Shown: one piece after another, positions 1-64,000 of the stretch
How the letters are laid out: every line of letters starts with the position of its first letter
Position numbering within the stretch: position 1 is the first letter of the stretch
NCBI RefSeq assembly: GCF_000374045.1
Contig: NZ_KB893317.1
Coordinates: 124,001 to 188,000 of the forward strand
Source: Segetibacter koreensis DSM 18137
GTDB lineage: Bacteria; Bacteroidota; Bacteroidia; Chitinophagales; Chitinophagaceae
DNA: 64,000 bases
Reading direction: 5' to 3'
Notes under the pieces: model-generated
What the model was told of the DNA's origin: nothing
The model's input: only the letters and a program-made list of their open reading frames with translations
Databases searched by the model: none
Made by a program: the position numbers and the translations under genes

Positions 1-2
1 AT

Positions 3-2378
3 AACCAACCGGACTTTTCATGGATGCAGCCGTATGAAGAAAAAACTTTCAAGCAGTATTTCATGCCTTATGCAGAAGTTGGCGTCGTGAAAAATGCTAC
101 AAAAGAAGCAGTCTTGGGTGTAGAATTTGAAGGCATTCATGTCGAAATCAGGCTTTATGTTACCTCTCCTTATGAAAAAGTAAAAGTTGCATTGTTGCGA
201 AACAAGCAGGAATTAATTAGTGAAATAATCACTATCTCTCCCGAAAATCCTTACCTGAAAAGACTAACGCTGTCTAAAGTTGAAGCTCCCGAAGAAATTC
301 AGACCATAATAACGGATATTAAAACCGGTAAAATCCTGGTAAGTTATATACAGGAAAAAGCGGTGAAACAGGATATGCCATCTCCAGCACAGGCAGCAAA
401 AAGACCGGCGGATGTAAAGAACAACGAACAACTTTACCTCACCGGCCTTCACCTGGAGCAATATAGGCACGCGACTTATATTGCAAGCGATTATTATGAA
501 GAAGCCTTAAGAAGAGACGAAAAGGATGTAAGAAATAATAATGCGTTAGGTTTATGGTATCTTAGAAGAGGCAAATTTAAAAAGGCCGAACCTTATTTTA
601 GAAAAGCTATTGCTACGCTATCTGAAAGAAATCCAAATCCGTACGACGGTGAGCCATATTATAATTTAGGTTGGTCACTTAAAATGCAGGGTAGAAATGA
701 CGAGGCTTTTGATGCATTTTATAAAAGCGTGTGGAATGATGCATGGCAACACGCGGGGTATTTACAACTTGCAAGAATATCTGCCGGTAGTGGCGAATTT
801 GAAGAGGCTTTAGAATTAATTGATAAATCACTAGTAAAAAACTATCATAGTCACTCTGCAAGACATCTTAAAACTGCTATTTTAAGAAAACTGGGCATGA
901 ATGAAGAAGCATTAACTATGGTTGCTGAGTCTATGGCAATTGACCCTTTTAATTTCGGTTGTTTGTTTGAGAAATACCTGGTTCTAAAGATGCAAGACAA
1001 GCATGATGAAGTAAATGCAGCGTTGCAAAATCTCATTGAACTATCACATAAATGGATTCACAATTTTCTTGAATATGCTATAGATTTTGCCCATGCTGGT
1101 TTATATGACGAGGCAATTGAACTATTGCAATTATATCTTTCTAGTGGTGAAGAGGCAGACCCTATGATTTACTGTTACCTGGGTTGGTTTAGCTATCAAT
1201 TAAATAAAATTGAAAAAGCTCTTGAATTTATTAATAAAGCGGCAACAGCAAATCCTGATTTTTGTTTCCCGAATCGTATTGAAGATGTAGTGGTTTTGCA
1301 AAAGGCTATAGAACTTAATCCTGCGGATGCCAAAGCGCCCTATTACCTCGGTAATTTGTGGTATGATAAACGACAATATCAGGACGCGATACAATGTTGG
1401 GAAAAATCAGTTGAAATTGATGATACTTTTCCTACTGCTCACCGTAACCTTTCCCTTGCATACTACAACAAATTAAATGAACCCGAGAAAGCACTTGCAT
1501 CATTAGAAAAAGCATTCTTTTTAGATACCAAAGATGCACGTGTTTTAATGGAACTGGACCAGCTTTATAAGAGATTAAACAGACACCCTCAACAACGTCT
1601 CTCATTCCTTGAAACTTATTTGCCTTTAATTACTTCCCGTGAAGATCTATACCTCGAGCGTATTACATTGTACAACCAGTTGGGAGAGTATCAGAAAGCT
1701 AAACAGTTAATGACATCGTATAAATTTCATCCATGGGAGGGGGGCGAAGGTAAAGTTGTGGGGCAATACCTGGTGAGCCACCTCGCACTGGCAAAAACTG
1801 CTATAGAACTTGGCAAGGGTAAAGAAGCAATTCAACTTTTAGAGCAGGCAGAAACATATCCTGCTAATCTTGGAGAGGGTAAGTTGTATGGGGCCCAGGA
1901 AAATGATATATTGTATCTAAAAGGTCTGGCGTATGAACAGCAGGGAAATAAAGAATTAGCTGAAACATATTTCAAAAAAGCTACAATGGGTATTGATGAA
2001 CCCGTGCAGGCCATTTTCTATAACGATCCTCAACCTGATAAGATATTTTACCAAGGACTTGCCCGCTTGAAATTGAATGAAAGAGATAAAGCAATATCGA
2101 TTTTTGAAAAGCTCATATCTTTTGGTAGTCAGCATTTAAATGACAATATCAGTATAGATTATTTTGCTGTTTCGTTACCGGATTTGTTAGTATTCGAACC
2201 CGATCTAAACCTTCGGAATAAAATTCATTGTCTGTATTTAATGGGGCTGGGGCATTTGGGATTAGGCGACAAAAACCTCGAAAAGGCTAATGAGTATTTT
2301 CAACAGGTGTTAATGCTCGATGTTAATCACTCTGGAGCTGCAATTCATATAAAAATGATACAGTTTTTATCGGCGTAA
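3..2378 (+). CDS. DUF5107-type protein with TPR repeats, C-terminal part (5' end outside window)
   Basis: The frame is open to the left edge of the window, so this is the last roughly 790 residues of a longer protein; the ATG at 24 is internal. The first visible residues (PDFSW, PYEEK, FMPY) look like the end of the DUF5107 carbohydrate-related domain, which is normally followed by TPRs in Bacteroidota proteins of about 1100 residues. After a beta-rich stretch (about 30-110), many TPR-like helical pairs follow to the C-terminus, for example the segments with GLWYLRRGKFKKAEPYF and YYLGNLWYDKRQYQDAIQ. Its job is unknown; in this phylum such genes often sit beside sugar transporters, as here, 96 bp ahead of an MFS gene on the same strand. 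A role in sugar sensing or processing is inference. Confidence 0.85.
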   Translation, partial: NQPDFSWMQPYEEKTFKQYFMPYAEVGVVKNATKEAVLGVEFEGIHVEIRLYVTSPYEKVKVALLRNKQELISEIITISPENPYLKRLTLSKVEAPEEIQTIITDIKTGKILVSYIQEKAVKQDMPSPAQAAKRPADVKNNEQLYLTGLHLEQYRHATYIASDYYEEALRRDEKDVRNNNALGLWYLRRGKFKKAEPYFRKAIATLSERNPNPYDGEPYYNLGWSLKMQGRNDEAFDAFYKSVWNDAWQHAGYLQLARISAGSGEFEEALELIDKSLVKNYHSHSARHLKTAILRKLGMNEEALTMVAESMAIDPFNFGCLFEKYLVLKMQDKHDEVNAALQNLIELSHKWIHNFLEYAIDFAHAGLYDEAIELLQLYLSSGEEADPMIYCYLGWFSYQLNKIEKALEFINKAATANPDFCFPNRIEDVVVLQKAIELNPADAKAPYYLGNLWYDKRQYQDAIQCWEKSVEIDDTFPTAHRNLSLAYYNKLNEPEKALASLEKAFFLDTKDARVLMELDQLYKRLNRHPQQRLSFLETYLPLITSREDLYLERITLYNQLGEYQKAKQLMTSYKFHPWEGGEGKVVGQYLVSHLALAKTAIELGKGKEAIQLLEQAETYPANLGEGKLYGAQENDILYLKGLAYEQQGNKELAETYFKKATMGIDEPVQAIFYNDPQPDKIFYQGLARLKLNERDKAISIFEKLISFGSQHLNDNISIDYFAVSLPDLLVFEPDLNLRNKIHCLYLMGLGHLGLGDKNLEKANEYFQQVLMLDVNHSGAAIHIKMIQFLSA

Positions 2379-2474
2379 AGCAGGAAAAGCAAAACAATCT
2401 TTTAAAGTAAAAGTATATTTAAATAGGAGCAAGTGGTTATAAGCAGAATTAAACAAGAACAATACAATTAATAC

Positions 2475-3821
2475 ATGAGTAATTCAAACGACCTTTTTAA
2501 TAGTAAATATATTCTAGGCATTTCGTTCATCTCAGCCTTAGGCGGTTACCTGTTTGGTTTTGATTTTGCTGTAATATCAGGTGCGCTTCCTTTTTTAAGA
2601 AACGTATTTCATTTATCTGTGTATTGGGAAGGCTTTCTTACCGGTTCTCTTGCATTAGGTTGTATTGTTGGTTGTTTGATTGCCGGTAATCTTGCAGATA
2701 AGTACGGTCGTAAGCCTGGCTTAATGTTAGCTGCTGCCATTTTCGGCATTTCATCTTTAGGAATGGCCTTTTCAAATAGTATAGCAGTATTTATAACAAT
2801 GCGGTTTGCGGCGGGCATTGGTGTCGGCATGGCTTCTATGTTAAGTCCTTTATATATAGCCGAAGTTTCTCCTTCTGCCATTCGTGGCCGCAATGTTGCT
2901 ATTAATCAGTTAACAATTGTTATTGGTATTTTGGTCACCAACCTTGTCAATTATATTCTTTCTGACAATGGTCCCGATGCATGGCGCTGGATGTTTGGTT
3001 TAGGTACTATTCCTGCTTTGTTGTTTTTTATTGGAGTTATCTGGCTTCCTGAAAGTCCACGCTGGTTGATGAAAGCCGGACGAACAGGACACGCTAAAGC
3101 GGTTTTGGAAAAAATTGGCTCTCGGGGTTTTGCGCAAAAAACAATAGCTGATATTGAGCAATCATTAACAGGCGGTTCAAAACAATCGTATAAGGCAGTT
3201 TTTCAAAAAGCCGTACGGCCAGCAGTTGTATTAGGTATTGCATTAGCTGTTTTTCAGCAGCTTTGTGGTATCAATGTAGTATTTAATTATACTTCTACCA
3301 TATTTGAATCCGTTGGTGCAAATCTTGATCGTCAATTGTTTGAGACGGTTGCGATAGGTATTGTAAACCTTGTCTTTACACTTGTCGCAATGGCGCTTGT
3401 AGACAAGCTGGGTCGTCGCCCTTTGATGTTGATCGGTTCTATAAGCCTCGCTATATTTTATCTTATTCTCTCTACTTTGCTTAAAAACCACGCAAGTGCG
3501 GCCCTGGTTTCTATTGTGGTATTATTGGCAATAGCAACATATGGAATGTCTTTGGCTCCTGTAACCTGGGTTTTGATTTCAGAAATTTTTCCTAATAATG
3601 TTCGCGGTAAAGCATCTTCAGTAGCCATTGTTTCTCTGTGGATCGCCTATTTTATCCTGGTTTTTACATTTCCTATACTGGCAGCAAAATTGGGTACGTA
3701 TGGCCCATTTTATTTTTATTCCGGAATATGTTTCCTTGGCTTTTTGTTTATAAAATCAAAGGTGAAGGAAACAAAAGGACAGACTTTAGAAGAACTGGAA
3801 GGAATGATGGTGGGTCATTAA
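2475..3821 (+). CDS. Sugar porter family MFS transporter
   Basis: A 448-residue inner-membrane protein of normal family length with 12 predicted hydrophobic segments. Sugar-porter signatures are all present: GYLFGFD in TM1, the D-x-x-GRK loop (LADKYGRKPG) after TM2, PESPRWL after TM6, the mirrored DKLGRRPL loop in the second half, and an ETKG-like end (KETKGQTLEELE). This family (XylE, GalP, GLUT-like) imports monosaccharides, usually by proton symport; the substrate cannot be read from sequence. It follows the DUF5107/TPR gene by 96 bp and probably shares its transcript. A very strong hairpin at 4021-4066 ends the unit. Confidence 0.95.
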   Translation: MSNSNDLFNSKYILGISFISALGGYLFGFDFAVISGALPFLRNVFHLSVYWEGFLTGSLALGCIVGCLIAGNLADKYGRKPGLMLAAAIFGISSLGMAFSNSIAVFITMRFAAGIGVGMASMLSPLYIAEVSPSAIRGRNVAINQLTIVIGILVTNLVNYILSDNGPDAWRWMFGLGTIPALLFFIGVIWLPESPRWLMKAGRTGHAKAVLEKIGSRGFAQKTIADIEQSLTGGSKQSYKAVFQKAVRPAVVLGIALAVFQQLCGINVVFNYTSTIFESVGANLDRQLFETVAIGIVNLVFTLVAMALVDKLGRRPLMLIGSISLAIFYLILSTLLKNHASAALVSIVVLLAIATYGMSLAPVTWVLISEIFPNNVRGKASSVAIVSLWIAYFILVFTFPILAAKLGTYGPFYFYSGICFLGFLFIKSKVKETKGQTLEELEGMMVGH

Positions 3822-4020
3822 ATACATAAAGAGTATTAAAAAGATTATTTTCATTCTTAGATCCTGCTAATTACCTGCTCTTGAAAGATCTTCAATAGGT
3901 ATTTTTTTTGTGAAAAGAGTAGAAATGTGAAAGTACTGCAGAAAGTAAAATGGGTGAAAAAAGCTGGAAATGATTTACAGCATAACGGTTTATATTTCAA
4001 TACCAGTTTTATCGTTCTTC

Positions 4021-4066
4021 TTACAAATAAAAATGCCACAGCTATTTGCGGCATTTTTATTTGTAA
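4021..4066. terminator. Strong bidirectional hairpin terminator
   Basis: Perfect 17-bp inverted repeat (4021-4037 with 4050-4066) around a 12-nt loop. GC pairs sit at the loop and an A/T-rich base gives a T run on either strand. It lies between the 3' ends of the sugar transporter (+) and the small secreted protein (-), so it can serve both. Confidence 0.8.
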
Positions 4067-4087
4067 TGGTACAAGCAAATCCTGACA

Positions 4088-4258
4088 CTATTTTTGCTTT
4101 GTTGCTGTGTCTTTTTTCATTGTGGACATCTTGTGATGTTTTGTAACATGGTGAGTCCTTGCTTTGGTCGTTCTTGTTGTATCTTTCTTAGCAGTTTGAG
4201 CCATTGTTGTTCCAGCTACTGCAAGCAGCATAACGGCTGCTAAAATTACCTTTTTCAT
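4088..4258 (-). CDS. Small secreted basic protein (56 aa)
   Basis: A 56-codon frame reading ATG at 4258 to TAG at 4088. The N-terminus MKKVILAAVMLLAVAG ends in TTMAQ, a convincing signal peptide cleaved after Ala, so the mature chain is only about 36 residues. It is rich in Lys, Thr and His (KKDTTRTTKARTHH, KHHKMSTMKKD), so strongly basic and probably disordered in the periplasm. The function is unknown. A TAnnTTTG promoter element lies just upstream and a TTAACC direct repeat lies behind that; the same repeat occurs before the divergent histidine kinase gene, so I infer it is a target of that two-component system. Confidence 0.75.
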   Translation of the reverse strand: MKKVILAAVMLLAVAGTTMAQTAKKDTTRTTKARTHHVTKHHKMSTMKKDTATKQK

Positions 4259-4283
4259 ATTTTATATTTTTATTGTTGATACT

Positions 4284-4291
4284 CAAATTTA
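4284..4291 (-). promoter_or_regulatory. TAnnTTTG -7 promoter element for the small secreted protein
   Basis: On the minus strand this reads TAAATTTG, a perfect match to the Bacteroidota -7 consensus TAnnTTTG, 25 bp before the ATG at 4258. No good -33 TTTG element is seen at the expected distance, which fits a promoter that depends on an activator. Confidence 0.55.
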
Positions 4292-4317
4292 GTACTGTCT
4301 TATTTTCTTCTGATGGC

Positions 4318-4335
4318 GTTAACCACCGTTTAACC
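4318..4335. promoter_or_regulatory. TTAACC direct repeat, candidate response-regulator box (copy 1)
   Basis: The sequence gttaaccaccgtttaacc contains TTAACC at 4319 and again at 4330, an 11-bp period. OmpR/PhoB-family regulators typically bind direct repeats with this spacing. It ends about 27 bp from the -7 element of the small secreted gene, about where a class II activator would bind. A near-identical copy lies at 4543-4560. Confidence 0.5.
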
Positions 4336-4542
4336 AAAACCAATTTTTTGTTATCACGATGTATACAGTAGTTGAGAGGGTCCTGTACCTTTATTTTATC
4401 ATGCCTTCGCCTCCAAAGAACGTTACCTGATTTGCAAAGCCTTCATTTAGTTGAGAGAAGTAACATATCGACGTCAATATGATCATTGAAAAGACTAACA
4501 GTTTTACCCTGCTATTTATGCATTGTTCCCTTTATGATTATC

Positions 4543-4560
4543 GTTAACCATCGTTTAACC
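4543..4560. promoter_or_regulatory. TTAACC direct repeat, candidate response-regulator box (copy 2)
   Basis: The sequence gttaaccatcgtttaacc differs from copy 1 at a single base and keeps the 11-bp period (TTAACC at 4544 and 4555). A TAACTTTA at 4582-4589, a 7 of 8 match to TAnnTTTG, follows 21 bp downstream and 40 bp ahead of the kinase ATG. The layout suggests autoregulation of the kinase/regulator pair. Confidence 0.5.
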
Positions 4561-4629
4561 TTACTACAACCCGTTTAATATTAACTTTATCAGTTTCCAT
4601 TTTTGATTAAAATATATAAATTGGCTTAA

Positions 4630-5895
4630 ATGCGGTCTGCTACTCTAAGATGGATTATTTTATTAACAGCTCTTGCAATTGGTTTACTGGTTTCGGCCCA
4701 ATTATTCTGGCTTAATAAAATTTATAATTACGAGCAGAAGGAGTTTAGCACAAGTGTGGTTAAAAGTATACAGGGCGTATATGAAGATTTGCAATTAACA
4801 ACTTCAAATACAACACAATTACAAAAACTTATAGAGCAACCAGACCCAAACACATTTCTTTTCAAAATAGACAGTATACCTCCCAAAATAATGCTGCTGG
4901 ATGATATATTAGACAATTTTGAGGATTTCCAGGTATTTGCTGATTGTAAAGTTGCTTTATATAGCCCCGAGAGCCAAAAGTATTTATATGAAATGTATTT
5001 GCCTTCTGCAGATACAAAACATCCTAAAAGTAGCGGTATTGACTTGCAGCCTTACAAGAAAGATTATGCCTATGTCCATTTATATTTTCCTAACCGACAC
5101 CAATACATATTAAATTCCATGACCTGGTGGATTACCTCAGGCGTTCTTTTATTATTAGTTTTAGTCGCGCTCAGTCTAAGTATATTTTTTTTATACAGGC
5201 AAAAATTTTTAAACGAAATTCAAAACGATTTTATTCAGAATGTAACACATGAATTTCAAACTCCTCTTACCACTCTAATTGTGGGACTGGATGCTATTGC
5301 CAAACCTTCTATAGTTGAACACCCGCAAAGATTTGAAATATATATAAAATTAATGCGTGCACAGACTGCATACCTTAAACATCATATCGAAAATTTAATG
5401 AAGGTATTGAAGGCGGAAGCTAATGGGCTGATCATGGATAAAAGAGAAGTTATACCAAATGAACTGATAGAAAAGGCTCTGGTACAGCTTTATGCAGTTG
5501 TAGAAGAAAAACACGCAATAGTGAAGCTTTTGCTTGAAAAAAATAATACTGCCATATATGCTGATGACAGTAGCTTATTCGTCGCCATTGTAAACGTGAT
5601 TTCAAATGCATTGAAGTATTCAAAAGAGCCTTTGATTGAGATTGAAACTAAAGCGATCAACAGCAAGTTTTCTATTTCTATAAAAGACAATGGGGTGGGT
5701 ATTGAAGATAAATCAAGAAGCAAGCTATTTAAAAAATTTTACAGGGTACCATCTGGTGATGTGCATAATGTGAAGGGCCTCGGGCTCGGATTGTATTTTG
5801 TAAAAAAAGTGATAGATGGCCATAAAGGCACTATAACAGTAAAAAGCATTGCAGGTAAGGGATCTGAGTTTATAATTGAACTGCCGACACAATAA
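4630..5895 (+). CDS. Membrane sensor histidine kinase
   Basis: A 421-residue two-component kinase. TM1 spans about residues 8-28, followed by a periplasmic sensor of about 135 residues without a recognised fold, then TM2 at about 163-187. The HisKA H-box is FIQNVTHEFQTPL with phospho-acceptor His207. The ATPase domain has an N-box (NVISNALKYS), G1 (DNGVGIED) and G2 (GLGLGLYFVKK). It autophosphorylates and passes phosphate to the regulator encoded 16 bp downstream. Two TTAACC boxes in the upstream gap and the tiny divergent secreted protein suggest a small envelope regulon. The signal sensed cannot be told from sequence. Confidence 0.95.
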   Translation: MRSATLRWIILLTALAIGLLVSAQLFWLNKIYNYEQKEFSTSVVKSIQGVYEDLQLTTSNTTQLQKLIEQPDPNTFLFKIDSIPPKIMLLDDILDNFEDFQVFADCKVALYSPESQKYLYEMYLPSADTKHPKSSGIDLQPYKKDYAYVHLYFPNRHQYILNSMTWWITSGVLLLLVLVALSLSIFFLYRQKFLNEIQNDFIQNVTHEFQTPLTTLIVGLDAIAKPSIVEHPQRFEIYIKLMRAQTAYLKHHIENLMKVLKAEANGLIMDKREVIPNELIEKALVQLYAVVEEKHAIVKLLLEKNNTAIYADDSSLFVAIVNVISNALKYSKEPLIEIETKAINSKFSISIKDNGVGIEDKSRSKLFKKFYRVPSGDVHNVKGLGLGLYFVKKVIDGHKGTITVKSIAGKGSEFIIELPTQ

Positions 5896-5911
5896 AAAAC
5901 AAGACAATTGT

Positions 5912-6607
5912 ATGCTGACAAATAAGGCAACTATATTATTTGCAGAAGACGATACTAGCCTTGCATTTATGGTAAAGGATGCATTGGAAGAAGAAGGTTA
6001 TAAAGTTGTGCATTGCTCAGATGGTCAAACTGCTATTGATACTTTTGATAAAGATAAATTTGATATTTGTTTACTTGACATAATGATGCCTTATAAAGAT
6101 GGCTATACTGTAGCAAAAAAAATCAGGCAACAGACGGATGTAATGCCTGTGCTTTTTCTGAGTACAAAAAGCCGTGAAGAGGATCGGCTAAAGGGTTATG
6201 ATACCGGAGCTGATGACTATATAGCAAAACCCTTTAGTATGCCGGAGCTATTAAAAAAAATAGAAGTGTTTTTGCGGCGAACCAAAAAGTTACATTCAAA
6301 ACCAGCGGCAGATTATAATATAGGAAAAATTGTATTTTCTCCAACTCATTTAAAAATAATTACACCGTCAGAAACTTACAACATTACCGCAAAGGAAACC
6401 GACTTATTAAAGTTTTTATGTGAAAATCAAAATAAGGTTTTAAAGAGAGAAGAAGTATTATTAAACGTTTGGGGAAAAGATGATTTTTTTGTTGGCAGAA
6501 GCATGGATGTATACATGACCCGGCTGCGAAAGTACCTTAGATCCGAACCGGCTATAACGATTGAAACGATACATGGAATAGGATTTCGCTTCAATATTGT
6601 GCAATAA
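5912..6607 (+). CDS. OmpR/PhoB-family response regulator
   Basis: A 231-residue receiver plus winged-helix regulator. The receiver has the acidic pair (FAEDD), the phosphorylated Asp56 in DICLLDIMMP, the switch Ser/Thr (FLSTKS) and the Lys in YIAKPF. The C-terminal half is a Trans_reg_C DNA-binding domain (ITAKETDLLKFL, VWGKDDFFVGRSMDVYMTRLRKYL). I chose the ATG at 5912; a 12-codon longer frame from 5876 overlaps the kinase and adds MNCRHNKKQDNC, which is not part of the receiver fold. It is the partner of the kinase just upstream and the likely reader of the TTAACC direct repeats at 4318 and 4543. Confidence 0.94.
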   Translation: MLTNKATILFAEDDTSLAFMVKDALEEEGYKVVHCSDGQTAIDTFDKDKFDICLLDIMMPYKDGYTVAKKIRQQTDVMPVLFLSTKSREEDRLKGYDTGADDYIAKPFSMPELLKKIEVFLRRTKKLHSKPAADYNIGKIVFSPTHLKIITPSETYNITAKETDLLKFLCENQNKVLKREEVLLNVWGKDDFFVGRSMDVYMTRLRKYLRSEPAITIETIHGIGFRFNIVQ

Positions 6608-6757
6608 AAACTGTACAAATTGCTGCATAATTTTGATAGAATAGGTATACATTTTTTTAGTGGCAATAACTAGATCACTTAAATAAAGAGATACTGCAAC
6701 CTTTGTTATAAATCCTTACTCTTATACTTGGTTTTTCATAGAATATTGGATAAAAAC

Positions 6758-6794
6758 GGGGTGAGATTTCTATCTTACCCCCTTATTTTTATTA
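6758..6794 (+). terminator. Hairpin terminator after the response regulator
   Basis: A 9-bp stem (6758-6766 with 6773-6781, one G.U pair) closes a 6-nt loop and is followed by a T-rich tract. The rest of the 398-bp gap (6608-7005) shows no gene. Confidence 0.6.
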
Positions 6795-7005
6795 TAATCT
6801 CCCTCTGGATATCTTCTCTCAGCCCAACGTTTCGTTTTCTTCCTCAAATGATAGATTTGTAAAATTTGACGATTTTACATTACTTTAGCAACTACTTACG
6901 ATTCCCTTGATTTTAATCCCCTGCTATTGCCGGTAATTCCGGGTCACTATTAAACTTTTTTTGTAAAGTATTTTATTTTTATTTAATCTGCATTAAAAAA
7001 TAAAT

Positions 7006-9276
7006 ATGGAGAATAACTACTCTTTTTTAAGACCGAAACTATTAAAATATCTTTTCCGATATTGTTTCGCTGGCTTCCTTCTGCTTTCTGCTTATTCCCG
7101 GGTGGTAGCTCAGTCTGCGTCAACAACTGCTACAACTCTGAGCAATGCATATTTGTTTGTTGAAAATCTGGATAAATTTCCATCAAATGATCATTTTGTC
7201 TTTTCAAAAATCCAGGTTCCATGGTCGCGCGATGGTAAGACATATAACGCTAATCACGATTCTCTTACAGTAAGAATTCATAATAAAGGAATTAATAACC
7301 TTATTATCAAAAGTCTTGTTTTATCTAATAACACTACCTGGAAATTTGTAAAGCTAAAAGGAGCAGATTATAGCTCAGCCTCTTTACCCCTTACTATTGG
7401 TTCCGGCACGTATGCTGATTTAACGGTAAAGTTTGTGGCCCTGGATGCCGCCACAAGAGTAAAAGTTTTACATGATACCCTTACTATAGTTTCAAATGAT
7501 GTCAAGTTTCCTTCAAAAGCCATTTATTTAGATGGTTTATGGCAGAAAAAAGGGGAAAGTGTAAATGAACCTTCCACACAAGACATCATTAACACTTTTG
7601 GTTTTAAAACTAAAACAGGGTATGGATTAACAGATCCTGATAAAGGAGACTCAACCAAGCTAAAGGGAGATGAAATCAAACCTTCTTATTTTGTTAGGGC
7701 TGATGCTTCTTTACCGGTGTCTGTAACACAAATGGCGGCCTATCATGCCTGTTGTACTTTTACTGAGAAGTTAACATGGTTTCCCAAGGGTAAAGACACT
7801 TTAATTTCTATTACTACGCATTTTGGGGTAGACGCACAATCATTATTACCTCGGAAAGCAAGACCTAATATAGTTGCTGCCGGAGTACTAAATCCGACGA
7901 CAGCCTTTGGGTTTAATGTAGGAAGTCGAAATACTACAGATGCAAGCAAGAATCCGGGACGGAAAATAGGCATTCGTGTGTGGAAAGCCTATGATAGTAA
8001 AGGCAGAATTATTCCTAACTCTTACATAATCGGTAATGATTATTTAGGTACGAGCGGTACCAACTATGATTACAATGATAATATGTATTTTATTAAAAAT
8101 GTTAGGCCTGAAAAAGGGTCTGCGTTTTATTCTGCACTGCGGGCTTCTCCTTCAGCTTTAGATTTTGGTCAAAAGCTTTTAGCAAGTTCCAACTCCCTTC
8201 AGCTAAGTCTTGCAAGCCTTGGAAAAACTTATACTGATGGTTCAAAAGATCCGGCAATCACTATTTCTTCCATTTCAATCGTTGGAGTAAATAAATCAGA
8301 ATTTACAGCGACTATGCCTGTAAAAACCACTTTAAACCCCCAGGAAAGTACAACGCTGAACGTAGGTTTTAAGCCCGCCTCTCAAGGTTTAAAAATTGCT
8401 GATCTGTTAATATATTATAATAACTCGCAATCACCTCTTCGTGTTCCGCTATATGGTATTGCAAAAGCTTCAGGTACTACAGTTACCGCAAATTACCGGG
8501 TTAACAGTGGTTCATCAACTTCTCTCACTATTAATGGCAAAACATGGAGTGCCGATAACAAATATTCTTTTGACAACCTTGAGCCTTATTCTAATAGCAG
8601 TCTAAAGCAGATTGCATGTACAGATGAAGATGCTTTATATCTAAGAGAACAATCCTCAAATGGAGATAAAAAACCTTTCCGATATGAATTTCCGGTAACA
8701 AATGGTGATTACGTAGTGAGATTACATTTTGCTGAACTTTACTGGGGAGCTCCGGGCAGCGGGTTTGAAGGAGGACCAGGTTCAAGAGTAATGAGCGTTT
8801 CGCTGGAAAATCAACTACGTTTAATAAATCTGGATGTATCGCACGAAGTAGGTGGAGCTACAGCACTGGTTAAAAACATACCTGTAACGGTGAATGATGG
8901 AAAACTTAATATTAACTTTTCTGCCACTGTCAACAGGCCCATGGTTGTTGCTGTAGAAGTCTATAGCTTCCGTTCTTCCAGCGCAAGGCCAGCTGATATC
9001 GTGGCTACGGAAAGCGAACTAAACCAGGTGCGGGTTTATCCAATTCCGGTAGAAAAGATGCTTAATATTAAATTTCCGGCTGAATACCATGGAAGTACTA
9101 ATCTGCAAATGGTTGACGCTATGGGTAGAACATACGAGGTTGCAAAATTTAATTTACAGGCTGGAGGATCAAGCCAGGAAGTAAATATTTCAAACTTATC
9201 CTTAAAACCAGGATTTTATTACTTGAGGATCGTTTCGGCAACTAAAACTGACATGATCAAGTTAATAGTGAAATAG
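7006..9276 (+). CDS. Secreted malectin-like protein with type IX secretion sorting domain
   Basis: A 756-residue extracellular protein. The N-terminus carries basic residues, a hydrophobic stretch (FAGFLLLSAYS) and a cleavage site after VVAQ near residue 36. A middle region resembles a choice-of-anchor D/ASPM-SPD-2-Hydin beta-sandwich (about 380-490: LDFGQKLL, LNPQESTTLNVGFKPA). A malectin-like carbohydrate-binding fold follows (about 495-655: VNSGSS, YVVRLHFAELYW, VAVEVYSF). The last 80 residues are a type A T9SS sorting domain (VRVYPIPVEKMLNIKF, LKPGFYYLRIVS, MIKLIVK). The protein should cross the outer membrane by T9SS and stay at the surface or be released. No catalytic site was seen; glycan binding is inferred from the malectin fold. 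Confidence 0.88.
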   Translation: MENNYSFLRPKLLKYLFRYCFAGFLLLSAYSRVVAQSASTTATTLSNAYLFVENLDKFPSNDHFVFSKIQVPWSRDGKTYNANHDSLTVRIHNKGINNLIIKSLVLSNNTTWKFVKLKGADYSSASLPLTIGSGTYADLTVKFVALDAATRVKVLHDTLTIVSNDVKFPSKAIYLDGLWQKKGESVNEPSTQDIINTFGFKTKTGYGLTDPDKGDSTKLKGDEIKPSYFVRADASLPVSVTQMAAYHACCTFTEKLTWFPKGKDTLISITTHFGVDAQSLLPRKARPNIVAAGVLNPTTAFGFNVGSRNTTDASKNPGRKIGIRVWKAYDSKGRIIPNSYIIGNDYLGTSGTNYDYNDNMYFIKNVRPEKGSAFYSALRASPSALDFGQKLLASSNSLQLSLASLGKTYTDGSKDPAITISSISIVGVNKSEFTATMPVKTTLNPQESTTLNVGFKPASQGLKIADLLIYYNNSQSPLRVPLYGIAKASGTTVTANYRVNSGSSTSLTINGKTWSADNKYSFDNLEPYSNSSLKQIACTDEDALYLREQSSNGDKKPFRYEFPVTNGDYVVRLHFAELYWGAPGSGFEGGPGSRVMSVSLENQLRLINLDVSHEVGGATALVKNIPVTVNDGKLNINFSATVNRPMVVAVEVYSFRSSSARPADIVATESELNQVRVYPIPVEKMLNIKFPAEYHGSTNLQMVDAMGRTYEVAKFNLQAGGSSQEVNISNLSLKPGFYYLRIVSATKTDMIKLIVK

Positions 9277-9747
9277 AAAACTAGTTTGAACAATAATGAT
9301 ACAGCTATTTACTTTTACAGGTATGTAGCTGTATTATTTTCCATATTTAAACTACTGTTCCCTGGCTATTTCTTCTTTGAACGAAACCTGCTTGAAATGA
9401 TTATTACGTATTCGGTTGATAGCAACAGGTGCACCTTGTAAAAGTGTAATTGAATATGTCTCAAAAAATGATCGAGGTCTAGATGGTCGCCTCTGCTTTA
9501 AATTAAGATAAATCTCGTCCGAATGATCCTTGTGCCGAACGTCGTGCCGGTATAAAATCTATTTGGGCTGAATACCTGTTTCAAAAGGTATTCCACAGTG
9601 TTTGATCAGGGGAACTAAAGGGGTCTATTTCTTTTTCCTTAACGCTGCTGCATTTTAAAATATCTTCTGAAGGAGTTTCTTTTTTAAAAAATTGGGCGTC
9701 CGGAAAAAATAGTGTCCATAATTACTCAAACTTAAATTCATACGTAA
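9277..9747. other. Intergenic region with one hairpin and no supported gene
   Basis: A 9-bp perfect inverted repeat (9299-9307 with 9326-9334) followed by TATTTT may terminate the malectin-like gene. The rest contains only short broken frames; nothing recognisable was found on either strand. Confidence 0.5.
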
Positions 9748-10896
9748 ATGGCGAAGAATAAAATTAACGTGGCAATTATCGGACTTGGTTTTGGAGCAGA
9801 GTTTATTCCAATTTACCAGCACCATCCTAATGCTAACATGTATGCTATTTGTCAGCGGAATACCGAAAAGCTAAATCAAATTGGTGATGCATTTGGAATT
9901 GAAGGTCGATATACTGATTACGATGAGTTATTGAAAGATGAAGCTATAGACGCGGTTCATATTAATACTCCTATTAAAAATCATGCAGAACAGTCTATAA
10001 AAGCACTAAGAGCAGGTAAGCACGTAGCGTGCACGGTGCCGATGGCCACCACAGTAGATGAGTGTCGCAAGATAGTAGAAGCTGTTGAAGAGACCGGCCT
10101 GACTTATATGATGATGGAAACGGTAGTGTATAGCCGGGAATTTTTATTTGTAAAAGAAATGTATGAAAAAGGAGAGCTAGGCAGATTGCAATTCTTAAGA
10201 GCTTCTCACCAGCAGGAAATGGCCGGCTGGCCAGGTTATTGGGAAGGATTGCCTCCCATGCATTACGCCACACATTGTGTAGGTCCTGTTGTTGACTTAG
10301 CCAAAGCAGATGCTGAATTTGTTTCCTGTTTAGGGTCGGGAAGAATAGACGAACATTTGATCAGCAAATATAATTCTCCTTTTGCTATAGAAACCTGTCA
10401 TATAAAATTTAGAAATTCGGATGTAGCGGCGGAAGTAACCCGGTCATTGTTCAATACCGCAAGGCAATATCGTGAAAGTTTTGATGTATACGGTTCTAAA
10501 AAAACATTTGAATGGACATTGATTGAACATGAAGATCCGGTGATACATACCGGTGAAAAACCAGAACATGTTAAGATTCCTGATTATGCTCATTTGCTTC
10601 CCAAGCCCATTCAATCTTTTACGACAGGTGGGGTGTATGATGCAGAACACAACCAGCACTTATCTTTTATCCAGGGTGCAGGCCATGGCGGCTCACATCC
10701 GCATATGGTTCATGAATTTCTAAGTTCGCTGGTTGAAGAAAGAGAGCCATTCCCCAACGCCCGTAAGTCAGCAAATATAACATGTGTCGGTATACTGGCC
10801 CATGAATCTGCAATGCAGGGAGGAAAGCAAATGTTATTACCCCAATTTACATTTAGCGATACCCGTATAGAAAGTACAGTAAAGGCGTTAGTGTAA
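9748..10896 (+). CDS. Gfo/Idh/MocA-family oxidoreductase
   Basis: A 382-residue NAD(P)-dependent dehydrogenase. The Rossmann start is NVAIIGLGFGAEF and the family motif normally reading E-K-P appears here as CTVPMATTVDEC, so the conserved Lys of EKP is Val. The C-terminal alpha/beta domain carries HATHCVGPVVDLA, where the family's catalytic His region lies. Such enzymes oxidise or epimerise sugars, inositols and their derivatives in the cytoplasm; the substrate is not known. The altered EKP motif is seen in sub-families and does not by itself mean loss of activity. It stands alone: more than 290 bp separate it from either neighbour. Confidence 0.92.
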   Translation: MAKNKINVAIIGLGFGAEFIPIYQHHPNANMYAICQRNTEKLNQIGDAFGIEGRYTDYDELLKDEAIDAVHINTPIKNHAEQSIKALRAGKHVACTVPMATTVDECRKIVEAVEETGLTYMMMETVVYSREFLFVKEMYEKGELGRLQFLRASHQQEMAGWPGYWEGLPPMHYATHCVGPVVDLAKADAEFVSCLGSGRIDEHLISKYNSPFAIETCHIKFRNSDVAAEVTRSLFNTARQYRESFDVYGSKKTFEWTLIEHEDPVIHTGEKPEHVKIPDYAHLLPKPIQSFTTGGVYDAEHNQHLSFIQGAGHGGSHPHMVHEFLSSLVEEREPFPNARKSANITCVGILAHESAMQGGKQMLLPQFTFSDTRIESTVKALV

Positions 10897-10993
10897 CCAG
10901 TTGCTCACATTATAGAACAAATACAAATTAAGACGTTCGATACTGTCGTTTCTTATAATATTATTCGTCAGCAATATTAAATGCGATCAGTTA

Positions 10994-11021
10994 TTTAGGC
11001 CTTGCAAGGCCTAAATTTTTT
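10994..11021. terminator. Perfect palindromic terminator
   Basis: Ten-base arms (10994-11003 and 11006-11015) form a perfect palindrome tttaggccttgcaaggccta, extended by AA and followed by a run of six T. It terminates the oxidoreductase gene. Confidence 0.75.
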
Positions 11022-11161
11022 ACCATTCCTCATTTCGCGAAAACGTTATTTTAATAAAACCACTCGTTCTATTTTTATAATGCCGTGTTAACTTTTAATT
11101 ATCATATCGTAAACAATTTATTAACTTAAGATTTAGACCTCTTCTCCTTATCCGTCTACGA

Positions 11162-11169
11162 TAGTTTTG
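11162..11169 (+). promoter_or_regulatory. TAnnTTTG -7 promoter element before the Oar-like receptor
   Basis: TAGTTTTG matches the Bacteroidota -7 consensus exactly and lies 25 bp before the ATG at 11195. A TTTG -33 box is not obvious. Confidence 0.55.
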
Positions 11170-11194
11170 CAGCTTATTTGAAAAAGTATAATTT

Positions 11195-14100
11195 ATGAAA
11201 TTGCAGCTTACTTACAAAAGCTTCCTCTGTTTTTTGATGGCAGCGATATTTTCGCTTAAAGGTTTTTGCCAGTCGTCCGGTTCTGGCATCAGCGGATTTG
11301 TTTACTCTCAGGAGTCCCAACCTCTGGATGGTGTAACTATCAATGCAAAGAATACGGCAACGGGTTTTGTCGCCCTTGCTGTAACAGACAGAAAGGGCTA
11401 TTTTGTTTTGAGAGACTTACCTGTAGGTTTATATACCATTGAAATTTCATCAGTTAACTATCAAAGTCAAATTTTAAAAGACAACCAGCTTAACCTTGGC
11501 GACCGGCTGGTATTACGCAAAATTGTTTTAGGAAAGAAGTCTGCCGAACTGGCTGAGGTAAAAGTTACCTCCAACAGTTTTAACAATAGCATTGATCGGT
11601 TGGGAACATCTACAGCGGTTAGTGGGAGAGCTATTCAGAAAATACCTTTGGCCTCACGTAATTATGCTGATCTTGTCGTGCTTTCTCCATTGGCAAATGG
11701 TGCTTCATTGGCAGGAGCGAAGGCGGGCGGTACGGGGTATATGTTAGATGGCGTTAGTAACAGGAGAGCAACATTCGGTGGTTTATCTGATGCTGCCTTT
11801 TCCATTTCATCTGAAACAATACGTGAGTTTGAAGTAGCCACCAATGCTTACGATGTCACTAATGGACGCGGGTCAGGAGGTGTAGTAAAAGCTATTACCA
11901 AATCAGGAACCAACACTTTGTCAGGTGCTGCCTGGAGTTACTATGGGGCAAATTCGCTGGCTGCTAAAAAAGACGTAAATGGAAACAAACTCACCAGCAA
12001 ATACAAAATATTCCAGGGAGGTGCATACCTGAGTGGGCCTATCATAAAAAATAAAGTGCATTTTCTTATTTCCTATGACCAGTACCAAAATACCATTCCT
12101 TTCAGAGCTTATGATTTTACTTACGCAGGTGCTACACAGGCACAGGCAGAAAAAAACCTGGGTATAACAAAAGCTAATCTCGATAAGATTGTCGGTGTTA
12201 TGGAAAATCAATTTGGTTTCCCTGCGAGTCCTCAATATGGTACGATCAATATTGTTCAGGAAACTAAAAATGCCTTTGCAAAGTTTGATTGGAATATTAA
12301 TAAGAAAAATCTGCTAACGTTGAAGTATAACTACCTTCACTTTGTTGATCCCAACAAATTAAAAGGTTCGGGATTATTAACTACACAATACACAGGTACA
12401 GAAATAGACAATGCTGTGATGCTGGGATTACGCTCGGAGATCAGTAACTCGGTAACCAATGACTTAAGATTGAGCTTTAGTACCTACAGAAAGTTTCTTA
12501 GCTTTTTAAACAATCATGTACCTGAAGGTTTTGTAACTGTAAATGATAGCGCTACCGGTAACATTACGGTTGCTTTTGGAAATCAAAATTGGGTACCGGA
12601 GAGAGATGCTTCAGATGTAATACAGATAGTAGATAATTTACGATACAAAGCCGGTAATTTTAATTTTGTTTTTGGTACTGATAATAACATCAACCGTGTT
12701 ACCGACCGGTTATCGCACGATCAGCAGGGTCAATTTTATTACGCATCTATTGCAGATATGGAAAGAAACAATCCATACCGTTTTAACAGGAAAATTCCTT
12801 TAAATGGTACCAATCCTGCTATCAGCGTTCCCGTAATTGAGTTAGGTTTATTTGCTCAAATGGAAACAAATCTGAGACCGAATCTTAACTTGACAGCAGG
12901 TTTACGATGGGATGCGAATATAATAGGGAACAAGCCAACAGCCAACCCGTTACTTGAAAAGGATCTTGGTGTAAGAACTGATGTTGTACCTTTTGATGCC
13001 AAGAATGTACAGCCTCGTGTTAACCTGGTATGGGATGTAAACAGTAATGGAAAAGATGTGGTTAAGATAGGGGCCGGCTTGTTTGCCTCTGAATTAACGA
13101 CCCAGCCTATCACCTTTGCTCATATTGATAATGGCGTTGATTTCAGGCAAGTTGATATACGTGAAAACGTTCCTGTTCCCGACTGGCAGGCTTACCAAAA
13201 AGACTTTAGCAAGGTGCCCGGAGTGGATTATTATAATTCGCTTACTGCCAAGCAACCAGCCACTGTGTTGGTAATGGATAAAAATCTAAAGAACCCATTG
13301 ACCTTCAAAACAAGTCTTAGCTATTACCATTATTTCAATCGCTGGTTTCGTATGGGTGCCAATTTGTACTACAATAATACCTGGGATAATTTCTACCTCT
13401 ACGACATCAATTTAAAACATACACCTGAGTTTGTAACGAATGAAGGTCGCAATGTATATGTACCTGCTATGTCAATTCCTGCAGGTGTATCGACAACACT
13501 GCCAATAGTCAACTCAAGGATCTCTGCCAACTTTAACCAGGTAAGATATTTTACTAATACAAACTGGTCATCAAAATATGCAGGGGTAATGGTAGAGGCT
13601 TCTGCACAGTTGGGTAAAGATGGTTATTTAAGTGTTTCTTATGCAAAGGGCAAAGCCACAGGTACGCCTCCATATGACAGTGGCGATCCCCGTAATGCAA
13701 ACTTCAGTGTAGCTTCTTCTTACCAGGATTACGGTACTTATGGCAGAAACTATTACAGTGAAGGTGATCAGCCGAATAAACTGGTTGCCTTGCTATTGAG
13801 TCCAACATTTTATGGAGTCAGCATCAGTTCATCTTTTCAGGCGTATCAAAACGGTCGTTATTCTGCATATGTAAACCGGGATATTATTGGTGAGGGTAAC
13901 GATGGTACTGACCTTGCTTATATTTATGATCCCGCTAAATCTTCAACCCCTGCCAACATAGCGGAACAAATGCAGGCGTTGCTGAAAACAACCAGTCCTG
14001 AGTTTCGCGAATTTCTTACAAAGAATATGGGTAAGTTTGCTGAGTACAACGGCGGTCTAATGCCCTGGCGCACGCAGTGGAATATGAGTGCGGCTTATGA

Positions 14101-14338
14101 TCTTAAAATTCATAAAACCCATAAGGTTACCTTTCGGGCGGATATATTTAACGTGCTTAACCTGCTAAATTATAAATGGGGAGGTTATAGTCAGATCATT
14201 AATACGAACCTATATAATGTTAATGGATTTGACCAGGCTACTAATTCTTACATTTATAAGGTGAATGCGAATGCAGGTACCAAAGTGAAAACAGCCAGTT
14301 ATTATTCTGTGCAGTTTGGTGTGCGATATTCATTCTAA
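11195..14338 (+). CDS. Oar-like TonB-dependent outer-membrane receptor
   Basis: A 1047-residue outer-membrane beta-barrel. A signal peptide (cleaved after LKGFCQ, residue 26) precedes a carboxypeptidase regulatory-like domain (about 34-110: GISGFVYSQESQPLDGVTI). A TonB plug follows (about 120-240: SRNYADLVVLSP, GTNTLSGAAWSYYG), then a long barrel ending in an aromatic residue (YYSVQFGVRYSF), as outer-membrane insertion requires. The plug type matches Oar proteins rather than SusC, and no SusD partner is nearby. The transported substrate is unknown; Oar relatives have been linked to adhesion, development and protease export. It starts its own transcript from the TAGTTTTG promoter. Confidence 0.9.
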   Translation: MKLQLTYKSFLCFLMAAIFSLKGFCQSSGSGISGFVYSQESQPLDGVTINAKNTATGFVALAVTDRKGYFVLRDLPVGLYTIEISSVNYQSQILKDNQLNLGDRLVLRKIVLGKKSAELAEVKVTSNSFNNSIDRLGTSTAVSGRAIQKIPLASRNYADLVVLSPLANGASLAGAKAGGTGYMLDGVSNRRATFGGLSDAAFSISSETIREFEVATNAYDVTNGRGSGGVVKAITKSGTNTLSGAAWSYYGANSLAAKKDVNGNKLTSKYKIFQGGAYLSGPIIKNKVHFLISYDQYQNTIPFRAYDFTYAGATQAQAEKNLGITKANLDKIVGVMENQFGFPASPQYGTINIVQETKNAFAKFDWNINKKNLLTLKYNYLHFVDPNKLKGSGLLTTQYTGTEIDNAVMLGLRSEISNSVTNDLRLSFSTYRKFLSFLNNHVPEGFVTVNDSATGNITVAFGNQNWVPERDASDVIQIVDNLRYKAGNFNFVFGTDNNINRVTDRLSHDQQGQFYYASIADMERNNPYRFNRKIPLNGTNPAISVPVIELGLFAQMETNLRPNLNLTAGLRWDANIIGNKPTANPLLEKDLGVRTDVVPFDAKNVQPRVNLVWDVNSNGKDVVKIGAGLFASELTTQPITFAHIDNGVDFRQVDIRENVPVPDWQAYQKDFSKVPGVDYYNSLTAKQPATVLVMDKNLKNPLTFKTSLSYYHYFNRWFRMGANLYYNNTWDNFYLYDINLKHTPEFVTNEGRNVYVPAMSIPAGVSTTLPIVNSRISANFNQVRYFTNTNWSSKYAGVMVEASAQLGKDGYLSVSYAKGKATGTPPYDSGDPRNANFSVASSYQDYGTYGRNYYSEGDQPNKLVALLLSPTFYGVSISSSFQAYQNGRYSAYVNRDIIGEGNDGTDLAYIYDPAKSSTPANIAEQMQALLKTTSPEFREFLTKNMGKFAEYNGGLMPWRTQWNMSAAYDLKIHKTHKVTFRADIFNVLNLLNYKWGGYSQIINTNLYNVNGFDQATNSYIYKVNANAGTKVKTASYYSVQFGVRYSF

Positions 14339-14359
14339 ATAAAAGAAGGCTGATGATGG

Positions 14360-14432
14360 AACACGGATTGTTAGGATTGACAGATATGAGATGATTCTTT
14401 AAATATTTGTAATAATCCTAATCATCCGTGTT
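14360..14432. repeat. Long imperfect inverted repeat (REP-like or terminator)
   Basis: Nineteen-base arms (14360-14378 with 14414-14432) pair with one mismatch and one G.U around a 35-nt loop. The arms read aacacggattgttaggatt against its complement. It lies just after the Oar-like gene and could terminate it, but the length resembles dispersed palindromic repeats of this phylum. The rest of the gap to 14654 shows no gene. Confidence 0.5.
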
Positions 14433-14654
14433 TATAAATTTTATGAAGCATAGATTTAACCAAATTGAACCACAGTAAAATTTCTTTCTAAAAAACGTAC
14501 TTGCAATCCTGGTTTTTTTGTTATTGATGTTTTAGTCATAAACCTTTTTGGTGCCGGTGTAGTTTCGCAGGATATCATTAGCCAAGTAAAGCTTAAACAC
14601 GCTTTCAATATGTGCTTCAAAAAAAAATAAAAAATCAAAGTATATCTTTTACTT

Positions 14655-15944
14655 ATGAAAAGGTTATTAGGCTTATTGACATTGATTGCCTGTCTTAGAG
14701 TTTACTCCCAACCAATAGCTGAGATAGGCAAACCGTTGCAGGCATGGAAAGAAGGTTATCTTGATCTTCACCATATAAATACAGGCAGGGGAAACGCTGC
14801 TTTTTATATCTTACCAGATGGTACAACTGTTTTGTTCGATGCCGGTGAACTTGATCCAACAAATGCAAGAACCACTTCGAAACGAAACGCTGTTATTCGT
14901 CCAAACGATAGCAAACATCCCTACGAATGGATCGTGAATTACATAAGGAAAGTATCACCGCTGAAGGAGAAAGCAGTGATTGATTACGCTGTCATCTCCC
15001 ATTTTCATGATGATCATTTTGGAAGCTGGTACGTCGGTGCTCCATTATCTGAAACGAGGAAATACGTATTAACAGGCATTACGGGAGTAGGTGAACTTAT
15101 TCCTATTCATCGCTTGTTGCAGCGGGATTATAACTATCCTGTTGCTATTGAAAACAGGCTGAAAAGGTTTAAGGGTAACGACGATAATTATATAAAAACA
15201 TGGAATAATTACATTTCATTTATTAAGGCTCAGCAGCAAAAAGGGATGCAGGTTATAGCATTTAAAGCCGGGGCAAAAAGCCAAATCACCTTGCTACGGC
15301 ATCCATTAAATTTTCGCGATTTTAATATACAAAACATCAAGTCTAACGGCTTAATATGGACAGGCAAGGATACTTTGACTGAACAGCATTTTCCTGTCAT
15401 TGACACCGCAGACCCTAAATCCTGGCCAGACGAAAACACATTAAGCAATGTGATGTTAATCCATTATGGTCCTTTTACTTATTATACTGGCGGTGATTGT
15501 TCGGGAAATGTATTTGCCGCAGATGCGACTTGGCGCGATGTGGAAACGCCCGCGGCAAAAGTAATCGGAGAGGTTGATGTAGCCACAATGGATCATCACG
15601 GGAACAGGGACGCAGTAAATGAATTTCAGGTAAAAACGTTTAAGCCAAGGGTATGGATAGAGCAAACATGGACAGCAGATCACCCAGGGCATGAAGTATT
15701 AATACGGGCAACGTCTCCATATTTATATGAAGGCAAACGCGATCTTTTTGCCACTAACATGCTAGAGCCTAACAAACTGGTGATAGGGCCACTGGTAGAT
15801 CAATCTTATCGAAGCCAGCAAGGGCATATTGTGGTACGAGTTTTACCTGGTGGTAAAAACTACTATGTAATTATACTCGATGATACGAATAAAAATATGC
15901 TGGTGAAAAATATATTTGGTCCTTATACTTCTAAGCATTTGTAG
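14655..15944 (+). CDS. Secreted metallo-beta-lactamase-fold hydrolase
   Basis: A 429-residue protein with a signal peptide (MKRLLGLLTLIACLRVYSQ). The metallo-beta-lactamase fold is shown by VISHFHDDHFGSW, the HxHxDH zinc motif, by the preceding strand (AAFYILPDGTTVLFDAGE) and by later metal-site elements (YYTGGDCSG, MDHHGNRDAVNEF). The arrangement resembles ComEC/Rec2-type hydrolase domains without the membrane part. It should act in the periplasm or outside the cell; the substrate, possibly a nucleic acid or a phosphoester, is inference only. The gene stands alone on the + strand after the Oar-like receptor. Confidence 0.88.
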   Translation: MKRLLGLLTLIACLRVYSQPIAEIGKPLQAWKEGYLDLHHINTGRGNAAFYILPDGTTVLFDAGELDPTNARTTSKRNAVIRPNDSKHPYEWIVNYIRKVSPLKEKAVIDYAVISHFHDDHFGSWYVGAPLSETRKYVLTGITGVGELIPIHRLLQRDYNYPVAIENRLKRFKGNDDNYIKTWNNYISFIKAQQQKGMQVIAFKAGAKSQITLLRHPLNFRDFNIQNIKSNGLIWTGKDTLTEQHFPVIDTADPKSWPDENTLSNVMLIHYGPFTYYTGGDCSGNVFAADATWRDVETPAAKVIGEVDVATMDHHGNRDAVNEFQVKTFKPRVWIEQTWTADHPGHEVLIRATSPYLYEGKRDLFATNMLEPNKLVIGPLVDQSYRSQQGHIVVRVLPGGKNYYVIILDDTNKNMLVKNIFGPYTSKHL

Positions 15945-16138
15945 CGGCTAGGGTGGCAGGACAACTAGTGTTAATTCTCTACTTTTATACGTGAAAAGAT
16001 AGAAGGCTGCGAACAACCTTTAGCCGGGCAATGGAATGAAAATGATGCTTCAATTACTTCAAAATATCGAATGCGGGAAGGATTTGTTCTATCTTATCGT
16101 ATCGTTTGGTTCCAAATTATCTAATTTAAAAATAGGTG

Positions 16139-16171
16139 AAAAAAGCCGACTCATTGAAGTATTGAGACGGC
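16139..16171 (-). terminator. Terminator of the broken T9SS gene
   Basis: On the minus strand a 9-bp stem with one mismatch (16171-16163 with 16153-16145) is followed by six T. It lies 33 bp past the old stop codon at 16204, so the 3' end of the former gene is preserved although its 5' part is gone. Confidence 0.65.
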
Positions 16172-16203
16172 ATCTTTTTGTTGCATTGAGCCAAACTAGT
16201 TTC

Positions 16204-16537
16204 CTATTGCTTAACAAGCTTCACGGTTACTATTTTATCACCCCTGCATAACCTGTAAATAATAAATACCCGTATTGGCAGCAACATTGGCTTTGATTTC
16301 AATCAATTTCCCTAATGCATCGCTAACTCTCATAGCGACTGGATTGTTGCCTGCGTCACTTAGCGATAGGGTAAAATAATTAGCCGAAGGATTAGGCCGG
16401 GCCTTTATTGTAAGCCTTTGTGCCAGAGTTTGCTCGTTTGCTAACCCATTTACTTTGGCTGCGGTAATTGTGGGGGTAGCCGGAGTTATGGTGCCAAGTG
16501 TGTAGCTAGCTACCAATCCTGTTTTGAAAAATACCAT
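16204..16537 (-). pseudogene. C-terminal T9SS sorting-domain fragment, frameshifted
   Basis: The minus-strand frame from about 16537 contains TIKARPNPSANYFTLSLS, VSDALGKLIEI and YYLQVMQG, the body of a type A T9SS sorting domain. It hits TGA straight after VMQG at about 16240. Removing one G from the GGGG run there restores GDKIVTVKLVKQ and a stop at 16204, which is exactly the expected domain end. The hairpin between ANTG and IYYLQV also appears shortened by about ten residues. The rest of the protein is missing upstream: at about 16540 the sequence passes into an unrelated receptor fragment on the other strand. This is a decayed remnant, not a gene. Confidence 0.75.
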
Positions 16538-16542
16538 TGGAG

Positions 16543-17243
16543 CTGCCCGCTACAAAAAGCTTATTATTACGGAAACCTTCAATTTCTCTAGCTCTAATGA
16601 TCCAAAGGGATATCATGCAGACCTTGGGATAAGGGGATCTGTTAAGAGCCTTTTTAACTATGATATCGGATTATTTTATCTTGCCTATAACAACCGGATA
16701 GGCACGGTGGAGAGAACTGATGAAGCAGGGTCACTCTACACCTTTCAAACAAATACTGCCCGTAGCGTACATAAGGGAATTGAAAGCTACGTTGAGTTGA
16801 ACGTTACACGGGCGCTTGAAATAAATAAAACAGTAGGAAACATAAGCGTTTATAATTCTTTAGCCTACACCAATGCAAGATATACGCAAGGAGAATTCAA
16901 AGGAAACAAAGTAGAGTACGCACCGAAACTCATCAACCGCATAGGTATAACATATGCAAAAAAAGCTTTGTCTGCATCAGTTCAGTTGTCGCATCAAACA
17001 GAAGCATTTGCGGATGCTGCAAACACAATTAGAAGCAGTAACCCGATTATAGGAAGAAGCCCGGGTACGGGGTAATTGATGTTTCAGTTTCATTTAATCA
17101 TAAAAAATTTAAATTGAAAGCAGGGTTAAAATAATCTCGCAGACAAAAGATACTTTACCCAAAGAACAGATGAATATCCGGGCCCGGGAATCATTCCGTT
17201 AACAGGAAGAAGTTTTTATGCCGGCATAGGAGTTAGTCTTTAG
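16543..17243 (+). pseudogene. FecA-like TonB-dependent receptor, C-terminal remnant
   Basis: A plus-strand frame carries hallmarks of FecA-type barrels: KGYHADLGIRG, NYDIGLFYLAYNNRIG, NTARSVHKGIESYVE, NSLAYTNARYTQGEFKGN, VEYAPKLINRIGITY and NPIIG. It stops at 17075, but the end of the barrel continues in other frames: GVIDVSVSF from about 17066, then after one more shift NLADKRYF, QRTDEYPGPG and GRSFYAGIGVSL with a stop at 17241-17243. Two frameshifts and loss of the first several hundred residues make it a pseudogene. It abuts the truncated T9SS fragment head to head, so the junction near 16540 marks a deletion or insertion scar. Intact relatives import ferric citrate or similar siderophores. 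Confidence 0.8.
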
Positions 17244-18029
17244 TAAATTGAAGACTCGTATATTGTATATCCCCCTTACTCATCTTAATATAAATAAAGC
17301 CTCTTTGTATTTACCATGTTTGTGTATTTGAATATAAACTAGAAAAGAGAAGACCAGTAAAAAAATAAGTAAAAAGGGACGATTACCATGGAAATATTCT
17401 TTTGTGGAAGATTGTAAGAAAGACAACAGGACAATCTGAAGCAAAAGATTAAATCTTAACTAATCAATGAGTTTGTGAAAATTAAACTACTAAAAAAGAT
17501 TAAATTACTGCACCCCATTTTGTACCCCAACACCGTAACACATCAGCAATCAGTACTAAAAGTGGCCCCACCTATTGAATTATTGAACCAATTCTTATTT
17601 GATCTGAAAGGTTTGTATGAATTACAGCCTCTTTTAGAACCTATTACCGCTTTAAAACCTTTTGTTTCATATTCAGTGACAACAAATATAGTATGATAAT
17701 ATTCTCTACTGGTATTAAACCCTTATCCTTAGTATATTAGTAAATAGAATAATTATATTTTAGCATATTATAAGGACGTAGAAAGGACAACCGGAAAGTA
17801 TATATGGAACAAACGTCATTAATTCATATTTTTCAATATCCTTACAAGCTCTTCTCTTATGGGTGTTGATTGCTTCAGATAAAGAAACTTTTTCAATAAA
17901 GCAGCTATTATTTTGCCATTAATGTTTTTCCGCAGTTTGTTCACATACGGTGGATTTTTGTCTTTTGCTTCTATGTAAATAAGATCATAGTTTCACCTAA
18001 TCATTGGATTTATTTAAAACGTAACTGGT
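17244..18029. other. Non-coding or decayed stretch between FecA remnant and HNH gene
   Basis: No intact gene is seen. It contains an att-like end (17509-17567, listed separately). On the minus strand from about 17995 to 17819 there is a 58-codon open stretch without a start codon (it includes LIYIEAKDKNPPYVNKL and IREELVRILKNMN) that looks like leftover coding DNA of unknown kind. Confidence 0.4.
17509..17567 (+). other. Degenerate att-like end resembling the right end of the mobile element
   Basis: Two adjacent 12-bp units (tgcaccccattt, tgtaccccaaca) are followed after about 25 bp by tcagtactaaaagtggcccc. The right end of the element has the same order: tgtacccccaac, tgtgccccattt, then tcaatactaaaagtagcccc at the tRNA. 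This points to the end of an older, related element. Confidence 0.45.
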
Positions 18030-19109
18030 GTGGAAAATAACACGGGTAGGAAATTTCAATTTCAATTGTTTATGCCGAACGGATATTTAGAAAAGGTTGA
18101 TGGGTTTACAAAAAATTTCGAACTCGTAGCTGTGCAACATTCAGCATTGACAATTCAAAAACTCATTCCAAAGGCCGAAAGACGATGTAGATTTTGTAAA
18201 AAAACCTATGGGCAAACGAAGTTCAAAAAAGAGGCTCATATAATTCCGGAAATGTTGGGAAATAAGAACTTGTTGTCTTATTCAGAATGTGATAACTGTA
18301 ACTATCAATTTGGTCAATTTGAAAATGAATTAGCGCATTTTTTGGGGATCTTTAGAACAATAAGTGGTGTAGACGCAAAACAAGGTGTACCATGCTTTAA
18401 ATCTCCTGATCAACAAATAATAGCAAAGGCTAACGGGGAAACGATCGATATTTTAAGAGAAGATACTTCAAATGATGCAATTAAAGTAAACAAAGACTTA
18501 TCTAACCTAACCGTTAGATACAAAAAGCCTTCTTACTCTCCATTGATGGTATATAAGGCATTTGTTAAAATAGCAATGTCAATAATTAAGGAACATGAAT
18601 TAAATGAAGATTACCAGTTAGCTATAGACTTTCTGTTGCATCCAAATAGTATAAAAATGACAGGTTGCTTCGTTTCCGGTTATACCTTGCCTTTTAGTTA
18701 TAATCTGCCACCTCAAGCCTACTTGTTTAAAAAAAAGGACGCTATGTCACCTATGCATACGCATGTATTAGCTCTATACTTTCAAAATTTTATATTTTCC
18801 ATACCTGTACCCTTAAACAAGAAAGACTTTTTCTTTTACAATAAAGAGAACGTATTAAAATTGCCTGAGTATCCTCCGTTGTTGCTTGAACCTACAAATA
18901 TGATTGACCTAACACTTACTCCATTCATGAATGATTTTTCTTCTCCTGATAAGGTTAAGGGAGAGGAGGGGGAGCTCTTCTTTGAGTTTGACAAGGAACA
19001 TTTTGAACATACTCCAACTTTTGATCAGAATCCTGTTAATGGCGTAATGCCAGAATTTAGGCCAGATGATGTGGTAAAAATTAGTATTAGCAAACATACC
19101 GGAGAGTAA
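18030..19109 (+). CDS. HNH-type endonuclease-like protein
   Basis: A 359-residue protein starting at GTG (the next ATG is 18072). The N-terminal third has a zinc-finger/HNH arrangement: CRFCKKTYGQ, then KEAHIIPEMLGN with the His of the first catalytic position, then SECDNCNYQFGQFEN with the second Cys pair. This is the layout of the HNH_5 family. Residues beyond about 110 have no fold I recognise. It lies in a decayed region just outside the left end of the integrated element, next to a broken recombinase, so it was probably carried in by an earlier element. HNH proteins in such places may be nucleases in defence or addiction modules; that role is inference. Confidence 0.6.
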   Translation: MENNTGRKFQFQLFMPNGYLEKVDGFTKNFELVAVQHSALTIQKLIPKAERRCRFCKKTYGQTKFKKEAHIIPEMLGNKNLLSYSECDNCNYQFGQFENELAHFLGIFRTISGVDAKQGVPCFKSPDQQIIAKANGETIDILREDTSNDAIKVNKDLSNLTVRYKKPSYSPLMVYKAFVKIAMSIIKEHELNEDYQLAIDFLLHPNSIKMTGCFVSGYTLPFSYNLPPQAYLFKKKDAMSPMHTHVLALYFQNFIFSIPVPLNKKDFFFYNKENVLKLPEYPPLLLEPTNMIDLTLTPFMNDFSSPDKVKGEEGELFFEFDKEHFEHTPTFDQNPVNGVMPEFRPDDVVKISISKHTGE

Positions 19110-19149
19110 AATAATGAGAGAAGCTCAGGCCAGCTCTATGGAATAGTGT

Positions 19150-19695
19150 TCAACAGCAATTATAAGCGAATTGCAGCCAGCAATTACAGGACTTGAAGAA
19201 GAGCTGTTAAGCAATCAGGAGTTAAACATGAAGGAAATAACGCGCTTCAACCCTCACCTGAAGTTTTAGAGTTATACCAATTGGTGTTGCATGATGTTTT
19301 TAAAACCAATGAAGGTGAAATAGAGATGCAATTGATGAAGGCACGTACAAGGAAACAAAGAAGAGATTTGAGGATGAGCGAAATAGCTTAATCAGTAAAC
19401 ATGCAAATTGCTTTAGCCTTGATAAGGAGTTCAATAGGTATGTTTCTTTCAGTGTTTCCCTGTCAGGAAACCTAAAAAAAATTAGGCTAATGCATCATTT
19501 ACTATCAAACAAAAGATTATTGGTTCGATTTTCCCTGAAAAAATCATCTTTGAAAATAATTCTTATCGAACCACAAAAATTAATGAAGTTTTTACCCTAA
19601 TACTCAATACCGATAAGGGTTTGGCGAAAACACATAATAATGGAAATCCGAAGGTTTCCAGTTTGGTAGCCCCGACAGGAATACTTTACGTCTGA
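19150..19695 (+). pseudogene. Serine recombinase C-terminal remnant
   Basis: Short plus-strand pieces in different frames line up with the C-terminal half of Bacteroidota serine site-specific recombinases: ELQPAITGLEEELLSNQELN (from about 19165), SPEVLELYQLVLHDVFK (about 19250), FSVSLSGNLKKI (about 19447) and IKQKIIGSIFPEKIIFE then YRTTKINEVFTLIL (19504-19610). The last piece reads on into SSLVAPTGIL and stops at 19695; the VAPTGI codons are the duplicated tRNA-Arg 3' end. Several frameshifts and no N-terminal catalytic serine domain mean it is dead. It shows that a serine-recombinase element once used, or sat beside, the same tRNA locus. Confidence 0.6.
19666..19682. repeat. attL: duplicated 3' end of tRNA-Arg
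   Basis: The sequence gtagccccgacaggaat matches 30054-30070 exactly. It is the displaced original tRNA 3' end, as expected when an element inserts into a tRNA gene and supplies a new 3' end. Confidence 0.85.
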
Positions 19696-19798
19696 CTTAA
19701 TCTTATCAAATTTTACTTATTTTTACTTTTACTTGACTGTTAATCAACGTGTTATAATATTAATAGAAAAAGCTATAAAAAATGAGATTATAAAAAAG

Positions 19799-19846
19799 TG
19801 TACCCCAAACTGTACCCCAAACTGTACCCCAAACTGTACCCCAAAT
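19799..19846 (+). repeat. Four tandem 12-bp repeats, candidate integrase arm sites
   Basis: Four head-to-tail copies of tgtaccccaaac (the last ends in t) start at 19799, 19811, 19823 and 19835. They lie 117 bp inside attL and 43 bp before the integrase start. Related units recur at the other end (29982-30024). This matches arm-type sites of tyrosine integrases and could also let the integrase control its own promoter. Confidence 0.65.
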
Positions 19847-19888
19847 TAAGTTTTATATATTACCTTTATAGAAGTTAATCGAACTTTT

Positions 19889-21175
19889 ATGGTAGTTACC
19901 TATTACCTCAAAAGACCTGAAGCAACTTCAAACACTTCCATCTTCGCTAGGATATCATACAAAGGCTATCAACTGAAATATTATGTCTCGGAAAAGATTA
20001 ATCCGGCAAACTGGAATAAAAATACACATCGGGCAAAGGGATCAAAAAATTTCAGAGAATATCCTGAATTTAATAACCGCCTTTTTCATATCGAAAGCGC
20101 TATTCGAAATGTATTTAGAAAGTATCAGAATGACAATAATGGAGAAATTCCATTACCTGAAACTTTAAAACATTTACTTGATATTGAAATAAAGAAGATA
20201 CAATCTGTAAAACCAAAAGAAGTTACTCTCTTTGAATACATAGAGAAATTCATTAGCAGGTCAACAGAAGGGACAAGGGTAAATAGCAAAACAAAGCGGC
20301 CGACTGTGACCAACACAAATAAGGGGTATACTACCACACTTAACCATTTAAAAGAATTTCAAAACATTTATAGTAAGAAAATTGATTTTGATACGATCGA
20401 TATTGATTTCTATAATGATTATGTCAAGTTTTTAATGCACGATTTGAAATTAAGGTTTAGTACTATCGGAGATCATATTAAAAGGCTTAAAACTATTTTG
20501 AATGAGGCTACTGAAAAAGGAATAAACAAAAACGTTGCTTTTAGAAGCAAATACTTTTCTAAATTAAATGAAGAAACAGACACAATTTACCTGAACGAAA
20601 AGGAACTTCAGGAGATAGAGAGCCTAGATTTAGCTGATAATTTAAGATTAGAAAAGGTTAGAGATCTGTTTTTGATAAGTTGTTATACCGGCTTAAGGTA
20701 TAGTGACTATAGTGTATTAAGGGCTGATCAAATAAACGGCGGCTTTATTGAAACTACACAGCTAAAAACCAATGGGGCTGTAGTTATTCCAATTCATGAA
20801 ACAGTTGAAAGAATACTTCAAAAATATAACGGGTTATTACCAAAAGCTAATAGCAATCAAAAAATGAATGACTACATAAAGGAAATAGGGAAAATGCTTC
20901 CTTCGCTCCGTACCACTTTTAGTCAATCTTATACCAAGGCAGGAAATAAAGTGACAATTACAAATGACAAATGGCAGCTAATGACCACGCACACTGCCAG
21001 AAGATCGTTTGCGACAAATCAATATTTATCAGGAGCTCCCATTCTTACCATCATGGCTATTACAGGCCACAAGACCGAAAAATCCTTTCTAAGGTATATT
21101 AAGATTTCTCCCTCTGAACATGCAAAAATTTTAAAAATTCACTGGGGAAAAACAAAGGAAATGAAAGTAATATAA
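19889..21175 (+). CDS. Tyrosine recombinase (element integrase)
   Basis: A 428-residue integrase of the Bacteroidota conjugative/mobilizable transposon type. Order: an N-terminal arm-binding domain (about 1-95, YYLKRPEATSNTSIFARISY), a SAM-like core-binding domain (about 125-220) and a catalytic domain. Catalytic residues are visible: Arg270 in CYTGLRYSD, His368 and Arg371 in HTARRSF, His394 in ITGHKTEKS and the nucleophile Tyr403 in FLRYIKISP. It acts at the 17-bp att core in tRNA-Arg. It sits next to attL, transcribed inward, directly after four 12-bp tandem repeats. The HTH protein at 28799 is its likely excision partner. Complete and apparently functional. Confidence 0.95.
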   Translation: MVVTYYLKRPEATSNTSIFARISYKGYQLKYYVSEKINPANWNKNTHRAKGSKNFREYPEFNNRLFHIESAIRNVFRKYQNDNNGEIPLPETLKHLLDIEIKKIQSVKPKEVTLFEYIEKFISRSTEGTRVNSKTKRPTVTNTNKGYTTTLNHLKEFQNIYSKKIDFDTIDIDFYNDYVKFLMHDLKLRFSTIGDHIKRLKTILNEATEKGINKNVAFRSKYFSKLNEETDTIYLNEKELQEIESLDLADNLRLEKVRDLFLISCYTGLRYSDYSVLRADQINGGFIETTQLKTNGAVVIPIHETVERILQKYNGLLPKANSNQKMNDYIKEIGKMLPSLRTTFSQSYTKAGNKVTITNDKWQLMTTHTARRSFATNQYLSGAPILTIMAITGHKTEKSFLRYIKISPSEHAKILKIHWGKTKEMKVI

Positions 21176-21485
21176 TTAGTGTTAGGCTACATAAGATCGT
21201 ACTATCCAATAACAGACGCTTCCTATTAGTTGGTAGCAGTTTTGTTCGGCAGCATCATAGTAGCATCATGACAATTCGTTTTCTAAAAAGTTTCGTATGG
21301 TTTTTGATTTACTACTGTTAACGCCTTCATCACAACTCACAGCCCTTTCCCAATTGTATTTCCGAGGTAAAGAACAGGGGAAAATTTAAGCGCGAACTGA
21401 CGCAAGCAATTTTTTAGAATGCTTAAAGGAAACCTGCCATGCAAAGAAGGATAGAACAGGAATTAGAACAGAGTTCTCGATCCGT
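21176..21485. other. Intergenic region, nothing recognised
   Basis: This lies between the convergent integrase and cargo genes. I see no gene, repeat or clear hairpin in it. Confidence 0.4.
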
Positions 21486-24221
21486 TTACTTTACTAATAG
21501 TACAGTTCCTTTTATACTTCTAAAAACACCGACTTCTTTAAATTCGGAATAAAATACATACGCGCCTTGTTCAGATAGTACACCATTAAACGTACCGTTC
21601 CATCCTACGGTACAATCTTTTGTTTCAAATACCTTTTGACCGAATCTATTATAGATTGATAAATGGAAGTCTTTTAAGTTATAAGGATTTAAAACAGAAA
21701 AGCGATCATTTCTTCCATCACCATTAGGTGTAAAAGCATTAGGAAAATAAATTTTGCAGGATTTCTCTTTAACCACTATCTCGTCATATCCTTCACCGCA
21801 TGAATTTGTTACTGTTACGGAATATATGCCTGCTCTTTTTACAACATATTGAACTTGTTTTGAACCATCCTGCCAAACGTAGGTGTCGAAATTTCCAGCC
21901 CTTAGTTGCAATGAGTCTCCTGAACAAATTTCTGTATCATAACCTATATCAACAAACGGTTTTTTCACTACTTCGAGACGTGTTGTGATCACACTATCGC
22001 ACCCAGTAGCAGTATGGAAGGTGTCAGTATATACACCGTCGTCGGTATGTCCTAAGTAGCTCTCTCCATAGCAGATAGTTTTATTAATTGTGGCAGCGTA
22101 TGGTGGGGTCACAATTAGGTTTAACCTACGAATACTGTCACAACCGGTTACGCTAATAAATGTATCGATGTAAGTGCCCGTTATGTTATGACCAAGATAA
22201 AATTGACCTGAGCAAATGGTTTGATTTATCTCGCTAAAACTTGAGGGGTTCACGGTTAAATGGAGGGTGCGAATACTATCACAGCCATTCTCAGCTACAA
22301 ATGTATCGACATAAATTCCGGTTACAGTATAACCTAAAAACGACTGTCCTTTACAAATAGATGAGGTTATAGAGGAAGATTTTTTAAAACCGACTTTAAG
22401 ATCTAAGGTCCGGATGCTATCACAGCCATTCGCTGAAACGAAAGTATCTATGTAAGTGCCGGCGAGAGTATGACCTGCGTAACTCCCACCTTCACAAATG
22501 GACGCTTTTAATGAAGAAAAAGACTGATTTTTTATAGTAAGATTTAAATATAAAATACTGTCACAACCGTTGACTGATTTCATTGTATCAGTATATATAC
22601 CACTTGTTTTAAGCAGCCTACCCTGCCAGAAATATTTGTCGCAGCTAGAAGCGACAATGTCATTCCTTGAACCTTTAATCAACAGGTTAAGAGTAATGAT
22701 ACTGTCGCAGCCAGAGTTGTTAGGTATTGTTTGAGTATAAATCCCACTACTGTCATAGGTAATATTATTTAAAGTATAACTACTGCACTCAATAATATTT
22801 AATTCAGATGAAGTTCGGTTTTTACAGGAAGACATTTTATGAATGAAAATACCACCACCGAAAAAAGTGTTCATATTAGAGACGTCAGGCCCCGGATCAA
22901 AGTCTACTTCGCCTGTGTATATGCCCGTTGTATATACGTTGCCTGAGTTATCCACGGATAGGCTGGTAGCATAATCCTCTGCATAATCTCCAAAGGCCTT
23001 CGCCCAAATAAAATTTCCATCTGCATCAAGCCTGCTGACAAAAATATCAGAGGCGAAGCCCCCGTAAGCAACTGTTAGGTTGTAAACCGAAGAACCAGGA
23101 TCAAAATCTTTTGTATAACGAAATGAGCCTGTGATATAAATGTTACCTCCATTATCCAACTTTAAATCGGAATATTGGAGTGCCGTATTTGGACTTCCTC
23201 CCATTAATTTGCTCCACAAAAGATTACCGTTGATATCATATTTCGAAAGTTCCCTTTCATATGTATAGATCTCCTCACTAGAATTTACCGCTAAATTGTA
23301 AGCCTTAATATCATCTTTAGCCCAAACAAAATTTCCTTCCGAGTCAAGTTTTGCAAGGAAAATTTTATTTAGATAAAAACCTGTACTTAAATTGAATTCG
23401 CCAGGGCCGGGATCAAAATCAACCGTTCCATCAAAATGGCCAGTTGTATATACATTTCCTTTATTGTCAGTCATGACAAATTCACCCCCGGCATTGTGAT
23501 TGCCATCAAAGATTTTGGCGTACTTATAGTTCCCTGACGCGTCATATTTGGTAATAAATGTATTTGTTATACCGTTGCTTCCCTGATTGTCTAAAGCCGG
23601 ACCGGGATCAAAATCCACTATACCTGAAAAACACCCAGTTGTATAGACATTGCCTGATTTATCTACAGTAATAGATGTGCCGACGTCTTCCCCGGGACTT
23701 CCAATTCCTTTTGCCCACTTAAAATTACCGTTAGCATCAAGTTTCGAAATAAAAACATTTCGGTCTTCAGGGAAGTAGTTTTCAGCAGCAGAAAGATTGT
23801 ATACCTCAGGGCCAGGATCAAAATCAGCTGTACCACTAAAATAACCTGTAGTGTATACATTACCTGCTGAATCAACAAAAAGGGATTTGCATATTGTAAA
23901 TCTTGACCCTCCTAATTGTTTACCCCATATAAAGTTCCCTGCCGGATCAAGTTTGCATATATATACGTTGTTCCATTCACATTTTACATTAAATGTGCTG
24001 GTTCCAGGATCAAGATCCATAGTGTTGCCAAAGTTACCCGCGAGGTAAACGTTTTTTGAAGCATCAGTACCTATAAAAGAAGTTTCTTCATATGACAATC
24101 CTGCTTTTCGATCTAATTGCTTAACCCAATCAAAGTGTATTTCCTGAGAATAAGATTTTAAGAATGAAATTAATGTAAGAAACAGGATTAAAAGTTTGTT
24201 CAAACGCATTGACATCCGCAT
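21486..24221 (-). CDS. Cargo: large SBBP-repeat protein with CHU_C (T9SS type B) end
   Basis: A 911-residue secreted protein. The start is uncertain: MRMSMRLNK offers three Met, and MRLNKLLILFLTLIS, beginning at 24209, gives the cleanest signal peptide, cleaved after KSYSQ. Residues about 25-465 are seven to eight beta-propeller SBBP repeats, each with a core like GNVYTTGYFSGTADFDPGP and SKLDANGNFKWAK. Residues about 470-760 are six roughly 50-residue repeats built around CDSIRTLDL and ITGTYIDTF. An Ig-like unit (VDIGYDTEICSGDSLQL) and a gliding-motility-associated CHU_C domain follow (YFPNAFTPNGDGRNDRF, YNRFGQKVFE, GTFNGVLSEQGAYVF), the signal for T9SS export. A surface adhesin role is likely but inferred. 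It is the element's only clear cargo. Confidence 0.88.
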   Translation of the reverse strand: MRMSMRLNKLLILFLTLISFLKSYSQEIHFDWVKQLDRKAGLSYEETSFIGTDASKNVYLAGNFGNTMDLDPGTSTFNVKCEWNNVYICKLDPAGNFIWGKQLGGSRFTICKSLFVDSAGNVYTTGYFSGTADFDPGPEVYNLSAAENYFPEDRNVFISKLDANGNFKWAKGIGSPGEDVGTSITVDKSGNVYTTGCFSGIVDFDPGPALDNQGSNGITNTFITKYDASGNYKYAKIFDGNHNAGGEFVMTDNKGNVYTTGHFDGTVDFDPGPGEFNLSTGFYLNKIFLAKLDSEGNFVWAKDDIKAYNLAVNSSEEIYTYERELSKYDINGNLLWSKLMGGSPNTALQYSDLKLDNGGNIYITGSFRYTKDFDPGSSVYNLTVAYGGFASDIFVSRLDADGNFIWAKAFGDYAEDYATSLSVDNSGNVYTTGIYTGEVDFDPGPDVSNMNTFFGGGIFIHKMSSCKNRTSSELNIIECSSYTLNNITYDSSGIYTQTIPNNSGCDSIITLNLLIKGSRNDIVASSCDKYFWQGRLLKTSGIYTDTMKSVNGCDSILYLNLTIKNQSFSSLKASICEGGSYAGHTLAGTYIDTFVSANGCDSIRTLDLKVGFKKSSSITSSICKGQSFLGYTVTGIYVDTFVAENGCDSIRTLHLTVNPSSFSEINQTICSGQFYLGHNITGTYIDTFISVTGCDSIRRLNLIVTPPYAATINKTICYGESYLGHTDDGVYTDTFHTATGCDSVITTRLEVVKKPFVDIGYDTEICSGDSLQLRAGNFDTYVWQDGSKQVQYVVKRAGIYSVTVTNSCGEGYDEIVVKEKSCKIYFPNAFTPNGDGRNDRFSVLNPYNLKDFHLSIYNRFGQKVFETKDCTVGWNGTFNGVLSEQGAYVFYSEFKEVGVFRSIKGTVLLVK

Positions 24222-24536
24222 ACAACTATTTACCAGCTTAAACCGGGCTTACACTAAAACGCAAAAAAATAATCTAAATTGTTATTACGGGGTAAAAGGA
24301 AGGACAGTTTCGTAAAGTGGTTTTGTAAACTATAAAAACTTCATGTTCTGTATCTCCCCGAAATAGTTTTGCTGCTTCTTATACAGGAGTTGTATGGATA
24401 AGCCTGCCATTGCTCACGGCCTGTCTTTATAAACAACTCGCCTCTTCGCTGCCTTTTTGCCTTGGTCGGCATGCGGTCCTCTTCCCGTCGCACAGAATTG
24501 TACTCTAAACCGTAGATTGCTCAATTCACAAATGTT
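24222..24536. other. Intergenic region, nothing recognised
   Basis: This lies between the relaxase gene and the cargo gene, both on the minus strand. Only short broken frames are seen; it must hold the cargo promoter, but I could not pick out a consensus element. Confidence 0.35.
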
Positions 24537-25814
24537 CTACAAATGCCGCCCTCTCGACTTCTTTTTGTTTTGTATATTCTGTTGAAGTTCCAGAGGCATA
24601 AAATCTTCCGATCGTCTCGGTTTCAATAATTGCTCAAAGATATTGCTATGAAACTTCCTTGTCGCACCACTTTTCTGGCTTCCTTGTACATCTTTTTTGA
24701 GAGCATCAGCAGGTTTTGCAATATTTAACTGCTTTTGACTTACGGCAACTACGTCGTGTTTTTGTTCTTGTCTTAATTGCTCCAATATACCTTTAGCACT
24801 AAATTCTTTACCTAAATCGCTGCCATTAAACACGCATTTCGTTCTAAAGTCAACATAAGTTATTCCATAAATATTTCCTTGGATGCTTTCTCTTAATACT
24901 ACACTGACACCTTCGCTTGCTAAAGTTTTTGTAAACTCCCTTAACGTTTGTTTCTCTTTTACTAGCGTCCATTTAATAGCTACCTTGAGCCTTTGTTGAT
25001 GCTGTTGCCTTAAGGCTTCATTCTGCACAAACTTCTGTTCCAGATACTTCAATGTAGGTTTGCTATAAAAATCACTAGCTTTTATCGGTGTGCCTATTTT
25101 GTTTCCCTTTTCATCTAGTGCGCTGTATACTAATCCCCTTTTTTGAAACATTTTGGTATCTTCCTTTCCCCTGTCTGCCATGACGTTATAGAGCTTTAAC
25201 ACTGCATTTAGTTCTGGTAACGAGGTATATTTAAATTGTGTTAGCACTGTGTCCAGAACATTGGTAATAGCTCTTTTGGTTTGTGTTTTTCCGTATTGAA
25301 CTTTTTGTGCACTTACTTTTAATTCATTTTCCTGCTTTTGGTTTCGTCCTTCTGCCTTGATCAGTCCAAACTTAATTTCAATAGCTTTCCGTGCGACTTC
25401 AGATTGATTTCGACCAATATTGTTCATTTCTATTTTACTGCCATCGCTTTGGATATTGGTGCTTACAATATGAATATGAGGATGACCTGCATCATAGTGC
25501 CGATATATCAGGTAAGGTTGCTGTTCAAAACCAATCTCTTTCATATATGTCTCGGCAATAGCTGATAACCTTTCTTTATTCAACTGGTCGCTTTCGTGAA
25601 AGTTAAGGGAGATGTGGACGCTGTTCGCTTTTACCCTCTCATTGAGTTGGGCCTGGTGCTCAAGTCGGTGGAGCTTGTCGTAGAAGTTCAGTCGCTCCAG
25701 GTCTTTTGGATAATTCGCTGCTTGAATACACTCCGCGACTCCTGCCTCTATTTTCTTTTCATTGTAGTTTAGAGACCTCGAAAGACTTTGTGTTCTTTTT
25801 ATCCTGGCTACCAT
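24537..25814 (-). CDS. Relaxase/mobilization nuclease
   Basis: A 425-residue relaxase of the MobA/VirD2-like group common on Bacteroidota mobilizable elements. The N-terminal domain begins MVARIKRTQSLSRSLNYNEKK. The metal-binding motif is HPHIHIVSTN (about residue 120), preceded by the strand VHISLNFHESDQL and the helix ERLSAIAETYMKEIGF. A candidate nucleophile Tyr could be Tyr18 in SLNYNEKK. The C-terminal half is helical and basic. It nicks oriT and leads the strand into the recipient. Its start overlaps the end of the MobC gene by 7 bp, so the two are translated together. Confidence 0.9.
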   Translation of the reverse strand: MVARIKRTQSLSRSLNYNEKKIEAGVAECIQAANYPKDLERLNFYDKLHRLEHQAQLNERVKANSVHISLNFHESDQLNKERLSAIAETYMKEIGFEQQPYLIYRHYDAGHPHIHIVSTNIQSDGSKIEMNNIGRNQSEVARKAIEIKFGLIKAEGRNQKQENELKVSAQKVQYGKTQTKRAITNVLDTVLTQFKYTSLPELNAVLKLYNVMADRGKEDTKMFQKRGLVYSALDEKGNKIGTPIKASDFYSKPTLKYLEQKFVQNEALRQQHQQRLKVAIKWTLVKEKQTLREFTKTLASEGVSVVLRESIQGNIYGITYVDFRTKCVFNGSDLGKEFSAKGILEQLRQEQKHDVVAVSQKQLNIAKPADALKKDVQGSQKSGATRKFHSNIFEQLLKPRRSEDFMPLELQQNIQNKKKSRGRHL

Positions 25815-26209
25815 TTTTCTGCAAATTGATTGATACGGTTTTTGATTTGTTCCACCGTATTGAGCAGGATTTTATGGTCGACGTAATGCAATAATATCCA
25901 CTCTCTGAGCTCTGGTATTTTATCAAATAAGTGAAGCTTATGAACTGCCTGGTTGTAGTTCTTTCCAATGGCATTTAACTCATTTCGCAGGTTTATCATC
26001 TCTGTCATAAAGTCATCGAGTGATTTGTTTCGGGTTAGCACAGTTACCTTTCCCGCTAATAATACCTTCCTCATATAATCGCTCAACTTGCGACAAGTGG
26101 TAGCTTTAAACCTGTTGTTTATCTCGTTATATTCTGACAAAGTCAACCTTAGCGTTACGAGTCTTGTACGATTATCTTTTGCTTGTTCCATCACAATTTC
26201 ATTTATCAC
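25808..26209 (-). CDS. MobC-like relaxosome accessory protein
   Basis: A 133-residue small basic protein. The N-terminal part (TRLVTLRLTLSEYNEINNRF, then RKLSDYMRKVLLAGKV) is a ribbon-helix-helix-like DNA-binding region. The helical C-terminus includes MINLRNELNAIGKNYNQAVHKLH, the typical MobC signature. It helps the relaxase open oriT. It precedes the relaxase with a 7-bp overlap. The gap upstream (26210-26461) contains the inverted repeats I list as candidate oriT, the usual position in such elements. Confidence 0.85.
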   Translation of the reverse strand: MINEIVMEQAKDNRTRLVTLRLTLSEYNEINNRFKATTCRKLSDYMRKVLLAGKVTVLTRNKSLDDFMTEMINLRNELNAIGKNYNQAVHKLHLFDKIPELREWILLHYVDHKILLNTVEQIKNRINQFAEKW

Positions 26210-26309
26210 TTAGAAATATTATCAGCGATCAGTCGATATAGGGAGCTTTGAAAAGGCTCTCTACTTGACTTTTATCAATTGCATCTATAACTTTTAATCG
26301 TCAGGTGTT

Positions 26310-26380
26310 TCCCCCAAGCGAGTTCCGAGCGAAAGGGTTAAATTTCGTTTGTATTACAAACGGACATTTAACCAAGTGCG
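26310..26380. other. Candidate oriT with nested inverted repeats
   Basis: In the gap before MobC an 8-bp outer repeat (ggttaaat at 26336-26343 with atttaacc at 26366-26373) encloses a 7-bp perfect hairpin (26346-26352 with 26356-26362). The C- and G-rich stretch beside it (cccccaagcgagttccgagc) is a plausible nick region. Position and structure fit an origin of transfer; no nick site is proven. Confidence 0.45.
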
Positions 26381-26461
26381 TTAAGAAGCACTTTAATACG
26401 GGTTTTTGTAAAACATAAATTGTACATCAATTACCCGACGGAAATCAGCACATCTTAACTT

Positions 26462-27382
26462 TTAAAGATGCCTTTTAAATCTATTCTGACGTGTCTGGTC
26501 AACGCTTTTGTTGACGAGATATTCATTTAAGTCTTTACAGCTTTTGTACAAATGACTTTTGTCAATGTATTTCTTATCCCATTTGAGAGCTGTCTGAGTG
26601 TTCTTCATACCAGCCTCATCCCGGTCCAGATAGAGGTTAATCTTATCGTGTTGCTCCATCAATGGCCTGCTCTTTTCCAGAAATGAAAGGGAGTTTAGGA
26701 CAAGAAAATTTGTCAGGTCCGCACAATTTTGCTGAAGCGTTTGGTAAGAAAGAAGACTAAAAAAACCTTCGAAGACTGAAACTTCGTTAGAAGCGGAAGT
26801 GTTTATAAGTGTAACATCTTTTGGCGAACTGCTACCTTTAAAAAGAGAATTTCTAAGCTCAAATCCCCCTGAATTGTTCTCAAATCCGATAGCAAAGTTT
26901 CTCCTTCCTCTTAGCTCGAAGTAGACTTCTTTACAATACTTCTTTGCAACTGCTACTGGTATTTTTCTTTCACTGAGATAGCGGCAAAGGATAGGATTGG
27001 TAATCGGTTTTGCGGCTATCACTTTTATCACAGGTTCAAGTGCCTCGTCAGGTTGTGGTGCATTTGCCTCCGGCTGTTGAAGCAGTTTTGGGTTACAATG
27101 AAAAGAAAAAGATTGGGATAGTTTTTGAATAAATGCGGGAATAGAGCATTTGTAGTATAACATCCCAAAGTCTATTATACTTCCGCCTTTGCCTAAACCA
27201 TGGTCATACCATAGATTTAGTTTTCGGTTTACTTTAAAAGATGCTTCTTTTTCGTCTCTTAATGGTGATAAATACCAGTAATCATTGTTCCTGATTTTCT
27301 CTGGTTGGTATCCTAGTTTTTCCAGGTACTCTACAATGTCTATCTGCTTCACTTCCTTTGGGTCTAAAAAACGGGTGGCCAT
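26462..27382 (-). CDS. CHC2/Toprim primase-like protein
   Basis: A 306-residue protein. The N-terminus resembles a DnaG-type zinc-binding region without obvious Cys ligands (YWYLSPLRDEKEASFKVN, NLWYDHGLGKGGSIIDF). The C-terminal half is a Toprim fold: acidic SVFEGFFSLLSY, then the metal-binding DxD-type motif INLYLDRDEAGMKNT. Such proteins are standard on Bacteroidota mobilizable elements and are thought to prime strand synthesis during element replication or after transfer. It is followed upstream by an array of GATGCG repeats that separates it from the helicase gene. Confidence 0.85.
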   Translation of the reverse strand: MATRFLDPKEVKQIDIVEYLEKLGYQPEKIRNNDYWYLSPLRDEKEASFKVNRKLNLWYDHGLGKGGSIIDFGMLYYKCSIPAFIQKLSQSFSFHCNPKLLQQPEANAPQPDEALEPVIKVIAAKPITNPILCRYLSERKIPVAVAKKYCKEVYFELRGRRNFAIGFENNSGGFELRNSLFKGSSSPKDVTLINTSASNEVSVFEGFFSLLSYQTLQQNCADLTNFLVLNSLSFLEKSRPLMEQHDKINLYLDRDEAGMKNTQTALKWDKKYIDKSHLYKSCKDLNEYLVNKSVDQTRQNRFKRHL

Positions 27383-27395
27383 ATGGTTGTTTTTT

Positions 27396-27527
27396 TGATG
27401 CGGTGATAAAAACCTTTATAACTGCTTGTCCTTTAATTGTTTATTGTAGCATCAAAGCCGCATCAACCTTTAAAAATCGGCATCAACCCTATTTTTCTGA
27501 TGCGCTCTTGATGCGACTTTTGATGCG
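27396..27527. repeat. GATGCG iteron-like array between primase and helicase genes
   Basis: TGATGCG occurs on the plus strand at 27396, 27498, 27509 and 27521; the last three are 11-12 bp apart. The inverse (GCATCA, once as CGCATCA) occurs at 27449, 27459 and 27480. Another CGCATCA lies at 27562 inside the helicase gene. Seven copies in 132 bp, grouped as inverted then direct, suggest a replication origin or an operator. Confidence 0.6.
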
Positions 27528-27540
27528 TACATCTTTCTGA

Positions 27541-28764
27541 TTAAGAAGAAGTTATACTAACCGCATCAAAATCATCAAGATTATTGAGGTCAAAAACATT
27601 TTTTTTATTGATACTGTAAAACCTTCCTTTTATATTAAATTCATAAATGTTTCCATCAGTTCCAAACCTGTATTGCAGGTAAGCAATTGAGTTGTTCTCA
27701 GGCTTCAAATTCCAAGTGTTTTGCAGGACATTTCTGATCGCTCCGCTATCATACCCTCTAAACCCTTTTTTGATTAACCAATCCTGGATGTCCGATAAGG
27801 TGAATTGAAGTTCTTCGACTTCTTCCTTAATATCGATAATTGATAGAAGCAGCTGAGCCATTTCTACTTCCAGTTTGTTCCGGTTATATCTTTTTACTCT
27901 TTTAAGTGCTGGTGTAGAAAGCTGTTCAGATCGAAACCACATTCGGGAAACTGGGTGGGTGGTAAAAGGTCTTTGTATCAGATAATTTATGAAATACGGA
28001 ATTTCCTGTTTGAGTTCATCCAGTAGGTTTTTATTTTCTTGTTGCAGTATAGGTAATCTTCTTATCCAATACCTGATTTCTCCCGGATCAATCATGATAA
28101 AATTATCTTCATTGTTACTGCAGAGAACAAACTTGCCGAAGAATTCTATTTCCTGCCTGTCTTGTCCCTTGGCTTCCATCTTATAATACTTTGAGGTGCT
28201 CAGACTTTTTATCCTTTCCGAATCTTCCTTTCTGTCAAGAAACGTTTCATCAACGCCGATAATTAATTTGTGTGCCCACTCTGCATTGAAGTTGCTTCTG
28301 AAGTCTTCATTACTGTTAATGGTCATGTTGTCTCCAAAGATGGCTTTGAGAAAATTCAGGAAGGTTGTCTTACCGGTATTGCGCTCCGTACTGACCAGGC
28401 AAAGTATTGGCAGTATCTGCATGGGATGCATGAGGAGGATTTTCAAATAATCCAGACCGATATCCAGCTGTTCACCAAAGACGTGATTAAGAAATACAAG
28501 TATCTTTTTGGGATAACCTGGCGAGGGTTCATGTAAGAACGGGTGGTAACGGTTATAAAAATTCTCAATCTCTCTTTTGTATTCCAGGTGACTGGGTACA
28601 AGACAAAATCCATCAAAGCGGGTTACGGTTGATAGAAAATGTTTCCCGTGATCCTGCTTTATGCATTCTGTCGACCATGGAACTAAGAATTCAACGGCAT
28701 CACCTGAAGCCAAAGGTTTACGTACCTTCTTGTAATAGGTAGTACCAATACGCACATATTCCAT
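27541..28764 (-). CDS. Primase-helicase/D5-like superfamily 3 ATPase
   Basis: A 407-residue protein with a helicase-type ATPase core. Walker A is ERNTGKTTFLNFLKAIFG (about residue 147), Walker B is HKLIIGVDETF, and motif C is likely FVLCSNNEDNF with its Asn sensor. The C-terminus (about 300-395) looks like a winged helix (LSDIQDWLIKKGFRGYDSGAI). Such proteins unwind DNA at the origin of integrative elements and phages. With the Toprim protein it forms a small replication module; the iteron-like array lies at its 3' end. The next minus-strand gene upstream, 34 bp away, is the HTH protein. Confidence 0.82.
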   Translation of the reverse strand: MEYVRIGTTYYKKVRKPLASGDAVEFLVPWSTECIKQDHGKHFLSTVTRFDGFCLVPSHLEYKREIENFYNRYHPFLHEPSPGYPKKILVFLNHVFGEQLDIGLDYLKILLMHPMQILPILCLVSTERNTGKTTFLNFLKAIFGDNMTINSNEDFRSNFNAEWAHKLIIGVDETFLDRKEDSERIKSLSTSKYYKMEAKGQDRQEIEFFGKFVLCSNNEDNFIMIDPGEIRYWIRRLPILQQENKNLLDELKQEIPYFINYLIQRPFTTHPVSRMWFRSEQLSTPALKRVKRYNRNKLEVEMAQLLLSIIDIKEEVEELQFTLSDIQDWLIKKGFRGYDSGAIRNVLQNTWNLKPENNSIAYLQYRFGTDGNIYEFNIKGRFYSINKKNVFDLNNLDDFDAVSITSS

Positions 28765-28798
28765 AAAAAATAATTAATATGTTCAATGATCAATCTCT

Positions 28799-29083
28799 CT
28801 ATACATTTTTATTACCTCTGGTGAGGTAGGCGAGTATTTCCTGTTTATTAAAAAACACCCTTGACCCTATATAATGCTTCTTATAATAGCCTTGCGTAAC
28901 ATGACTGTCAACTGTCGGTTTGGATACCTTTAGCATCTTACACACTTCGTGTTTTTTGAGATAAACATCGTTATCCTCTTTTTTGAACGTTGAGAGTTCC
29001 TGCTTAATGGTTTGTTGAATGCAATCACGGAGCTGCTCGTAAAAATGCTCTGGAGTATCACTAAATAAAATGGTGGTAGACAT
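28799..29083 (-). CDS. Helix-turn-helix protein, excisionase-like
   Basis: The frame runs from 29122, but the ATG at 29083 (MSTTILFSDTPEHF) is the likelier start and gives 94 residues. The core, VYLKKHEVCKMLKVSKPTVDSHVTQGYYKKHYIGSRVFFNKQEI, is an HTH_17/MerR-like excisionase fold: a helix-turn-helix plus a wing carrying an Arg-rich turn. On elements of this class such a protein either assists the integrase in excision or controls the replication genes. It lies between the helicase gene and a hairpin carrying two GGTATACC palindromes, a possible binding site. Confidence 0.75.
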   Translation of the reverse strand: MSTTILFSDTPEHFYEQLRDCIQQTIKQELSTFKKEDNDVYLKKHEVCKMLKVSKPTVDSHVTQGYYKKHYIGSRVFFNKQEILAYLTRGNKNV

Positions 29084-29135
29084 ATACTTGATTTTAGAAA
29101 GCAAATCTGCTAACAAAATCAAGTAAAATAAAAGG

Positions 29136-29170
29136 AAGGTATACCCTAATAAAGGTCAAGGGTATACCTT
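29136..29170 (-). terminator. Hairpin with twin GGTATACC palindromes
   Basis: A perfect 11-bp stem (29136-29146 with 29160-29170) with a 13-nt loop, followed on the minus strand by a T-rich stretch, 25 bp after the hypothetical gene at 29195. Each arm contains the self-complementary GGTATACC, so it may also be an operator for the HTH protein. Confidence 0.55.
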
Positions 29171-29194
29171 TTCAGGAATAAACCCGCAGCGTTA

Positions 29195-29947
29195 TTATTT
29201 TTTGAGGGGAGAATGCTCCCTAAGAATATTTTCAGCGAATGCTGAAACATCCTTTCCGAAAATTTCAGGATTTAGTGCAATCAGTCGGATTTGTGGTATT
29301 AATTGTCCTTTTGCACTAACCGCACTTTTGCTTTGCAAAATCTTTTTATAAGAAAAGTTCTTCATCTCCTCAATCCTGCCTGGTATTCTGCTAAGCTTAA
29401 ATTTGGCTGAAATAAATTCTTTCAATGCACTGGTGTCTCGTATAAGCGTTTCATAATGCAGTTCATTGTTATTTATTTCTAAGTAAATATGCGTAGCAAT
29501 AACATAAGCGCGGACTGGAAAGTCTGGAACACTCACAGGCTCATTTGAACTAGTAACTTGTAATGATTGATCAATTAATTCAGACGAACTTATTTGCTCC
29601 TGCTGATTAGGAGGATTGAGCAAAGCGTTTATTTGAATTAATAAATGCTTTATTTCCTCTTTATTAATATTGTATTTCTTTTCAAACAGCACAATCATTT
29701 GCTGTTTCGCCTCTTTGTTTTCCAGAACTCTTTCTACAACTGTAAGAGTCAAAGATTTTTTATTGACTGTTTTTTGTTCCGCTATTTCATTTTTTATTTC
29801 GGCGGCAAGATTATCAAGATACAAGGAGGCAGTAATAGTAGGATCGTCTTTGCTGCAGAATTGAAAGTGATAAAATTTAAAGAGTATGTAATTATACAGA
29901 GAGGGATTGAAATTGTAGAGATAACTAAGTATTAACCAATTTTTCAT
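29195..29947 (-). CDS. Hypothetical protein of the mobile element
   Basis: A 250-residue protein I do not recognise. The N-terminal part is helical and aromatic-rich (LSYLYNFNPSLYNYILFKFYHF). A charged helical centre follows (LDNLAAEIKNEIAEQKTVNKK, about 47-110), then a Gln/Ser/Pro linker (about 112-140). The C-terminal half (VRAYVIATHIYLEINN to LREHSPLKK) looks like a compact alpha/beta domain. No signal peptide or membrane segment is evident. It is the first gene inside attR, transcribed toward the replication module. The true start may lie further in. Confidence 0.55.
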   Translation of the reverse strand: MKNWLILSYLYNFNPSLYNYILFKFYHFQFCSKDDPTITASLYLDNLAAEIKNEIAEQKTVNKKSLTLTVVERVLENKEAKQQMIVLFEKKYNINKEEIKHLLIQINALLNPPNQQEQISSSELIDQSLQVTSSNEPVSVPDFPVRAYVIATHIYLEINNNELHYETLIRDTSALKEFISAKFKLSRIPGRIEEMKNFSYKKILQSKSAVSAKGQLIPQIRLIALNPEIFGKDVSAFAENILREHSPLKK

Positions 29948-29981
29948 CTTAAATATAATAGACCACCTTTTTTAAATATAC

Positions 29982-30024
29982 CCCAAAGTACAAATAAAAC
30001 TGTACCCCCAACTGTGCCCCATTT
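29982..30024 (+). repeat. Degenerate 12-bp repeats near attR, candidate arm sites
   Basis: Units taccccaaag (29982), tgtacccccaac (30001 to 30012) and tgtgccccattt (30013 to 30024) match the 12-bp units beside attL in sequence and orientation. They lie 30 bp inside the att core. Confidence 0.55.
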
Positions 30025-30054
30025 ACATAAGTAACTGATTATCAATACTAAAAG

Positions 30055-30126
30055 TAGCCCCGACAGGAATCGAACCTGTATCTAAAGTTTAGGAAACTTC
30101 TATTCTATCCATTGAACTACGGGGCC
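30055..30126 (-). tRNA. tRNA-Arg (anticodon CCT)
   Basis: A complete 72-nt cloverleaf: acceptor GGCCCCG/CGGGGCT (first pair G.U), D stem GTTC/GAAT, anticodon stem GAAGT/ACTTT with loop TTCCTAA, and T arm ACAGG-TTCGATT-CCTGT. The discriminator is A and no CCA is encoded. Its 3' 16 nt form the attR core of the mobile element. Confidence 0.95.
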
Positions 30127-30245
30127 AAAAAAGAATTGCTGGAAAGGCTAATCTGACATTTTCCTTTTCCGGCCGCAAAAATAGAGGATTCATGTATCAT
30201 TTTGCAAAAGTTACTGCTAAAATATTCTTTCTGCTTCCGGCATTG

Positions 30246-30253
30246 TATCTTTG
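30246..30253 (+). promoter_or_regulatory. TAnnTTTG -7 element before the TPR membrane protein
   Basis: TATCTTTG matches the -7 consensus exactly and lies 20 bp before the ATG at 30273. It falls inside a longer open frame starting at 30192, which argues that the longer frame is not the real start. Confidence 0.65.
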
Positions 30254-30272
30254 CAACCCAATTTTTAAAAAT

Positions 30273-30923
30273 ATGAAGTTTTATAATCTTCTCATAAAAT
30301 ATCGTTTTTACTTAAGTATAGTTGCCCTTATTCTAGCCATCATAGTAAATATAAATGCAGGCTTTTGGGCTTCTTTTATATTGTATTTCCTGGCCGTTAT
30401 AGGTTTCGCGAGCCATTTTTTTATTGGGCCAATGCGTTTGATCCAGGAGCCAATGGAGCAGGGAAATATGGAGGAAGTTAAAAAAATAATGGATTCTATC
30501 TGGTTTCCTAACCTGTTGTATACCCCCATCCGCTCTACTTATTACACTTTGAAAGGAAACCTTGCGATGATGAACCAAGACTATGATGCTGCCGAAAAGC
30601 ACATGAAAAAAAGTCTTGATCTCGGCTCGCCAATGGCTGAAGCAGAAGGCGCCAACAAGTTGCAACTGGGGATGATGGCCTTGCAAAAGGGAGATATGAA
30701 GACAGGAGAAAGCTACGTACGCCAGGCGATACGTGCAGGCATTCCCGATAAGGAAAGCCAGGCCGTAGCTTTCTTAAGCATGTGCCAGATATTTATGAAT
30801 AAAAGAGAATTCAGAGCCGCAAAAGATTATTTCCGTAAGGCGAAAGCTTTAAAACCTACTACTAAACAAGTTGTGGAACAAATAAAAGAGATTGAAAAGT
30901 ATATATCAAGAATGCCGGGATAA
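30273..30923 (+). CDS. Membrane-anchored TPR protein
   Basis: A 216-residue protein starting at MKFYNLLIKYRF. I prefer this ATG to the one at 30192 because a perfect -7 promoter element lies between them. Two adjacent membrane segments (about residues 12-29 and 31-52) are followed by a cytoplasmic helical domain with TPR-like pairs: YYTLKGNLAMMNQDYDAAEKHMKKSL, NKLQLGMMALQKGDMKTGESYVRQAI and SMCQIFMNKREFRAAKDYF. Its role is probably protein-protein interaction; the partner is unknown. It begins right after the tRNA-Arg and belongs to the host chromosome, not to the element. Confidence 0.8.
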   Translation: MKFYNLLIKYRFYLSIVALILAIIVNINAGFWASFILYFLAVIGFASHFFIGPMRLIQEPMEQGNMEEVKKIMDSIWFPNLLYTPIRSTYYTLKGNLAMMNQDYDAAEKHMKKSLDLGSPMAEAEGANKLQLGMMALQKGDMKTGESYVRQAIRAGIPDKESQAVAFLSMCQIFMNKREFRAAKDYFRKAKALKPTTKQVVEQIKEIEKYISRMPG

Positions 30924-30924
30924 C

Positions 30925-31191
30925 TCATCCCGGCTTTACTATCTGCAGGTTATCTTTTAATCTTTCAAATACATCCCGGTATTTTATTGGGATTTTTTCT
31001 AAATCTATTGAAACCGGTTGCCCTTTATATATTAAATGATACTGGGTACTATCTCTCATCTTTCCAGGTTCATCAACTGTACTTACTGACTTAATCAGTT
31101 CATCTATTTCCTTCTCAGTCCAGTCAACTTCTGTATCAGCGATTTTTTTTAAGGGAATAATTCCACCTGTCCTTTGAAGAGTGATCTTCAT
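30925..31191 (-). CDS. Emfourin-like inhibitor of the adjacent M4 protease
   Basis: An 88-residue protein whose start MKITLQRTGGIIPLKK and later DSTQYHLIYKGQPVSI match the small emfourin/protealysin-inhibitor family. Members bind the active site of M4 metalloproteases of the protealysin group and are almost always encoded beside them. Here it follows the protease stop codon by 6 bp on the same strand, so the two are surely co-transcribed. It has no signal peptide and likely holds the enzyme silent in the cytoplasm. Confidence 0.8.
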   Translation of the reverse strand: MKITLQRTGGIIPLKKIADTEVDWTEKEIDELIKSVSTVDEPGKMRDSTQYHLIYKGQPVSIDLEKIPIKYRDVFERLKDNLQIVKPG

Positions 31192-31197
31192 ATATGT

Positions 31198-32289
31198 TTA
31201 TTTAACTTTTGCAGCGTCCCACCCATCTTTCACTGCTTTCACTTCAGCGCTTTTTACTCCAAATAATTTGCCTGCAACATTTATTGTAACTTTTCTCATA
31301 TCACTGAAAGTTGCATTTTGCTTAAGGTTTGTAGTGTCAGTGAGTGCGCCATACCATATTTTACCTGCTTTCTCCCAGGCATACCCGCCCATATTAAAAG
31401 CTGTAACATAAAAAGCAAAGTTTGGAATGCCAGAATTGTAATGAACACCACCCCAATCGCCGTCAGCAGTATCGGGAAGTTTTACATAATTATCCATGGT
31501 GGCAGGCTGTGGATCATCACCAAGCTCGGGGTGATTTTTATAGGCAGTACCAGGTGCTTTCAGGCTTCGTAAAGCATATTCATCGCCTAACAATACATTT
31601 TCTCCAATAAGCCAGTCTGACTGATTTACGTCGAGGTTAAGCGCTTTTTGTTTTATCATAATACCAAATACGTCTGAAAATGATTCGTTTAGCGCTCCTG
31701 CCTGTGTATGGTAGTCAAGATTCACCTCATACTGCGTTACTCCGTGTGTCAGCTCATGACCAATAACGTCTATATCAGTTGTAAAGCTGCCAAAAATTTT
31801 TCCATCGCCGTCACCATAAATCATTCTTCTTCCATCCCAAAAAGCATTATCATATTTTTTATCGTAGTGTATGTATTGCTGAATGATCATACCAAGGTTA
31901 TCGATGGAGTTGCGGCCAAAGAGATCATAATAGAATTGCCATGTGTCTTTGCCCGCATTTATGACATTCTTAGCATCCTTATCAGCTGGAAGTTTAGTAT
32001 CAGTATCTTTCCATACAAGAACAGCAGCAGAAAGGCTCGTTCCCTTCTTGCAATTATACACTTCCATTTGAGGAGTGGTTGCAATCTTTTTTTTGCCAAC
32101 CAGACCTAGCATCGCTTTTTCTGCGGGACTTGCATTTTTAAAAAATACCCGGTCACTTCGAAAACGGAAACTGCGAAATTTTGTATTAACAGCAATTCTT
32201 GCAATATCCTTATCTGCGGCTGTTGCTAATTTATCGGTTATGTATGGAGGAATAATGCACTGAACAGGTGAATGATGATTTTTACACAT
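31198..32289 (-). CDS. Protealysin-like M4 (thermolysin-family) metalloprotease
   Basis: A 363-residue zinc protease without a signal peptide. The short N-terminal propeptide (HHSPVQCIIPPYITDKL) is the protealysin type. The zinc site is HELTH with His178, Glu179 and His182; the third ligand is Glu202 in NESFSDVFG. The active-site His appears in GGVHYNSGIPN. The length is right for this subgroup, which lacks the long thermolysin propeptide. Protealysins are cytoplasmic or leave by unusual routes; known ones cut actin and help bacteria enter eukaryotic cells, but the role here is unknown. It is first in an operon with an emfourin-like inhibitor. Confidence 0.93.
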   Translation of the reverse strand: MCKNHHSPVQCIIPPYITDKLATAADKDIARIAVNTKFRSFRFRSDRVFFKNASPAEKAMLGLVGKKKIATTPQMEVYNCKKGTSLSAAVLVWKDTDTKLPADKDAKNVINAGKDTWQFYYDLFGRNSIDNLGMIIQQYIHYDKKYDNAFWDGRRMIYGDGDGKIFGSFTTDIDVIGHELTHGVTQYEVNLDYHTQAGALNESFSDVFGIMIKQKALNLDVNQSDWLIGENVLLGDEYALRSLKAPGTAYKNHPELGDDPQPATMDNYVKLPDTADGDWGGVHYNSGIPNFAFYVTAFNMGGYAWEKAGKIWYGALTDTTNLKQNATFSDMRKVTINVAGKLFGVKSAEVKAVKDGWDAAKVK

Positions 32290-32365
32290 AGAATGGTTTT
32301 AGTAAAAAAATGATAATGAAAGTTACTATCTAAAAATGTATTAATCAAGGTTTGTGTATTTTTCC

Positions 32366-32854
32366 TTATACTTTTGATTTTTTTTGCTCCCATTTTCCAA
32401 ATTTGTTTTCAATCACTTTAAACCTGTAATCAAATATTTTTTTTAACTGCTGCTTTACGAGAATCGTGTTTGCGATGTCACCCAAAAACATATAAGGCAC
32501 TTTATAATGAACGATATCTGTCATCTCTACACCTTGTGGTATTTCTTTAAAATGATGCTGGTGATGCCACAAACTATAAGGGCCAAAACGCTGTTCGTCT
32601 ACAAAGTATTTTCCTCTCTCTACGTGCGTTATTTCTGTCATCCAGTACAAAGGAATACCGAACAAAGGCTTTACAGTATATTCTATTATTTGCCCAGCAT
32701 ACATTCTTTCTCCGTGATGTTTGCTTCTGATAACAAACCCCAGTGTGCCGGGAGTGATATCTTTAAGATTATCGGGCGTGCTGAAGTAGTCCCAGGCTTC
32801 ATTTAAAGTAACAGGAATATTCTGAACGGTTTTTAGAGAATAGACTTTAGACAT
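32366..32854 (-). CDS. SRPBCC-family protein
   Basis: A 162-residue single-domain helix-grip (START/SRPBCC) protein. It starts YSLKTVQNIPVTLNEAWDYFSTPDNLKDITP, the typical first strand and alpha-helices, and ends with the long closing helix (ANTILVKQQLKKIFDYRFKV). The central MTEITHVERGKYFVDEQRFGPYSLWHHQHHF is the strand core. The fold binds hydrophobic ligands or acts as a cyclase/dehydratase; the ligand is unknown. The family is often annotated as a cell division inhibitor-like or polyketide cyclase-like protein. It seems monocistronic. Confidence 0.85.
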   Translation of the reverse strand: MSKVYSLKTVQNIPVTLNEAWDYFSTPDNLKDITPGTLGFVIRSKHHGERMYAGQIIEYTVKPLFGIPLYWMTEITHVERGKYFVDEQRFGPYSLWHHQHHFKEIPQGVEMTDIVHYKVPYMFLGDIANTILVKQQLKKIFDYRFKVIENKFGKWEQKKSKV

Positions 32855-32960
32855 ATTAATGGTTTGTTATACTAACAGTACAACCTTTTAAAGGTTTTAT
32901 ATACTTTTTATCTTTATAGCTGTTAACTATATTTCTTCAAAAAAGGTTAAAAATGATTGA

Positions 32961-32992
32961 GAAAAAAAACCGCGGCAAAGTTGGCCGCGGTT
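32961..32992 (-). terminator. Rho-independent terminator of leuS
   Basis: A GC-rich 9-bp perfect stem (32968-32976 with 32984-32992, arm aaccgcggc) with a 7-nt loop, followed on the minus strand by eight T. It lies 39 bp past the leuS stop codon. Confidence 0.9.
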
Positions 32993-33030
32993 ACATTTTG
33001 AAGAAATCTAAAGTTATAATTAATTCAGGA

Positions 33031-36000
33031 TCAGATTACCACATTTATCATTTTGCCCTTTACAAAAATTATCTTTTTGGGTGGTTTTCCATCAAGCCAC
33101 TTTTGTACAATCTCATTTTGAAGAACGATTTGTTCAACTTCGGGCTGCATTGCATCTAATGAAATATTCATATTAGCCCTTACTTTCCCATTGATACTTA
33201 TCGGGTATTCTTTACTGCTTTCAACCAGGTATTTTTCTTCATATTTTGGAAAAGCGGCATCAAGAACAGAAGAAGCTTCTAACTTTTCTGTAGAAGACGC
33301 TTGCAGAAGTTGGTATAATTCTTCGGAAATGTGCGGTGCGTATGGAGCCAGTAATATAACAAGAGGCTCAAGTACTTCTCTTTTATGACACTTCAAGTCG
33401 TTTAGTTCATTTACACAAACCATAAAAGCACTTACGGCAGTATTAAAGCTAAAACGTTCTGTATCATCTTCAATCTTTTTTATAGCCCTGTGAAGCACTT
33501 TTAATTCTGCTGGTGTTGCTGCATCATTTGTTAGAATGAGTCCTTTTAGTTCGTCAACATACAATCTCCAGAACTTGCGCAAGAAGCGGTGAACACCTTC
33601 AATGCCTTTTGTATCCCACGGTTTGCTTTGCTCTACCGGTCCAAGAAACATTTCATACATACGGAAGGTGTCTGCACCAAAGCGTTCAACAATCTCATCA
33701 GGATTGACAACATTATATTTGCTTTTGCTCATTTTTTCAGTTTCTGCACCACAAATGTATTTGTCATTGACTTCGTCAAAATCAACTCCTTGCGAGATTA
33801 CTTTACCATCTTCTAATAAAAAAAGTGCATTTTCATATTCGGGTCGTGAATTTCTTAATGAATCAACATGCAATTCAACACCATCCACAAAGCTTACATC
33901 AACATGTAATTCATTTAATTTGCATTCTAAACGTTCTCCCAATAGTTCTATTATTTCTAGATTGTTTTTAGAAAAAGCTGATATTTTATAAAACAGGTCT
34001 TTTATGTTTATTTCGCCTGCGACAATTTTGTCTCTATAACTTTTCGAAATGTACAGCGGGTGGGCCTCAAGAACTTTATTTGTGGTTCCCGGTGTCTCAA
34101 ATTGTTGTTCGCCGCTTAAATTTGGCGTAATCCTATAAATAAATCTGCTTGCGCCTTGTATCATTCCCTGGTTAACCAACTTCTTATAAGGCTCGTCAAA
34201 ACAAATGAATCCCAAATCATATAAAGCTTTCGTCCACATGCGGCTGTACAGCAAGTGACCTACTGCATGCTCTGTTCCACCTATATATAAATCAACTTGT
34301 CCCCAGTAATCTGCTGCTTTCCGGTCAACAAATACTTTATCATTGTTGGGGTCCATATAGCGAAGAAAATACCATGATGACCCGGCATAACCAGGCATTG
34401 TATTGGTTTCTCTTGTGCCACCTCCCGGTGCTGCTATCCAGTCTGCCAGGTTAGCCAACGGCCCTTCTCCTTCTGGTCCGGCGCTGTAAGTATCTACATA
34501 CGGCAATTCTAAAGGAAGTTGATTTTCATTCAAAGGAAAGGCAATTCCTCCTTTGTATACAATAGGAAAAGGCTCACCCCAATACCGTTGCCGACTAAAA
34601 CCTGCATCGCGCATTTTGTAATTTACCTTTCGTTTGCCAATACCCATTTTTTCCAATTCATCAATGACGACACCAATTGCATTGCGCATTACCATTCCGT
34701 CAATAAACCCGCTGTTTTGTAGTATGGCATCCTTGGTTGGGTTGGCTTCATCGCCATTATAAGCATCACCAATAATGTTAGTGATTGGAATATTAAAATA
34801 TTTTGCAAAAGCATAATCGCGTTGGTCACCACAAGGGACAGCCATAATTGCACCTGTACCGTAGCCAGCTAAAACATATTCACTGATCCAAACTGGAATT
34901 TCCCTGCCATTAAAAGGGTTAATGGCATACGCCCCTGTAAATGCCCCTGTAATTTGTTTCACTTCTGCTAAGCGTTCTCTTTCGCTCCGGCTTTTTACAT
35001 ATTCAAGATATTTATCAATTTCTGCTTTTTGTTCATCAGAAGTAATTTTCGCAACCAGTTCGTGTTCGGGTGCCAAGACCATAAAATCAACCCCAAATAT
35101 GGTATCTGGTCTTGTGGTATAAACTGTTAGAGTGGGTTCATCAGTTAACTCCTTCTGTTGCTTGATTGTAAGGTGAAACGTTATCTCCGCTCCCTGGCTC
35201 TTTCCAATCCAGTTCCTCTGCATGTCCTTCATTGACTCGCTAAAGTCAACCTGCTCCAATCCCTGCAGCAATCGGTCTGCATACTCGGTTATGCGCAAAT
35301 ACCACTGGCGCATTTTCTTTTTTACAACCGGGTGTCCCCCGCGTTCACTTACTCCATTTACCACCTCGTCATTGGCAAGTACTGTTCCCAGCGCTTCGCA
35401 CCAGTTTACTTCTCCAAAGGCAGAATAGGCAATGCGATAATGCATTAAAATATCTTCCTTGCTTTTCTCATCATAGTTTATCCAGTCTTGCGCTGTAAAT
35501 ATTAGTCTTTCATTTCCTGGGCAGTAATGGTTTGCATTACCTTCCTGTTCAAAAATTGAAACCAGGTTAGGTATTCGTTCTGCCTTTTGGCTATGCCGAT
35601 TGTACCAAGTATCAAACAATTGCAAAAAAATCCATTGGGTCCATTTGTAATAAGAAGGGTCACTGGTTTTTACTTCACGGCTCCAATCGTAGCAAAAACC
35701 AATATTATCTAACTGTTCGTGATATCGCCGTATATTCTTTTCAGTTGTTACCGCAGGGTGCTGACCGGTTTCCATTGCATATTGTTCTGCCGGCAATCCA
35801 AAGCTATCAAAGCCCATTGGGTGCAGTACATTAAAACCTTTGAGCCTTTTAAAGCGGGCATAAATATCACTTGCTATATAACCAAGTGGATGACCAACGT
35901 GCAGACCGGCACCACTTGGGTAAGGAAACATGTCGAGCACATAAAACTTTGGCTTAGTGCTATTGTTACTTACTTTATAAGCATTGCTTTCTTTCCAATA

Positions 36001-36042
36001 CTGCTGCCATTTCTTTTCAATATCTCTGAAGTTGTATTCCAT
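33031..36042 (-). CDS. leuS: Leucyl-tRNA synthetase
   Basis: A 1003-residue class I synthetase that charges tRNA-Leu in the cytoplasm. The HIGH motif appears as LHVGHPLGY near residue 48 with PYPSGAG just before it. The CP1 editing domain (about 230-430) has YTTRPDTIFGVDFMVLAP and GTGAIMAVPCGDQRDYAFA, including the Thr-rich strand and the conserved Asp used in editing. The KMSKS loop is EKMSKSKYNVVNPD near 730. A bacteroidal insertion of about 100 residues (FYKISAFSKNNLEII to LLEDGKVI) lies before KMSKS. The C-terminal anticodon-binding and tail domains are complete. A strong terminator follows. Confidence 0.98.
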   Translation of the reverse strand: MEYNFRDIEKKWQQYWKESNAYKVSNNSTKPKFYVLDMFPYPSGAGLHVGHPLGYIASDIYARFKRLKGFNVLHPMGFDSFGLPAEQYAMETGQHPAVTTEKNIRRYHEQLDNIGFCYDWSREVKTSDPSYYKWTQWIFLQLFDTWYNRHSQKAERIPNLVSIFEQEGNANHYCPGNERLIFTAQDWINYDEKSKEDILMHYRIAYSAFGEVNWCEALGTVLANDEVVNGVSERGGHPVVKKKMRQWYLRITEYADRLLQGLEQVDFSESMKDMQRNWIGKSQGAEITFHLTIKQQKELTDEPTLTVYTTRPDTIFGVDFMVLAPEHELVAKITSDEQKAEIDKYLEYVKSRSERERLAEVKQITGAFTGAYAINPFNGREIPVWISEYVLAGYGTGAIMAVPCGDQRDYAFAKYFNIPITNIIGDAYNGDEANPTKDAILQNSGFIDGMVMRNAIGVVIDELEKMGIGKRKVNYKMRDAGFSRQRYWGEPFPIVYKGGIAFPLNENQLPLELPYVDTYSAGPEGEGPLANLADWIAAPGGGTRETNTMPGYAGSSWYFLRYMDPNNDKVFVDRKAADYWGQVDLYIGGTEHAVGHLLYSRMWTKALYDLGFICFDEPYKKLVNQGMIQGASRFIYRITPNLSGEQQFETPGTTNKVLEAHPLYISKSYRDKIVAGEINIKDLFYKISAFSKNNLEIIELLGERLECKLNELHVDVSFVDGVELHVDSLRNSRPEYENALFLLEDGKVISQGVDFDEVNDKYICGAETEKMSKSKYNVVNPDEIVERFGADTFRMYEMFLGPVEQSKPWDTKGIEGVHRFLRKFWRLYVDELKGLILTNDAATPAELKVLHRAIKKIEDDTERFSFNTAVSAFMVCVNELNDLKCHKREVLEPLVILLAPYAPHISEELYQLLQASSTEKLEASSVLDAAFPKYEEKYLVESSKEYPISINGKVRANMNISLDAMQPEVEQIVLQNEIVQKWLDGKPPKKIIFVKGKMINVVI

Positions 36043-36286
36043 TTTGTTGTAAATTCTGGGTATAGGTTTAGGGTATCCGGTGCAATGTTTTACGATAGCA
36101 CCTTCCCCAACTCTTTAATTTGTTTTAATCTGAAATTTAAAAATTCCTGTTTTTCTGGCTTATAACTTAAGCTGGTATAATTAAATTTTTATGTTACCAG
36201 CTTGTTCTCTCTATTCTGCTTTCGTTGTGTCACTCACTTGTACTGTAAAACTTTTTTCAGCTTTTTCTTCTATAAAATAGACGGTT

Positions 36287-36385
36287 ATGGCAACGCAAAG
36301 TACAGTACTTTATCAACTTGTCATCTCTTTGCTTATCTTATCGTTTCTGATTTTCCTTATCACACATCCGGCGGCTCATTTATAA
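36287..36385 (+). CDS. Possible tiny membrane protein (32 aa)
   Basis: An ATG to TAA frame coding MATQSTVLYQLVISL and then a hydrophobic run ending LIFLITHPAAHL, which is one clear membrane span. No promoter or strong ribosome site is seen. It may be chance. Confidence 0.2.
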   Translation: MATQSTVLYQLVISLLILSFLIFLITHPAAHL

Positions 36386-36566
36386 CCAGTACAAAGTGAT
36401 CTGCAGTTGAAGGGTGCGACGCAACAGAAGCTAAATGATATTCTTATGCGTGCTGCAAAAAATGCTAACAATTCTTTAACTCCTTTGATGCAGCAAGTGT
36501 GTAATTTACCAGCATAATCAAAATAATCTGAAAGGTGCAAAATTAAGGTTTTAGACCTCAATCCAC

Positions 36567-36574
36567 TACATTTG
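36567..36574 (+). promoter_or_regulatory. TAnnTTTG -7 element before ftsX
   Basis: TACATTTG matches the consensus exactly, 29 bp before the ftsX ATG. Confidence 0.6.
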
Positions 36575-36603
36575 CAGCCATAGTAAAAACTTAAACAACC
36601 AAC

Positions 36604-37482
36604 ATGTCGCAATTCGGAAAAGCCTCGAGCAAACGGAGTAAGCCAAGTTACATATATAGTATTGTAGGCGTGGCGCTCGTACTTTTAATAATGGGAATAT
36701 TAGGTTGGATATTTCTCAATTTCAATTTTGCGGGCAATTCATTTAAAGAAGACATACGGATCAGCGCGTACCTGCGAACCACCAACAGGGACACGATCAA
36801 TATGATTCAGCAATATATCTCGAAGCAACCCTATGCAAAAAATGTGGCGTATATAAATAAAGAAGGCGCAAAGGCAATCTGGAGTAAAGAGGGAAATAAT
36901 GAGGACTGGGCAAAAATACTCGATTATAATCCTTTGCCTGAAAGCGTGGATTTTTATGCCAGGTCAATATATGTGAACCAGGACAGCCTTACAAAAATTT
37001 CTGATGATATTCTTAGTAAATGGGGCGGTCAACTTGATCAGATCACTTATCCTAAATTGCTGGTAAATAACCTCAACGAACGGGCAAGCCGGCTTGGATT
37101 AATATTTATTGTAGTAGCGGTCGTGCTGTGCACTATTGTAATTGTCAGCATTGATAATACCATACGCCTGGCGATGTTTAGCAACCGGTTTTTAATTAAA
37201 ACGATGCAAATGGTAGGAGCTACCCGTGGTTTTATAGCCCGCCCGATGGATTTCCGGGCTGTATTAAATGGACTTATCAGCGCGGGAATAGCCATTTTTT
37301 TACTATTTATTTTAATACAATGGGCAGAGCGACAGTTTCCGGCGTTAGCAACTATTCGTGATACGAAACTTACCCTCATTTTAATTATAGGTATGGTAGT
37401 AGTTGGTGTAGGCATATCATTGTTTAGTACACACCGTAGTGTTATAAAGTATCTAAAAATGAGCCTCGATGACCTTTATTAA
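36604..37482 (+). CDS. ftsX: Cell division ABC transporter permease FtsX
   Basis: A 292-residue permease with the FtsX layout: a short basic cytoplasmic N-terminus, TM1 (about 21-41), an extracellular domain of about 120 residues with the FtsX signature (KEDIRISAYLRTTN, YINKEGAKAIWSKEG, NPLPESVDFYA), then three TMs (about 166-190, 217-240, 253-275) and a short tail ending MSLDDLY. With FtsE it forms a complex at the septum that controls peptidoglycan hydrolases instead of moving a solute. ftsE is not in the window, as is usual in this phylum. It heads a likely operon with the DUF3098 gene (70 bp) and uppP (89 bp). Confidence 0.93.
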   Translation: MSQFGKASSKRSKPSYIYSIVGVALVLLIMGILGWIFLNFNFAGNSFKEDIRISAYLRTTNRDTINMIQQYISKQPYAKNVAYINKEGAKAIWSKEGNNEDWAKILDYNPLPESVDFYARSIYVNQDSLTKISDDILSKWGGQLDQITYPKLLVNNLNERASRLGLIFIVVAVVLCTIVIVSIDNTIRLAMFSNRFLIKTMQMVGATRGFIARPMDFRAVLNGLISAGIAIFLLFILIQWAERQFPALATIRDTKLTLILIIGMVVVGVGISLFSTHRSVIKYLKMSLDDLY

Positions 37483-37552
37483 TGCTTAACCCCAGCTAAA
37501 GAGCTTACTATATATTTAATTGTTTTACTTTGCACTTTTAAAATAACAAATA

Positions 37553-37855
37553 ATGGCTGAAAAGAAAGTTTACACTTCTACCCAACCTTCTTCTATAAGA
37601 AATACTAATATAAACAAGCCAAAACATAGACTACCTCTTTTTGAAAAAGAGAATTATATGTGGATGGGAATTGGCGCGGCGGTTGTAGCTATAGGTATGT
37701 TGATAATGGCAGGAGGGAAAAACCAAAATCCTAACCAGTTTGATTATAAATTAGTATACAGCACTACACGTATCACTATTGCCCCTATTTTAATATTGGC
37801 AGGTTTGATGATTGAGATCTATGCAATTTTCAAAAGACCTAAAGTTCACCAATAA
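37553..37855 (+). CDS. DUF3098 family membrane protein
   Basis: A 100-residue protein with a polar N-terminus (about 1-30), then two membrane segments: YMWMGIGAAVVAIGMLIMAG (about 36-55) and ITIAPILILAGLMIEIYAIF (about 74-93). GGKNQNPNQFDYKLVYSTTRI lies between them. This is DUF3098, found throughout Bacteroidota nearly always between ftsX and uppP, exactly as here. The conserved position suggests a helper role in envelope growth or division; no function has been shown to my knowledge. Confidence 0.85.
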   Translation: MAEKKVYTSTQPSSIRNTNINKPKHRLPLFEKENYMWMGIGAAVVAIGMLIMAGGKNQNPNQFDYKLVYSTTRITIAPILILAGLMIEIYAIFKRPKVHQ

Positions 37856-37944
37856 CTGTTTTTGTTGTCTGTCGGGCGATGCTTCTCATTGCCTTTTCTA
37901 AGTTAATTGTTCCCGTCTAATAAAACCATCTATTTTTACCTGCT

Positions 37945-38745
37945 ATGACGTTAATCCAAAGCATTATTATTGCGATTGTGGAAGGCATTACCGAATTTTT
38001 GCCTATCTCATCAACGGGACATATGATTATAGCAGAACGACTATTGATGTTGCCTAAAGAAGATCCTTTTACACAGCTTTTTACCATAGCCATTCAATTA
38101 GGAGCGATTTTAAGTGTTGTTGTTTTGTACTGGAAAAGATTTTTTGATTTGGCAAGATGGCAGTTTTATGTAAAACTTATAATTGCAGTTATACCCGCAT
38201 TAGGCTTTGGTTTTCTGCTTTCTGACCGCATTGATGAATTGCTTGACAGTCCCACAACCGTTGCTGTAAGTTTATTAGCAGGAGGTTTTATTTTATTGTT
38301 TATCGATAAGGTATTTGACAGGCCGCTAGTTGATAAAGAAAGAAATATAACTTATGGAAAAGCGTTTGTTATTGGTTTATGGCAATGTATAGCTATGATA
38401 CCGGGTGTCAGCCGCAGCGCAGCCACAATTATAGGCGGTATGCAACAAAAACTTACGCGAAGGCTGGCAGCAGAGTTTTCATTTTTTCTTGCTGTACCTA
38501 CAATGGCCGCTGCCACTGGCTACAAACTATTAAAAACGTTTAAAGAGCACCCCGAAGTCGTTAAAGATACTCACAACCTTACAGTTCTTGGTGTTGGAAA
38601 TCTTGCGGCATTTGTAGTGGCGCTTATTGCTATTAAATTTTTCATATCTTTTTTACAGCGCTATGGTTTCAGACTTTTTGGATGGTACCGCATAATTGTT
38701 GGTGCGGTGCTGCTTGTATTAATTTTTACGGGTTACCTTGTGTAA
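37945..38745 (+). CDS. uppP: Undecaprenyl-diphosphatase
   Basis: A 266-residue integral membrane enzyme of the BacA/UppP family. It removes one phosphate from undecaprenyl diphosphate so that the lipid carrier for peptidoglycan and glycan synthesis is reused. Both catalytic motifs are present: EGITEFLPISSTGHM at about residue 13, with the conserved Glu and His, and PGVSRSAATI with the catalytic Arg/Ser at about 151. Eight hydrophobic segments are evident and the length is normal. High levels of this enzyme give bacitracin tolerance in other bacteria. It closes the ftsX-DUF3098-uppP unit. Confidence 0.96.
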   Translation: MTLIQSIIIAIVEGITEFLPISSTGHMIIAERLLMLPKEDPFTQLFTIAIQLGAILSVVVLYWKRFFDLARWQFYVKLIIAVIPALGFGFLLSDRIDELLDSPTTVAVSLLAGGFILLFIDKVFDRPLVDKERNITYGKAFVIGLWQCIAMIPGVSRSAATIIGGMQQKLTRRLAAEFSFFLAVPTMAAATGYKLLKTFKEHPEVVKDTHNLTVLGVGNLAAFVVALIAIKFFISFLQRYGFRLFGWYRIIVGAVLLVLIFTGYLV

Positions 38746-38961
38746 TGTACAAGACATCTGACATTCCTTTTAGAAAATCGTATTAAAACAGGTTACATTC
38801 ATTTCTTGCAATGTCAGTCTTTAAAACTGATATCCTTACATGTCTGATTTTTTAGAGCAAAGGCTCAAAGTATAATAACCTTGGCTTCCCGAGCCCTTAA
38901 GACATTTCTGCTGTTACATTTATAATTTTCTACTTCTAACTTTACATTACAAAAGCATTTT

Positions 38962-40281
38962 ATGCAAACTGCCGAAAAGAAAGTTATCAACGCCTGGGCT
39001 ATGTACGACTGGGCAAACAGCGCTTATAATCTTGTAATTACGACAACAATATTTCCTGCTTATTATGATGCTATTACCACCACTAAAATTGGAGGGATAG
39101 TGCGGCATAAAGTTCAATTTTCGGGTGGCACGTTTGAAAGTGCTTCCTTGTACAATTATGCTATAGCATTTGCTTACCTGGTAATCGCTGTTATTTCACC
39201 GATTCTGTCTTCTATTGCAGATTACAAAGGCAACAAAAAAAAGTTTCTGCAATTTTTCTGTTATTCTGGTAGTCTTGCGTGCTGTGCCTTATATTGGTTT
39301 ACAAAAGAGTGGCTTTCTTTGGGTATTATTTGCTGTGTGCTTGCGGCAATAGGCTATTGCGGAAGTCTTGTTTTTTACAATTCTTATTTGCCTGAGATTG
39401 CTTCAGGCCCGGATCAGGATAGGGTTAGTGCAAAAGGATTTGCTTATGGATATATAGGAAGCGTTTTGCTGCAATTGATATGTTTTGTATTTGTATTAAA
39501 GCCTGAACTTTTTGGAATAAAAGATACAACCTTCGCCCCCCGTTTGTCATTCCTGTTGGTAGGCCTGTGGTGGATGGGTTTTGCGCAGATAACATTTGCC
39601 CATTTACCAAAAGGAACACCCGCCTTTGAAAATACAAACAATAATATTTTTACAAATGGTTTTAAAGAATTGAATAAAGTCTGGAACAAGGTAAAGTGTA
39701 TGCCTGTGCTGAAAAGGTATTTGTTATCGTTTTTTTTCTATAGCATGGGAGTGCAAACTGTTATGCTGGCCGCAACTTTATTTGCAAGCCAGGTAATAGG
39801 TCTGCCAACTGCAAAACTTATTATTTCTCTTCTTATAATACAAATTGTTGCAATTGCCGGAGCTTACATCATGGCTAAATTATCTCAACGTTTTGGAAAT
39901 TTTCATGTGTTAATGCTGGTAGTGTTTATATGGATAGCAATTTGCCTTGGCGCATATTTTATTACAACTGAATTAGAATTTTACATAATCGCTGTTTCTG
40001 TTGGATTGGTAATGGGTGGTATACAGTCTTTGAGCAGGTCTACATATAGTAAAATAATGCCTGAAACAAATGATACTGCATCTTTTTTTAGCTTTTATGA
40101 TGTGACGGAGAAAATAGCGATTGTTATAGGAATGTTTAGCTTTGGTTTTGTACAACAATTAACGGGCAATATGCGAAACTCGGTTATCGCATTAATCGTG
40201 TTTTTTATAGCAGGCCTGGTTACATTATTTATAACGTTGCAAAAAGATAAAAGGGAACAGCTACTAAATATAGCAAAATGA
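38962..40281 (+). CDS. UMF1-family MFS transporter
   Basis: A 439-residue 12-TM protein. The N-terminus (VINAWAMYDWANSAYNLVITTTIFPAYY) is the signature of the UMF1/Atg22-like branch of the major facilitator superfamily. YNYAIAFAYLVIAVISPILSSIADYKGNKK supplies the first loop motif. The substrate is unknown; relatives in fungi export amino acids from vacuoles, and bacterial members are uncharacterised. Its stop codon overlaps the start of the next gene (ATGA, 4 bp), so it is translationally coupled to a metallo-hydrolase. Confidence 0.9.
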   Translation: MQTAEKKVINAWAMYDWANSAYNLVITTTIFPAYYDAITTTKIGGIVRHKVQFSGGTFESASLYNYAIAFAYLVIAVISPILSSIADYKGNKKKFLQFFCYSGSLACCALYWFTKEWLSLGIICCVLAAIGYCGSLVFYNSYLPEIASGPDQDRVSAKGFAYGYIGSVLLQLICFVFVLKPELFGIKDTTFAPRLSFLLVGLWWMGFAQITFAHLPKGTPAFENTNNNIFTNGFKELNKVWNKVKCMPVLKRYLLSFFFYSMGVQTVMLAATLFASQVIGLPTAKLIISLLIIQIVAIAGAYIMAKLSQRFGNFHVLMLVVFIWIAICLGAYFITTELEFYIIAVSVGLVMGGIQSLSRSTYSKIMPETNDTASFFSFYDVTEKIAIVIGMFSFGFVQQLTGNMRNSVIALIVFFIAGLVTLFITLQKDKREQLLNIAK

Positions 40282-41120
40282 AACTTTACACGATAAATAC
40301 CGGGTATTTTAAATTAGATGGAGGCGCAATGTTTGGTGTAGTTCCGAAAAGCATATGGAACAAATTAAACCCTGCGGATGAAAACAACCTATGTACATGG
40401 GCCATGCGTTGCTTGTTGATCGAAGTGGATGATAAAAGAATTTTAATTGATACAGGTATTGGCGATAAGCAGGATGTAAAGTTTTTCAGCCATTATTATC
40501 TTCATGGAAATGAAACTATAGGTAGCTCACTTGCTGAACTAAGTTTGACGAAAGATGACATTACAGATGTTTTTCTTACTCATCTTCATTTTGATCATTG
40601 TGGAGGCGCTATTCTAAGGGAAGGCGAAAAACTGGTGCCTGCTTTTAAGAACGCTACTTATTGGAGCAATCAACAACATTGGAAATGGGCAACAGAACCA
40701 AATGAGCGTGAAAAAGCTTCGTTTTTAAAAGAAAATATTTTACCTATAAAAGAAAGCGGACAGTTGCAATTTGTTGATGTGAAGGAAGGTATATCGATAT
40801 TTAATAAGGAGATTACTGTAAAATTTGTATATGGTCACACTGATGCTATGATGCTGCCGACAATACAATACAAGGGCAAAACAGTAGTATATGTCGCTGA
40901 CTTGTTTCCTTCCGTGGCACACCTGCCTTTGCCTTATATTATGAGTTACGATATGTTTCCTTTAAAAACCTTGCAGGAAAGAAAAAGCTTTTTGCAGGAA
41001 GCTTTTGAAAACGATTATGTACTCTTTTTTGAACATGATCCCGCAAGCGAATGCTGTACACTTCAAACGACTGAAAAAGGGGTAAGGGTTAAGGATACTT
41101 TCAAACTGAAGGATCTCTAA
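40278..41120 (+). CDS. MBL-fold metallo-hydrolase
   Basis: A 280-residue cytoplasmic protein of the lactonase/glyoxalase II-like metallo-beta-lactamase group. The zinc motif is FLTHLHFDHCGG, followed by a histidine at VYGHTDAM, an aspartate in VYVADLFPS and a C-terminal LFFEHDPASE, which together give the full two-metal site. The N-terminal strand (TGYFKLDGGAMFGVVPKSIW) resembles quorum-quenching lactonases such as AiiA relatives, but the substrate is not established. It overlaps the UMF1 transporter by 4 bp, so enzyme and transporter probably serve one pathway. Confidence 0.9.
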   Translation: MKLYTINTGYFKLDGGAMFGVVPKSIWNKLNPADENNLCTWAMRCLLIEVDDKRILIDTGIGDKQDVKFFSHYYLHGNETIGSSLAELSLTKDDITDVFLTHLHFDHCGGAILREGEKLVPAFKNATYWSNQQHWKWATEPNEREKASFLKENILPIKESGQLQFVDVKEGISIFNKEITVKFVYGHTDAMMLPTIQYKGKTVVYVADLFPSVAHLPLPYIMSYDMFPLKTLQERKSFLQEAFENDYVLFFEHDPASECCTLQTTEKGVRVKDTFKLKDL

Positions 41121-41176
41121 TAAGAGCCAAACAAAAATGAAATCAGAGGCAACTATGCATTTGTACTTTTAATAAA

Positions 41177-41204
41177 GATGCCGGTAGTCCATTCTCCCGG
41201 CATC
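41177..41204. terminator. Weak hairpin between convergent genes
   Basis: An 8-bp stem (41177-41184 with 41197-41204, arm gatgccgg) lies between the convergent MBL and CoA-binding genes. T tracts are poor. Confidence 0.4.
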
Positions 41205-41230
41205 CCTGCTTTTACAATTAATTCAAAGTT

Positions 41231-41596
41231 CTAATATTGTCCGGTACTCAACATTACCAGGGTACATGCCTCCATAGTCTTTATGCCATTTTGATGCGCT
41301 AATTCTTCTAATTCGTCATTTTCTGCACCCGGATTAAATATAATCCGCTTGGGGCGAAGTGATAAAATGTAATCGTAATACTGCTTTTGATTTTTTGAAT
41401 TAAGATATAATGTTATTGTATCAACATTTTCTTCTTCGGGTTGACCTTTTACAATTTCTACATCTCCGACTTTACCCTCTCTAAGCCCCACTGCAACAAC
41501 AGGATGCCTGTATGCACTTAAACGGTTAATTGCAATGTTGCTATATCTTGACGGATTAGCAGAAGCTCCTAGTACTACTGTTTTTTTACTTGCCAT
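41231..41596 (-). CDS. CoA-binding domain protein
   Basis: A 121-residue Rossmann-fold protein of the CoA_binding_2 (YccU-like) family. VVLGASANPSRYSNIAINRLSAYRHPVVAVG is the nucleotide-binding half; the C-terminal part has RIIFNPGAENDELEELAHQNGI, the succinyl-CoA synthetase-like motif, followed by MEACTLVMLSTG. Such small proteins bind CoA, but no reaction is known. It is monocistronic, converging on the MBL gene. Confidence 0.88.
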   Translation of the reverse strand: MASKKTVVLGASANPSRYSNIAINRLSAYRHPVVAVGLREGKVGDVEIVKGQPEEENVDTITLYLNSKNQKQYYDYILSLRPKRIIFNPGAENDELEELAHQNGIKTMEACTLVMLSTGQY

Positions 41597-41834
41597 TTTT
41601 ATAAAATTTAATATTCCATTATTTTGAAAGCTACAAGAATTGAACCAGCGAAAAGAGAAGGAGTATTAAAAGAATCAGGAAGAAAATAATAACGGTTTCG
41701 AAAACAACGAAAGGGCACTTTTTTATGAACGCTGTTAATAACATAAGCAATCACTTTCATTTACTCACATTGCTCAACTTTTTTCTTCAATGGCATAAAA
41801 ATGGACATATGGAAGTAATTAAAAATGAATGAAT

Positions 41835-42542
41835 ATGAAGAAACTTTTTTTAAGTGCAGCAGTAATTGCGGTTATGTCATTTGGAGCGATGGCTCAGTCA
41901 AAAACATCACCAAATAAAGGTGGATTTATAATAAGAGGCGGTGTTAATTTTTCCAACATCTCTGTTACTGATAATGGCAGAGTTGATAAAGCCAATAATC
42001 TAACCAGTTTTCACGCCGGTCTTGGTTATGACATTCCTTTTTGTGATTATTTCTCTTTGCAACCAGGGCTTATATTTACAGGCAAAGGAGCTAAAACACA
42101 ATTAGGTAAGGAAAGTGATAATTTTTATTACAAGGCATCCTCAAACCCTATGTACCTCGAATTGCCGGTAAATTTTGTAGCTAAAATCCCTATTGGTGAA
42201 TACAGTAAATTTTTTATAGGAGCGGGTCCGTACGCCGCTGCGGGTATCGCTGGTAAAAACAAAGTAGAAACACACACTGTCGGTCTTGTTTCCAATTCCA
42301 GCAAAAACATTGTTTACAGCAATGACAACCCTACCACCTCACAGGAGGAAAACTACGGATACGGAAAACTTAAAAGATTTGATTACGGCGTTAATGCTCT
42401 TGCAGGTATTGAGTTTCCTAAGTTTTCTATCGGTGCTAATTATGGGTATGGTTTAGTAAAAATAAATTCAGGCTCTGATAACACCGCAAACGATAAAGGG
42501 AAAAACAGGGTCCTCAGCCTATCTTTAGGAATAAAGTTGTAG
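41835..42542 (+). CDS. Outer-membrane beta-barrel protein (PorT-like)
   Basis: A 235-residue protein from the ATG at 41835; an ATG two codons earlier (41829) is equally in frame. The signal peptide MKKLFLSAAVIAVMSFG ends AMAQ. The rest is alternating strands typical of the outer-membrane beta-barrel family PF13568: GGFIIRGGVNFSNISV, GLGYDIPFCDYFSLQPGLIF, LELPVNFVAKIP, FFIGAGPYAAAGIAGK, and an end VLSLSLGIKL closing on a strand. Probably an eight-stranded barrel of unknown role. A good terminator follows. Confidence 0.85.
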   Translation: MKKLFLSAAVIAVMSFGAMAQSKTSPNKGGFIIRGGVNFSNISVTDNGRVDKANNLTSFHAGLGYDIPFCDYFSLQPGLIFTGKGAKTQLGKESDNFYYKASSNPMYLELPVNFVAKIPIGEYSKFFIGAGPYAAAGIAGKNKVETHTVGLVSNSSKNIVYSNDNPTTSQEENYGYGKLKRFDYGVNALAGIEFPKFSIGANYGYGLVKINSGSDNTANDKGKNRVLSLSLGIKL

Positions 42543-42563
42543 ATGATAAAAACCGGGTTTTTT

Positions 42564-42591
42564 GAAGAGGCTTTCATGAGCCTCTTTTTTT
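42564..42591 (+). terminator. Rho-independent terminator
   Basis: An 8-bp perfect stem (42565-42572 with 42579-42586) with a 6-nt loop and a run of T after it, 23 bp past the barrel gene's stop. Confidence 0.85.
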
Positions 42592-42693
42592 ATGTCTTAT
42601 TTTTTGATAAGCAGTACTTTTCGTTGATGAGCGGTACCAAAACATTGCCGGATATATATTCTCTTTGCATAGAATTTTAAATCTAAAAATAAA

Positions 42694-43347
42694 ATGAAAA
42701 TTAAAAACATTCTGGCAATTTTTATCGCTGCAGTTATATGCAAATCATCTGTAGCACAATTTGAAGGTAGTAAGCAGGTATACTCATCGCCGAAACTAAA
42801 AGCTGAGATATCGGCTCATAAAACAGTAGCTATACTACCTTTTACCGCGACTATTTCTTACAGGAGACTTCCAAAAAACTTTGACGAGACGGCCAACAAA
42901 GCAGAACAAAATACAATGGCGGCTAATCTGCAACAAGGCATGTACACTTATCTTTTGCGTAAGACGTCTGACTACACAGTAAGTTTTCAGGATGTGGAAA
43001 GGACAAATGCACTTTTAAAGCAAAAAGGTTTGTACGACAGGCTAAATGAAGTAACCCAGGACTCTATTTGTAAGGCACTGGGTGTAGATGCGGTAGTAAA
43101 ATGTTCCTTCGCCTACGAAAAAACAGGAAGCGAAGGCGGTGCGATTGTAAAAACTGTTTTGTTGGGTTCATCTTTTGGAAAAACAGGAAGTGGCTCGCTG
43201 ACCATGCAGATTTACAATGGAAAAGATGGAGATCTGCTTTGGCGTTTTTACAAAGAAATGAACGAAGATATTACCAGTTCAGCTAATGAGGTTATGGAAA
43301 GAATGATGAGAAAAGTATCACGTAATTTCCCATATGTAAGATCTTAA
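42694..43347 (+). CDS. Periplasmic CsgG/TolB-N-like protein
   Basis: A 217-residue protein with a signal peptide (MKIKNILAIFIAAVICKSSVA). The body has the pattern of CsgG-type or GNA1162-like lipoprotein domains: HKTVAILPFTATISY, the helix TMAANLQQGMYTYLLRK, QDVERTNALLKQKG, then CKALGVDAVVKCSF and a strand LTMQIYNGKDGDLLWRFYKEM. No lipobox Cys stands at the cleavage site, so it seems to be soluble in the periplasm. The function is unknown. It is alone between two terminators. Confidence 0.7.
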   Translation: MKIKNILAIFIAAVICKSSVAQFEGSKQVYSSPKLKAEISAHKTVAILPFTATISYRRLPKNFDETANKAEQNTMAANLQQGMYTYLLRKTSDYTVSFQDVERTNALLKQKGLYDRLNEVTQDSICKALGVDAVVKCSFAYEKTGSEGGAIVKTVLLGSSFGKTGSGSLTMQIYNGKDGDLLWRFYKEMNEDITSSANEVMERMMRKVSRNFPYVRS

Positions 43348-43370
43348 TTTAGAAACAAACTTTTTTAGAC

Positions 43371-43400
43371 AAGGCGGCATTATTGCTGCCTTTTTATTTT
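43371..43400 (+). terminator. Rho-independent terminator
   Basis: A 9-bp stem with one G.U (43371-43379 with 43384-43392), a 4-nt loop and a following T-rich stretch. Confidence 0.85.
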
Positions 43401-43643
43401 TCAAAATATCTCTTTCATCTTACTACTACTGTATTGAAAATACTTGTGATGGGGTCAGTTGTTTTGGTCAGATAATTATTTCTAAACTTCTAGTGTTGTA
43501 ACAACAATTTTTTCAAAACAAAAGCGTTTATAGTAATAGGCTGGTCATGTAAGATTGATTAAACAAAATAGTAATTCTGTTAGTTTTATTGATATCAAGT
43601 TTTGTATTACTGCTGTACTAATATTGATTTTGAAAGCGACTGA

Positions 43644-44765
43644 ATGAACTGTATGAATCAAATTATAGATTTTTTTAGTGGACTTTTCGATACTAGCCTT
43701 TGGCCAGCTCGGTGGCATTGTGGCTATTGGTCTGACTTTCATGGTTGGTTATACATTATTAGTGATATGATGGTTTGGGCAGCTTACTTTCTTATGCCCA
43801 TTATTATAATACGTTACGCTTCTGAAAAAAGAACTGGTCTTAAATTTCACAAAGCTTACTTACTTTTTGCGGCTTTCATTGTACTGTGTGGCTCGACACA
43901 TTTCCTCGATGCTCTTATGTTTTGGGTTCCTGTTTATCGCTTAAATGCAGTAGTCAGGTTTGTAACAGGCGTGGTAAGTTTAGCCACCCTTTTTTATTTA
44001 ATCAAAATACTCCCCGAAGTCTTTAAGCAAAAAACAAATGCAGAACTGGAGAAGGAAATTGCCAAAAGACAAGAAGCGGAAAAAAAACTGGGCGAAGTAA
44101 ACAAAGGGCTGGAGGCATTTGCTTATATAGCTTCACACGATTTGCAGGAACCGTTGAGAAAGATTCGCACCTTTTCCTCTTTATTGCAAAAGGCTAATGA
44201 AAATACATTTGATGAGAGAAGTAAAGAACTTGCACAAAAAATTAATAGTTCGACTCAAAGGATGCAAAATATGATTCATGATGTTTTGACCCTTTCTACT
44301 ATAAATGAAGAAGTAGAGATGGTTAGCGTACAGACAGTAGATGTGATAGATAGTGCGAAGGAAGATCTTGAAATAAAATTACTGGAAAAAAATGCAGTTA
44401 TACATTGCGGACCTTTGCCAATGGTAAAAGGTAATCCGGCATTTTTAACCCAGCTTTTTTCAAACTTGCTTAGTAACGCTATAAAATTTTGTGTTGGTCA
44501 GCCAATTATCAATATACGAGGCGAACAAAAAGGGGAGAGGGTTTTTATTTATGTTGCCGATAATGGAATTGGTATGAATAAGGAAGATAGTAAAAGCATA
44601 TTTATTGCTTTTAAACGGCTTCATTCAAGAGGCCAGTTCGAAGGGGCGGGAATAGGTCTCGCCATCTGTAAAAAAATAATTAATATACATAATGGAATAA
44701 TATATGTTGAAAGTGAGCCCGGCAGAGGAACTACATTTATAATAGAGCTTCCGGCAGCAGTTTAA
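43644..44765 (+). CDS. Histidine kinase with ethylene-receptor-type membrane domain
   Basis: A 373-residue sensor kinase. Residues about 30-125 form three membrane helices that carry the residues known for ethylene/Cu(I) binding in plant ETR1: Asp41 and Tyr48 in SDMMVWAAYF, Pro52, and Ile79, Cys82 and His86 in FIVLCGSTHF. The spacings D-7-Y-4-P and I-3-C-4-H equal those of ETR1. A coiled coil (about 127-155) leads to HisKA with His165 in IASHDLQEPL, then the ATPase domain: N-box NLLSNAIKF, G1 DNGIGM, G2 GAGIGLAICKK. No GAF or receiver domain and no neighbouring regulator are present. MNCMNQ allows a start at 43644 or 43653. A copper-bound gas sensor is the inference. Confidence 0.88.
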   Translation: MNCMNQIIDFFSGLFDTSLWPARWHCGYWSDFHGWLYIISDMMVWAAYFLMPIIIIRYASEKRTGLKFHKAYLLFAAFIVLCGSTHFLDALMFWVPVYRLNAVVRFVTGVVSLATLFYLIKILPEVFKQKTNAELEKEIAKRQEAEKKLGEVNKGLEAFAYIASHDLQEPLRKIRTFSSLLQKANENTFDERSKELAQKINSSTQRMQNMIHDVLTLSTINEEVEMVSVQTVDVIDSAKEDLEIKLLEKNAVIHCGPLPMVKGNPAFLTQLFSNLLSNAIKFCVGQPIINIRGEQKGERVFIYVADNGIGMNKEDSKSIFIAFKRLHSRGQFEGAGIGLAICKKIINIHNGIIYVESEPGRGTTFIIELPAAV

Positions 44766-45099
44766 GACTCTATAAGAACAGAATTAACAAAAGCGCATAT
44801 GGCTTCAGCTAATCTTTATAACCGAAAATAAGTTTTTGAACCGTTTTGCTTTTCATGGCAACAGCACACTGGTTCTATTTTTAGAGTATTGCAAAGCAAA
44901 GTATAACTTGATATAGTATTGCTGCATCTAAGATTGCTATATAATTTTTTTTTATGCATGGTTTAAATATGTGTTGCCAGTAATAATCGGCCTGCCCATT
45001 CTACGAAAGCAACTAATCCACCAACTATTGCTAAAATTAATTTTCCACTCGTATACGATCTATAGCTTAAGAAAATTTGTTTTTAAGCTGTGAGTAAAA
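44766..45099. other. Intergenic region with a possible coding remnant
   Basis: On the minus strand about 39 codons from 45079 down to 44963 read like a small membrane protein (TSGKLILAIVGGLVAFVEW) but lack a start codon after the preceding stop. Nothing else is seen. Confidence 0.3.
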
Positions 45100-46002
45100 T
45101 TATTTATTCAGCCTGTAATGATACCGTGTATAAGGAATATTAAATCCCAATTGTTTAAAACCCTCATAAGCCTCCTTGTTCTTTTCCCTATCGGGCATCT
45201 CGATATCTGCAACAAACAATATTGCCTTTTCTTTTAAACCATCCTTTATAGCTTTTTGCCAAATTGCAAAATCAGGTGCATGGTCAGCAATCATGACGCC
45301 AGGTACAGGTGCATCTACCCCAGAAAAAACTGTCTTTTCTTTTGTCATAAAAAATGAACGGCACGCAATTATTTTGCCGTTTCGGAGAGCAACATAATGC
45401 TTCCATCCTTTACGTTCAGCAAAAGACCTGGGCCATTCATAAAAATCAAAGCCATAAGTCTCTATTAAAAATTTCACCCAGCTTTCTTTTAATGATTCGT
45501 CTACCTGTTTAACTTCAATGGTATCGGGTCGTTCATTTATAGGCTTATTATTTCTTACAATCCTTTCCCAGGAACCAGCAAGGTAAAAGCCATTTTGTTT
45601 TAATAATGAATCTACATGTGGTGGTCTCATTGGTAATGAATAATGAACAATAAACTTTTCATGGTGTGTGTAAAAAGCTTTTATAGTCTCTATCAAGTCC
45701 TGGCTGAATGGTTTGGCTAGTCCTAACCCAATGACCCGGTTAAAAAGCGGAATAGGCTCTTTTTGAAAGTTAATTGCCAGACCTTCCCCAATATTTTGAT
45801 ATCTCAATCCTTTTGCCTGGCGGAATGAATCAGGAGCGGCATCTATCAGGTCACGCCATGCGGCAGTTTCTGTTTGTTCAATTAATAAAGCGTCTTTTTC
45901 GGCATTCATAGCAGTATTATTTTGTTGATGTATGCTGTAGCATGCGTACAATGCAGAGGACAGAACCAGTGCAATGAAGTAATATGGCAATTTTGCAATC
46001 AT
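45100..46002 (-). CDS. GNAT-like acetyltransferase protein
   Basis: The frame is 300 residues from 46002, but the first 31 (hydrophobic, MIAKLPYYFIALVLSS) may be untranslated or a membrane anchor; the ATG at 45909 (MNAEKDALLIEQTETAAWRD) gives a 269-residue soluble protein and fits GNAT proteins better. The first half resembles a degenerate GNAT domain (FIVHYSLPMRP, LLKQNGFYLAGSWERIVR) and the second half another (HYVALRNGKIIACRSFF, EAYEGFKQLGFNIPYTRYHYRL). A tandem acetyltransferase of unknown substrate is the best guess. It follows the ECF sigma factor by 65 bp on the same strand and is probably in its operon. Confidence 0.65.
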   Translation of the reverse strand: MIAKLPYYFIALVLSSALYACYSIHQQNNTAMNAEKDALLIEQTETAAWRDLIDAAPDSFRQAKGLRYQNIGEGLAINFQKEPIPLFNRVIGLGLAKPFSQDLIETIKAFYTHHEKFIVHYSLPMRPPHVDSLLKQNGFYLAGSWERIVRNNKPINERPDTIEVKQVDESLKESWVKFLIETYGFDFYEWPRSFAERKGWKHYVALRNGKIIACRSFFMTKEKTVFSGVDAPVPGVMIADHAPDFAIWQKAIKDGLKEKAILFVADIEMPDREKNKEAYEGFKQLGFNIPYTRYHYRLNK

Positions 46003-46067
46003 AGTTCACCCCTCTCTTTTATATATAGGAGGAGTAGAAAAGGTGAAAAGTTCGAAGAACAAAAAAA

Positions 46068-46973
46068 TTATTTGGAATTATGAAAGTTTAGCCGGTTAAC
46101 CTTATTCTGCCTGCGGTATAAAACAAATATGCCGCTATCAGGGCAACGATCAGGATATTCTTTTGAATGAATGTTTCGAACTTCTACTATTGAAAGGGTT
46201 CCGGCAGTCATTACTTGTACATCAGCGAAAACGCTTCCATGCAATAAATCTTCTTCTATCTCCTTTTCTATCAGTTTACGGCCAAATGCAGTTTTTCCGC
46301 TCGTGAAAATAAGTTCCAAATTTTTATCAAAATGCTGTATAAATTTTTCGCGATTGTTTAATGAAAAATGAACCGTTTCAAAGTAATTACTGTAAAAGTG
46401 ATTCCACTCATTAGATTCCTGAAAAGCCTTTTCATTGTCAACACTGTCTTTTAACCAATGTTCCCTTAATTTTTGTTTGGCCTGGTTAAGCCGGCTACGA
46501 ACGGTTCCCACAGGTATGCTGAGTATTTTTGCCATTTGTTCATAAGATTTCCAGTTAGAGAAATAGCGCAGGAGTAAGACGCTTTGCAGTGTGTCAGGTA
46601 AATAGCAAAGGGTACTATATAGCTTGGCTTGCCGGGCAAATAGTTCAATCTTATTGTTTATTTCATCCTCCCAATACTTTTCCTTAGGAAGGGGAAAGAC
46701 ATTATTATAGTTAATCAAAAAATTGTCCTGTTTAGTGTGGTAGCAGGAGCGCATCAAGATGGTCATTAACCAACCGGGAAATGCGGCAGGGTCTTTTAGT
46801 TGATTCAGTTTCAGGTATGCTTGTATGAAGGTATCCTGTACTGCATCTTTTGCAGCAGCGGTGTTACTGCAAATGCTTAAGGCCTTAGCATAGAGGCGGG
46901 CGTAGTTATGCCGGTATAACATATTCCAGGCGGAAGTATTACCTGCCAGAGCGGCTTTTACAAATTCCTGCAT
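46068..46973 (-). CDS. ECF sigma factor with C-terminal extension
   Basis: A 301-residue sigma-70 family protein. Region 2 (about 10-80) has ARLYAKALSICSNTAAAKDAVQDTFIQAYLKL and region 4 (about 125-180) has LPDTLQSVLLLRYFSNWKSYEQMAKILSIPVGTVRSRLNQAKQKL. The last 110 residues (from EWNHFYSNYFETVHF) form an extra domain that looks like the SnoaL/NTF2 fold found on ECF41-type and related sigma factors, where it modulates activity in place of an anti-sigma. It directs RNA polymerase to a regulon that probably includes the GNAT-like gene downstream. No anti-sigma gene lies next to it. Confidence 0.85.
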   Translation of the reverse strand: MQEFVKAALAGNTSAWNMLYRHNYARLYAKALSICSNTAAAKDAVQDTFIQAYLKLNQLKDPAAFPGWLMTILMRSCYHTKQDNFLINYNNVFPLPKEKYWEDEINNKIELFARQAKLYSTLCYLPDTLQSVLLLRYFSNWKSYEQMAKILSIPVGTVRSRLNQAKQKLREHWLKDSVDNEKAFQESNEWNHFYSNYFETVHFSLNNREKFIQHFDKNLELIFTSGKTAFGRKLIEKEIEEDLLHGSVFADVQVMTAGTLSIVEVRNIHSKEYPDRCPDSGIFVLYRRQNKVNRLNFHNSK

Positions 46974-47301
46974 GTAGGAAGGAATGTTACAGTAAAGTTA
47001 GGTTTTTGTTTTGTTGTCATCTAGAAAATTAGCGGATGCAATTTCAGCATCACGTCCAGGTTTACAATGAAGGCGATCTTTTGCGATTAGAAGAATATGC
47101 AACTGTGAATAACGCTTCTTCTAGCGACTTGGTTTGTAGGCGGCACCGATAAAAAAAATTTGTGGAAGCGAAAAAAACAAAGCCCGCAATACCTTTCCCA
47201 ACAATCATTGACCTAAGTTTGCGCCAGTTCTGCATCCTACCTTAAAAACAGGTTTTGCAACGATGATAACTGCCGCCGCTGTTTGGCTAAATGCATGATA
47301 G
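46974..47301. other. Divergent intergenic region, nothing recognised
   Basis: It must carry promoters for the sigma factor (-) and the TRIC channel (+). On the minus strand TAACTTTA near 46996 is one base from the -7 consensus. No gene is seen. Confidence 0.35.
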
Positions 47302-47943
47302 ATGATTAATACGGTAAATAATATTTATACTTTCCTGGATCTCGCAGGAACATTTGTATTTGCGCTTAGCGGTGCTGTTGCAGCCAAACAAAAGGGTCTT
47401 GATATATTCGGGATTTTTTCAATAGCTTTTACTGTAGCTTGTGGTGGAGGCATTATTCGCGACTTATGCATTGGTGCTGTTCCACCTGCCGGTTTAACCA
47501 ATTGGCTTTACCTAGTAACGGTGTTTGCCGCAACCATTATTAGTATCGGTTTTTATCGCATCGTAAATATTTTAAATCATCCTGTGTTATTATTCGACGC
47601 TTTGGGACTATCTGTTTTTGCTGTTACCGGCGCACGCAAAGCAATTGCGTTCGGCCATAATTATGAGGTTGCCATCCTTCTCGGAATCGTTACTGCCGTT
47701 GGTGGTGGCGTCATTCGCGATGTATTGCTTGCCCGGATTCCGGTTATATTAAAAAAGGAAATTTATGCATCGGCTGCAATGGCAGGCGCAATGATTGTTG
47801 TAGCGGGAGATTATTTGGGATATCCAAAAGAAACCGTATCGACAATAGCAATCGTGTTTTGTTTTGGTTTACGCTTTTTGGGCTTGCATTTTCACTGGAA
47901 CCTGCCTTCTTTCCCCGATAAGGGAATTAAGAAAGATGAATAG
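47302..47943 (+). CDS. TRIC-type cation channel family protein (UPF0126)
   Basis: A 213-residue membrane protein with two internal repeats of three helices. Each repeat carries the TRIC signature: GGGIIRDLCIGAVPP (about 51-65) and GGGVIRDVLLARIPVIL (about 137-153). The first helix reads FLDLAGTFVFALSGAVAAKQKGLDIFGI, another conserved block. Prokaryotic homologues form trimeric monovalent-cation channels in the inner membrane. The gene is alone. The start at 47302 fits the family's usual N-terminus. Confidence 0.93.
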   Translation: MINTVNNIYTFLDLAGTFVFALSGAVAAKQKGLDIFGIFSIAFTVACGGGIIRDLCIGAVPPAGLTNWLYLVTVFAATIISIGFYRIVNILNHPVLLFDALGLSVFAVTGARKAIAFGHNYEVAILLGIVTAVGGGVIRDVLLARIPVILKKEIYASAAMAGAMIVVAGDYLGYPKETVSTIAIVFCFGLRFLGLHFHWNLPSFPDKGIKKDE

Positions 47944-48210
47944 GGTGGTGGAGCTACAAAGACTGCATCTTACACTGTAACTTTAAATAGCCATTCATTA
48001 AACATATAGCTCCAGTCACTTGCGTTATTGAAGTTGATCTTAGAAACAAGCCATTAAAAAAGCACTTCTTTTACAGGTTGCACATAATAATAGTAAAAAA
48101 TTATATTAATTAGTGCCAATAATCTTTTAAAAAACTACACCACAAACTGTTTTCCATAAATAAAAAACCTCCAAAATCTATTGATAATGAAGGTCTTCTT
48201 TTTAAAGCTG

Positions 48211-48281
48211 TTGCCCGACATGGATTCGAACCACGACAAACAGTACCAAAAACTGTCGTACTACCGTTATACTATCGGGCA
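48211..48281 (-). tRNA. tRNA-Gln (anticodon TTG)
   Basis: A 71-nt cloverleaf: acceptor TGCCCGA/TCGGGCA, D stem GTAT/GTAC, anticodon stem ACAGT/ACTGT with loop TTTTGGT, T arm CGTGG-TTCGAAT-CCATG and discriminator A. CCA is not encoded. Confidence 0.95.
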
Positions 48282-48523
48282 ATCCGTTTAATTGGAGTGC
48301 AAAAATAGGGTTTCAAGATATTTCAGCAAATATTTTTTTTAATTTCGAGGTTATATCATTTTAAGCAAGAGGTTCGTCAAAAGGAAACACATACAAAAAT
48401 AATTTTACCTTAGATGTTTTAAATAGAGCCTCCTTTAGAGAAATTCAACAAAAAGGCCCTTGCAATTTTTAAAGAAAGTAAAGGGAGGTGAAAATATTTT
48501 AAGGATTTTTAATGGTAGTTGTA

Positions 48524-50083
48524 TTAAAACGCTTTTAATAACTCCAAAAGCTGATATTGAAAAAATAATTGAAGTTTAGCCTGGAGATATTTTGAAGTTG
48601 AAGTGTTTAAAATGTCCCTGGCAGCTAACAATTCAACTGAACTTATTTGGCCAAGCCTGTACTTTTCTTTGTATAAATTGTACGATAATTTGTTTTCTTC
48701 CCAAGCCGATAAAATTGCAGTAAATTTTTGCTTAGCTCCATTGAAATCATTAATTATTTGAAGTGTGTTTGTCGCAATAGTATTTTTTGCATCCTGCATT
48801 GCAAGTTCTGCATTGGAAATGTTTATCTTTTCTTTTTTTACCTTGTTTGCATTTTGCATTTGCGAAAAAATAGGAATACTAAGACTTATGTATATGTTCT
48901 GGCCGAGATTATCATTTAATTGCGTTTTTAACGGTATTTTCCCGCCATTGGTATCTTGTTCCCCAATGTTGTAATTTGATACAAGATTACCACCGACAGA
49001 CAGGGAAGGGTAAAAACTGCTTTTTGCTATTTTTTCACCTAAATGTGCTGCCTGTACATCCATCTCAGCTTGCTTCATTGCAGGATGGGATATTAAGATA
49101 TCTTCTAAATACTTCTCCGGAGAAATGTTGGCGGTAATTATTTTTGATAAAGTAGTTGTGTCAATAGGGGCTATCTCAAATTTTTCTGAATAGGGAAAAT
49201 TTAATAATTGCCTAAGATCCTGCAAGGCCGACAATGAGTCATTTTGTATGGAAACCAAATCGGCCTGTTCAGTATTGAGGCGGGCATTAAAGGTGTAAAA
49301 TTCATATTTACTCAGCCTGCCTACGTTTATTTTCTCCTTAACTACCTCTAATTCTTTTGTCGTACTTTGTATATTATTTCTTTGGACACTCAATTCTTCT
49401 TTGCCTAACAACAACCGGGCATAGGTTAGTGTGATATTAGTTAGTACTTCAAGTTCTGCACTTTTTCTTGCATACTCTGCCGACCTGATAAGATAAGCAC
49501 TTTGCTTGATAGTATTTATCTTGTTAAAACCTGAAAAAAGCTGCAATTGCAAGCTGAGCGCCGTGGAGCCTCCACTAAATCTTTGGTTTACAAAAGTGTT
49601 AGTAACCGGATCAATGTTTTTGCCAAAAGAAATAAAATGGCCGAGATCATAAGACAAAGAGGGTAATAAATTATATTGAGCGGTTTTGCGGTCTATTTGA
49701 TTTGTATTAATAGCATTTTGTGCTTGTTTTAAACCAATATTTCTTGCCCGGGCAAGGTTGTAGCAATCGGATAAAGTGTAAGGCCCATTTTTACGAACTC
49801 CACTATTTTCGGGTTCTTCTTCTAACGTTGTTTTTTCAATTGTCGTCGACTTATTTTTTTCTGAATTATTTATATTTCCTCCTCTTATTTGCCCTGATGC
49901 AGAAAAAATAAAAGGATGAACTCCTATAATTGTAATAAGAATAGCATTTGAAAAAAAATGTGCAGATCTTTCTCTTTTCATAAGGCCCTGTTTATTGATC
50001 GCCGATCTTATAGAAATCTTTAGCCTGAAAATTTGTATTACCCCGTTTATTTTTTGAGGCATCTTACTTTGCTCAAACCTCAC
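48524..50083 (-). CDS. TolC-family outer-membrane efflux protein of the RiPP-like cluster
   Basis: The frame is 519 residues; a start at 49981 (MKRERSAHFFSNAILITIIG, then a site after SASGQ) gives a proper signal peptide and 485 residues. The long start would overlap the HlyD gene by 11 bp and puts 34 basic residues before the signal. The two-repeat TolC pattern is visible: LSDCYNLARARNIGLKQAQN with NLLPSLSYDLGHFISFG, and later HPAMKQAEMDVQAAHLGEKIAKSSFYPSLSVGGNL. It forms the outer-membrane duct for the peptide exported by the C39-ABC protein through HlyD. Last gene of the cluster. Confidence 0.88.
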   Translation of the reverse strand: MRFEQSKMPQKINGVIQIFRLKISIRSAINKQGLMKRERSAHFFSNAILITIIGVHPFIFSASGQIRGGNINNSEKNKSTTIEKTTLEEEPENSGVRKNGPYTLSDCYNLARARNIGLKQAQNAINTNQIDRKTAQYNLLPSLSYDLGHFISFGKNIDPVTNTFVNQRFSGGSTALSLQLQLFSGFNKINTIKQSAYLIRSAEYARKSAELEVLTNITLTYARLLLGKEELSVQRNNIQSTTKELEVVKEKINVGRLSKYEFYTFNARLNTEQADLVSIQNDSLSALQDLRQLLNFPYSEKFEIAPIDTTTLSKIITANISPEKYLEDILISHPAMKQAEMDVQAAHLGEKIAKSSFYPSLSVGGNLVSNYNIGEQDTNGGKIPLKTQLNDNLGQNIYISLSIPIFSQMQNANKVKKEKINISNAELAMQDAKNTIATNTLQIINDFNGAKQKFTAILSAWEENKLSYNLYKEKYRLGQISSVELLAARDILNTSTSKYLQAKLQLFFQYQLLELLKAF

Positions 50084-51293
50084 CTACGCGTTTAAAAAGT
50101 TTTTTTATAAAATATCTGTATAGCGGTAATCTGGCTACCACTATTTCACCATAAACGGAATAACCAGATTTTAATTGAAATCGATTTATTTCAGACAGTT
50201 CGACCAAGGCATAAAATTTATCGTTTTCCTTACGTTCGGCTACGTAGGACACCTTTCCATCTATAGGTCCATGTTCAAAATGCTGGTACGCATCGAGCCT
50301 TAGATGTGCGGGAAGGCCTGCTTTTACATAAGGCATATCTTTTTCAGGAATTATAACTTTCGCGTAATATGCAATGGTGTAAGGTGCAATGCTTATAAGC
50401 AAATCGCCTTTATTGATTACATTGCTTGACTGTTTTGTATTGTAAACGAAATTGACAATGCCAGCATTTTTTGCAATAACATTTTGCTCATTTAATTCTG
50501 TTTCTATTTTATGCAACATCTCTTTTGCCTGTATCAACTGGCTTTCGTATTCGTTTTTTGCCTGTATCAATGCCTGTGCATTTTCGTCTAACTGAACCTT
50601 CTCGAGCTGAAGGGAATTTTGCTCTTTGGTAAAATTATTATAAACCAGATTCTTTTCGGAAGCCTGTTTTATACGCTGATTCTGAATATTGCTAAAGCTT
50701 TCTTTTAGTGTTGAATTAGCTTCTTTCGTCGTGTTAAACTCATATTTGCTAAGCATATCTTTTTTATATAAAATGGAGTCTCCAATATATTTTTCGTTAG
50801 CAAGCGACAACCGTTCTTTTTGTGAGGCATATTGCTGATCCAGGTTTTGCATGTCGTTTACCAGACTGTTTATATCTAACTGATATTTCCTTGCTGCGAT
50901 ATTGCCTGTGCGATCTATCATTACTTTTTTCCTTTGTAATGCATCTTGAAGAACAGCAATTGATTTTATTTTTTTTTCAAGGAAAATTATTTCTGTTTTT
51001 TTTGTCGCATGCTGCTCAAGGTAATCGAGGTTTTGCATTACCAGTAATGTGTCACCTGCCTTTACCTGTTTTCCTTCCTTTACGAAAATTTTTATAACCT
51101 GGGCTTCAAAAGGAGCTTTATAATCTGCCTGGGGATTGGATGACACAATTTCTCCGGTGCTGACCGTTACGGTTTCATTTATATACAGGACAAATACCAG
51201 CACTATTATAGTTGTCGCGATTAAAACGAGCAATCTGAAAAACCATATAGTGAAGTTATACTCCTTGTAGTTGTAGTTGTTCAATGCTTCCAT
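50073..51293 (-). CDS. HlyD-family periplasmic adaptor
   Basis: A 406-residue membrane-fusion protein. One N-terminal membrane span (about 15-40, FFRLLVLIATTIIVLVFVLYI) is followed by a biotinyl-lipoyl-like half (APFEAQVIKIFVKEGKQVKAGDTLLVMQN). A long coiled coil comes next (about 90-245), then the second lipoyl half (NVIAKNAGIVNFVYNTKQSSNVINKGDLLISI) and a beta-barrel domain. It joins the ABC exporter in the inner membrane to TolC. The start overlaps the end of the exporter gene by 38 bp, showing tight translational coupling. Confidence 0.93.
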   Translation of the reverse strand: MEALNNYNYKEYNFTIWFFRLLVLIATTIIVLVFVLYINETVTVSTGEIVSSNPQADYKAPFEAQVIKIFVKEGKQVKAGDTLLVMQNLDYLEQHATKKTEIIFLEKKIKSIAVLQDALQRKKVMIDRTGNIAARKYQLDINSLVNDMQNLDQQYASQKERLSLANEKYIGDSILYKKDMLSKYEFNTTKEANSTLKESFSNIQNQRIKQASEKNLVYNNFTKEQNSLQLEKVQLDENAQALIQAKNEYESQLIQAKEMLHKIETELNEQNVIAKNAGIVNFVYNTKQSSNVINKGDLLISIAPYTIAYYAKVIIPEKDMPYVKAGLPAHLRLDAYQHFEHGPIDGKVSYVAERKENDKFYALVELSEINRFQLKSGYSVYGEIVVARLPLYRYFIKKLFKRVGEV

Positions 51294-53679
51294 TATGCAT
51301 CATTAAGGTTTTTGAAAATTGTAAATACTGCAATGGCTCATGAGAAATTACTATAAAAGACCGGTCATTAATAGTGTTTAAATACAACTCAATCTTTTCT
51401 TTCGATTCTTTATCTATACCCGATAAGGTCTCATCTAATATAATCAATTGTGCAGACGACAACAACGCCCGCATCATAAGAATTTTCTTTCTCTGGCCGG
51501 TTGACAGATTTCTGCCTTGCTCGGTAATTATAAAATCAAGTCCTTCAGGTTGATCTGCTATAAATTCGTAAAATCCTATTTCTTTAGCCAGCGACAAAAT
51601 ATCTTCGATGCTATCTGCATAATTAAATGCTATGTTATAGCCAATAGTATCGTTGAATAGTATATCCTCGTTGCTAACAAGTAATATTTTTTTCCTTAGT
51701 GAAGACGGGTTATAAAAAGTATGCTTTTCATTGTTGATAAGTATGCTGCCAGAGTCTGGATTATATAACAACGACAAAACTTTACAAAACGTGCTTTTGC
51801 CGGCGCCATTGTTTCCTTCCAGGAGTATTTTATCGCCCTTGTTTATTAAGATATTTAGATTAGAAAAAACAGGTTTTTGAGGAATATAATGAAAAGCAAC
51901 GTCTTTAAATTCAATGCTTTCAAGATCAAAAGACCTTATCTTACTATGTGTCGGAGAGCCTTCTGCTTTATCTTGTGCTTGTTCAAAATAAAAATAACGA
52001 TTTAGAATTATTGCATTTTCCTGCAGGTCAAGGTTCTCGTCGAGAAAGCTACTGACAGATGAAAATACCTGGGCAGACAAGGCTATAAAAGTAATTATCT
52101 GGCCAATGGAAATTGTCCGGCTGGTAATAGCAGTCAGCGATAGAAATACCATTATGAGTATGCTGGCTACGATAATAATAAAACTAATAACGGCAGAATT
52201 TACAAGGCTCACATATTTAACTCTTCGCTGTATAGCTAAAATGCTTTTAATTCTCGCTGATAATCGTTGCATAATTAAACCTTCCAGCCGAAATGATTTA
52301 ATGACCTGCAGGCCGTCGATATTCTCAAATACTGATGAGAATAAACTTGCTTTTTCCATAAACCTTCGCTTTTCGTTTTCCCTGATGAAGGGAGTTATCA
52401 CGTAAAACCAAACTATAAAAAGCGTAAGAATAGCTACTACAATTAATGTGATTTTCCAATTGATTATAAATAATATAGCTAGAGAATATATTGCGACAAA
52501 AGCATTGATAAGTATACCGGTAAAAAAACGGATGAAAAAGGTTTTGAGTGCAAGACTATCTTTAATCCTTTCAGAAAGATCTCCTTTGCTGAAAGTGTGA
52601 ATATAACGAATGGAAAATGTATTGAGTTTTTCGATGAAGGAAGTAAGAAAAAAATTGTCTAAAATATTTGCCAGGTGAATGGAAACAAAACTTTTATATA
52701 AAGATAAAATAAGGTTGAATACTTTAAAAAGCCCCAGACCTATCGCAAAGAGAACAAGCATATTTACATTGTAGCTCGGAAGAATATTATCAATAAGAAT
52801 TTGGCTGCTGAAAATAGTTACCTGCCCTATTAACGCTGCGAAAATAGCGGTACCAATATAAATGCCCCACAGCTTATGATACGGCTTCATTTCGCTTACC
52901 AGCCTTCTATATGCGCTTACTGGTTTTGCGGGGATAGGGTTATTGCCGGCTATTGTAGCAACTTCAGCATTTCTCCTTACCGTTAATACTACCGGAGCTG
53001 TAATCCGTAGTTTTGCTCCGCTTAGTTTCAGCGTTCTAAATTGTTTGGGAAGAGTATTCAGGTTCTGGTTAAACAATAAGTCATTCAAAAAGTTTTTTTC
53101 CGCTTCTTTGCTTGCAAAACCAAAGTTTTCCTGAACGTATGAAAAATAGGTGAGCTTATTAATTACATCAGCTTTATCATAACCCTGTACTCTTTCAACG
53201 TCAATACCAAAAGGCGAAAGTTCGTCGTTGATAATCTGCTGCAACAACTGGCTATTGCTTACATAATCATAATTAGCTGTCGCGGTATGAGAATTATTAA
53301 TTAATTCCATCAAAGTCCAGCGCTCATGTCGTCCCAGCGCCGGGTCAAGTACCTCAAGCTTTTTTTTGTGAATTCCTTTTATGACCACATAATGCTCACC
53401 CTGGCTGTTTTTAACAGGCAAAATACATGGAAGAAATTTCTTTAATTTTTCAGGATTAGATTTAAGGCTATTAAGATCAAGAAGATTAAATTCTGTAATA
53501 AAACTTTCCTTAGTAAAAAAGTCTCTTATATCCTGTAAACTCGATCCGCTTTCGTTTAAGTAAATATTTTCTTCAATATACTGTCTGTTGACATGAATGT
53601 TGTGCAAATTGTAAATAATTTTTGCAGCACTTATGCCACAGTCGTTTTGCTTTAGTTGTTGATCAATTTCTTTATGCAT
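51256..53679 (-). CDS. C39 peptidase-ABC exporter (PCAT)
   Basis: An 807-residue bifunctional exporter. The N-terminal C39 cysteine protease has Cys14 in QNDCGISAAKIIY, His96 in GEHYVVIKG and Asp112 in LDPALG, the complete triad that cuts leader peptides after Gly-Gly. An unusual linker of about 130 residues follows, then six membrane helices (about 270-560) and an ABC ATPase: Walker A LEGNNGAGKSTFCK, signature NLSTGQRKK, Walker B LIILDETLSG, H-loop VISHEP. It matures and exports the GG-leader peptide encoded at 55078-55284. It overlaps the kinase gene by 8 bp and HlyD by 38 bp. Confidence 0.95.
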   Translation of the reverse strand: MHKEIDQQLKQNDCGISAAKIIYNLHNIHVNRQYIEENIYLNESGSSLQDIRDFFTKESFITEFNLLDLNSLKSNPEKLKKFLPCILPVKNSQGEHYVVIKGIHKKKLEVLDPALGRHERWTLMELINNSHTATANYDYVSNSQLLQQIINDELSPFGIDVERVQGYDKADVINKLTYFSYVQENFGFASKEAEKNFLNDLLFNQNLNTLPKQFRTLKLSGAKLRITAPVVLTVRRNAEVATIAGNNPIPAKPVSAYRRLVSEMKPYHKLWGIYIGTAIFAALIGQVTIFSSQILIDNILPSYNVNMLVLFAIGLGLFKVFNLILSLYKSFVSIHLANILDNFFLTSFIEKLNTFSIRYIHTFSKGDLSERIKDSLALKTFFIRFFTGILINAFVAIYSLAILFIINWKITLIVVAILTLFIVWFYVITPFIRENEKRRFMEKASLFSSVFENIDGLQVIKSFRLEGLIMQRLSARIKSILAIQRRVKYVSLVNSAVISFIIIVASILIMVFLSLTAITSRTISIGQIITFIALSAQVFSSVSSFLDENLDLQENAIILNRYFYFEQAQDKAEGSPTHSKIRSFDLESIEFKDVAFHYIPQKPVFSNLNILINKGDKILLEGNNGAGKSTFCKVLSLLYNPDSGSILINNEKHTFYNPSSLRKKILLVSNEDILFNDTIGYNIAFNYADSIEDILSLAKEIGFYEFIADQPEGLDFIITEQGRNLSTGQRKKILMMRALLSSAQLIILDETLSGIDKESKEKIELYLNTINDRSFIVISHEPLQYLQFSKTLMMHNGSIEQLQLQGV

Positions 53680-54982
53680 TCATTCGATTTACAAGCGTAC
53701 TTTTTTCTTTATATGCCCCTCTTTCAAAACTCACCAATATTTCTGTCGCGTTTTTAAATCTTTCAACCGGGTTTTTGGCAAGACATCTTTTTACAATATT
53801 TATTATCCAATGCGGTACGGGGTAGTTCAAAAATGTATAACGAGGAAAGGAAGCATCACTTATCTTAATATTTGTTGCGAGCTCTTCCCAAATAAATCCT
53901 TTAAATGGTGTTTTACCGTATAGTATCAGGTACATTAACAGGCCAATTTGGTATACATCAGAGTATAAGTCAGGCTTTTTGGTGTACTTATTAATTGTCG
54001 TAATATTTATCCGTTCCGGAGGCATATAAAAAATTACTCCGCCGAACTTTATCAATTCATTTTTTTCAATTTCTTCAACGTTTAGTGTTAATCCCATATC
54101 AATGATCTTAACACTGTTATCGTCAGTTATTAATATGTTAGATGAATGAATGTCGCCGTGTACCAGGTTGCTTTTATGCACCATTGAAAAGGCGCGAAGA
54201 ATATCTTCAATAATGCGAAAACAAATTGTTTTGTTTAGCGAAGGTGTTTCTGTTAAAAACCGGTGCAATGATTTTCCCTTAATGTATTCAAGTATAATAT
54301 AGGGATTTTCTCCCTGCATTTTATTAAAGAAATAAGCCCTGCACATAGCAGGTATATGTTTCACATTTTCAAGAAATTTAAATTCTCTTTCTAACATGCC
54401 CAGTTCATCCTTAAAAATAGTTTGATCAAACGTTTTATTTCGATTTAATAATTTTATTACAAATTCATTATTAGTACCTCTGTCCCGGGCCAGGTAAATT
54501 TCAATAAAACGCCTGTTTGAAATAACTTTTAAAATAGTAAAATTGCCCACGGATTCTCCTTCATTATATAATGAAGTATCCACTAGTATAGCTTCCTCAT
54601 AGTCTTCCGGTACCAATACTTTTCTTTTGCACAGAAAGTCAAAAAACGGAGAGCACGCTTGTTCTACTTCTGCACTGTCATTTTTTATATCTGCCTGTAT
54701 TTCCTGTAAGACTTCTGCTTTTGTTTTCGGAAAAGAAAATTTATCTATAAAATATTTTATAGTATCGTTAATTAAATATTCTCTGTCCCGCATTTCGTCA
54801 TATAATATATAATGCCCCTGTAGGTATTTATTTGGGATTTCCTCTTCGTCATCATTGGCAGAATATTCCTCCTCCTCTTGTTGTTCCGCCTCGTCGGACT
54901 CCTCCGTATCCTTTTCCCCGGTATCAGTATAATTTCCAATGTCGCTAATGGAGATATTTTTAGATAGCCTGAATTTTTCCAT
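53672..54982 (-). CDS. PqqD/RRE-like domain fused to a Ser/Thr protein kinase
   Basis: A 436-residue cytoplasmic protein. Residues 20-50 are a very acidic linker (TEESDEAEQQEEEE). Residues about 55-125 fit the PqqD-like RiPP recognition element: strand pair HYILYDEMRDREYLIN, then helices YFIDKFSFPKTKAEVLQEI and a last helix ending FFDFLCKRKVLV. Residues about 145-425 are a eukaryotic-type kinase with an intact active site: Lys177 (FVIKLL), catalytic loop HGDIHSSN with Asp277 and Asn282, and the metal-binding Asp295 in IIDMG. It lies between the GG-leader precursor and the C39 exporter, overlapping the latter by 8 bp. I infer that it binds the leader and phosphorylates the Ser/Thr-rich core. 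No lyase or cyclase domain is present. Confidence 0.85.
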   Translation of the reverse strand: MEKFRLSKNISISDIGNYTDTGEKDTEESDEAEQQEEEEYSANDDEEEIPNKYLQGHYILYDEMRDREYLINDTIKYFIDKFSFPKTKAEVLQEIQADIKNDSAEVEQACSPFFDFLCKRKVLVPEDYEEAILVDTSLYNEGESVGNFTILKVISNRRFIEIYLARDRGTNNEFVIKLLNRNKTFDQTIFKDELGMLEREFKFLENVKHIPAMCRAYFFNKMQGENPYIILEYIKGKSLHRFLTETPSLNKTICFRIIEDILRAFSMVHKSNLVHGDIHSSNILITDDNSVKIIDMGLTLNVEEIEKNELIKFGGVIFYMPPERINITTINKYTKKPDLYSDVYQIGLLMYLILYGKTPFKGFIWEELATNIKISDASFPRYTFLNYPVPHWIINIVKRCLAKNPVERFKNATEILVSFERGAYKEKSTLVNRMNA

Positions 54983-55002
54983 CGTGCAGTTTTTTTATTT
55001 AA

Positions 55003-55032
55003 AAGGATTGAAAGGTTACCCTTTCAATCCTT
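55003..55032 (-). terminator. Attenuator-like hairpin between precursor and kinase genes
   Basis: A 13-bp perfect stem (55003-55015 with 55020-55032) with a 4-nt loop lies after the precursor ORF and 20 bp before the kinase ATG. On the minus strand only four T follow before A's, so read-through is likely. Such partial terminators give RiPP precursors higher expression than their enzymes. Confidence 0.7.
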
Positions 55033-55077
55033 CAATGAACACGCTGCTAACACTTAAACAACCCTCGGTTTTGATTA

Positions 55078-55284
55078 CTACCAACCATGCCAGCGGGTTG
55101 TGTAAGTATCTCTGCCGCTTGTGCAGTAGCTACTTTTGCCTGAGTGGCATGAGCGTGATTTGTGGCTGGTTCGACAACGATTTTTTCTTCTTCTTCTATG
55201 TCCTTTTCCGTAGCGATGACCACCGACAATTTCGTTCAGTGATTCTGTTTTCAATTCTGTCAGAAGTTTTTCTAACGTAATCAT
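55078..55284 (-). CDS. GG-leader precursor peptide (RiPP/bacteriocin-like)
   Basis: A 68-residue peptide. The leader MITLEKLLTELKTESLNEIV ends in Gly-Gly at residue 22, the site used by C39 peptidases; Leu and Glu/Ile sit at the conserved -7 and -4 positions (LNEIVGG). The core of 46 residues is strongly basic (HRRRRKNR), has 12 Ser/Thr, three Cys and a C-terminal TTRWHGW. It is the first gene of the cluster kinase-PCAT-HlyD-TolC. I infer that the core is phosphorylated by the RRE-kinase, then cleaved and exported. A second open frame (+1, 55047-55229) overlaps the core and also looks protein-like, so a frameshift cannot be excluded. Confidence 0.75.
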   Translation of the reverse strand: MITLEKLLTELKTESLNEIVGGHRYGKGHRRRRKNRCRTSHKSRSCHSGKSSYCTSGRDTYTTRWHGW

Positions 55285-56339
55285 AAAAAAAAATTGTATA
55301 ATAAAAAAATAGCTACTCTTTCAACGGGTTTTCGCTTTCCCCCTTTCCAATGTTAGTTTTCTAGCACTGAATTATTTTAAACAATATTTTCTTTGTTGCC
55401 CTTATACATTAGGGCAGCAATAAAGTTTTAAGTTAATTTCTAATAGTTGTTATCCTGGGGGAGAAGACAGGATATTGGGTATTTTAGTTAATACGATAAA
55501 ACCCGAATGTGGTTGCTATTAAAATAAGAGAAAACGGGGGGTGTATTTCTCAATTGCTATAAACAATAACAACTCACATTTTTTTTAATTCCATATCTAA
55601 TGTAGAAACAATTTATCGAATATGCAAGATTTATAGATATTTTTTTTGTAATATCTGAAAGTTTAAAAATAGGGGTAATTTAATAACATTTCGTGCCGTT
55701 TTAGGCACTGTGATTCTACATACTTCGGGACTTTCAAGCGAGGTTGCCTCTAGACGTTGCCTCTATTTAAGTAAGGGCAAGCAATGGCGGGATGTGTATG
55801 ATTTAGAGAAAGCATATTTCCATATACCTGCTAACGGGAAATCGTAACAATTCTGATAATAGCGACACCTCATTGATTGTTTTAATTATGTAAATATTAC
55901 TTAGTTATCAGGTCGTTATAAATAATATTTATAATTTGAGAAAAAATTTATAATTTAATCCACAAATATCCTTTGAATCTCGCGAGCAAAAGATCCGACA
56001 AGTTTATCTTCATTTGATTTTTATCAAATTGTACTCATTCGACACTTTGCACGTAATTGTGTAAGAATAACCAGCAGTAGAAGAGGGGAAACAAACCTGG
56101 TATTTTTTCAAATCCTTTATTAAAAAAACAACTTGTTCATGTGTGACTTGGACAAGCGAAGCTTTGATGTATAATACTACTTCTTCGTAACGTATCATTC
56201 GATACTTTAGTTAGAAATGTAACAGAGACAACTCCTTCACAACCCTGATTTTTGTTTTCACCCGCCAAATATTTAATTTACAAATTGCCAACAATAGTTT
56301 AAGTACACGCAATTTGAACTGATCTTAAGTGAAAATACC
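55285..56339. other. 1-kb divergent intergenic region between the RiPP-like and NRPS units
   Basis: AT-rich, no gene I can support. A short plus-strand piece near 55785-55848 reads WRDVYDLEKAYFHIP and may be coding debris. A small inverted repeat (gtgcc..ggcac, 55693-55708) is present. It must contain both promoters, but no perfect TAnnTTTG was picked out. Confidence 0.4.
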
Positions 56340-59300
56340 ATGTATAAAACGATCTTCCCTTTACATCCCGCACAACGCGATATTTATATGGGCCAGGAGA
56401 TAAACTTTGAAAGTCCGCACAATAACATTGGGTTTTATGTAAAGCTTAAGGGGGCATTGAATAAGGAGAAGTTGCGTGAAGCTGTTAATTCATCTCCCAA
56501 AATATTTGATGCTTTTAGGCTGAGGTTTGATCTGCAGGATGTAAATCTCATTTGCTATTTTGATGAGAACTATAATAGATTGGAATTGGCGGAAATGGAT
56601 TTCAGTGGACGAAAAAATCCTGAGCATGAGGCTAAGAGTTGGATGCAAAACGGATTTAATGTTCCGTTTATAATACGGAAGGAAAACTTGCTTTTCGAAC
56701 CTGTTTTAATTAAAATTGCTTCAGATGAATATTGGTTGTTCTTTAAATTTCATCAGATAATTATTGACAGTTATGGTTTAGCTATGTGGTTAAATTACGT
56801 TTCCAAAAAGTATACATCATTACTTATAGCTGATGATCTTAAATTTCATTATGGTTCTTACGTAGATGAAGCTATAAAGGCATCAGAATTTCTTAATTCA
56901 CCTGACTATGAATTAGATGGAAAGTATTGGAAAAAGAAAATAAATGAACAGCCAGAGGCTTTACTAAGAAAAAACAACAGGTTTATTACAAAGCCAACAA
57001 CAAAAAGTGGCAATTACTATCTTAAGATAAGTCCAGAGCAAAGAAAAATAATTGATAAAGTAATAAATGTTACTCAATCAAATTTAGATCAATTGACAAT
57101 TGCTGCACTGCTAATCTATTTTGGAAAAACTTCAGGTCAATCAAATATTGTTTTTGGCATAAATGTTCCTAAAAGAAGTTCAGTTGAACTGCAGAATATT
57201 GTAGGAAAGCTTTCAGGTGTTTTACCTTTTAAGGGTGTTTTTGAAGAAGATATAAAATTAGCAGATTTATTAAAAGACATTGCAATTTCACGAAAAGAAG
57301 ATTGCGCTCATCAAAATTACCTGGTTAGTGATTTAATAGAGTTCCTTAAAATAGATACTTCTAAAAGTTCTTTGTATGATGTAACGGTCGATAATGTTTT
57401 ATTTAATTTTCAAATAGATTTTGGCACAGAGATTCAATCAACAATATTTTGGTTGCAAAGTGAGTATGAAAAGGTCCCTTTACAAATATGCTGGAGAGAT
57501 TATGGAAATCAACAACCTTTAGAGTTGGGGCTTCATTATAACTACGAGTATTTTATTTCAGAAGAGATAGATTTATTCGCCAAAAGAATAATATTTATTT
57601 TAGAACAATTTCCGTTCGCCCTTAATACAAATATTGGTAATATCAATATACTGCCTTCCCAAGAGCAGCAGTTGCTTGGCCGGTTCAACGGTGCTACAGA
57701 AGCTTATCCTATAGACAAGAATATTGTAGACTTATTCGAACAGCAGGTAGAACTTACTCCTGATAATATCGCTTTGGTCTTAGAAGATCAGCACTTAACC
57801 TATAGCGAACTTAATGAACGATCTAACCAGTTAGGGCATTACTTACGAAGCAAAGGAGTAAAAGAAGACACACTGGTGCCGGTATGCATAGAACGCTCCG
57901 TTGAGATGATAGTTGCCATGCTCGGCATTCTGAAAGCCGGAGGAGCATATGTGCCTATCGATCCGGAGTATCCTGAAGATCGAATCAGCTATATGCTCCA
58001 AGACATCGCTGCCTCGGTAGTAGTAAGCAGTAAAAAGAGCCGTTTGAAGCTACCCTTGGCAGAGGACAGCAAAGTAGTGGAAGTAGACGCAGACCGGGGT
58101 AACATAAGCCTTTCTTCAAAAGACAAGGTGCCAACATCTCTTCGTTCACACCACCTTGCTTATGTCATCTATACCTCTGGTTCTACAGGTCGCCCCAAAG
58201 GAATAATGGTTGAACACAGAAGCCTGGTAGCTTCTACGTTATCAAGGAAACGGTACTATAAAACTTTCGGATCTGTGTTTTTAATACCTTCTTTTTCTTT
58301 TGACTCATCAGTCGCCGTAATATTCGGTACATTATTAACAGGTGGTCGTTTAGTCTTATGTGAAGATCAATTAATAAAGGATATCAATTTTGTCAGAGGG
58401 TTATTAAGAAATGTGGAAACAATTTTATGTGTGCCTTCTTATTATAAGCTTCTGTTGGAAGAGGGAGTAGTTGAAAATTCATCTCTTTCAAAAGTAATAG
58501 TCGCTGGTGAAGATCTTAATAGGCAAATCGTGTCTCTTCATTTTGATAAAACAAATAATGTTTCTTTATTTAATGAGTATGGTCCTACAGAATACACTAT
58601 ATGGGCAACGGTGGCCAAAATAGAGGCTGTTACTGGTAAGGTAACCATTGGGGCTCCTATAGATAATACGAGCATTTATATTGTAGGTAAGGGACTTTGC
58701 CTAACCCCTATAGGAGTCGCTGGAGAGATATGTATCGCAGGCGAAGGCTTGGCTCGAGGCTATTTAAATAATGAGGAACTGAGCAGGCAGAAGTTTGTTC
58801 CTAATCCTTTCGTTAAGGAAGCCGGAGTTTTAATGTATAAAACAGGGGATATGGGAAAGTGGTTAGGCGATGGGAGCATTCAATTTTTAGGCAGAAAGGA
58901 TGAACAGGTAAAAATTAGGGGTTACAGAATTGAGTTAGGCGAATTGGAGAGTGTGCTACAGCAATATGACCAGGTAAGGCAGGGGGTAGTACTGGCCCGG
59001 GAGGATAAAGAAGGTAGGAAACGACTGGTAGGATATGTCGTTCCCAAGAAAGGTAGCCTGGACCGGGAAGTACTGATGCGTTATTTAAGCAGCAAGCTAC
59101 CTCAGTACATGATACCGGGTCTTTGGGTAGAAATAAAGAAGTTGCCTTTAACCCCAAATGGCAAGATTGATCGGAAGGCACTCCCTGACGTGGATGCAAG
59201 TGAAGAGGCGCTAAGTCAGCAGTACCAGGGGCCACGAAATGTAGTGGAAGCAAAACTATGTGTAATTTGGCAGGACTTGTTGGAAGTGGAAAGGGTCGGC

Positions 59301-62300
59301 ATTCATGACAACTTTTTTGAACTGGGCGGTGATTCTTTATTAGCCATGCGACTCATATCATATATTGGCAAGGAGCTGGAAGTGGAAGTTATTGTTAAAG
59401 ACCTGTTTGTTCATTGTACGATAGCAGCTTTATCGGCTCATATCGAAAGGCAAAACAAACAACTCTTACTTCCAGTCATTGAAAGACGGGCAAGAGAGGA
59501 GCGCATTCCTTTATCATTTAGCCAGGAGCGTTTGTGGTTCATTGACAGGCTGGAAGGTAGTGTGCAGTATCATATACCGCAGGTGCTGCGCGTAAAAGGC
59601 AAGTTGAATGCGGATGCCCTCGAAGCGTCTTTTAAAGGAGTTATGCATCGTCATGAAGTACTTAGAACGGTCATTAAGGAAGATGAAGGACGGGGGTGGC
59701 AATACATCAAGGAAGAGGATGGGTGGCGGTTGGAAATTGTATACGGTTCCCTGTACAATGAAGATACCGACGCTTTACAATCTTACATTCAACAATTAAT
59801 TGTACAGCCGTTTAACTTGGCGGAGGATTATATGCTGCGGGCACAGTTGATTAAGCTGGAGGAAGAAGATCAGGTACTGGTGATCACGATCCACCACATT
59901 GTCACGGACGGTTGGTCAACGCCTCTTTTTGTTAAAGAGCTTACAGAATTATATGCCGCTTATGAACAGGGACGTCCGCCTAATTTGCCATCCCTGCCCA
60001 TTCAGTATGCCGATTATGCTATATGGCAGCGCCAGTATTTGCACGGAGCAGTACTGGAGGCAAAACTGAGCTACTGGAAAGAGAAGCTGCAAGAGGTACA
60101 GGTGTTGCAGTTGCCGACTGATTTTGTACGGCCAGCGGTACAAAGCACCAAAGGAGCAGTAGAGGGCTTTCTCATTGATAAACAACTAGGTGAACAGCTC
60201 AAAACCTTAAGCAAACAACAGGGTACAACCCTGTTTATGACCCTGCTTGCAGCTTTTAAAGTCTTATTATTTAGATATAGCGGACAAGAAGATATATGTG
60301 TAGGGAGCCCGACTGCCAGCAGGCAACAACAGGAAGTGGAAGGCTTAATAGGCTTTTTTGCCAATACATTGGCCTTACGCGATAAAGTCAAGGGAGATGC
60401 ATCCTTTGTAGAGCTGTTGCAAACGGTAAAGGCAACAACTCTTGATGCCTATCAACACCAGGAAGTACCCTTTGAAAAGGTGGTGGACGAAGTGACCAGG
60501 GAAAGGGACGTGAGTCGTAACCCTCTTTTTCAGGTGATGTTTGCTTCACAGAATACTCGGGATGTGCCGGAGCTGCATTTAGGAAACACTGAAATATCTA
60601 CGGAAGTGTTTGCCGATATGACAGCGAAGTTCGATTTGACATTATTTGTAGAAGAAACTCGAAGAGGCTTGCAAAGCGGGTTTGAGTACTGCACCGAGCT
60701 ATTTGAAGCACGAACCATTGGTCGAATGGCCGACCATTTTCAGAGTCTGCTCCAGTCCATAGTGACTGCACCGCATCAGAAGATCGCAGCATTACCAATG
60801 CTCACAGAGGCCGAGCGGCAACAACTCCTGGAGGAGTTTAACCCAAGGCCTGTAGCTTATCCCTTAGACAGAACTATTGTTGATTTATTTAAACAGCAGG
60901 TAGAAAGTACTCCGGATAATGTTGCCGTGATTTTTCAGGAGCAGCGCTTAAGCTACAGAGAACTGAATGAAAGAAGCAATCAGCTTGCACATTATTTGAG
61001 AAGCAAGGGGGTGAAGGAAGAATGCCTTGTACCAATATGCATTGAGAGAAGTCACGAAATGCTTGTAGGATTATTAGGTATCTTAAAATCAGGCGCTGCT
61101 TACGTTCCGATTGATCCGGAATATCCGCAGGAAAGAATAACGTTCATGCTGGAAGATATCAAAGCCAACATAGTGGTAGCCGGCAAAGCAGGTAAATTGA
61201 AGTTGAAAATCACTGACGAACTCGATATTATAGACTTATTCAAAGATTGGCCGATCATTGAAAAAATGCCTCGGACGAACCTTCAAACTAATTTTAATAA
61301 CAATAACCTGGCTTATGTGGTTTACACATCAGGTTCAACAGGCCAACCTAAGGGGGTAATGATTGAACATGGTTCATTGCTAAATTATGTACTTGTATTT
61401 AAAGACTATTTTTCAATAACTCAAAACGATTTTGTAATACAACAATATTCAATATCTTTTGATACTAGTATGGAAGAGATATACCCCGCTTTGATAAGTG
61501 GTGGCTGCGTTTGCATCATAAAAGACGGAAGGGATGTTGAAAAAATAAAACAATATATTGAAGATGGGCTCGCCACTGTTTTAAGCGCCGCGCCCATGAC
61601 AATCGAGTGGTTAAACAACAACTTATCAGGTACAGGCCAATTAAGATATGTGATCAACGGGGGAGATGTCCTGTATCCTTCCTCGATTGATCATTTATTT
61701 AAAAAAGTTAACATCGTAAACGGTTACGGTCCTAGCGAAACAACCATCGGGGTTACCTATAACAAGGTTAAGAGTATTTCGGAGGCATCATTAATAGGTA
61801 AACCCATAGCTAATGTTCGTATATATATCCTTGGGCACCAAAACCAATTACAAGCTATAGGTATCCCTGGTGAGATACATATAGGCGGTTTACAGGTATC
61901 GCGTGGGTATTTAAACCGGCCTGAACTAACACATAAGAAATTTGTTCAAGATCCTTTTAACCCCCTATCAGGCTGCCGAATGTATAAAACAGGGGATATG
62001 GGAAAGTGGTTAGGCGATGGGAGCATTCAATTTTTAGGCAGAAAGGATGAACAGGTAAAAATTAGGGGTTACAGAATTGAGTTAGGCGAATTGGAGAGTG
62101 TGCTACAGCAATATGACCAGGTAAGGCAGGGGGTAGTACTGGCCCGGGAGGATAAAGAAGGTAGGAAACGACTGGTAGGATATATCGTTCCCACGAAAGG
62201 TAGCCTGGACCGGGAAGCACTGATTCTGTATTTAAGCAGCAAGCTACCTCAGTACATGGTACCGGGTCTTTGGGTAGAAATAGAGAAGTTGCCTTTAACC

Positions 62301-64000
62301 CCAAATGGCAAGATTGATCGGAAGGCACTCCCTGACGTGGATGCAAGTGAAGAGGCGCTAAGTAAGCAGTACCAGGGGCCACGAAATGAAGTGGAAGCAA
62401 AACTGTGTGTCATTTGGCAGGACTTGTTGGAAGTGGAAAGGGTCGGCATTCATGACAACTTCTTTGAACTGGGCGGAGATTCCATTATCACTATTCAGAT
62501 CAGCAGCAGAGCTAAGCGTGCAGGATATGAGATACGACCAAGAGACATTTTCTTGTACCAGGACATAAGTCGTTTATCAGCAGCAATAATTAATAATTCC
62601 ACTGCTTCTGCTTTTCAGGCAGAGCAGGGAGAGTTGTTAGGTGAGTGTAGTCTTTTACCTATTCAGCAATGGTATCTCGAAAAGGAAAATGATAATCCAC
62701 TGATATCTTACTATAACCAAAGCATGCTTGTGGGTATTCATAAAGCTGTCACATTGGTAGAACTCACAGAAGCACTTCGTATAGTTATTATAAAGCATGA
62801 TGTGTTACGTTTCGTTTACAAGCACAGCGTATCAGGATGGACGCAGATCTATGGAAGTAGTCATTTAACGGTAACAGAATGCGATTTTCGTAGTGAACCA
62901 ATTGCCTCTTTATCATCAACAATATCAAACAAAGCAAGCGATTATCAAGCCGGTTTAGATATAGAGAAAGGGGATCTGTTAAGGGTGGTCCTATTCCAAA
63001 CTCCGAACGAGCAGCCGGACAATCGTTTATTATTGGTTATTCATCATTTAGCAGTAGATGGAGTATCATGGCGTGTACTACTGGAAGATCTGGAAGTATC
63101 GATAAACAGTATAAGGAATAGCGAGAGTTTAAATTTAGGGCGCAAAAGTAGTTCTTACCGTGATTGGTATAACGCTTTAAAGGAGTATTCAAACCACCCT
63201 CGTTTGTTATCGCAGCAAAGCCGCTGGCAAACAGTGGTAGAGAATGCAAAACCTCTACCAACGGACTTGATCTCTGACCAAGAAGTTAAGTTTCGAGATT
63301 GGGATGTAGTTACAGTGAAACTAAACGTAGTTCAAACCCAATTGTTATTACAGCAGGTTCCACTAACTTATCATACTGAAATTAATGATGTGTTACTGGC
63401 GGCCTTGAGCAAGGTGCTTGTTACATGGACTGGGAACAACAAAATATTGATAGGCTTGGAGGGGCATGGCAGAGAGGAGTATATTGGTGAAGGAATCGAT
63501 TTAAGTCGGACTGTGGGCTGGTTCACGACGATTTATCCTCTATTGCTTGAATCTGTATCAGAAGAATCAGAGGGAAGTTTGCTTAAAGCCACTAAAGAGC
63601 AGCTAAGGCAGATACCGGATAAGGGATTAGGGTATGGTGTGCTCAAGTATTTTAATAAATTAAAGGAGTTAAATATAGAAGCAGGCAAGGATCCGTGGGA
63701 TATAGTATTTAATTATCTGGGACAGTTTGATAACGTCATAAGCCAGAGTAATTTGTTTACGAGGTGTGAAGAGTCTCCTGGCAAAGAAATTAGCGACTCT
63801 CACCGTATATCCGAAAAGATTGCAGTAAATAGTCTAATATCAGGAGGTGAACTCAAGCTTGATTGGGGCTACAGCAGGAAGCACTACCGAAAGGAGACAA
63901 TCGAGCAGTTAGGTCAATCCTACATTATTCAGCTGGAAGAGTTGATTAGACATTGCCTGAAACAGGGCGAAGAAGGATCGGCGTACACTCCATCAGACTA
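56340..64000 (+). CDS. Nonribosomal peptide synthetase, N-terminal 2553 residues (C-A-T-C-A-T-E; runs off the window)
   Basis: One unbroken frame from ATG at 56340 (MYKTIFPLHPAQRDIYMG). C1 about 1-430, with the active motif degenerate: H138-Q139-I-I-I-D143-S. A1 about 460-960 (YTSGSTGRPKG, YGPTEYT, YKTGD, NGKIDRKALP). T1 Ser999 in LGGDSLL. C2 about 1055-1490 with intact HHIVTDG (His1185, His1186). A2 about 1505-2010 (YTSGSTGQPKG, YGPSETT). T2 Ser2048 in LGGDSII. E about 2110-2550 with HHLAVDGVSWR (His2235, His2236). By hand alignment to GrsA the pocket residues read D-S-A-C-I-A-E-I-W for A1 and D-T-E-S-I-G-G-I-G for A2; I cannot assign substrates. The epimerase implies a D-residue at position 2. 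More modules should follow. Confidence 0.96.
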   Translation, partial: MYKTIFPLHPAQRDIYMGQEINFESPHNNIGFYVKLKGALNKEKLREAVNSSPKIFDAFRLRFDLQDVNLICYFDENYNRLELAEMDFSGRKNPEHEAKSWMQNGFNVPFIIRKENLLFEPVLIKIASDEYWLFFKFHQIIIDSYGLAMWLNYVSKKYTSLLIADDLKFHYGSYVDEAIKASEFLNSPDYELDGKYWKKKINEQPEALLRKNNRFITKPTTKSGNYYLKISPEQRKIIDKVINVTQSNLDQLTIAALLIYFGKTSGQSNIVFGINVPKRSSVELQNIVGKLSGVLPFKGVFEEDIKLADLLKDIAISRKEDCAHQNYLVSDLIEFLKIDTSKSSLYDVTVDNVLFNFQIDFGTEIQSTIFWLQSEYEKVPLQICWRDYGNQQPLELGLHYNYEYFISEEIDLFAKRIIFILEQFPFALNTNIGNINILPSQEQQLLGRFNGATEAYPIDKNIVDLFEQQVELTPDNIALVLEDQHLTYSELNERSNQLGHYLRSKGVKEDTLVPVCIERSVEMIVAMLGILKAGGAYVPIDPEYPEDRISYMLQDIAASVVVSSKKSRLKLPLAEDSKVVEVDADRGNISLSSKDKVPTSLRSHHLAYVIYTSGSTGRPKGIMVEHRSLVASTLSRKRYYKTFGSVFLIPSFSFDSSVAVIFGTLLTGGRLVLCEDQLIKDINFVRGLLRNVETILCVPSYYKLLLEEGVVENSSLSKVIVAGEDLNRQIVSLHFDKTNNVSLFNEYGPTEYTIWATVAKIEAVTGKVTIGAPIDNTSIYIVGKGLCLTPIGVAGEICIAGEGLARGYLNNEELSRQKFVPNPFVKEAGVLMYKTGDMGKWLGDGSIQFLGRKDEQVKIRGYRIELGELESVLQQYDQVRQGVVLAREDKEGRKRLVGYVVPKKGSLDREVLMRYLSSKLPQYMIPGLWVEIKKLPLTPNGKIDRKALPDVDASEEALSQQYQGPRNVVEAKLCVIWQDLLEVERVGIHDNFFELGGDSLLAMRLISYIGKELEVEVIVKDLFVHCTIAALSAHIERQNKQLLLPVIERRAREERIPLSFSQERLWFIDRLEGSVQYHIPQVLRVKGKLNADALEASFKGVMHRHEVLRTVIKEDEGRGWQYIKEEDGWRLEIVYGSLYNEDTDALQSYIQQLIVQPFNLAEDYMLRAQLIKLEEEDQVLVITIHHIVTDGWSTPLFVKELTELYAAYEQGRPPNLPSLPIQYADYAIWQRQYLHGAVLEAKLSYWKEKLQEVQVLQLPTDFVRPAVQSTKGAVEGFLIDKQLGEQLKTLSKQQGTTLFMTLLAAFKVLLFRYSGQEDICVGSPTASRQQQEVEGLIGFFANTLALRDKVKGDASFVELLQTVKATTLDAYQHQEVPFEKVVDEVTRERDVSRNPLFQVMFASQNTRDVPELHLGNTEISTEVFADMTAKFDLTLFVEETRRGLQSGFEYCTELFEARTIGRMADHFQSLLQSIVTAPHQKIAALPMLTEAERQQLLEEFNPRPVAYPLDRTIVDLFKQQVESTPDNVAVIFQEQRLSYRELNERSNQLAHYLRSKGVKEECLVPICIERSHEMLVGLLGILKSGAAYVPIDPEYPQERITFMLEDIKANIVVAGKAGKLKLKITDELDIIDLFKDWPIIEKMPRTNLQTNFNNNNLAYVVYTSGSTGQPKGVMIEHGSLLNYVLVFKDYFSITQNDFVIQQYSISFDTSMEEIYPALISGGCVCIIKDGRDVEKIKQYIEDGLATVLSAAPMTIEWLNNNLSGTGQLRYVINGGDVLYPSSIDHLFKKVNIVNGYGPSETTIGVTYNKVKSISEASLIGKPIANVRIYILGHQNQLQAIGIPGEIHIGGLQVSRGYLNRPELTHKKFVQDPFNPLSGCRMYKTGDMGKWLGDGSIQFLGRKDEQVKIRGYRIELGELESVLQQYDQVRQGVVLAREDKEGRKRLVGYIVPTKGSLDREALILYLSSKLPQYMVPGLWVEIEKLPLTPNGKIDRKALPDVDASEEALSKQYQGPRNEVEAKLCVIWQDLLEVERVGIHDNFFELGGDSIITIQISSRAKRAGYEIRPRDIFLYQDISRLSAAIINNSTASAFQAEQGELLGECSLLPIQQWYLEKENDNPLISYYNQSMLVGIHKAVTLVELTEALRIVIIKHDVLRFVYKHSVSGWTQIYGSSHLTVTECDFRSEPIASLSSTISNKASDYQAGLDIEKGDLLRVVLFQTPNEQPDNRLLLVIHHLAVDGVSWRVLLEDLEVSINSIRNSESLNLGRKSSSYRDWYNALKEYSNHPRLLSQQSRWQTVVENAKPLPTDLISDQEVKFRDWDVVTVKLNVVQTQLLLQQVPLTYHTEINDVLLAALSKVLVTWTGNNKILIGLEGHGREEYIGEGIDLSRTVGWFTTIYPLLLESVSEESEGSLLKATKEQLRQIPDKGLGYGVLKYFNKLKELNIEAGKDPWDIVFNYLGQFDNVISQSNLFTRCEESPGKEISDSHRISEKIAVNSLISGGELKLDWGYSRKHYRKETIEQLGQSYIIQLEELIRHCLKQGEEGSAYTPSD

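What the first reader, a model, noticed from the sequence alone, without database searches (positions are those of the whole stretch)
48524..55284. Candidate new RiPP class: RRE-Ser/Thr kinase fusion with GG-leader peptide and C39-ABC/HlyD/TolC export
Five genes read in one direction with overlaps of 8, 38 and up to 11 bp. Seen: a 68-residue GG-leader peptide with a basic core rich in Ser/Thr and Cys, a protein with a PqqD/RRE-like N-terminal domain and an intact eukaryotic-type kinase, and a full export line with a complete C39 triad. Known: RRE domains bind leader peptides; C39 exporters cut after GG; in LanKC/LanL enzymes a kinase domain phosphorylates core Ser/Thr before elimination. Inferred: here the kinase acts alone, without lyase or cyclase, so the product may be a phosphopeptide or may need an enzyme encoded elsewhere. 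I know of no described class built on an RRE joined to such a kinase.
Basis: partly seen in the sequence, partly recalled or inferred. Interest (0 to 1): 0.92.

Follow-up and report, generated by a model that had tools for sequence, protein, structure and literature searches.

The report
Secreted-peptide pathway with leader-binding protein kinase
A small bacterial operon appears to make a short peptide, tag its serines and threonines with phosphate using a kinase that carries its own peptide-grabbing domain, and then cut and export it; related operons in other bacterial families suggest a class of secreted phosphopeptides that I did not find described.

Summary
On the minus strand, 48524-55284, a GG-leader peptide is followed by an RRE-kinase, a C39-ABC exporter, HlyD and TolC. 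The RRE call is right: no profile sees it in the window protein alone, but 11 of 19 homologous N-terminal domains match Pfam PqqD (one above its cut-off), and the six best PDB fold matches of the modelled window domain are RRE-type proteins.

I found 23 loci with this RRE-kinase (window's family 7, Cyclobacteriaceae 6, Saprospiraceae 9, Aliikangiella 1). In 22 of 23 a GG/AG/KG-leader peptide lies upstream; 20 of 23 have the C39 exporter adjacent. Leaders are alike, cores diverge completely (KTKTKT, SSESSLSS, GHGKSKGHGKSS), and 13 of 23 are significantly Ser/Thr-rich; the window's is not. Nine loci also carry a phosphatase, from two families. Lanthionine cyclases occur in 2 of 22 host genomes, HopA1-type lyases in none.

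Best reading: a RiPP class, not found described, in which a leader-guided Hanks-type kinase phosphorylates Ser/Thr before C39 cleavage and export. The nearest published relative is the linear polyphosphorylated peptides of Bacillota (2026), which use an HprK-like kinase. Phosphate transfer and role are unproven.

The parts
55078..55284 (-). Precursor peptide, 68 aa; leader residues 1-22 (55219-55284, MITLEKLLTELKTESLNEIVGG), core residues 23-68 rich in Arg/Lys, 12 Ser/Thr, 3 Cys
   Evidence: a leader-type ORF stands upstream of the kinase in 22 of 23 loci; a leader profile from 7 Chitinophagaceae leaders gives as its 9 best hits such ORFs among 1872 small ORFs in 15 other loci, 6 of them with E below 1e-3
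55002..55033 (-). 14-pair hairpin (-20.1 kcal/mol) between precursor and kinase, attenuator-like
   Evidence: hairpins of -14 kcal/mol or better in 12 of 21 precursor-kinase gaps, reached by 8 of 840 dinucleotide shuffles, and by no hairpin as strong in 40 shuffles of any of those 12 gaps
53672..54982 (-). RRE-kinase fusion, 436 aa
   Evidence: 21 such kinases form one group against 52 other Bacteroidota kinases
54584..54835 (-). RRE (PqqD-like) domain, residues 50-133; a further strand is contributed by residues 10-14
53708..54553 (-). Hanks-type kinase domain, about residues 144-425; K177, E200, D277, N282, D295 intact; HGD loop, so non-RD type
51256..53679 (-). C39 peptidase-ABC exporter, 807 aa
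50073..51293 (-). HlyD-type periplasmic adaptor
48524..50083 (-). TolC-type outer membrane channel (start codon uncertain)

Best explanation
The operon makes a secreted phosphopeptide of a RiPP class that I did not find described. The N-terminal RRE of the kinase binds the conserved leader (RRE shown by homology and fold, binding not shown). The joined Hanks-type kinase then phosphorylates Ser/Thr of the low-complexity core, probably at several sites (inferred). The C39 domain cuts after the GG/AG/KG motif, and the ABC/HlyD/TolC line exports the phosphorylated core (homology; site and order inferred). A hairpin after the precursor gene would keep precursor in excess of enzyme (inferred). The product is a short phosphorylated peptide: mixed-charge where the core is basic, as in the window, and strongly anionic where it is SSE/SSx repeats. 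Its role is unknown; metal, mineral or surface binding, or signalling, are guesses.
For: RRE by profile and fold. Intact catalytic residues in 21 of 21 kinases, except the beta-3 Lys in 20 of 21. Leader-type peptide upstream in 22 of 23 loci, gap 57-139 nt in 19 of the 21 nearest-precursor gaps measured from the kinase starts I assumed. A leader profile from one family finds the upstream ORFs of others. Cores diverge, yet 13 of 23 reach 5% or better for Ser/Thr against 384-1442 pooled small-ORF ends. In three groups that I chose (11 of 23 precursors) aligned Ser/Thr stay Ser/Thr in 93, 88 and 78% of comparisons, other residues are identical in 47, 25 and 57%. Codons of the repeats vary (nine cores). 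Phosphatase genes lie near the system in 9 of 23 loci: PP2C in 6 of 6 Cyclobacteriaceae, calcineurin-like in L113, L118 and Aliikangiella L119. LANC_like in 2 of 22 genomes, HopA1 in 0 of 22.
Against: No phosphate transfer has been measured. Ten of 23 cores, the window's own among them, are not significantly Ser/Thr-rich by the pooled control (window, L034, L037, L039, L056, L111, L115, L118a, b, c); L111 and L118b have only 10%. The per-locus control gave 14 of 23, but with only 16 controls for the window and 4 for L115. High Ser/Thr content by itself inflates the retention figures. AG and KG before the presumed cleavage site are not the classic GG (motif recalled). The Gly-rich loop of the kinase is degenerate. 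In Aliikangiella the kinase has Arg for the beta-3 Lys and no clear family precursor. The window's genome holds one LanC on another contig. The window's RRE has no direct profile hit, and DUF4777 has the single best domain E-value (4.4e-05, L051, below its cut-off). 14 of 23 loci show no homologue of either phosphatase.
Confidence: 0.65

Rival explanations
1. Transient phosphorylation: the kinase phosphorylates the peptide inside the cell as self-protection or an export signal, and a phosphatase removes the phosphate, so the final product is an ordinary linear peptide.
For: Phosphatase genes near 9 of 23 loci, of two Pfam families. In Aliikangiella the phosphatase begins with a hydrophobic, membrane-anchor-like stretch (sequence). 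Cationic cores resemble antimicrobial peptides (recalled).
Against: 14 of 23 loci show no homologue of either phosphatase in the stretches examined. The PP2C shows no signal peptide by eye, so it would act in the cytosol before export. Poly-Ser cores are not obviously toxic (inference).
Confidence: 0.15
2. Phosphorylation is an intermediate: a lyase encoded elsewhere eliminates phosphate to dehydroamino acids, and where Cys is present (window core has 3) a cyclase in trans makes lanthionines.
For: Proteins of the same RRE-kinase layout with an added LANC_like domain exist. The window genome has a LanC on contig C46. 8 of 23 cores contain Cys.
Against: LANC_like in 2 of 22 host genomes (three of the 22 only 63-67% complete), HopA1 in 0 of 22. 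No hit of a LanC profile made from four fusions in 22 loci. 15 of 23 cores lack Cys. LanKC-, LanM- and LanB-type lyases were not searched by profile, and the HopA1 model may miss distant lyases.
Confidence: 0.09
3. The peptides are unmodified class II bacteriocin-like peptides; the RRE-kinase is a regulator that senses leader abundance and phosphorylates other proteins, such as the exporter.
For: C39/HlyD/TolC lines export unmodified peptides (recalled). The kinase domain scores best with a PknB-type model (PknB 123.5 bits, LanL 63.4, LanKC 61.3). Ten of 23 cores, the window's included, are not Ser/Thr-rich.
Against: An RRE on the kinase and Ser/Thr-rich cores in 13 of 23 precursors point to the peptide as substrate. 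No exporter-like sequence lies near kinase and peptide in L056 (one side cut short by the contig end), L111 and L117.
Confidence: 0.11

Closest known systems
Linear polyphosphorylated peptides, LPPs (Bacillota; PMC13381572, 2026; passages and Discussion read)
   Same: RRE-guided phosphorylation of a linear core, leader cleavage and ABC export; no macrolactam cyclase; biological role unknown
   Different: [quoted passage not shown] Here the RRE is fused to a Hanks-type kinase, the protease is the C39 domain, and many cores hold arrays of Ser/Thr.
Class III/IV lanthipeptide synthetases LanKC/LanL (PMC10604976, passages read)
   Same: Kinase domain that phosphorylates core Ser/Thr guided by a leader
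   Different: No lyase and no cyclase domain here. That paper states that class II-V lanthipeptide enzymes contain no identifiable RRE. The kinase here scores about twice as many bits with PknB as with LanKC/LanL models.
Phosphorylated lasso peptides (paeninodin type; as described in PMC13381572)
   Same: RRE plus kinase; phosphate on the peptide
   Different: HprK-like kinase acting on a lasso scaffold; no Hanks kinase, no GG/C39 export (the last recalled)
GG-leader/C39 PCAT peptide export in Bacteroidales (PMC10352776, passages read)
   Same: Leader motif, C39-ABC (PCAT), membrane fusion protein, outer membrane protein
   Different: The passages name rSAM, LanC, glycosyltransferase and aminotransferase enzymes; the three kinase mentions concern histidine kinases (one in a figure legend, one in the text, one in a reference)

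Membership tests
RiPP pathway (RRE-dependent) | Precursor gene with conserved leader next to modifying enzyme | tested here: met
   22 of 23 loci; leader profile test
RiPP pathway (RRE-dependent) | RRE/PqqD domain in the modifying enzyme | tested here: met
   Pfam PqqD in 11 of 19 domains, best 5.2e-05, one of 11 above the gathering score; fold of the window's own domain. Window protein itself: no profile hit
RiPP pathway (RRE-dependent) | Post-translationally modified product | not testable with these tools
   No mass spectrometry
Class III/IV lanthipeptide (LanKC/LanL) | Lyase and cyclase domains with the kinase | tested here: not met
   436-aa protein holds RRE and kinase only; no LanC-profile hit in the 22 loci searched. 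Score 63.4 and 61.3 bits against cut-offs 650 and 575
Class V lanthipeptide | HopA1-type lyase | tested here: not met
   PF17914 in 0 of 22 host genomes
Linear polyphosphorylated peptides (LPP) | HprK-like kinase and SpI-like protease | tested here: not met
   Kinase is Hanks-type; the protease in the operon is C39
Linear polyphosphorylated peptides (LPP) | Linear core bearing phosphates | not testable with these tools
   Works-like claim only
PCAT (C39-ABC) exporter line | C39 catalytic residues, ABC motifs, HlyD and TolC partners | tested here: met
   (Q, C, H, D invariant in 18 of 18)

The most novel reading that the evidence does not exclude
Bacteria in several families secrete short, ribosomally made, hyperphosphorylated low-complexity peptides, functional analogues of phosvitin, casein clusters or silaffins (recalled comparison), made by an RRE-guided Hanks kinase and exported by a C39 line; they act outside the cell as phosphate-rich polyelectrolytes that bind metal ions, mineral or cell surfaces.
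Probability: 0.3. Interest if true: 0.93.

Novelty: new variant of a known kind. Interest (0 to 1): 0.8.

Why it matters
If right, it adds a RiPP class in which a eukaryotic-type Ser/Thr kinase is steered by a built-in leader-binding domain and phosphate itself is the modification. It could give a programmable route to multiply phosphorylated peptides, since wholly different cores stand behind one kind of leader. It would show the kinase step known from lanthipeptide making used without elimination and cyclisation; fusions of the same RRE-kinase layout with a LanC domain also exist, at odds with the statement in PMC10604976 that class II-V lanthipeptide enzymes lack an identifiable RRE. What phosphorylated peptides do outside bacterial cells, open for LPPs and paeninodins (PMC13381572), becomes testable in strains whose records bear strain names (Ilyomonas limi, Cyclobacterium roseum, Lunatibacter salilacus).

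Tried and rejected
A single-sequence scan of genome contigs with the kinase found no relatives; the alignment-based scan did. A profile search over a 395-genome draw from the phylum is swamped by ordinary kinases: among its listed matches only the window's own starts near the model's beginning (position 16; the next lowest start is 63), but only the best four candidates per genome were scored and the list was cut, so it does not bound how common the system is. PDB sequence search with the RRE profile gave 23 weak matches, none named PqqD (best E 0.059). The plasmid search (3 records) gave no RRE-kinase of this kind, only a LanC-annotated relative and two PknB-type kinases. I considered and dropped: a class III/IV lanthipeptide system (no lyase or cyclase domain), a class V system (no HopA1), and a transport-only bacteriocin locus (kinase and peptide stay together in three loci where no exporter is near). 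The TPR-CHAT/lipoprotein/sigma module beside several loci was not made part of the core: the best own-genome match to the CHAT protein is 28% identical and on another contig. An NRPS-like gene starts about 1 kb away in the divergent direction and was not seen as part of the conserved set.
Full report
WHAT IS THERE. The window lies in a 6.1-Mb genome (G000). G328, labelled same genus, carries the same operon; its kinase contig (38149 bases) agrees in length and place with record JAOQAJ010000222.1, titled Segetibacter sp., a genus of Chitinophagaceae. A 14-pair hairpin (-20.1 kcal/mol) lies between peptide and kinase at 55002-55033. Hairpins of -14 kcal/mol or better sit in 12 of 21 such gaps; in each of these 12, none of 40 dinucleotide shuffles is as strong, and over all gaps 8 of 840 shuffles reach -14; the other 9 gaps show nothing beyond chance. 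An attenuator that leaves precursor in excess of enzyme is an inference.

IS THE N-TERMINUS AN RRE. The window protein alone matches nothing there. Of 19 homologous N-terminal domains, 11 match Pfam PqqD, best E 5.2e-05, one of the 11 above the gathering score (L113, 23.9 against 23.4 bits): all 9 Saprospiraceae-group domains, 1 of 4 Cyclobacteriaceae, 1 of 6 from the window's family. DUF4777 matches 5 of 19, with the single best E-value (4.4e-05, L051) but always below its cut-off. AlphaFold of the full protein (21 sequences) has pLDDT 86.3 and pTM 0.84, and shows strands 10-14, 57-62, 67-72, then helices 73-80, 88-99, 103-119, the bbb-aaa order that PMC12710340 (section 6 read) gives for RREs. 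The window's domain alone (pLDDT 86.3, pTM 0.64) retrieves from 350,542 PDB chains, as its six best matches, PqqD 3g2b, four TbiB1 chains solved with leader peptides, and 5why of a sactipeptide enzyme (that 5why carries an RRE is recalled). No match reaches E 0.001: E-values run from 0.083 to 2.0, TM-scores from 0.34 to 0.41, rmsd from 5.8 to 9.2. It is the identity of the six top matches that persuades. Residues 19-46 of the window protein are a low-confidence acidic insert (pLDDT under 50) that the 20 aligned homologues lack or have shorter.

IS THE KINASE ALIVE. E200, H275, D277, H279, N282, D295 and E323 are invariant in 21 of 21 homologues and the beta-3 Lys is present in 20 of 21 (Arg in Aliikangiella). 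The catalytic loop reads HGD rather than HRD, so it is a non-RD kinase (terminology recalled). The Gly-rich loop is degenerate. The best NCBIfam model is PknB (123.5 bits), against LanL 63.4 and LanKC 61.3. Foldseek's best match is PknB, E 2.3e-19.

RELATIVES. By the extent of the matches I count RRE-kinases in 7 of 394 genomes drawn from the window's family, 6 of 295 from the family of Lunatibacter (Cyclobacteriaceae), 8 of 248 from the family of a MAG titled Saprospiraceae (G1219 has two loci) and 1 of 197 from the order of Aliikangiella. Candidates scored per genome were capped, so these are lower bounds. In all 23 loci in 22 genomes: window, L034-L039, L047, L048, L055, L049, L051, L110, L056, L111-L118, L057/L119. 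L055 (near-identical to L048) and the broken L039 were left out of the kinase alignment, L055 also out of the precursor statistics. A maximum-likelihood tree of 77 kinase domains (one further row dropped) puts the 21 RRE-kinases in one group (97/86, 98% of bootstrap trees), four RRE-kinase-LanC fusions in another, and 52 other Bacteroidota kinases in a third. Without an outgroup it does not tell which two groups are closest, and L057 sits on a very long branch.

PRECURSORS. A GG/AG/KG-leader ORF precedes the kinase on the same strand in 22 of 23 loci, with a gap of 57-139 nt in 19 of the 21 nearest-precursor gaps measured (exceptions L113 at 316 and L118 at 172). A profile built only from the seven leaders of the window's family, run on 1872 small ORFs of 15 other loci, ranks nine such ORFs first, six with E below 1e-3 (five Cyclobacteriaceae, best 1.1e-10, and L117) and three at E 0.6-1.2. 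It missed the precursors of L112, L114, L115, L111, L056 and one of L118, found none in L057, and showed a fourth precursor in L118. The cores diverge completely between groups. Window's family: basic, in five of seven with Lys/Arg-Thr runs (KHGTKTKTQTKTKTKTKKQKSHISYY). Cyclobacteriaceae and some Saprospiraceae: Ser-rich with Glu (SSASSMSGESSVSSESSLSSVSSESSSSS). Others: GHGKSKGHGKSSGKSK, SNSNSASNSNSAS, SSSRSSSSHHSSSS. Ser/Thr makes up 10-73% of cores (the L112 core was mistyped there and is 72%). Against pooled ends of small ORFs, 13 of 23 reach 5% or better and 10 do not, the window's own (10.5%) among the latter. The earlier per-locus control gave 14 of 23, with few controls in places. In three chosen groups (11 of 23 precursors) Ser/Thr is kept as Ser/Thr in 208 of 224, 92 of 105 and 70 of 90 comparisons; other residues are identical in 46 of 98, 14 of 55 and 116 of 204; abundance of Ser/Thr inflates the first figures. 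Codons in the repeats vary (nine cores printed), so the pattern seems kept at protein level.

PARTNERS. The C39-ABC lies next to the kinase in 20 of 23 loci (18 intact, L055, and a broken one in L039, whose C39 and ABC parts are both found); no exporter-like sequence was found in the stretches held for L056, L111 and L117. Catalytic Q, C, H and D are invariant in 18 of 18. Phosphatases stand near 9 of 23 loci: PP2C after TolC in 6 of 6 Cyclobacteriaceae (Pfam for L047, L051, L110; the others by BLAST), a calcineurin-like enzyme in L113 and L118 and in Aliikangiella L119 (30% identity to that of L118 over 273 columns). Two phosphatase families near one kinase family suggest that phosphate matters here (inference). 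LANC_like occurs in 2 of 22 host genomes, one of them the window's own (contig C46), HopA1 in 0 of 22; three of these genomes are only 63-67% complete.

HOW IT MOST LIKELY WORKS. RRE grips the leader; the tethered kinase phosphorylates Ser/Thr of a core whose other residues hardly matter; C39 cuts after the leader motif; the product leaves through ABC/HlyD/TolC. Shown: gene content, RRE fold, catalytic residues, recurring leader. Inferred: leader binding, phosphate transfer, multiplicity, timing, function.

KNOWN OR NOT. PMC13381572 (passages; Discussion) describes linear polyphosphorylated peptides with a discrete RRE and HprK-like kinase; this is the closest kind and it makes the phosphopeptide idea credible. 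PMC10604976 (passages) says class II-V lanthipeptide enzymes lack an identifiable RRE. PMC12710340 (passages and section 6) reports 1,158 Pfam domains retrieved by RRE-Finder; the search listing counts no occurrence of 'kinase' in its text or in that of PMC7470986 (passages of the latter). Their supplements could not be read and may list Pkinase fusions. Nine literature searches over open-access PMC showed no RRE-Hanks-kinase class in what was listed; several listings were cut at 20, and subscription papers are out of reach.

VERDICT. I file it as a candidate RiPP class, a new variant of a known kind, with phosphate chemistry still to be proven.

Noticed in passing
L040:1339-3696, L041:263-2620, L042:9563-11929, L043:8461-10833 (minus); L121:7872-10274: RRE-kinase-LANC_like fusions of 785-790 aa in four genomes of the window's family, 4 of 4 matching LANC_like and Pkinase, N-terminus related to the RRE here (hhalign 97.1%, E 7e-11); a LanC-annotated relative lies on a Paenibacillus peoriae plasmid. 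In L040, L042 and L043 a protein of 381-399 aa lies just upstream; the two scanned (L042, L043) have no significant Pfam match. L043 also has a CTSCTHVT-repeat ORF at 12029-12373, a likely lanthipeptide precursor. RRE-bearing lanthipeptide synthetases may be undescribed.
   Followed up: partly
L036-L039, L049, L051, L110, L116: Homologues of a TPR-CHAT protein (domains called in L036) stand near 8 RRE-kinase loci and of a lipoprotein-like protein near 7; four loci of the window's family add a sigma-70-type factor and a 258-aa protein. Possibly regulation or a surface partner of the peptide.
   Followed up: partly
L118:5280-7337 (minus): Four precursor genes with closely alike leaders and very different cores, one with SSSSRSH repeats.
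   Followed up: no
L119:4114-15930: Aliikangiella locus with HlyD, C39-ABC, RRE-kinase, two JmjC_2 proteins, a calcineurin-like phosphatase and, on the other strand, a tryptophan halogenase; possible precursor at 6011-6163, unlike the others.
   Followed up: partly
window 56340-63998 (+): Start of a large NRPS-like gene (at least 2553 aa, open at the window end; named by eye, not domain-scanned), divergent from the operon with about 1 kb between.
   Followed up: no
window 48211-48281 (-): tRNA gene downstream of the operon.
   Followed up: no
L046 (same place as L035): Public record titled Williamsia sp. (an actinomycete name, recalled) whose contig agrees in length and place with one of G077, placed in the window's own family; probably a mislabelled MAG.
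   Followed up: no
L039:9216-12829: In this MAG the RRE-kinase and the C39-ABC are each broken by frame changes; assembly error or decay, not resolved and left as is.
   Followed up: no
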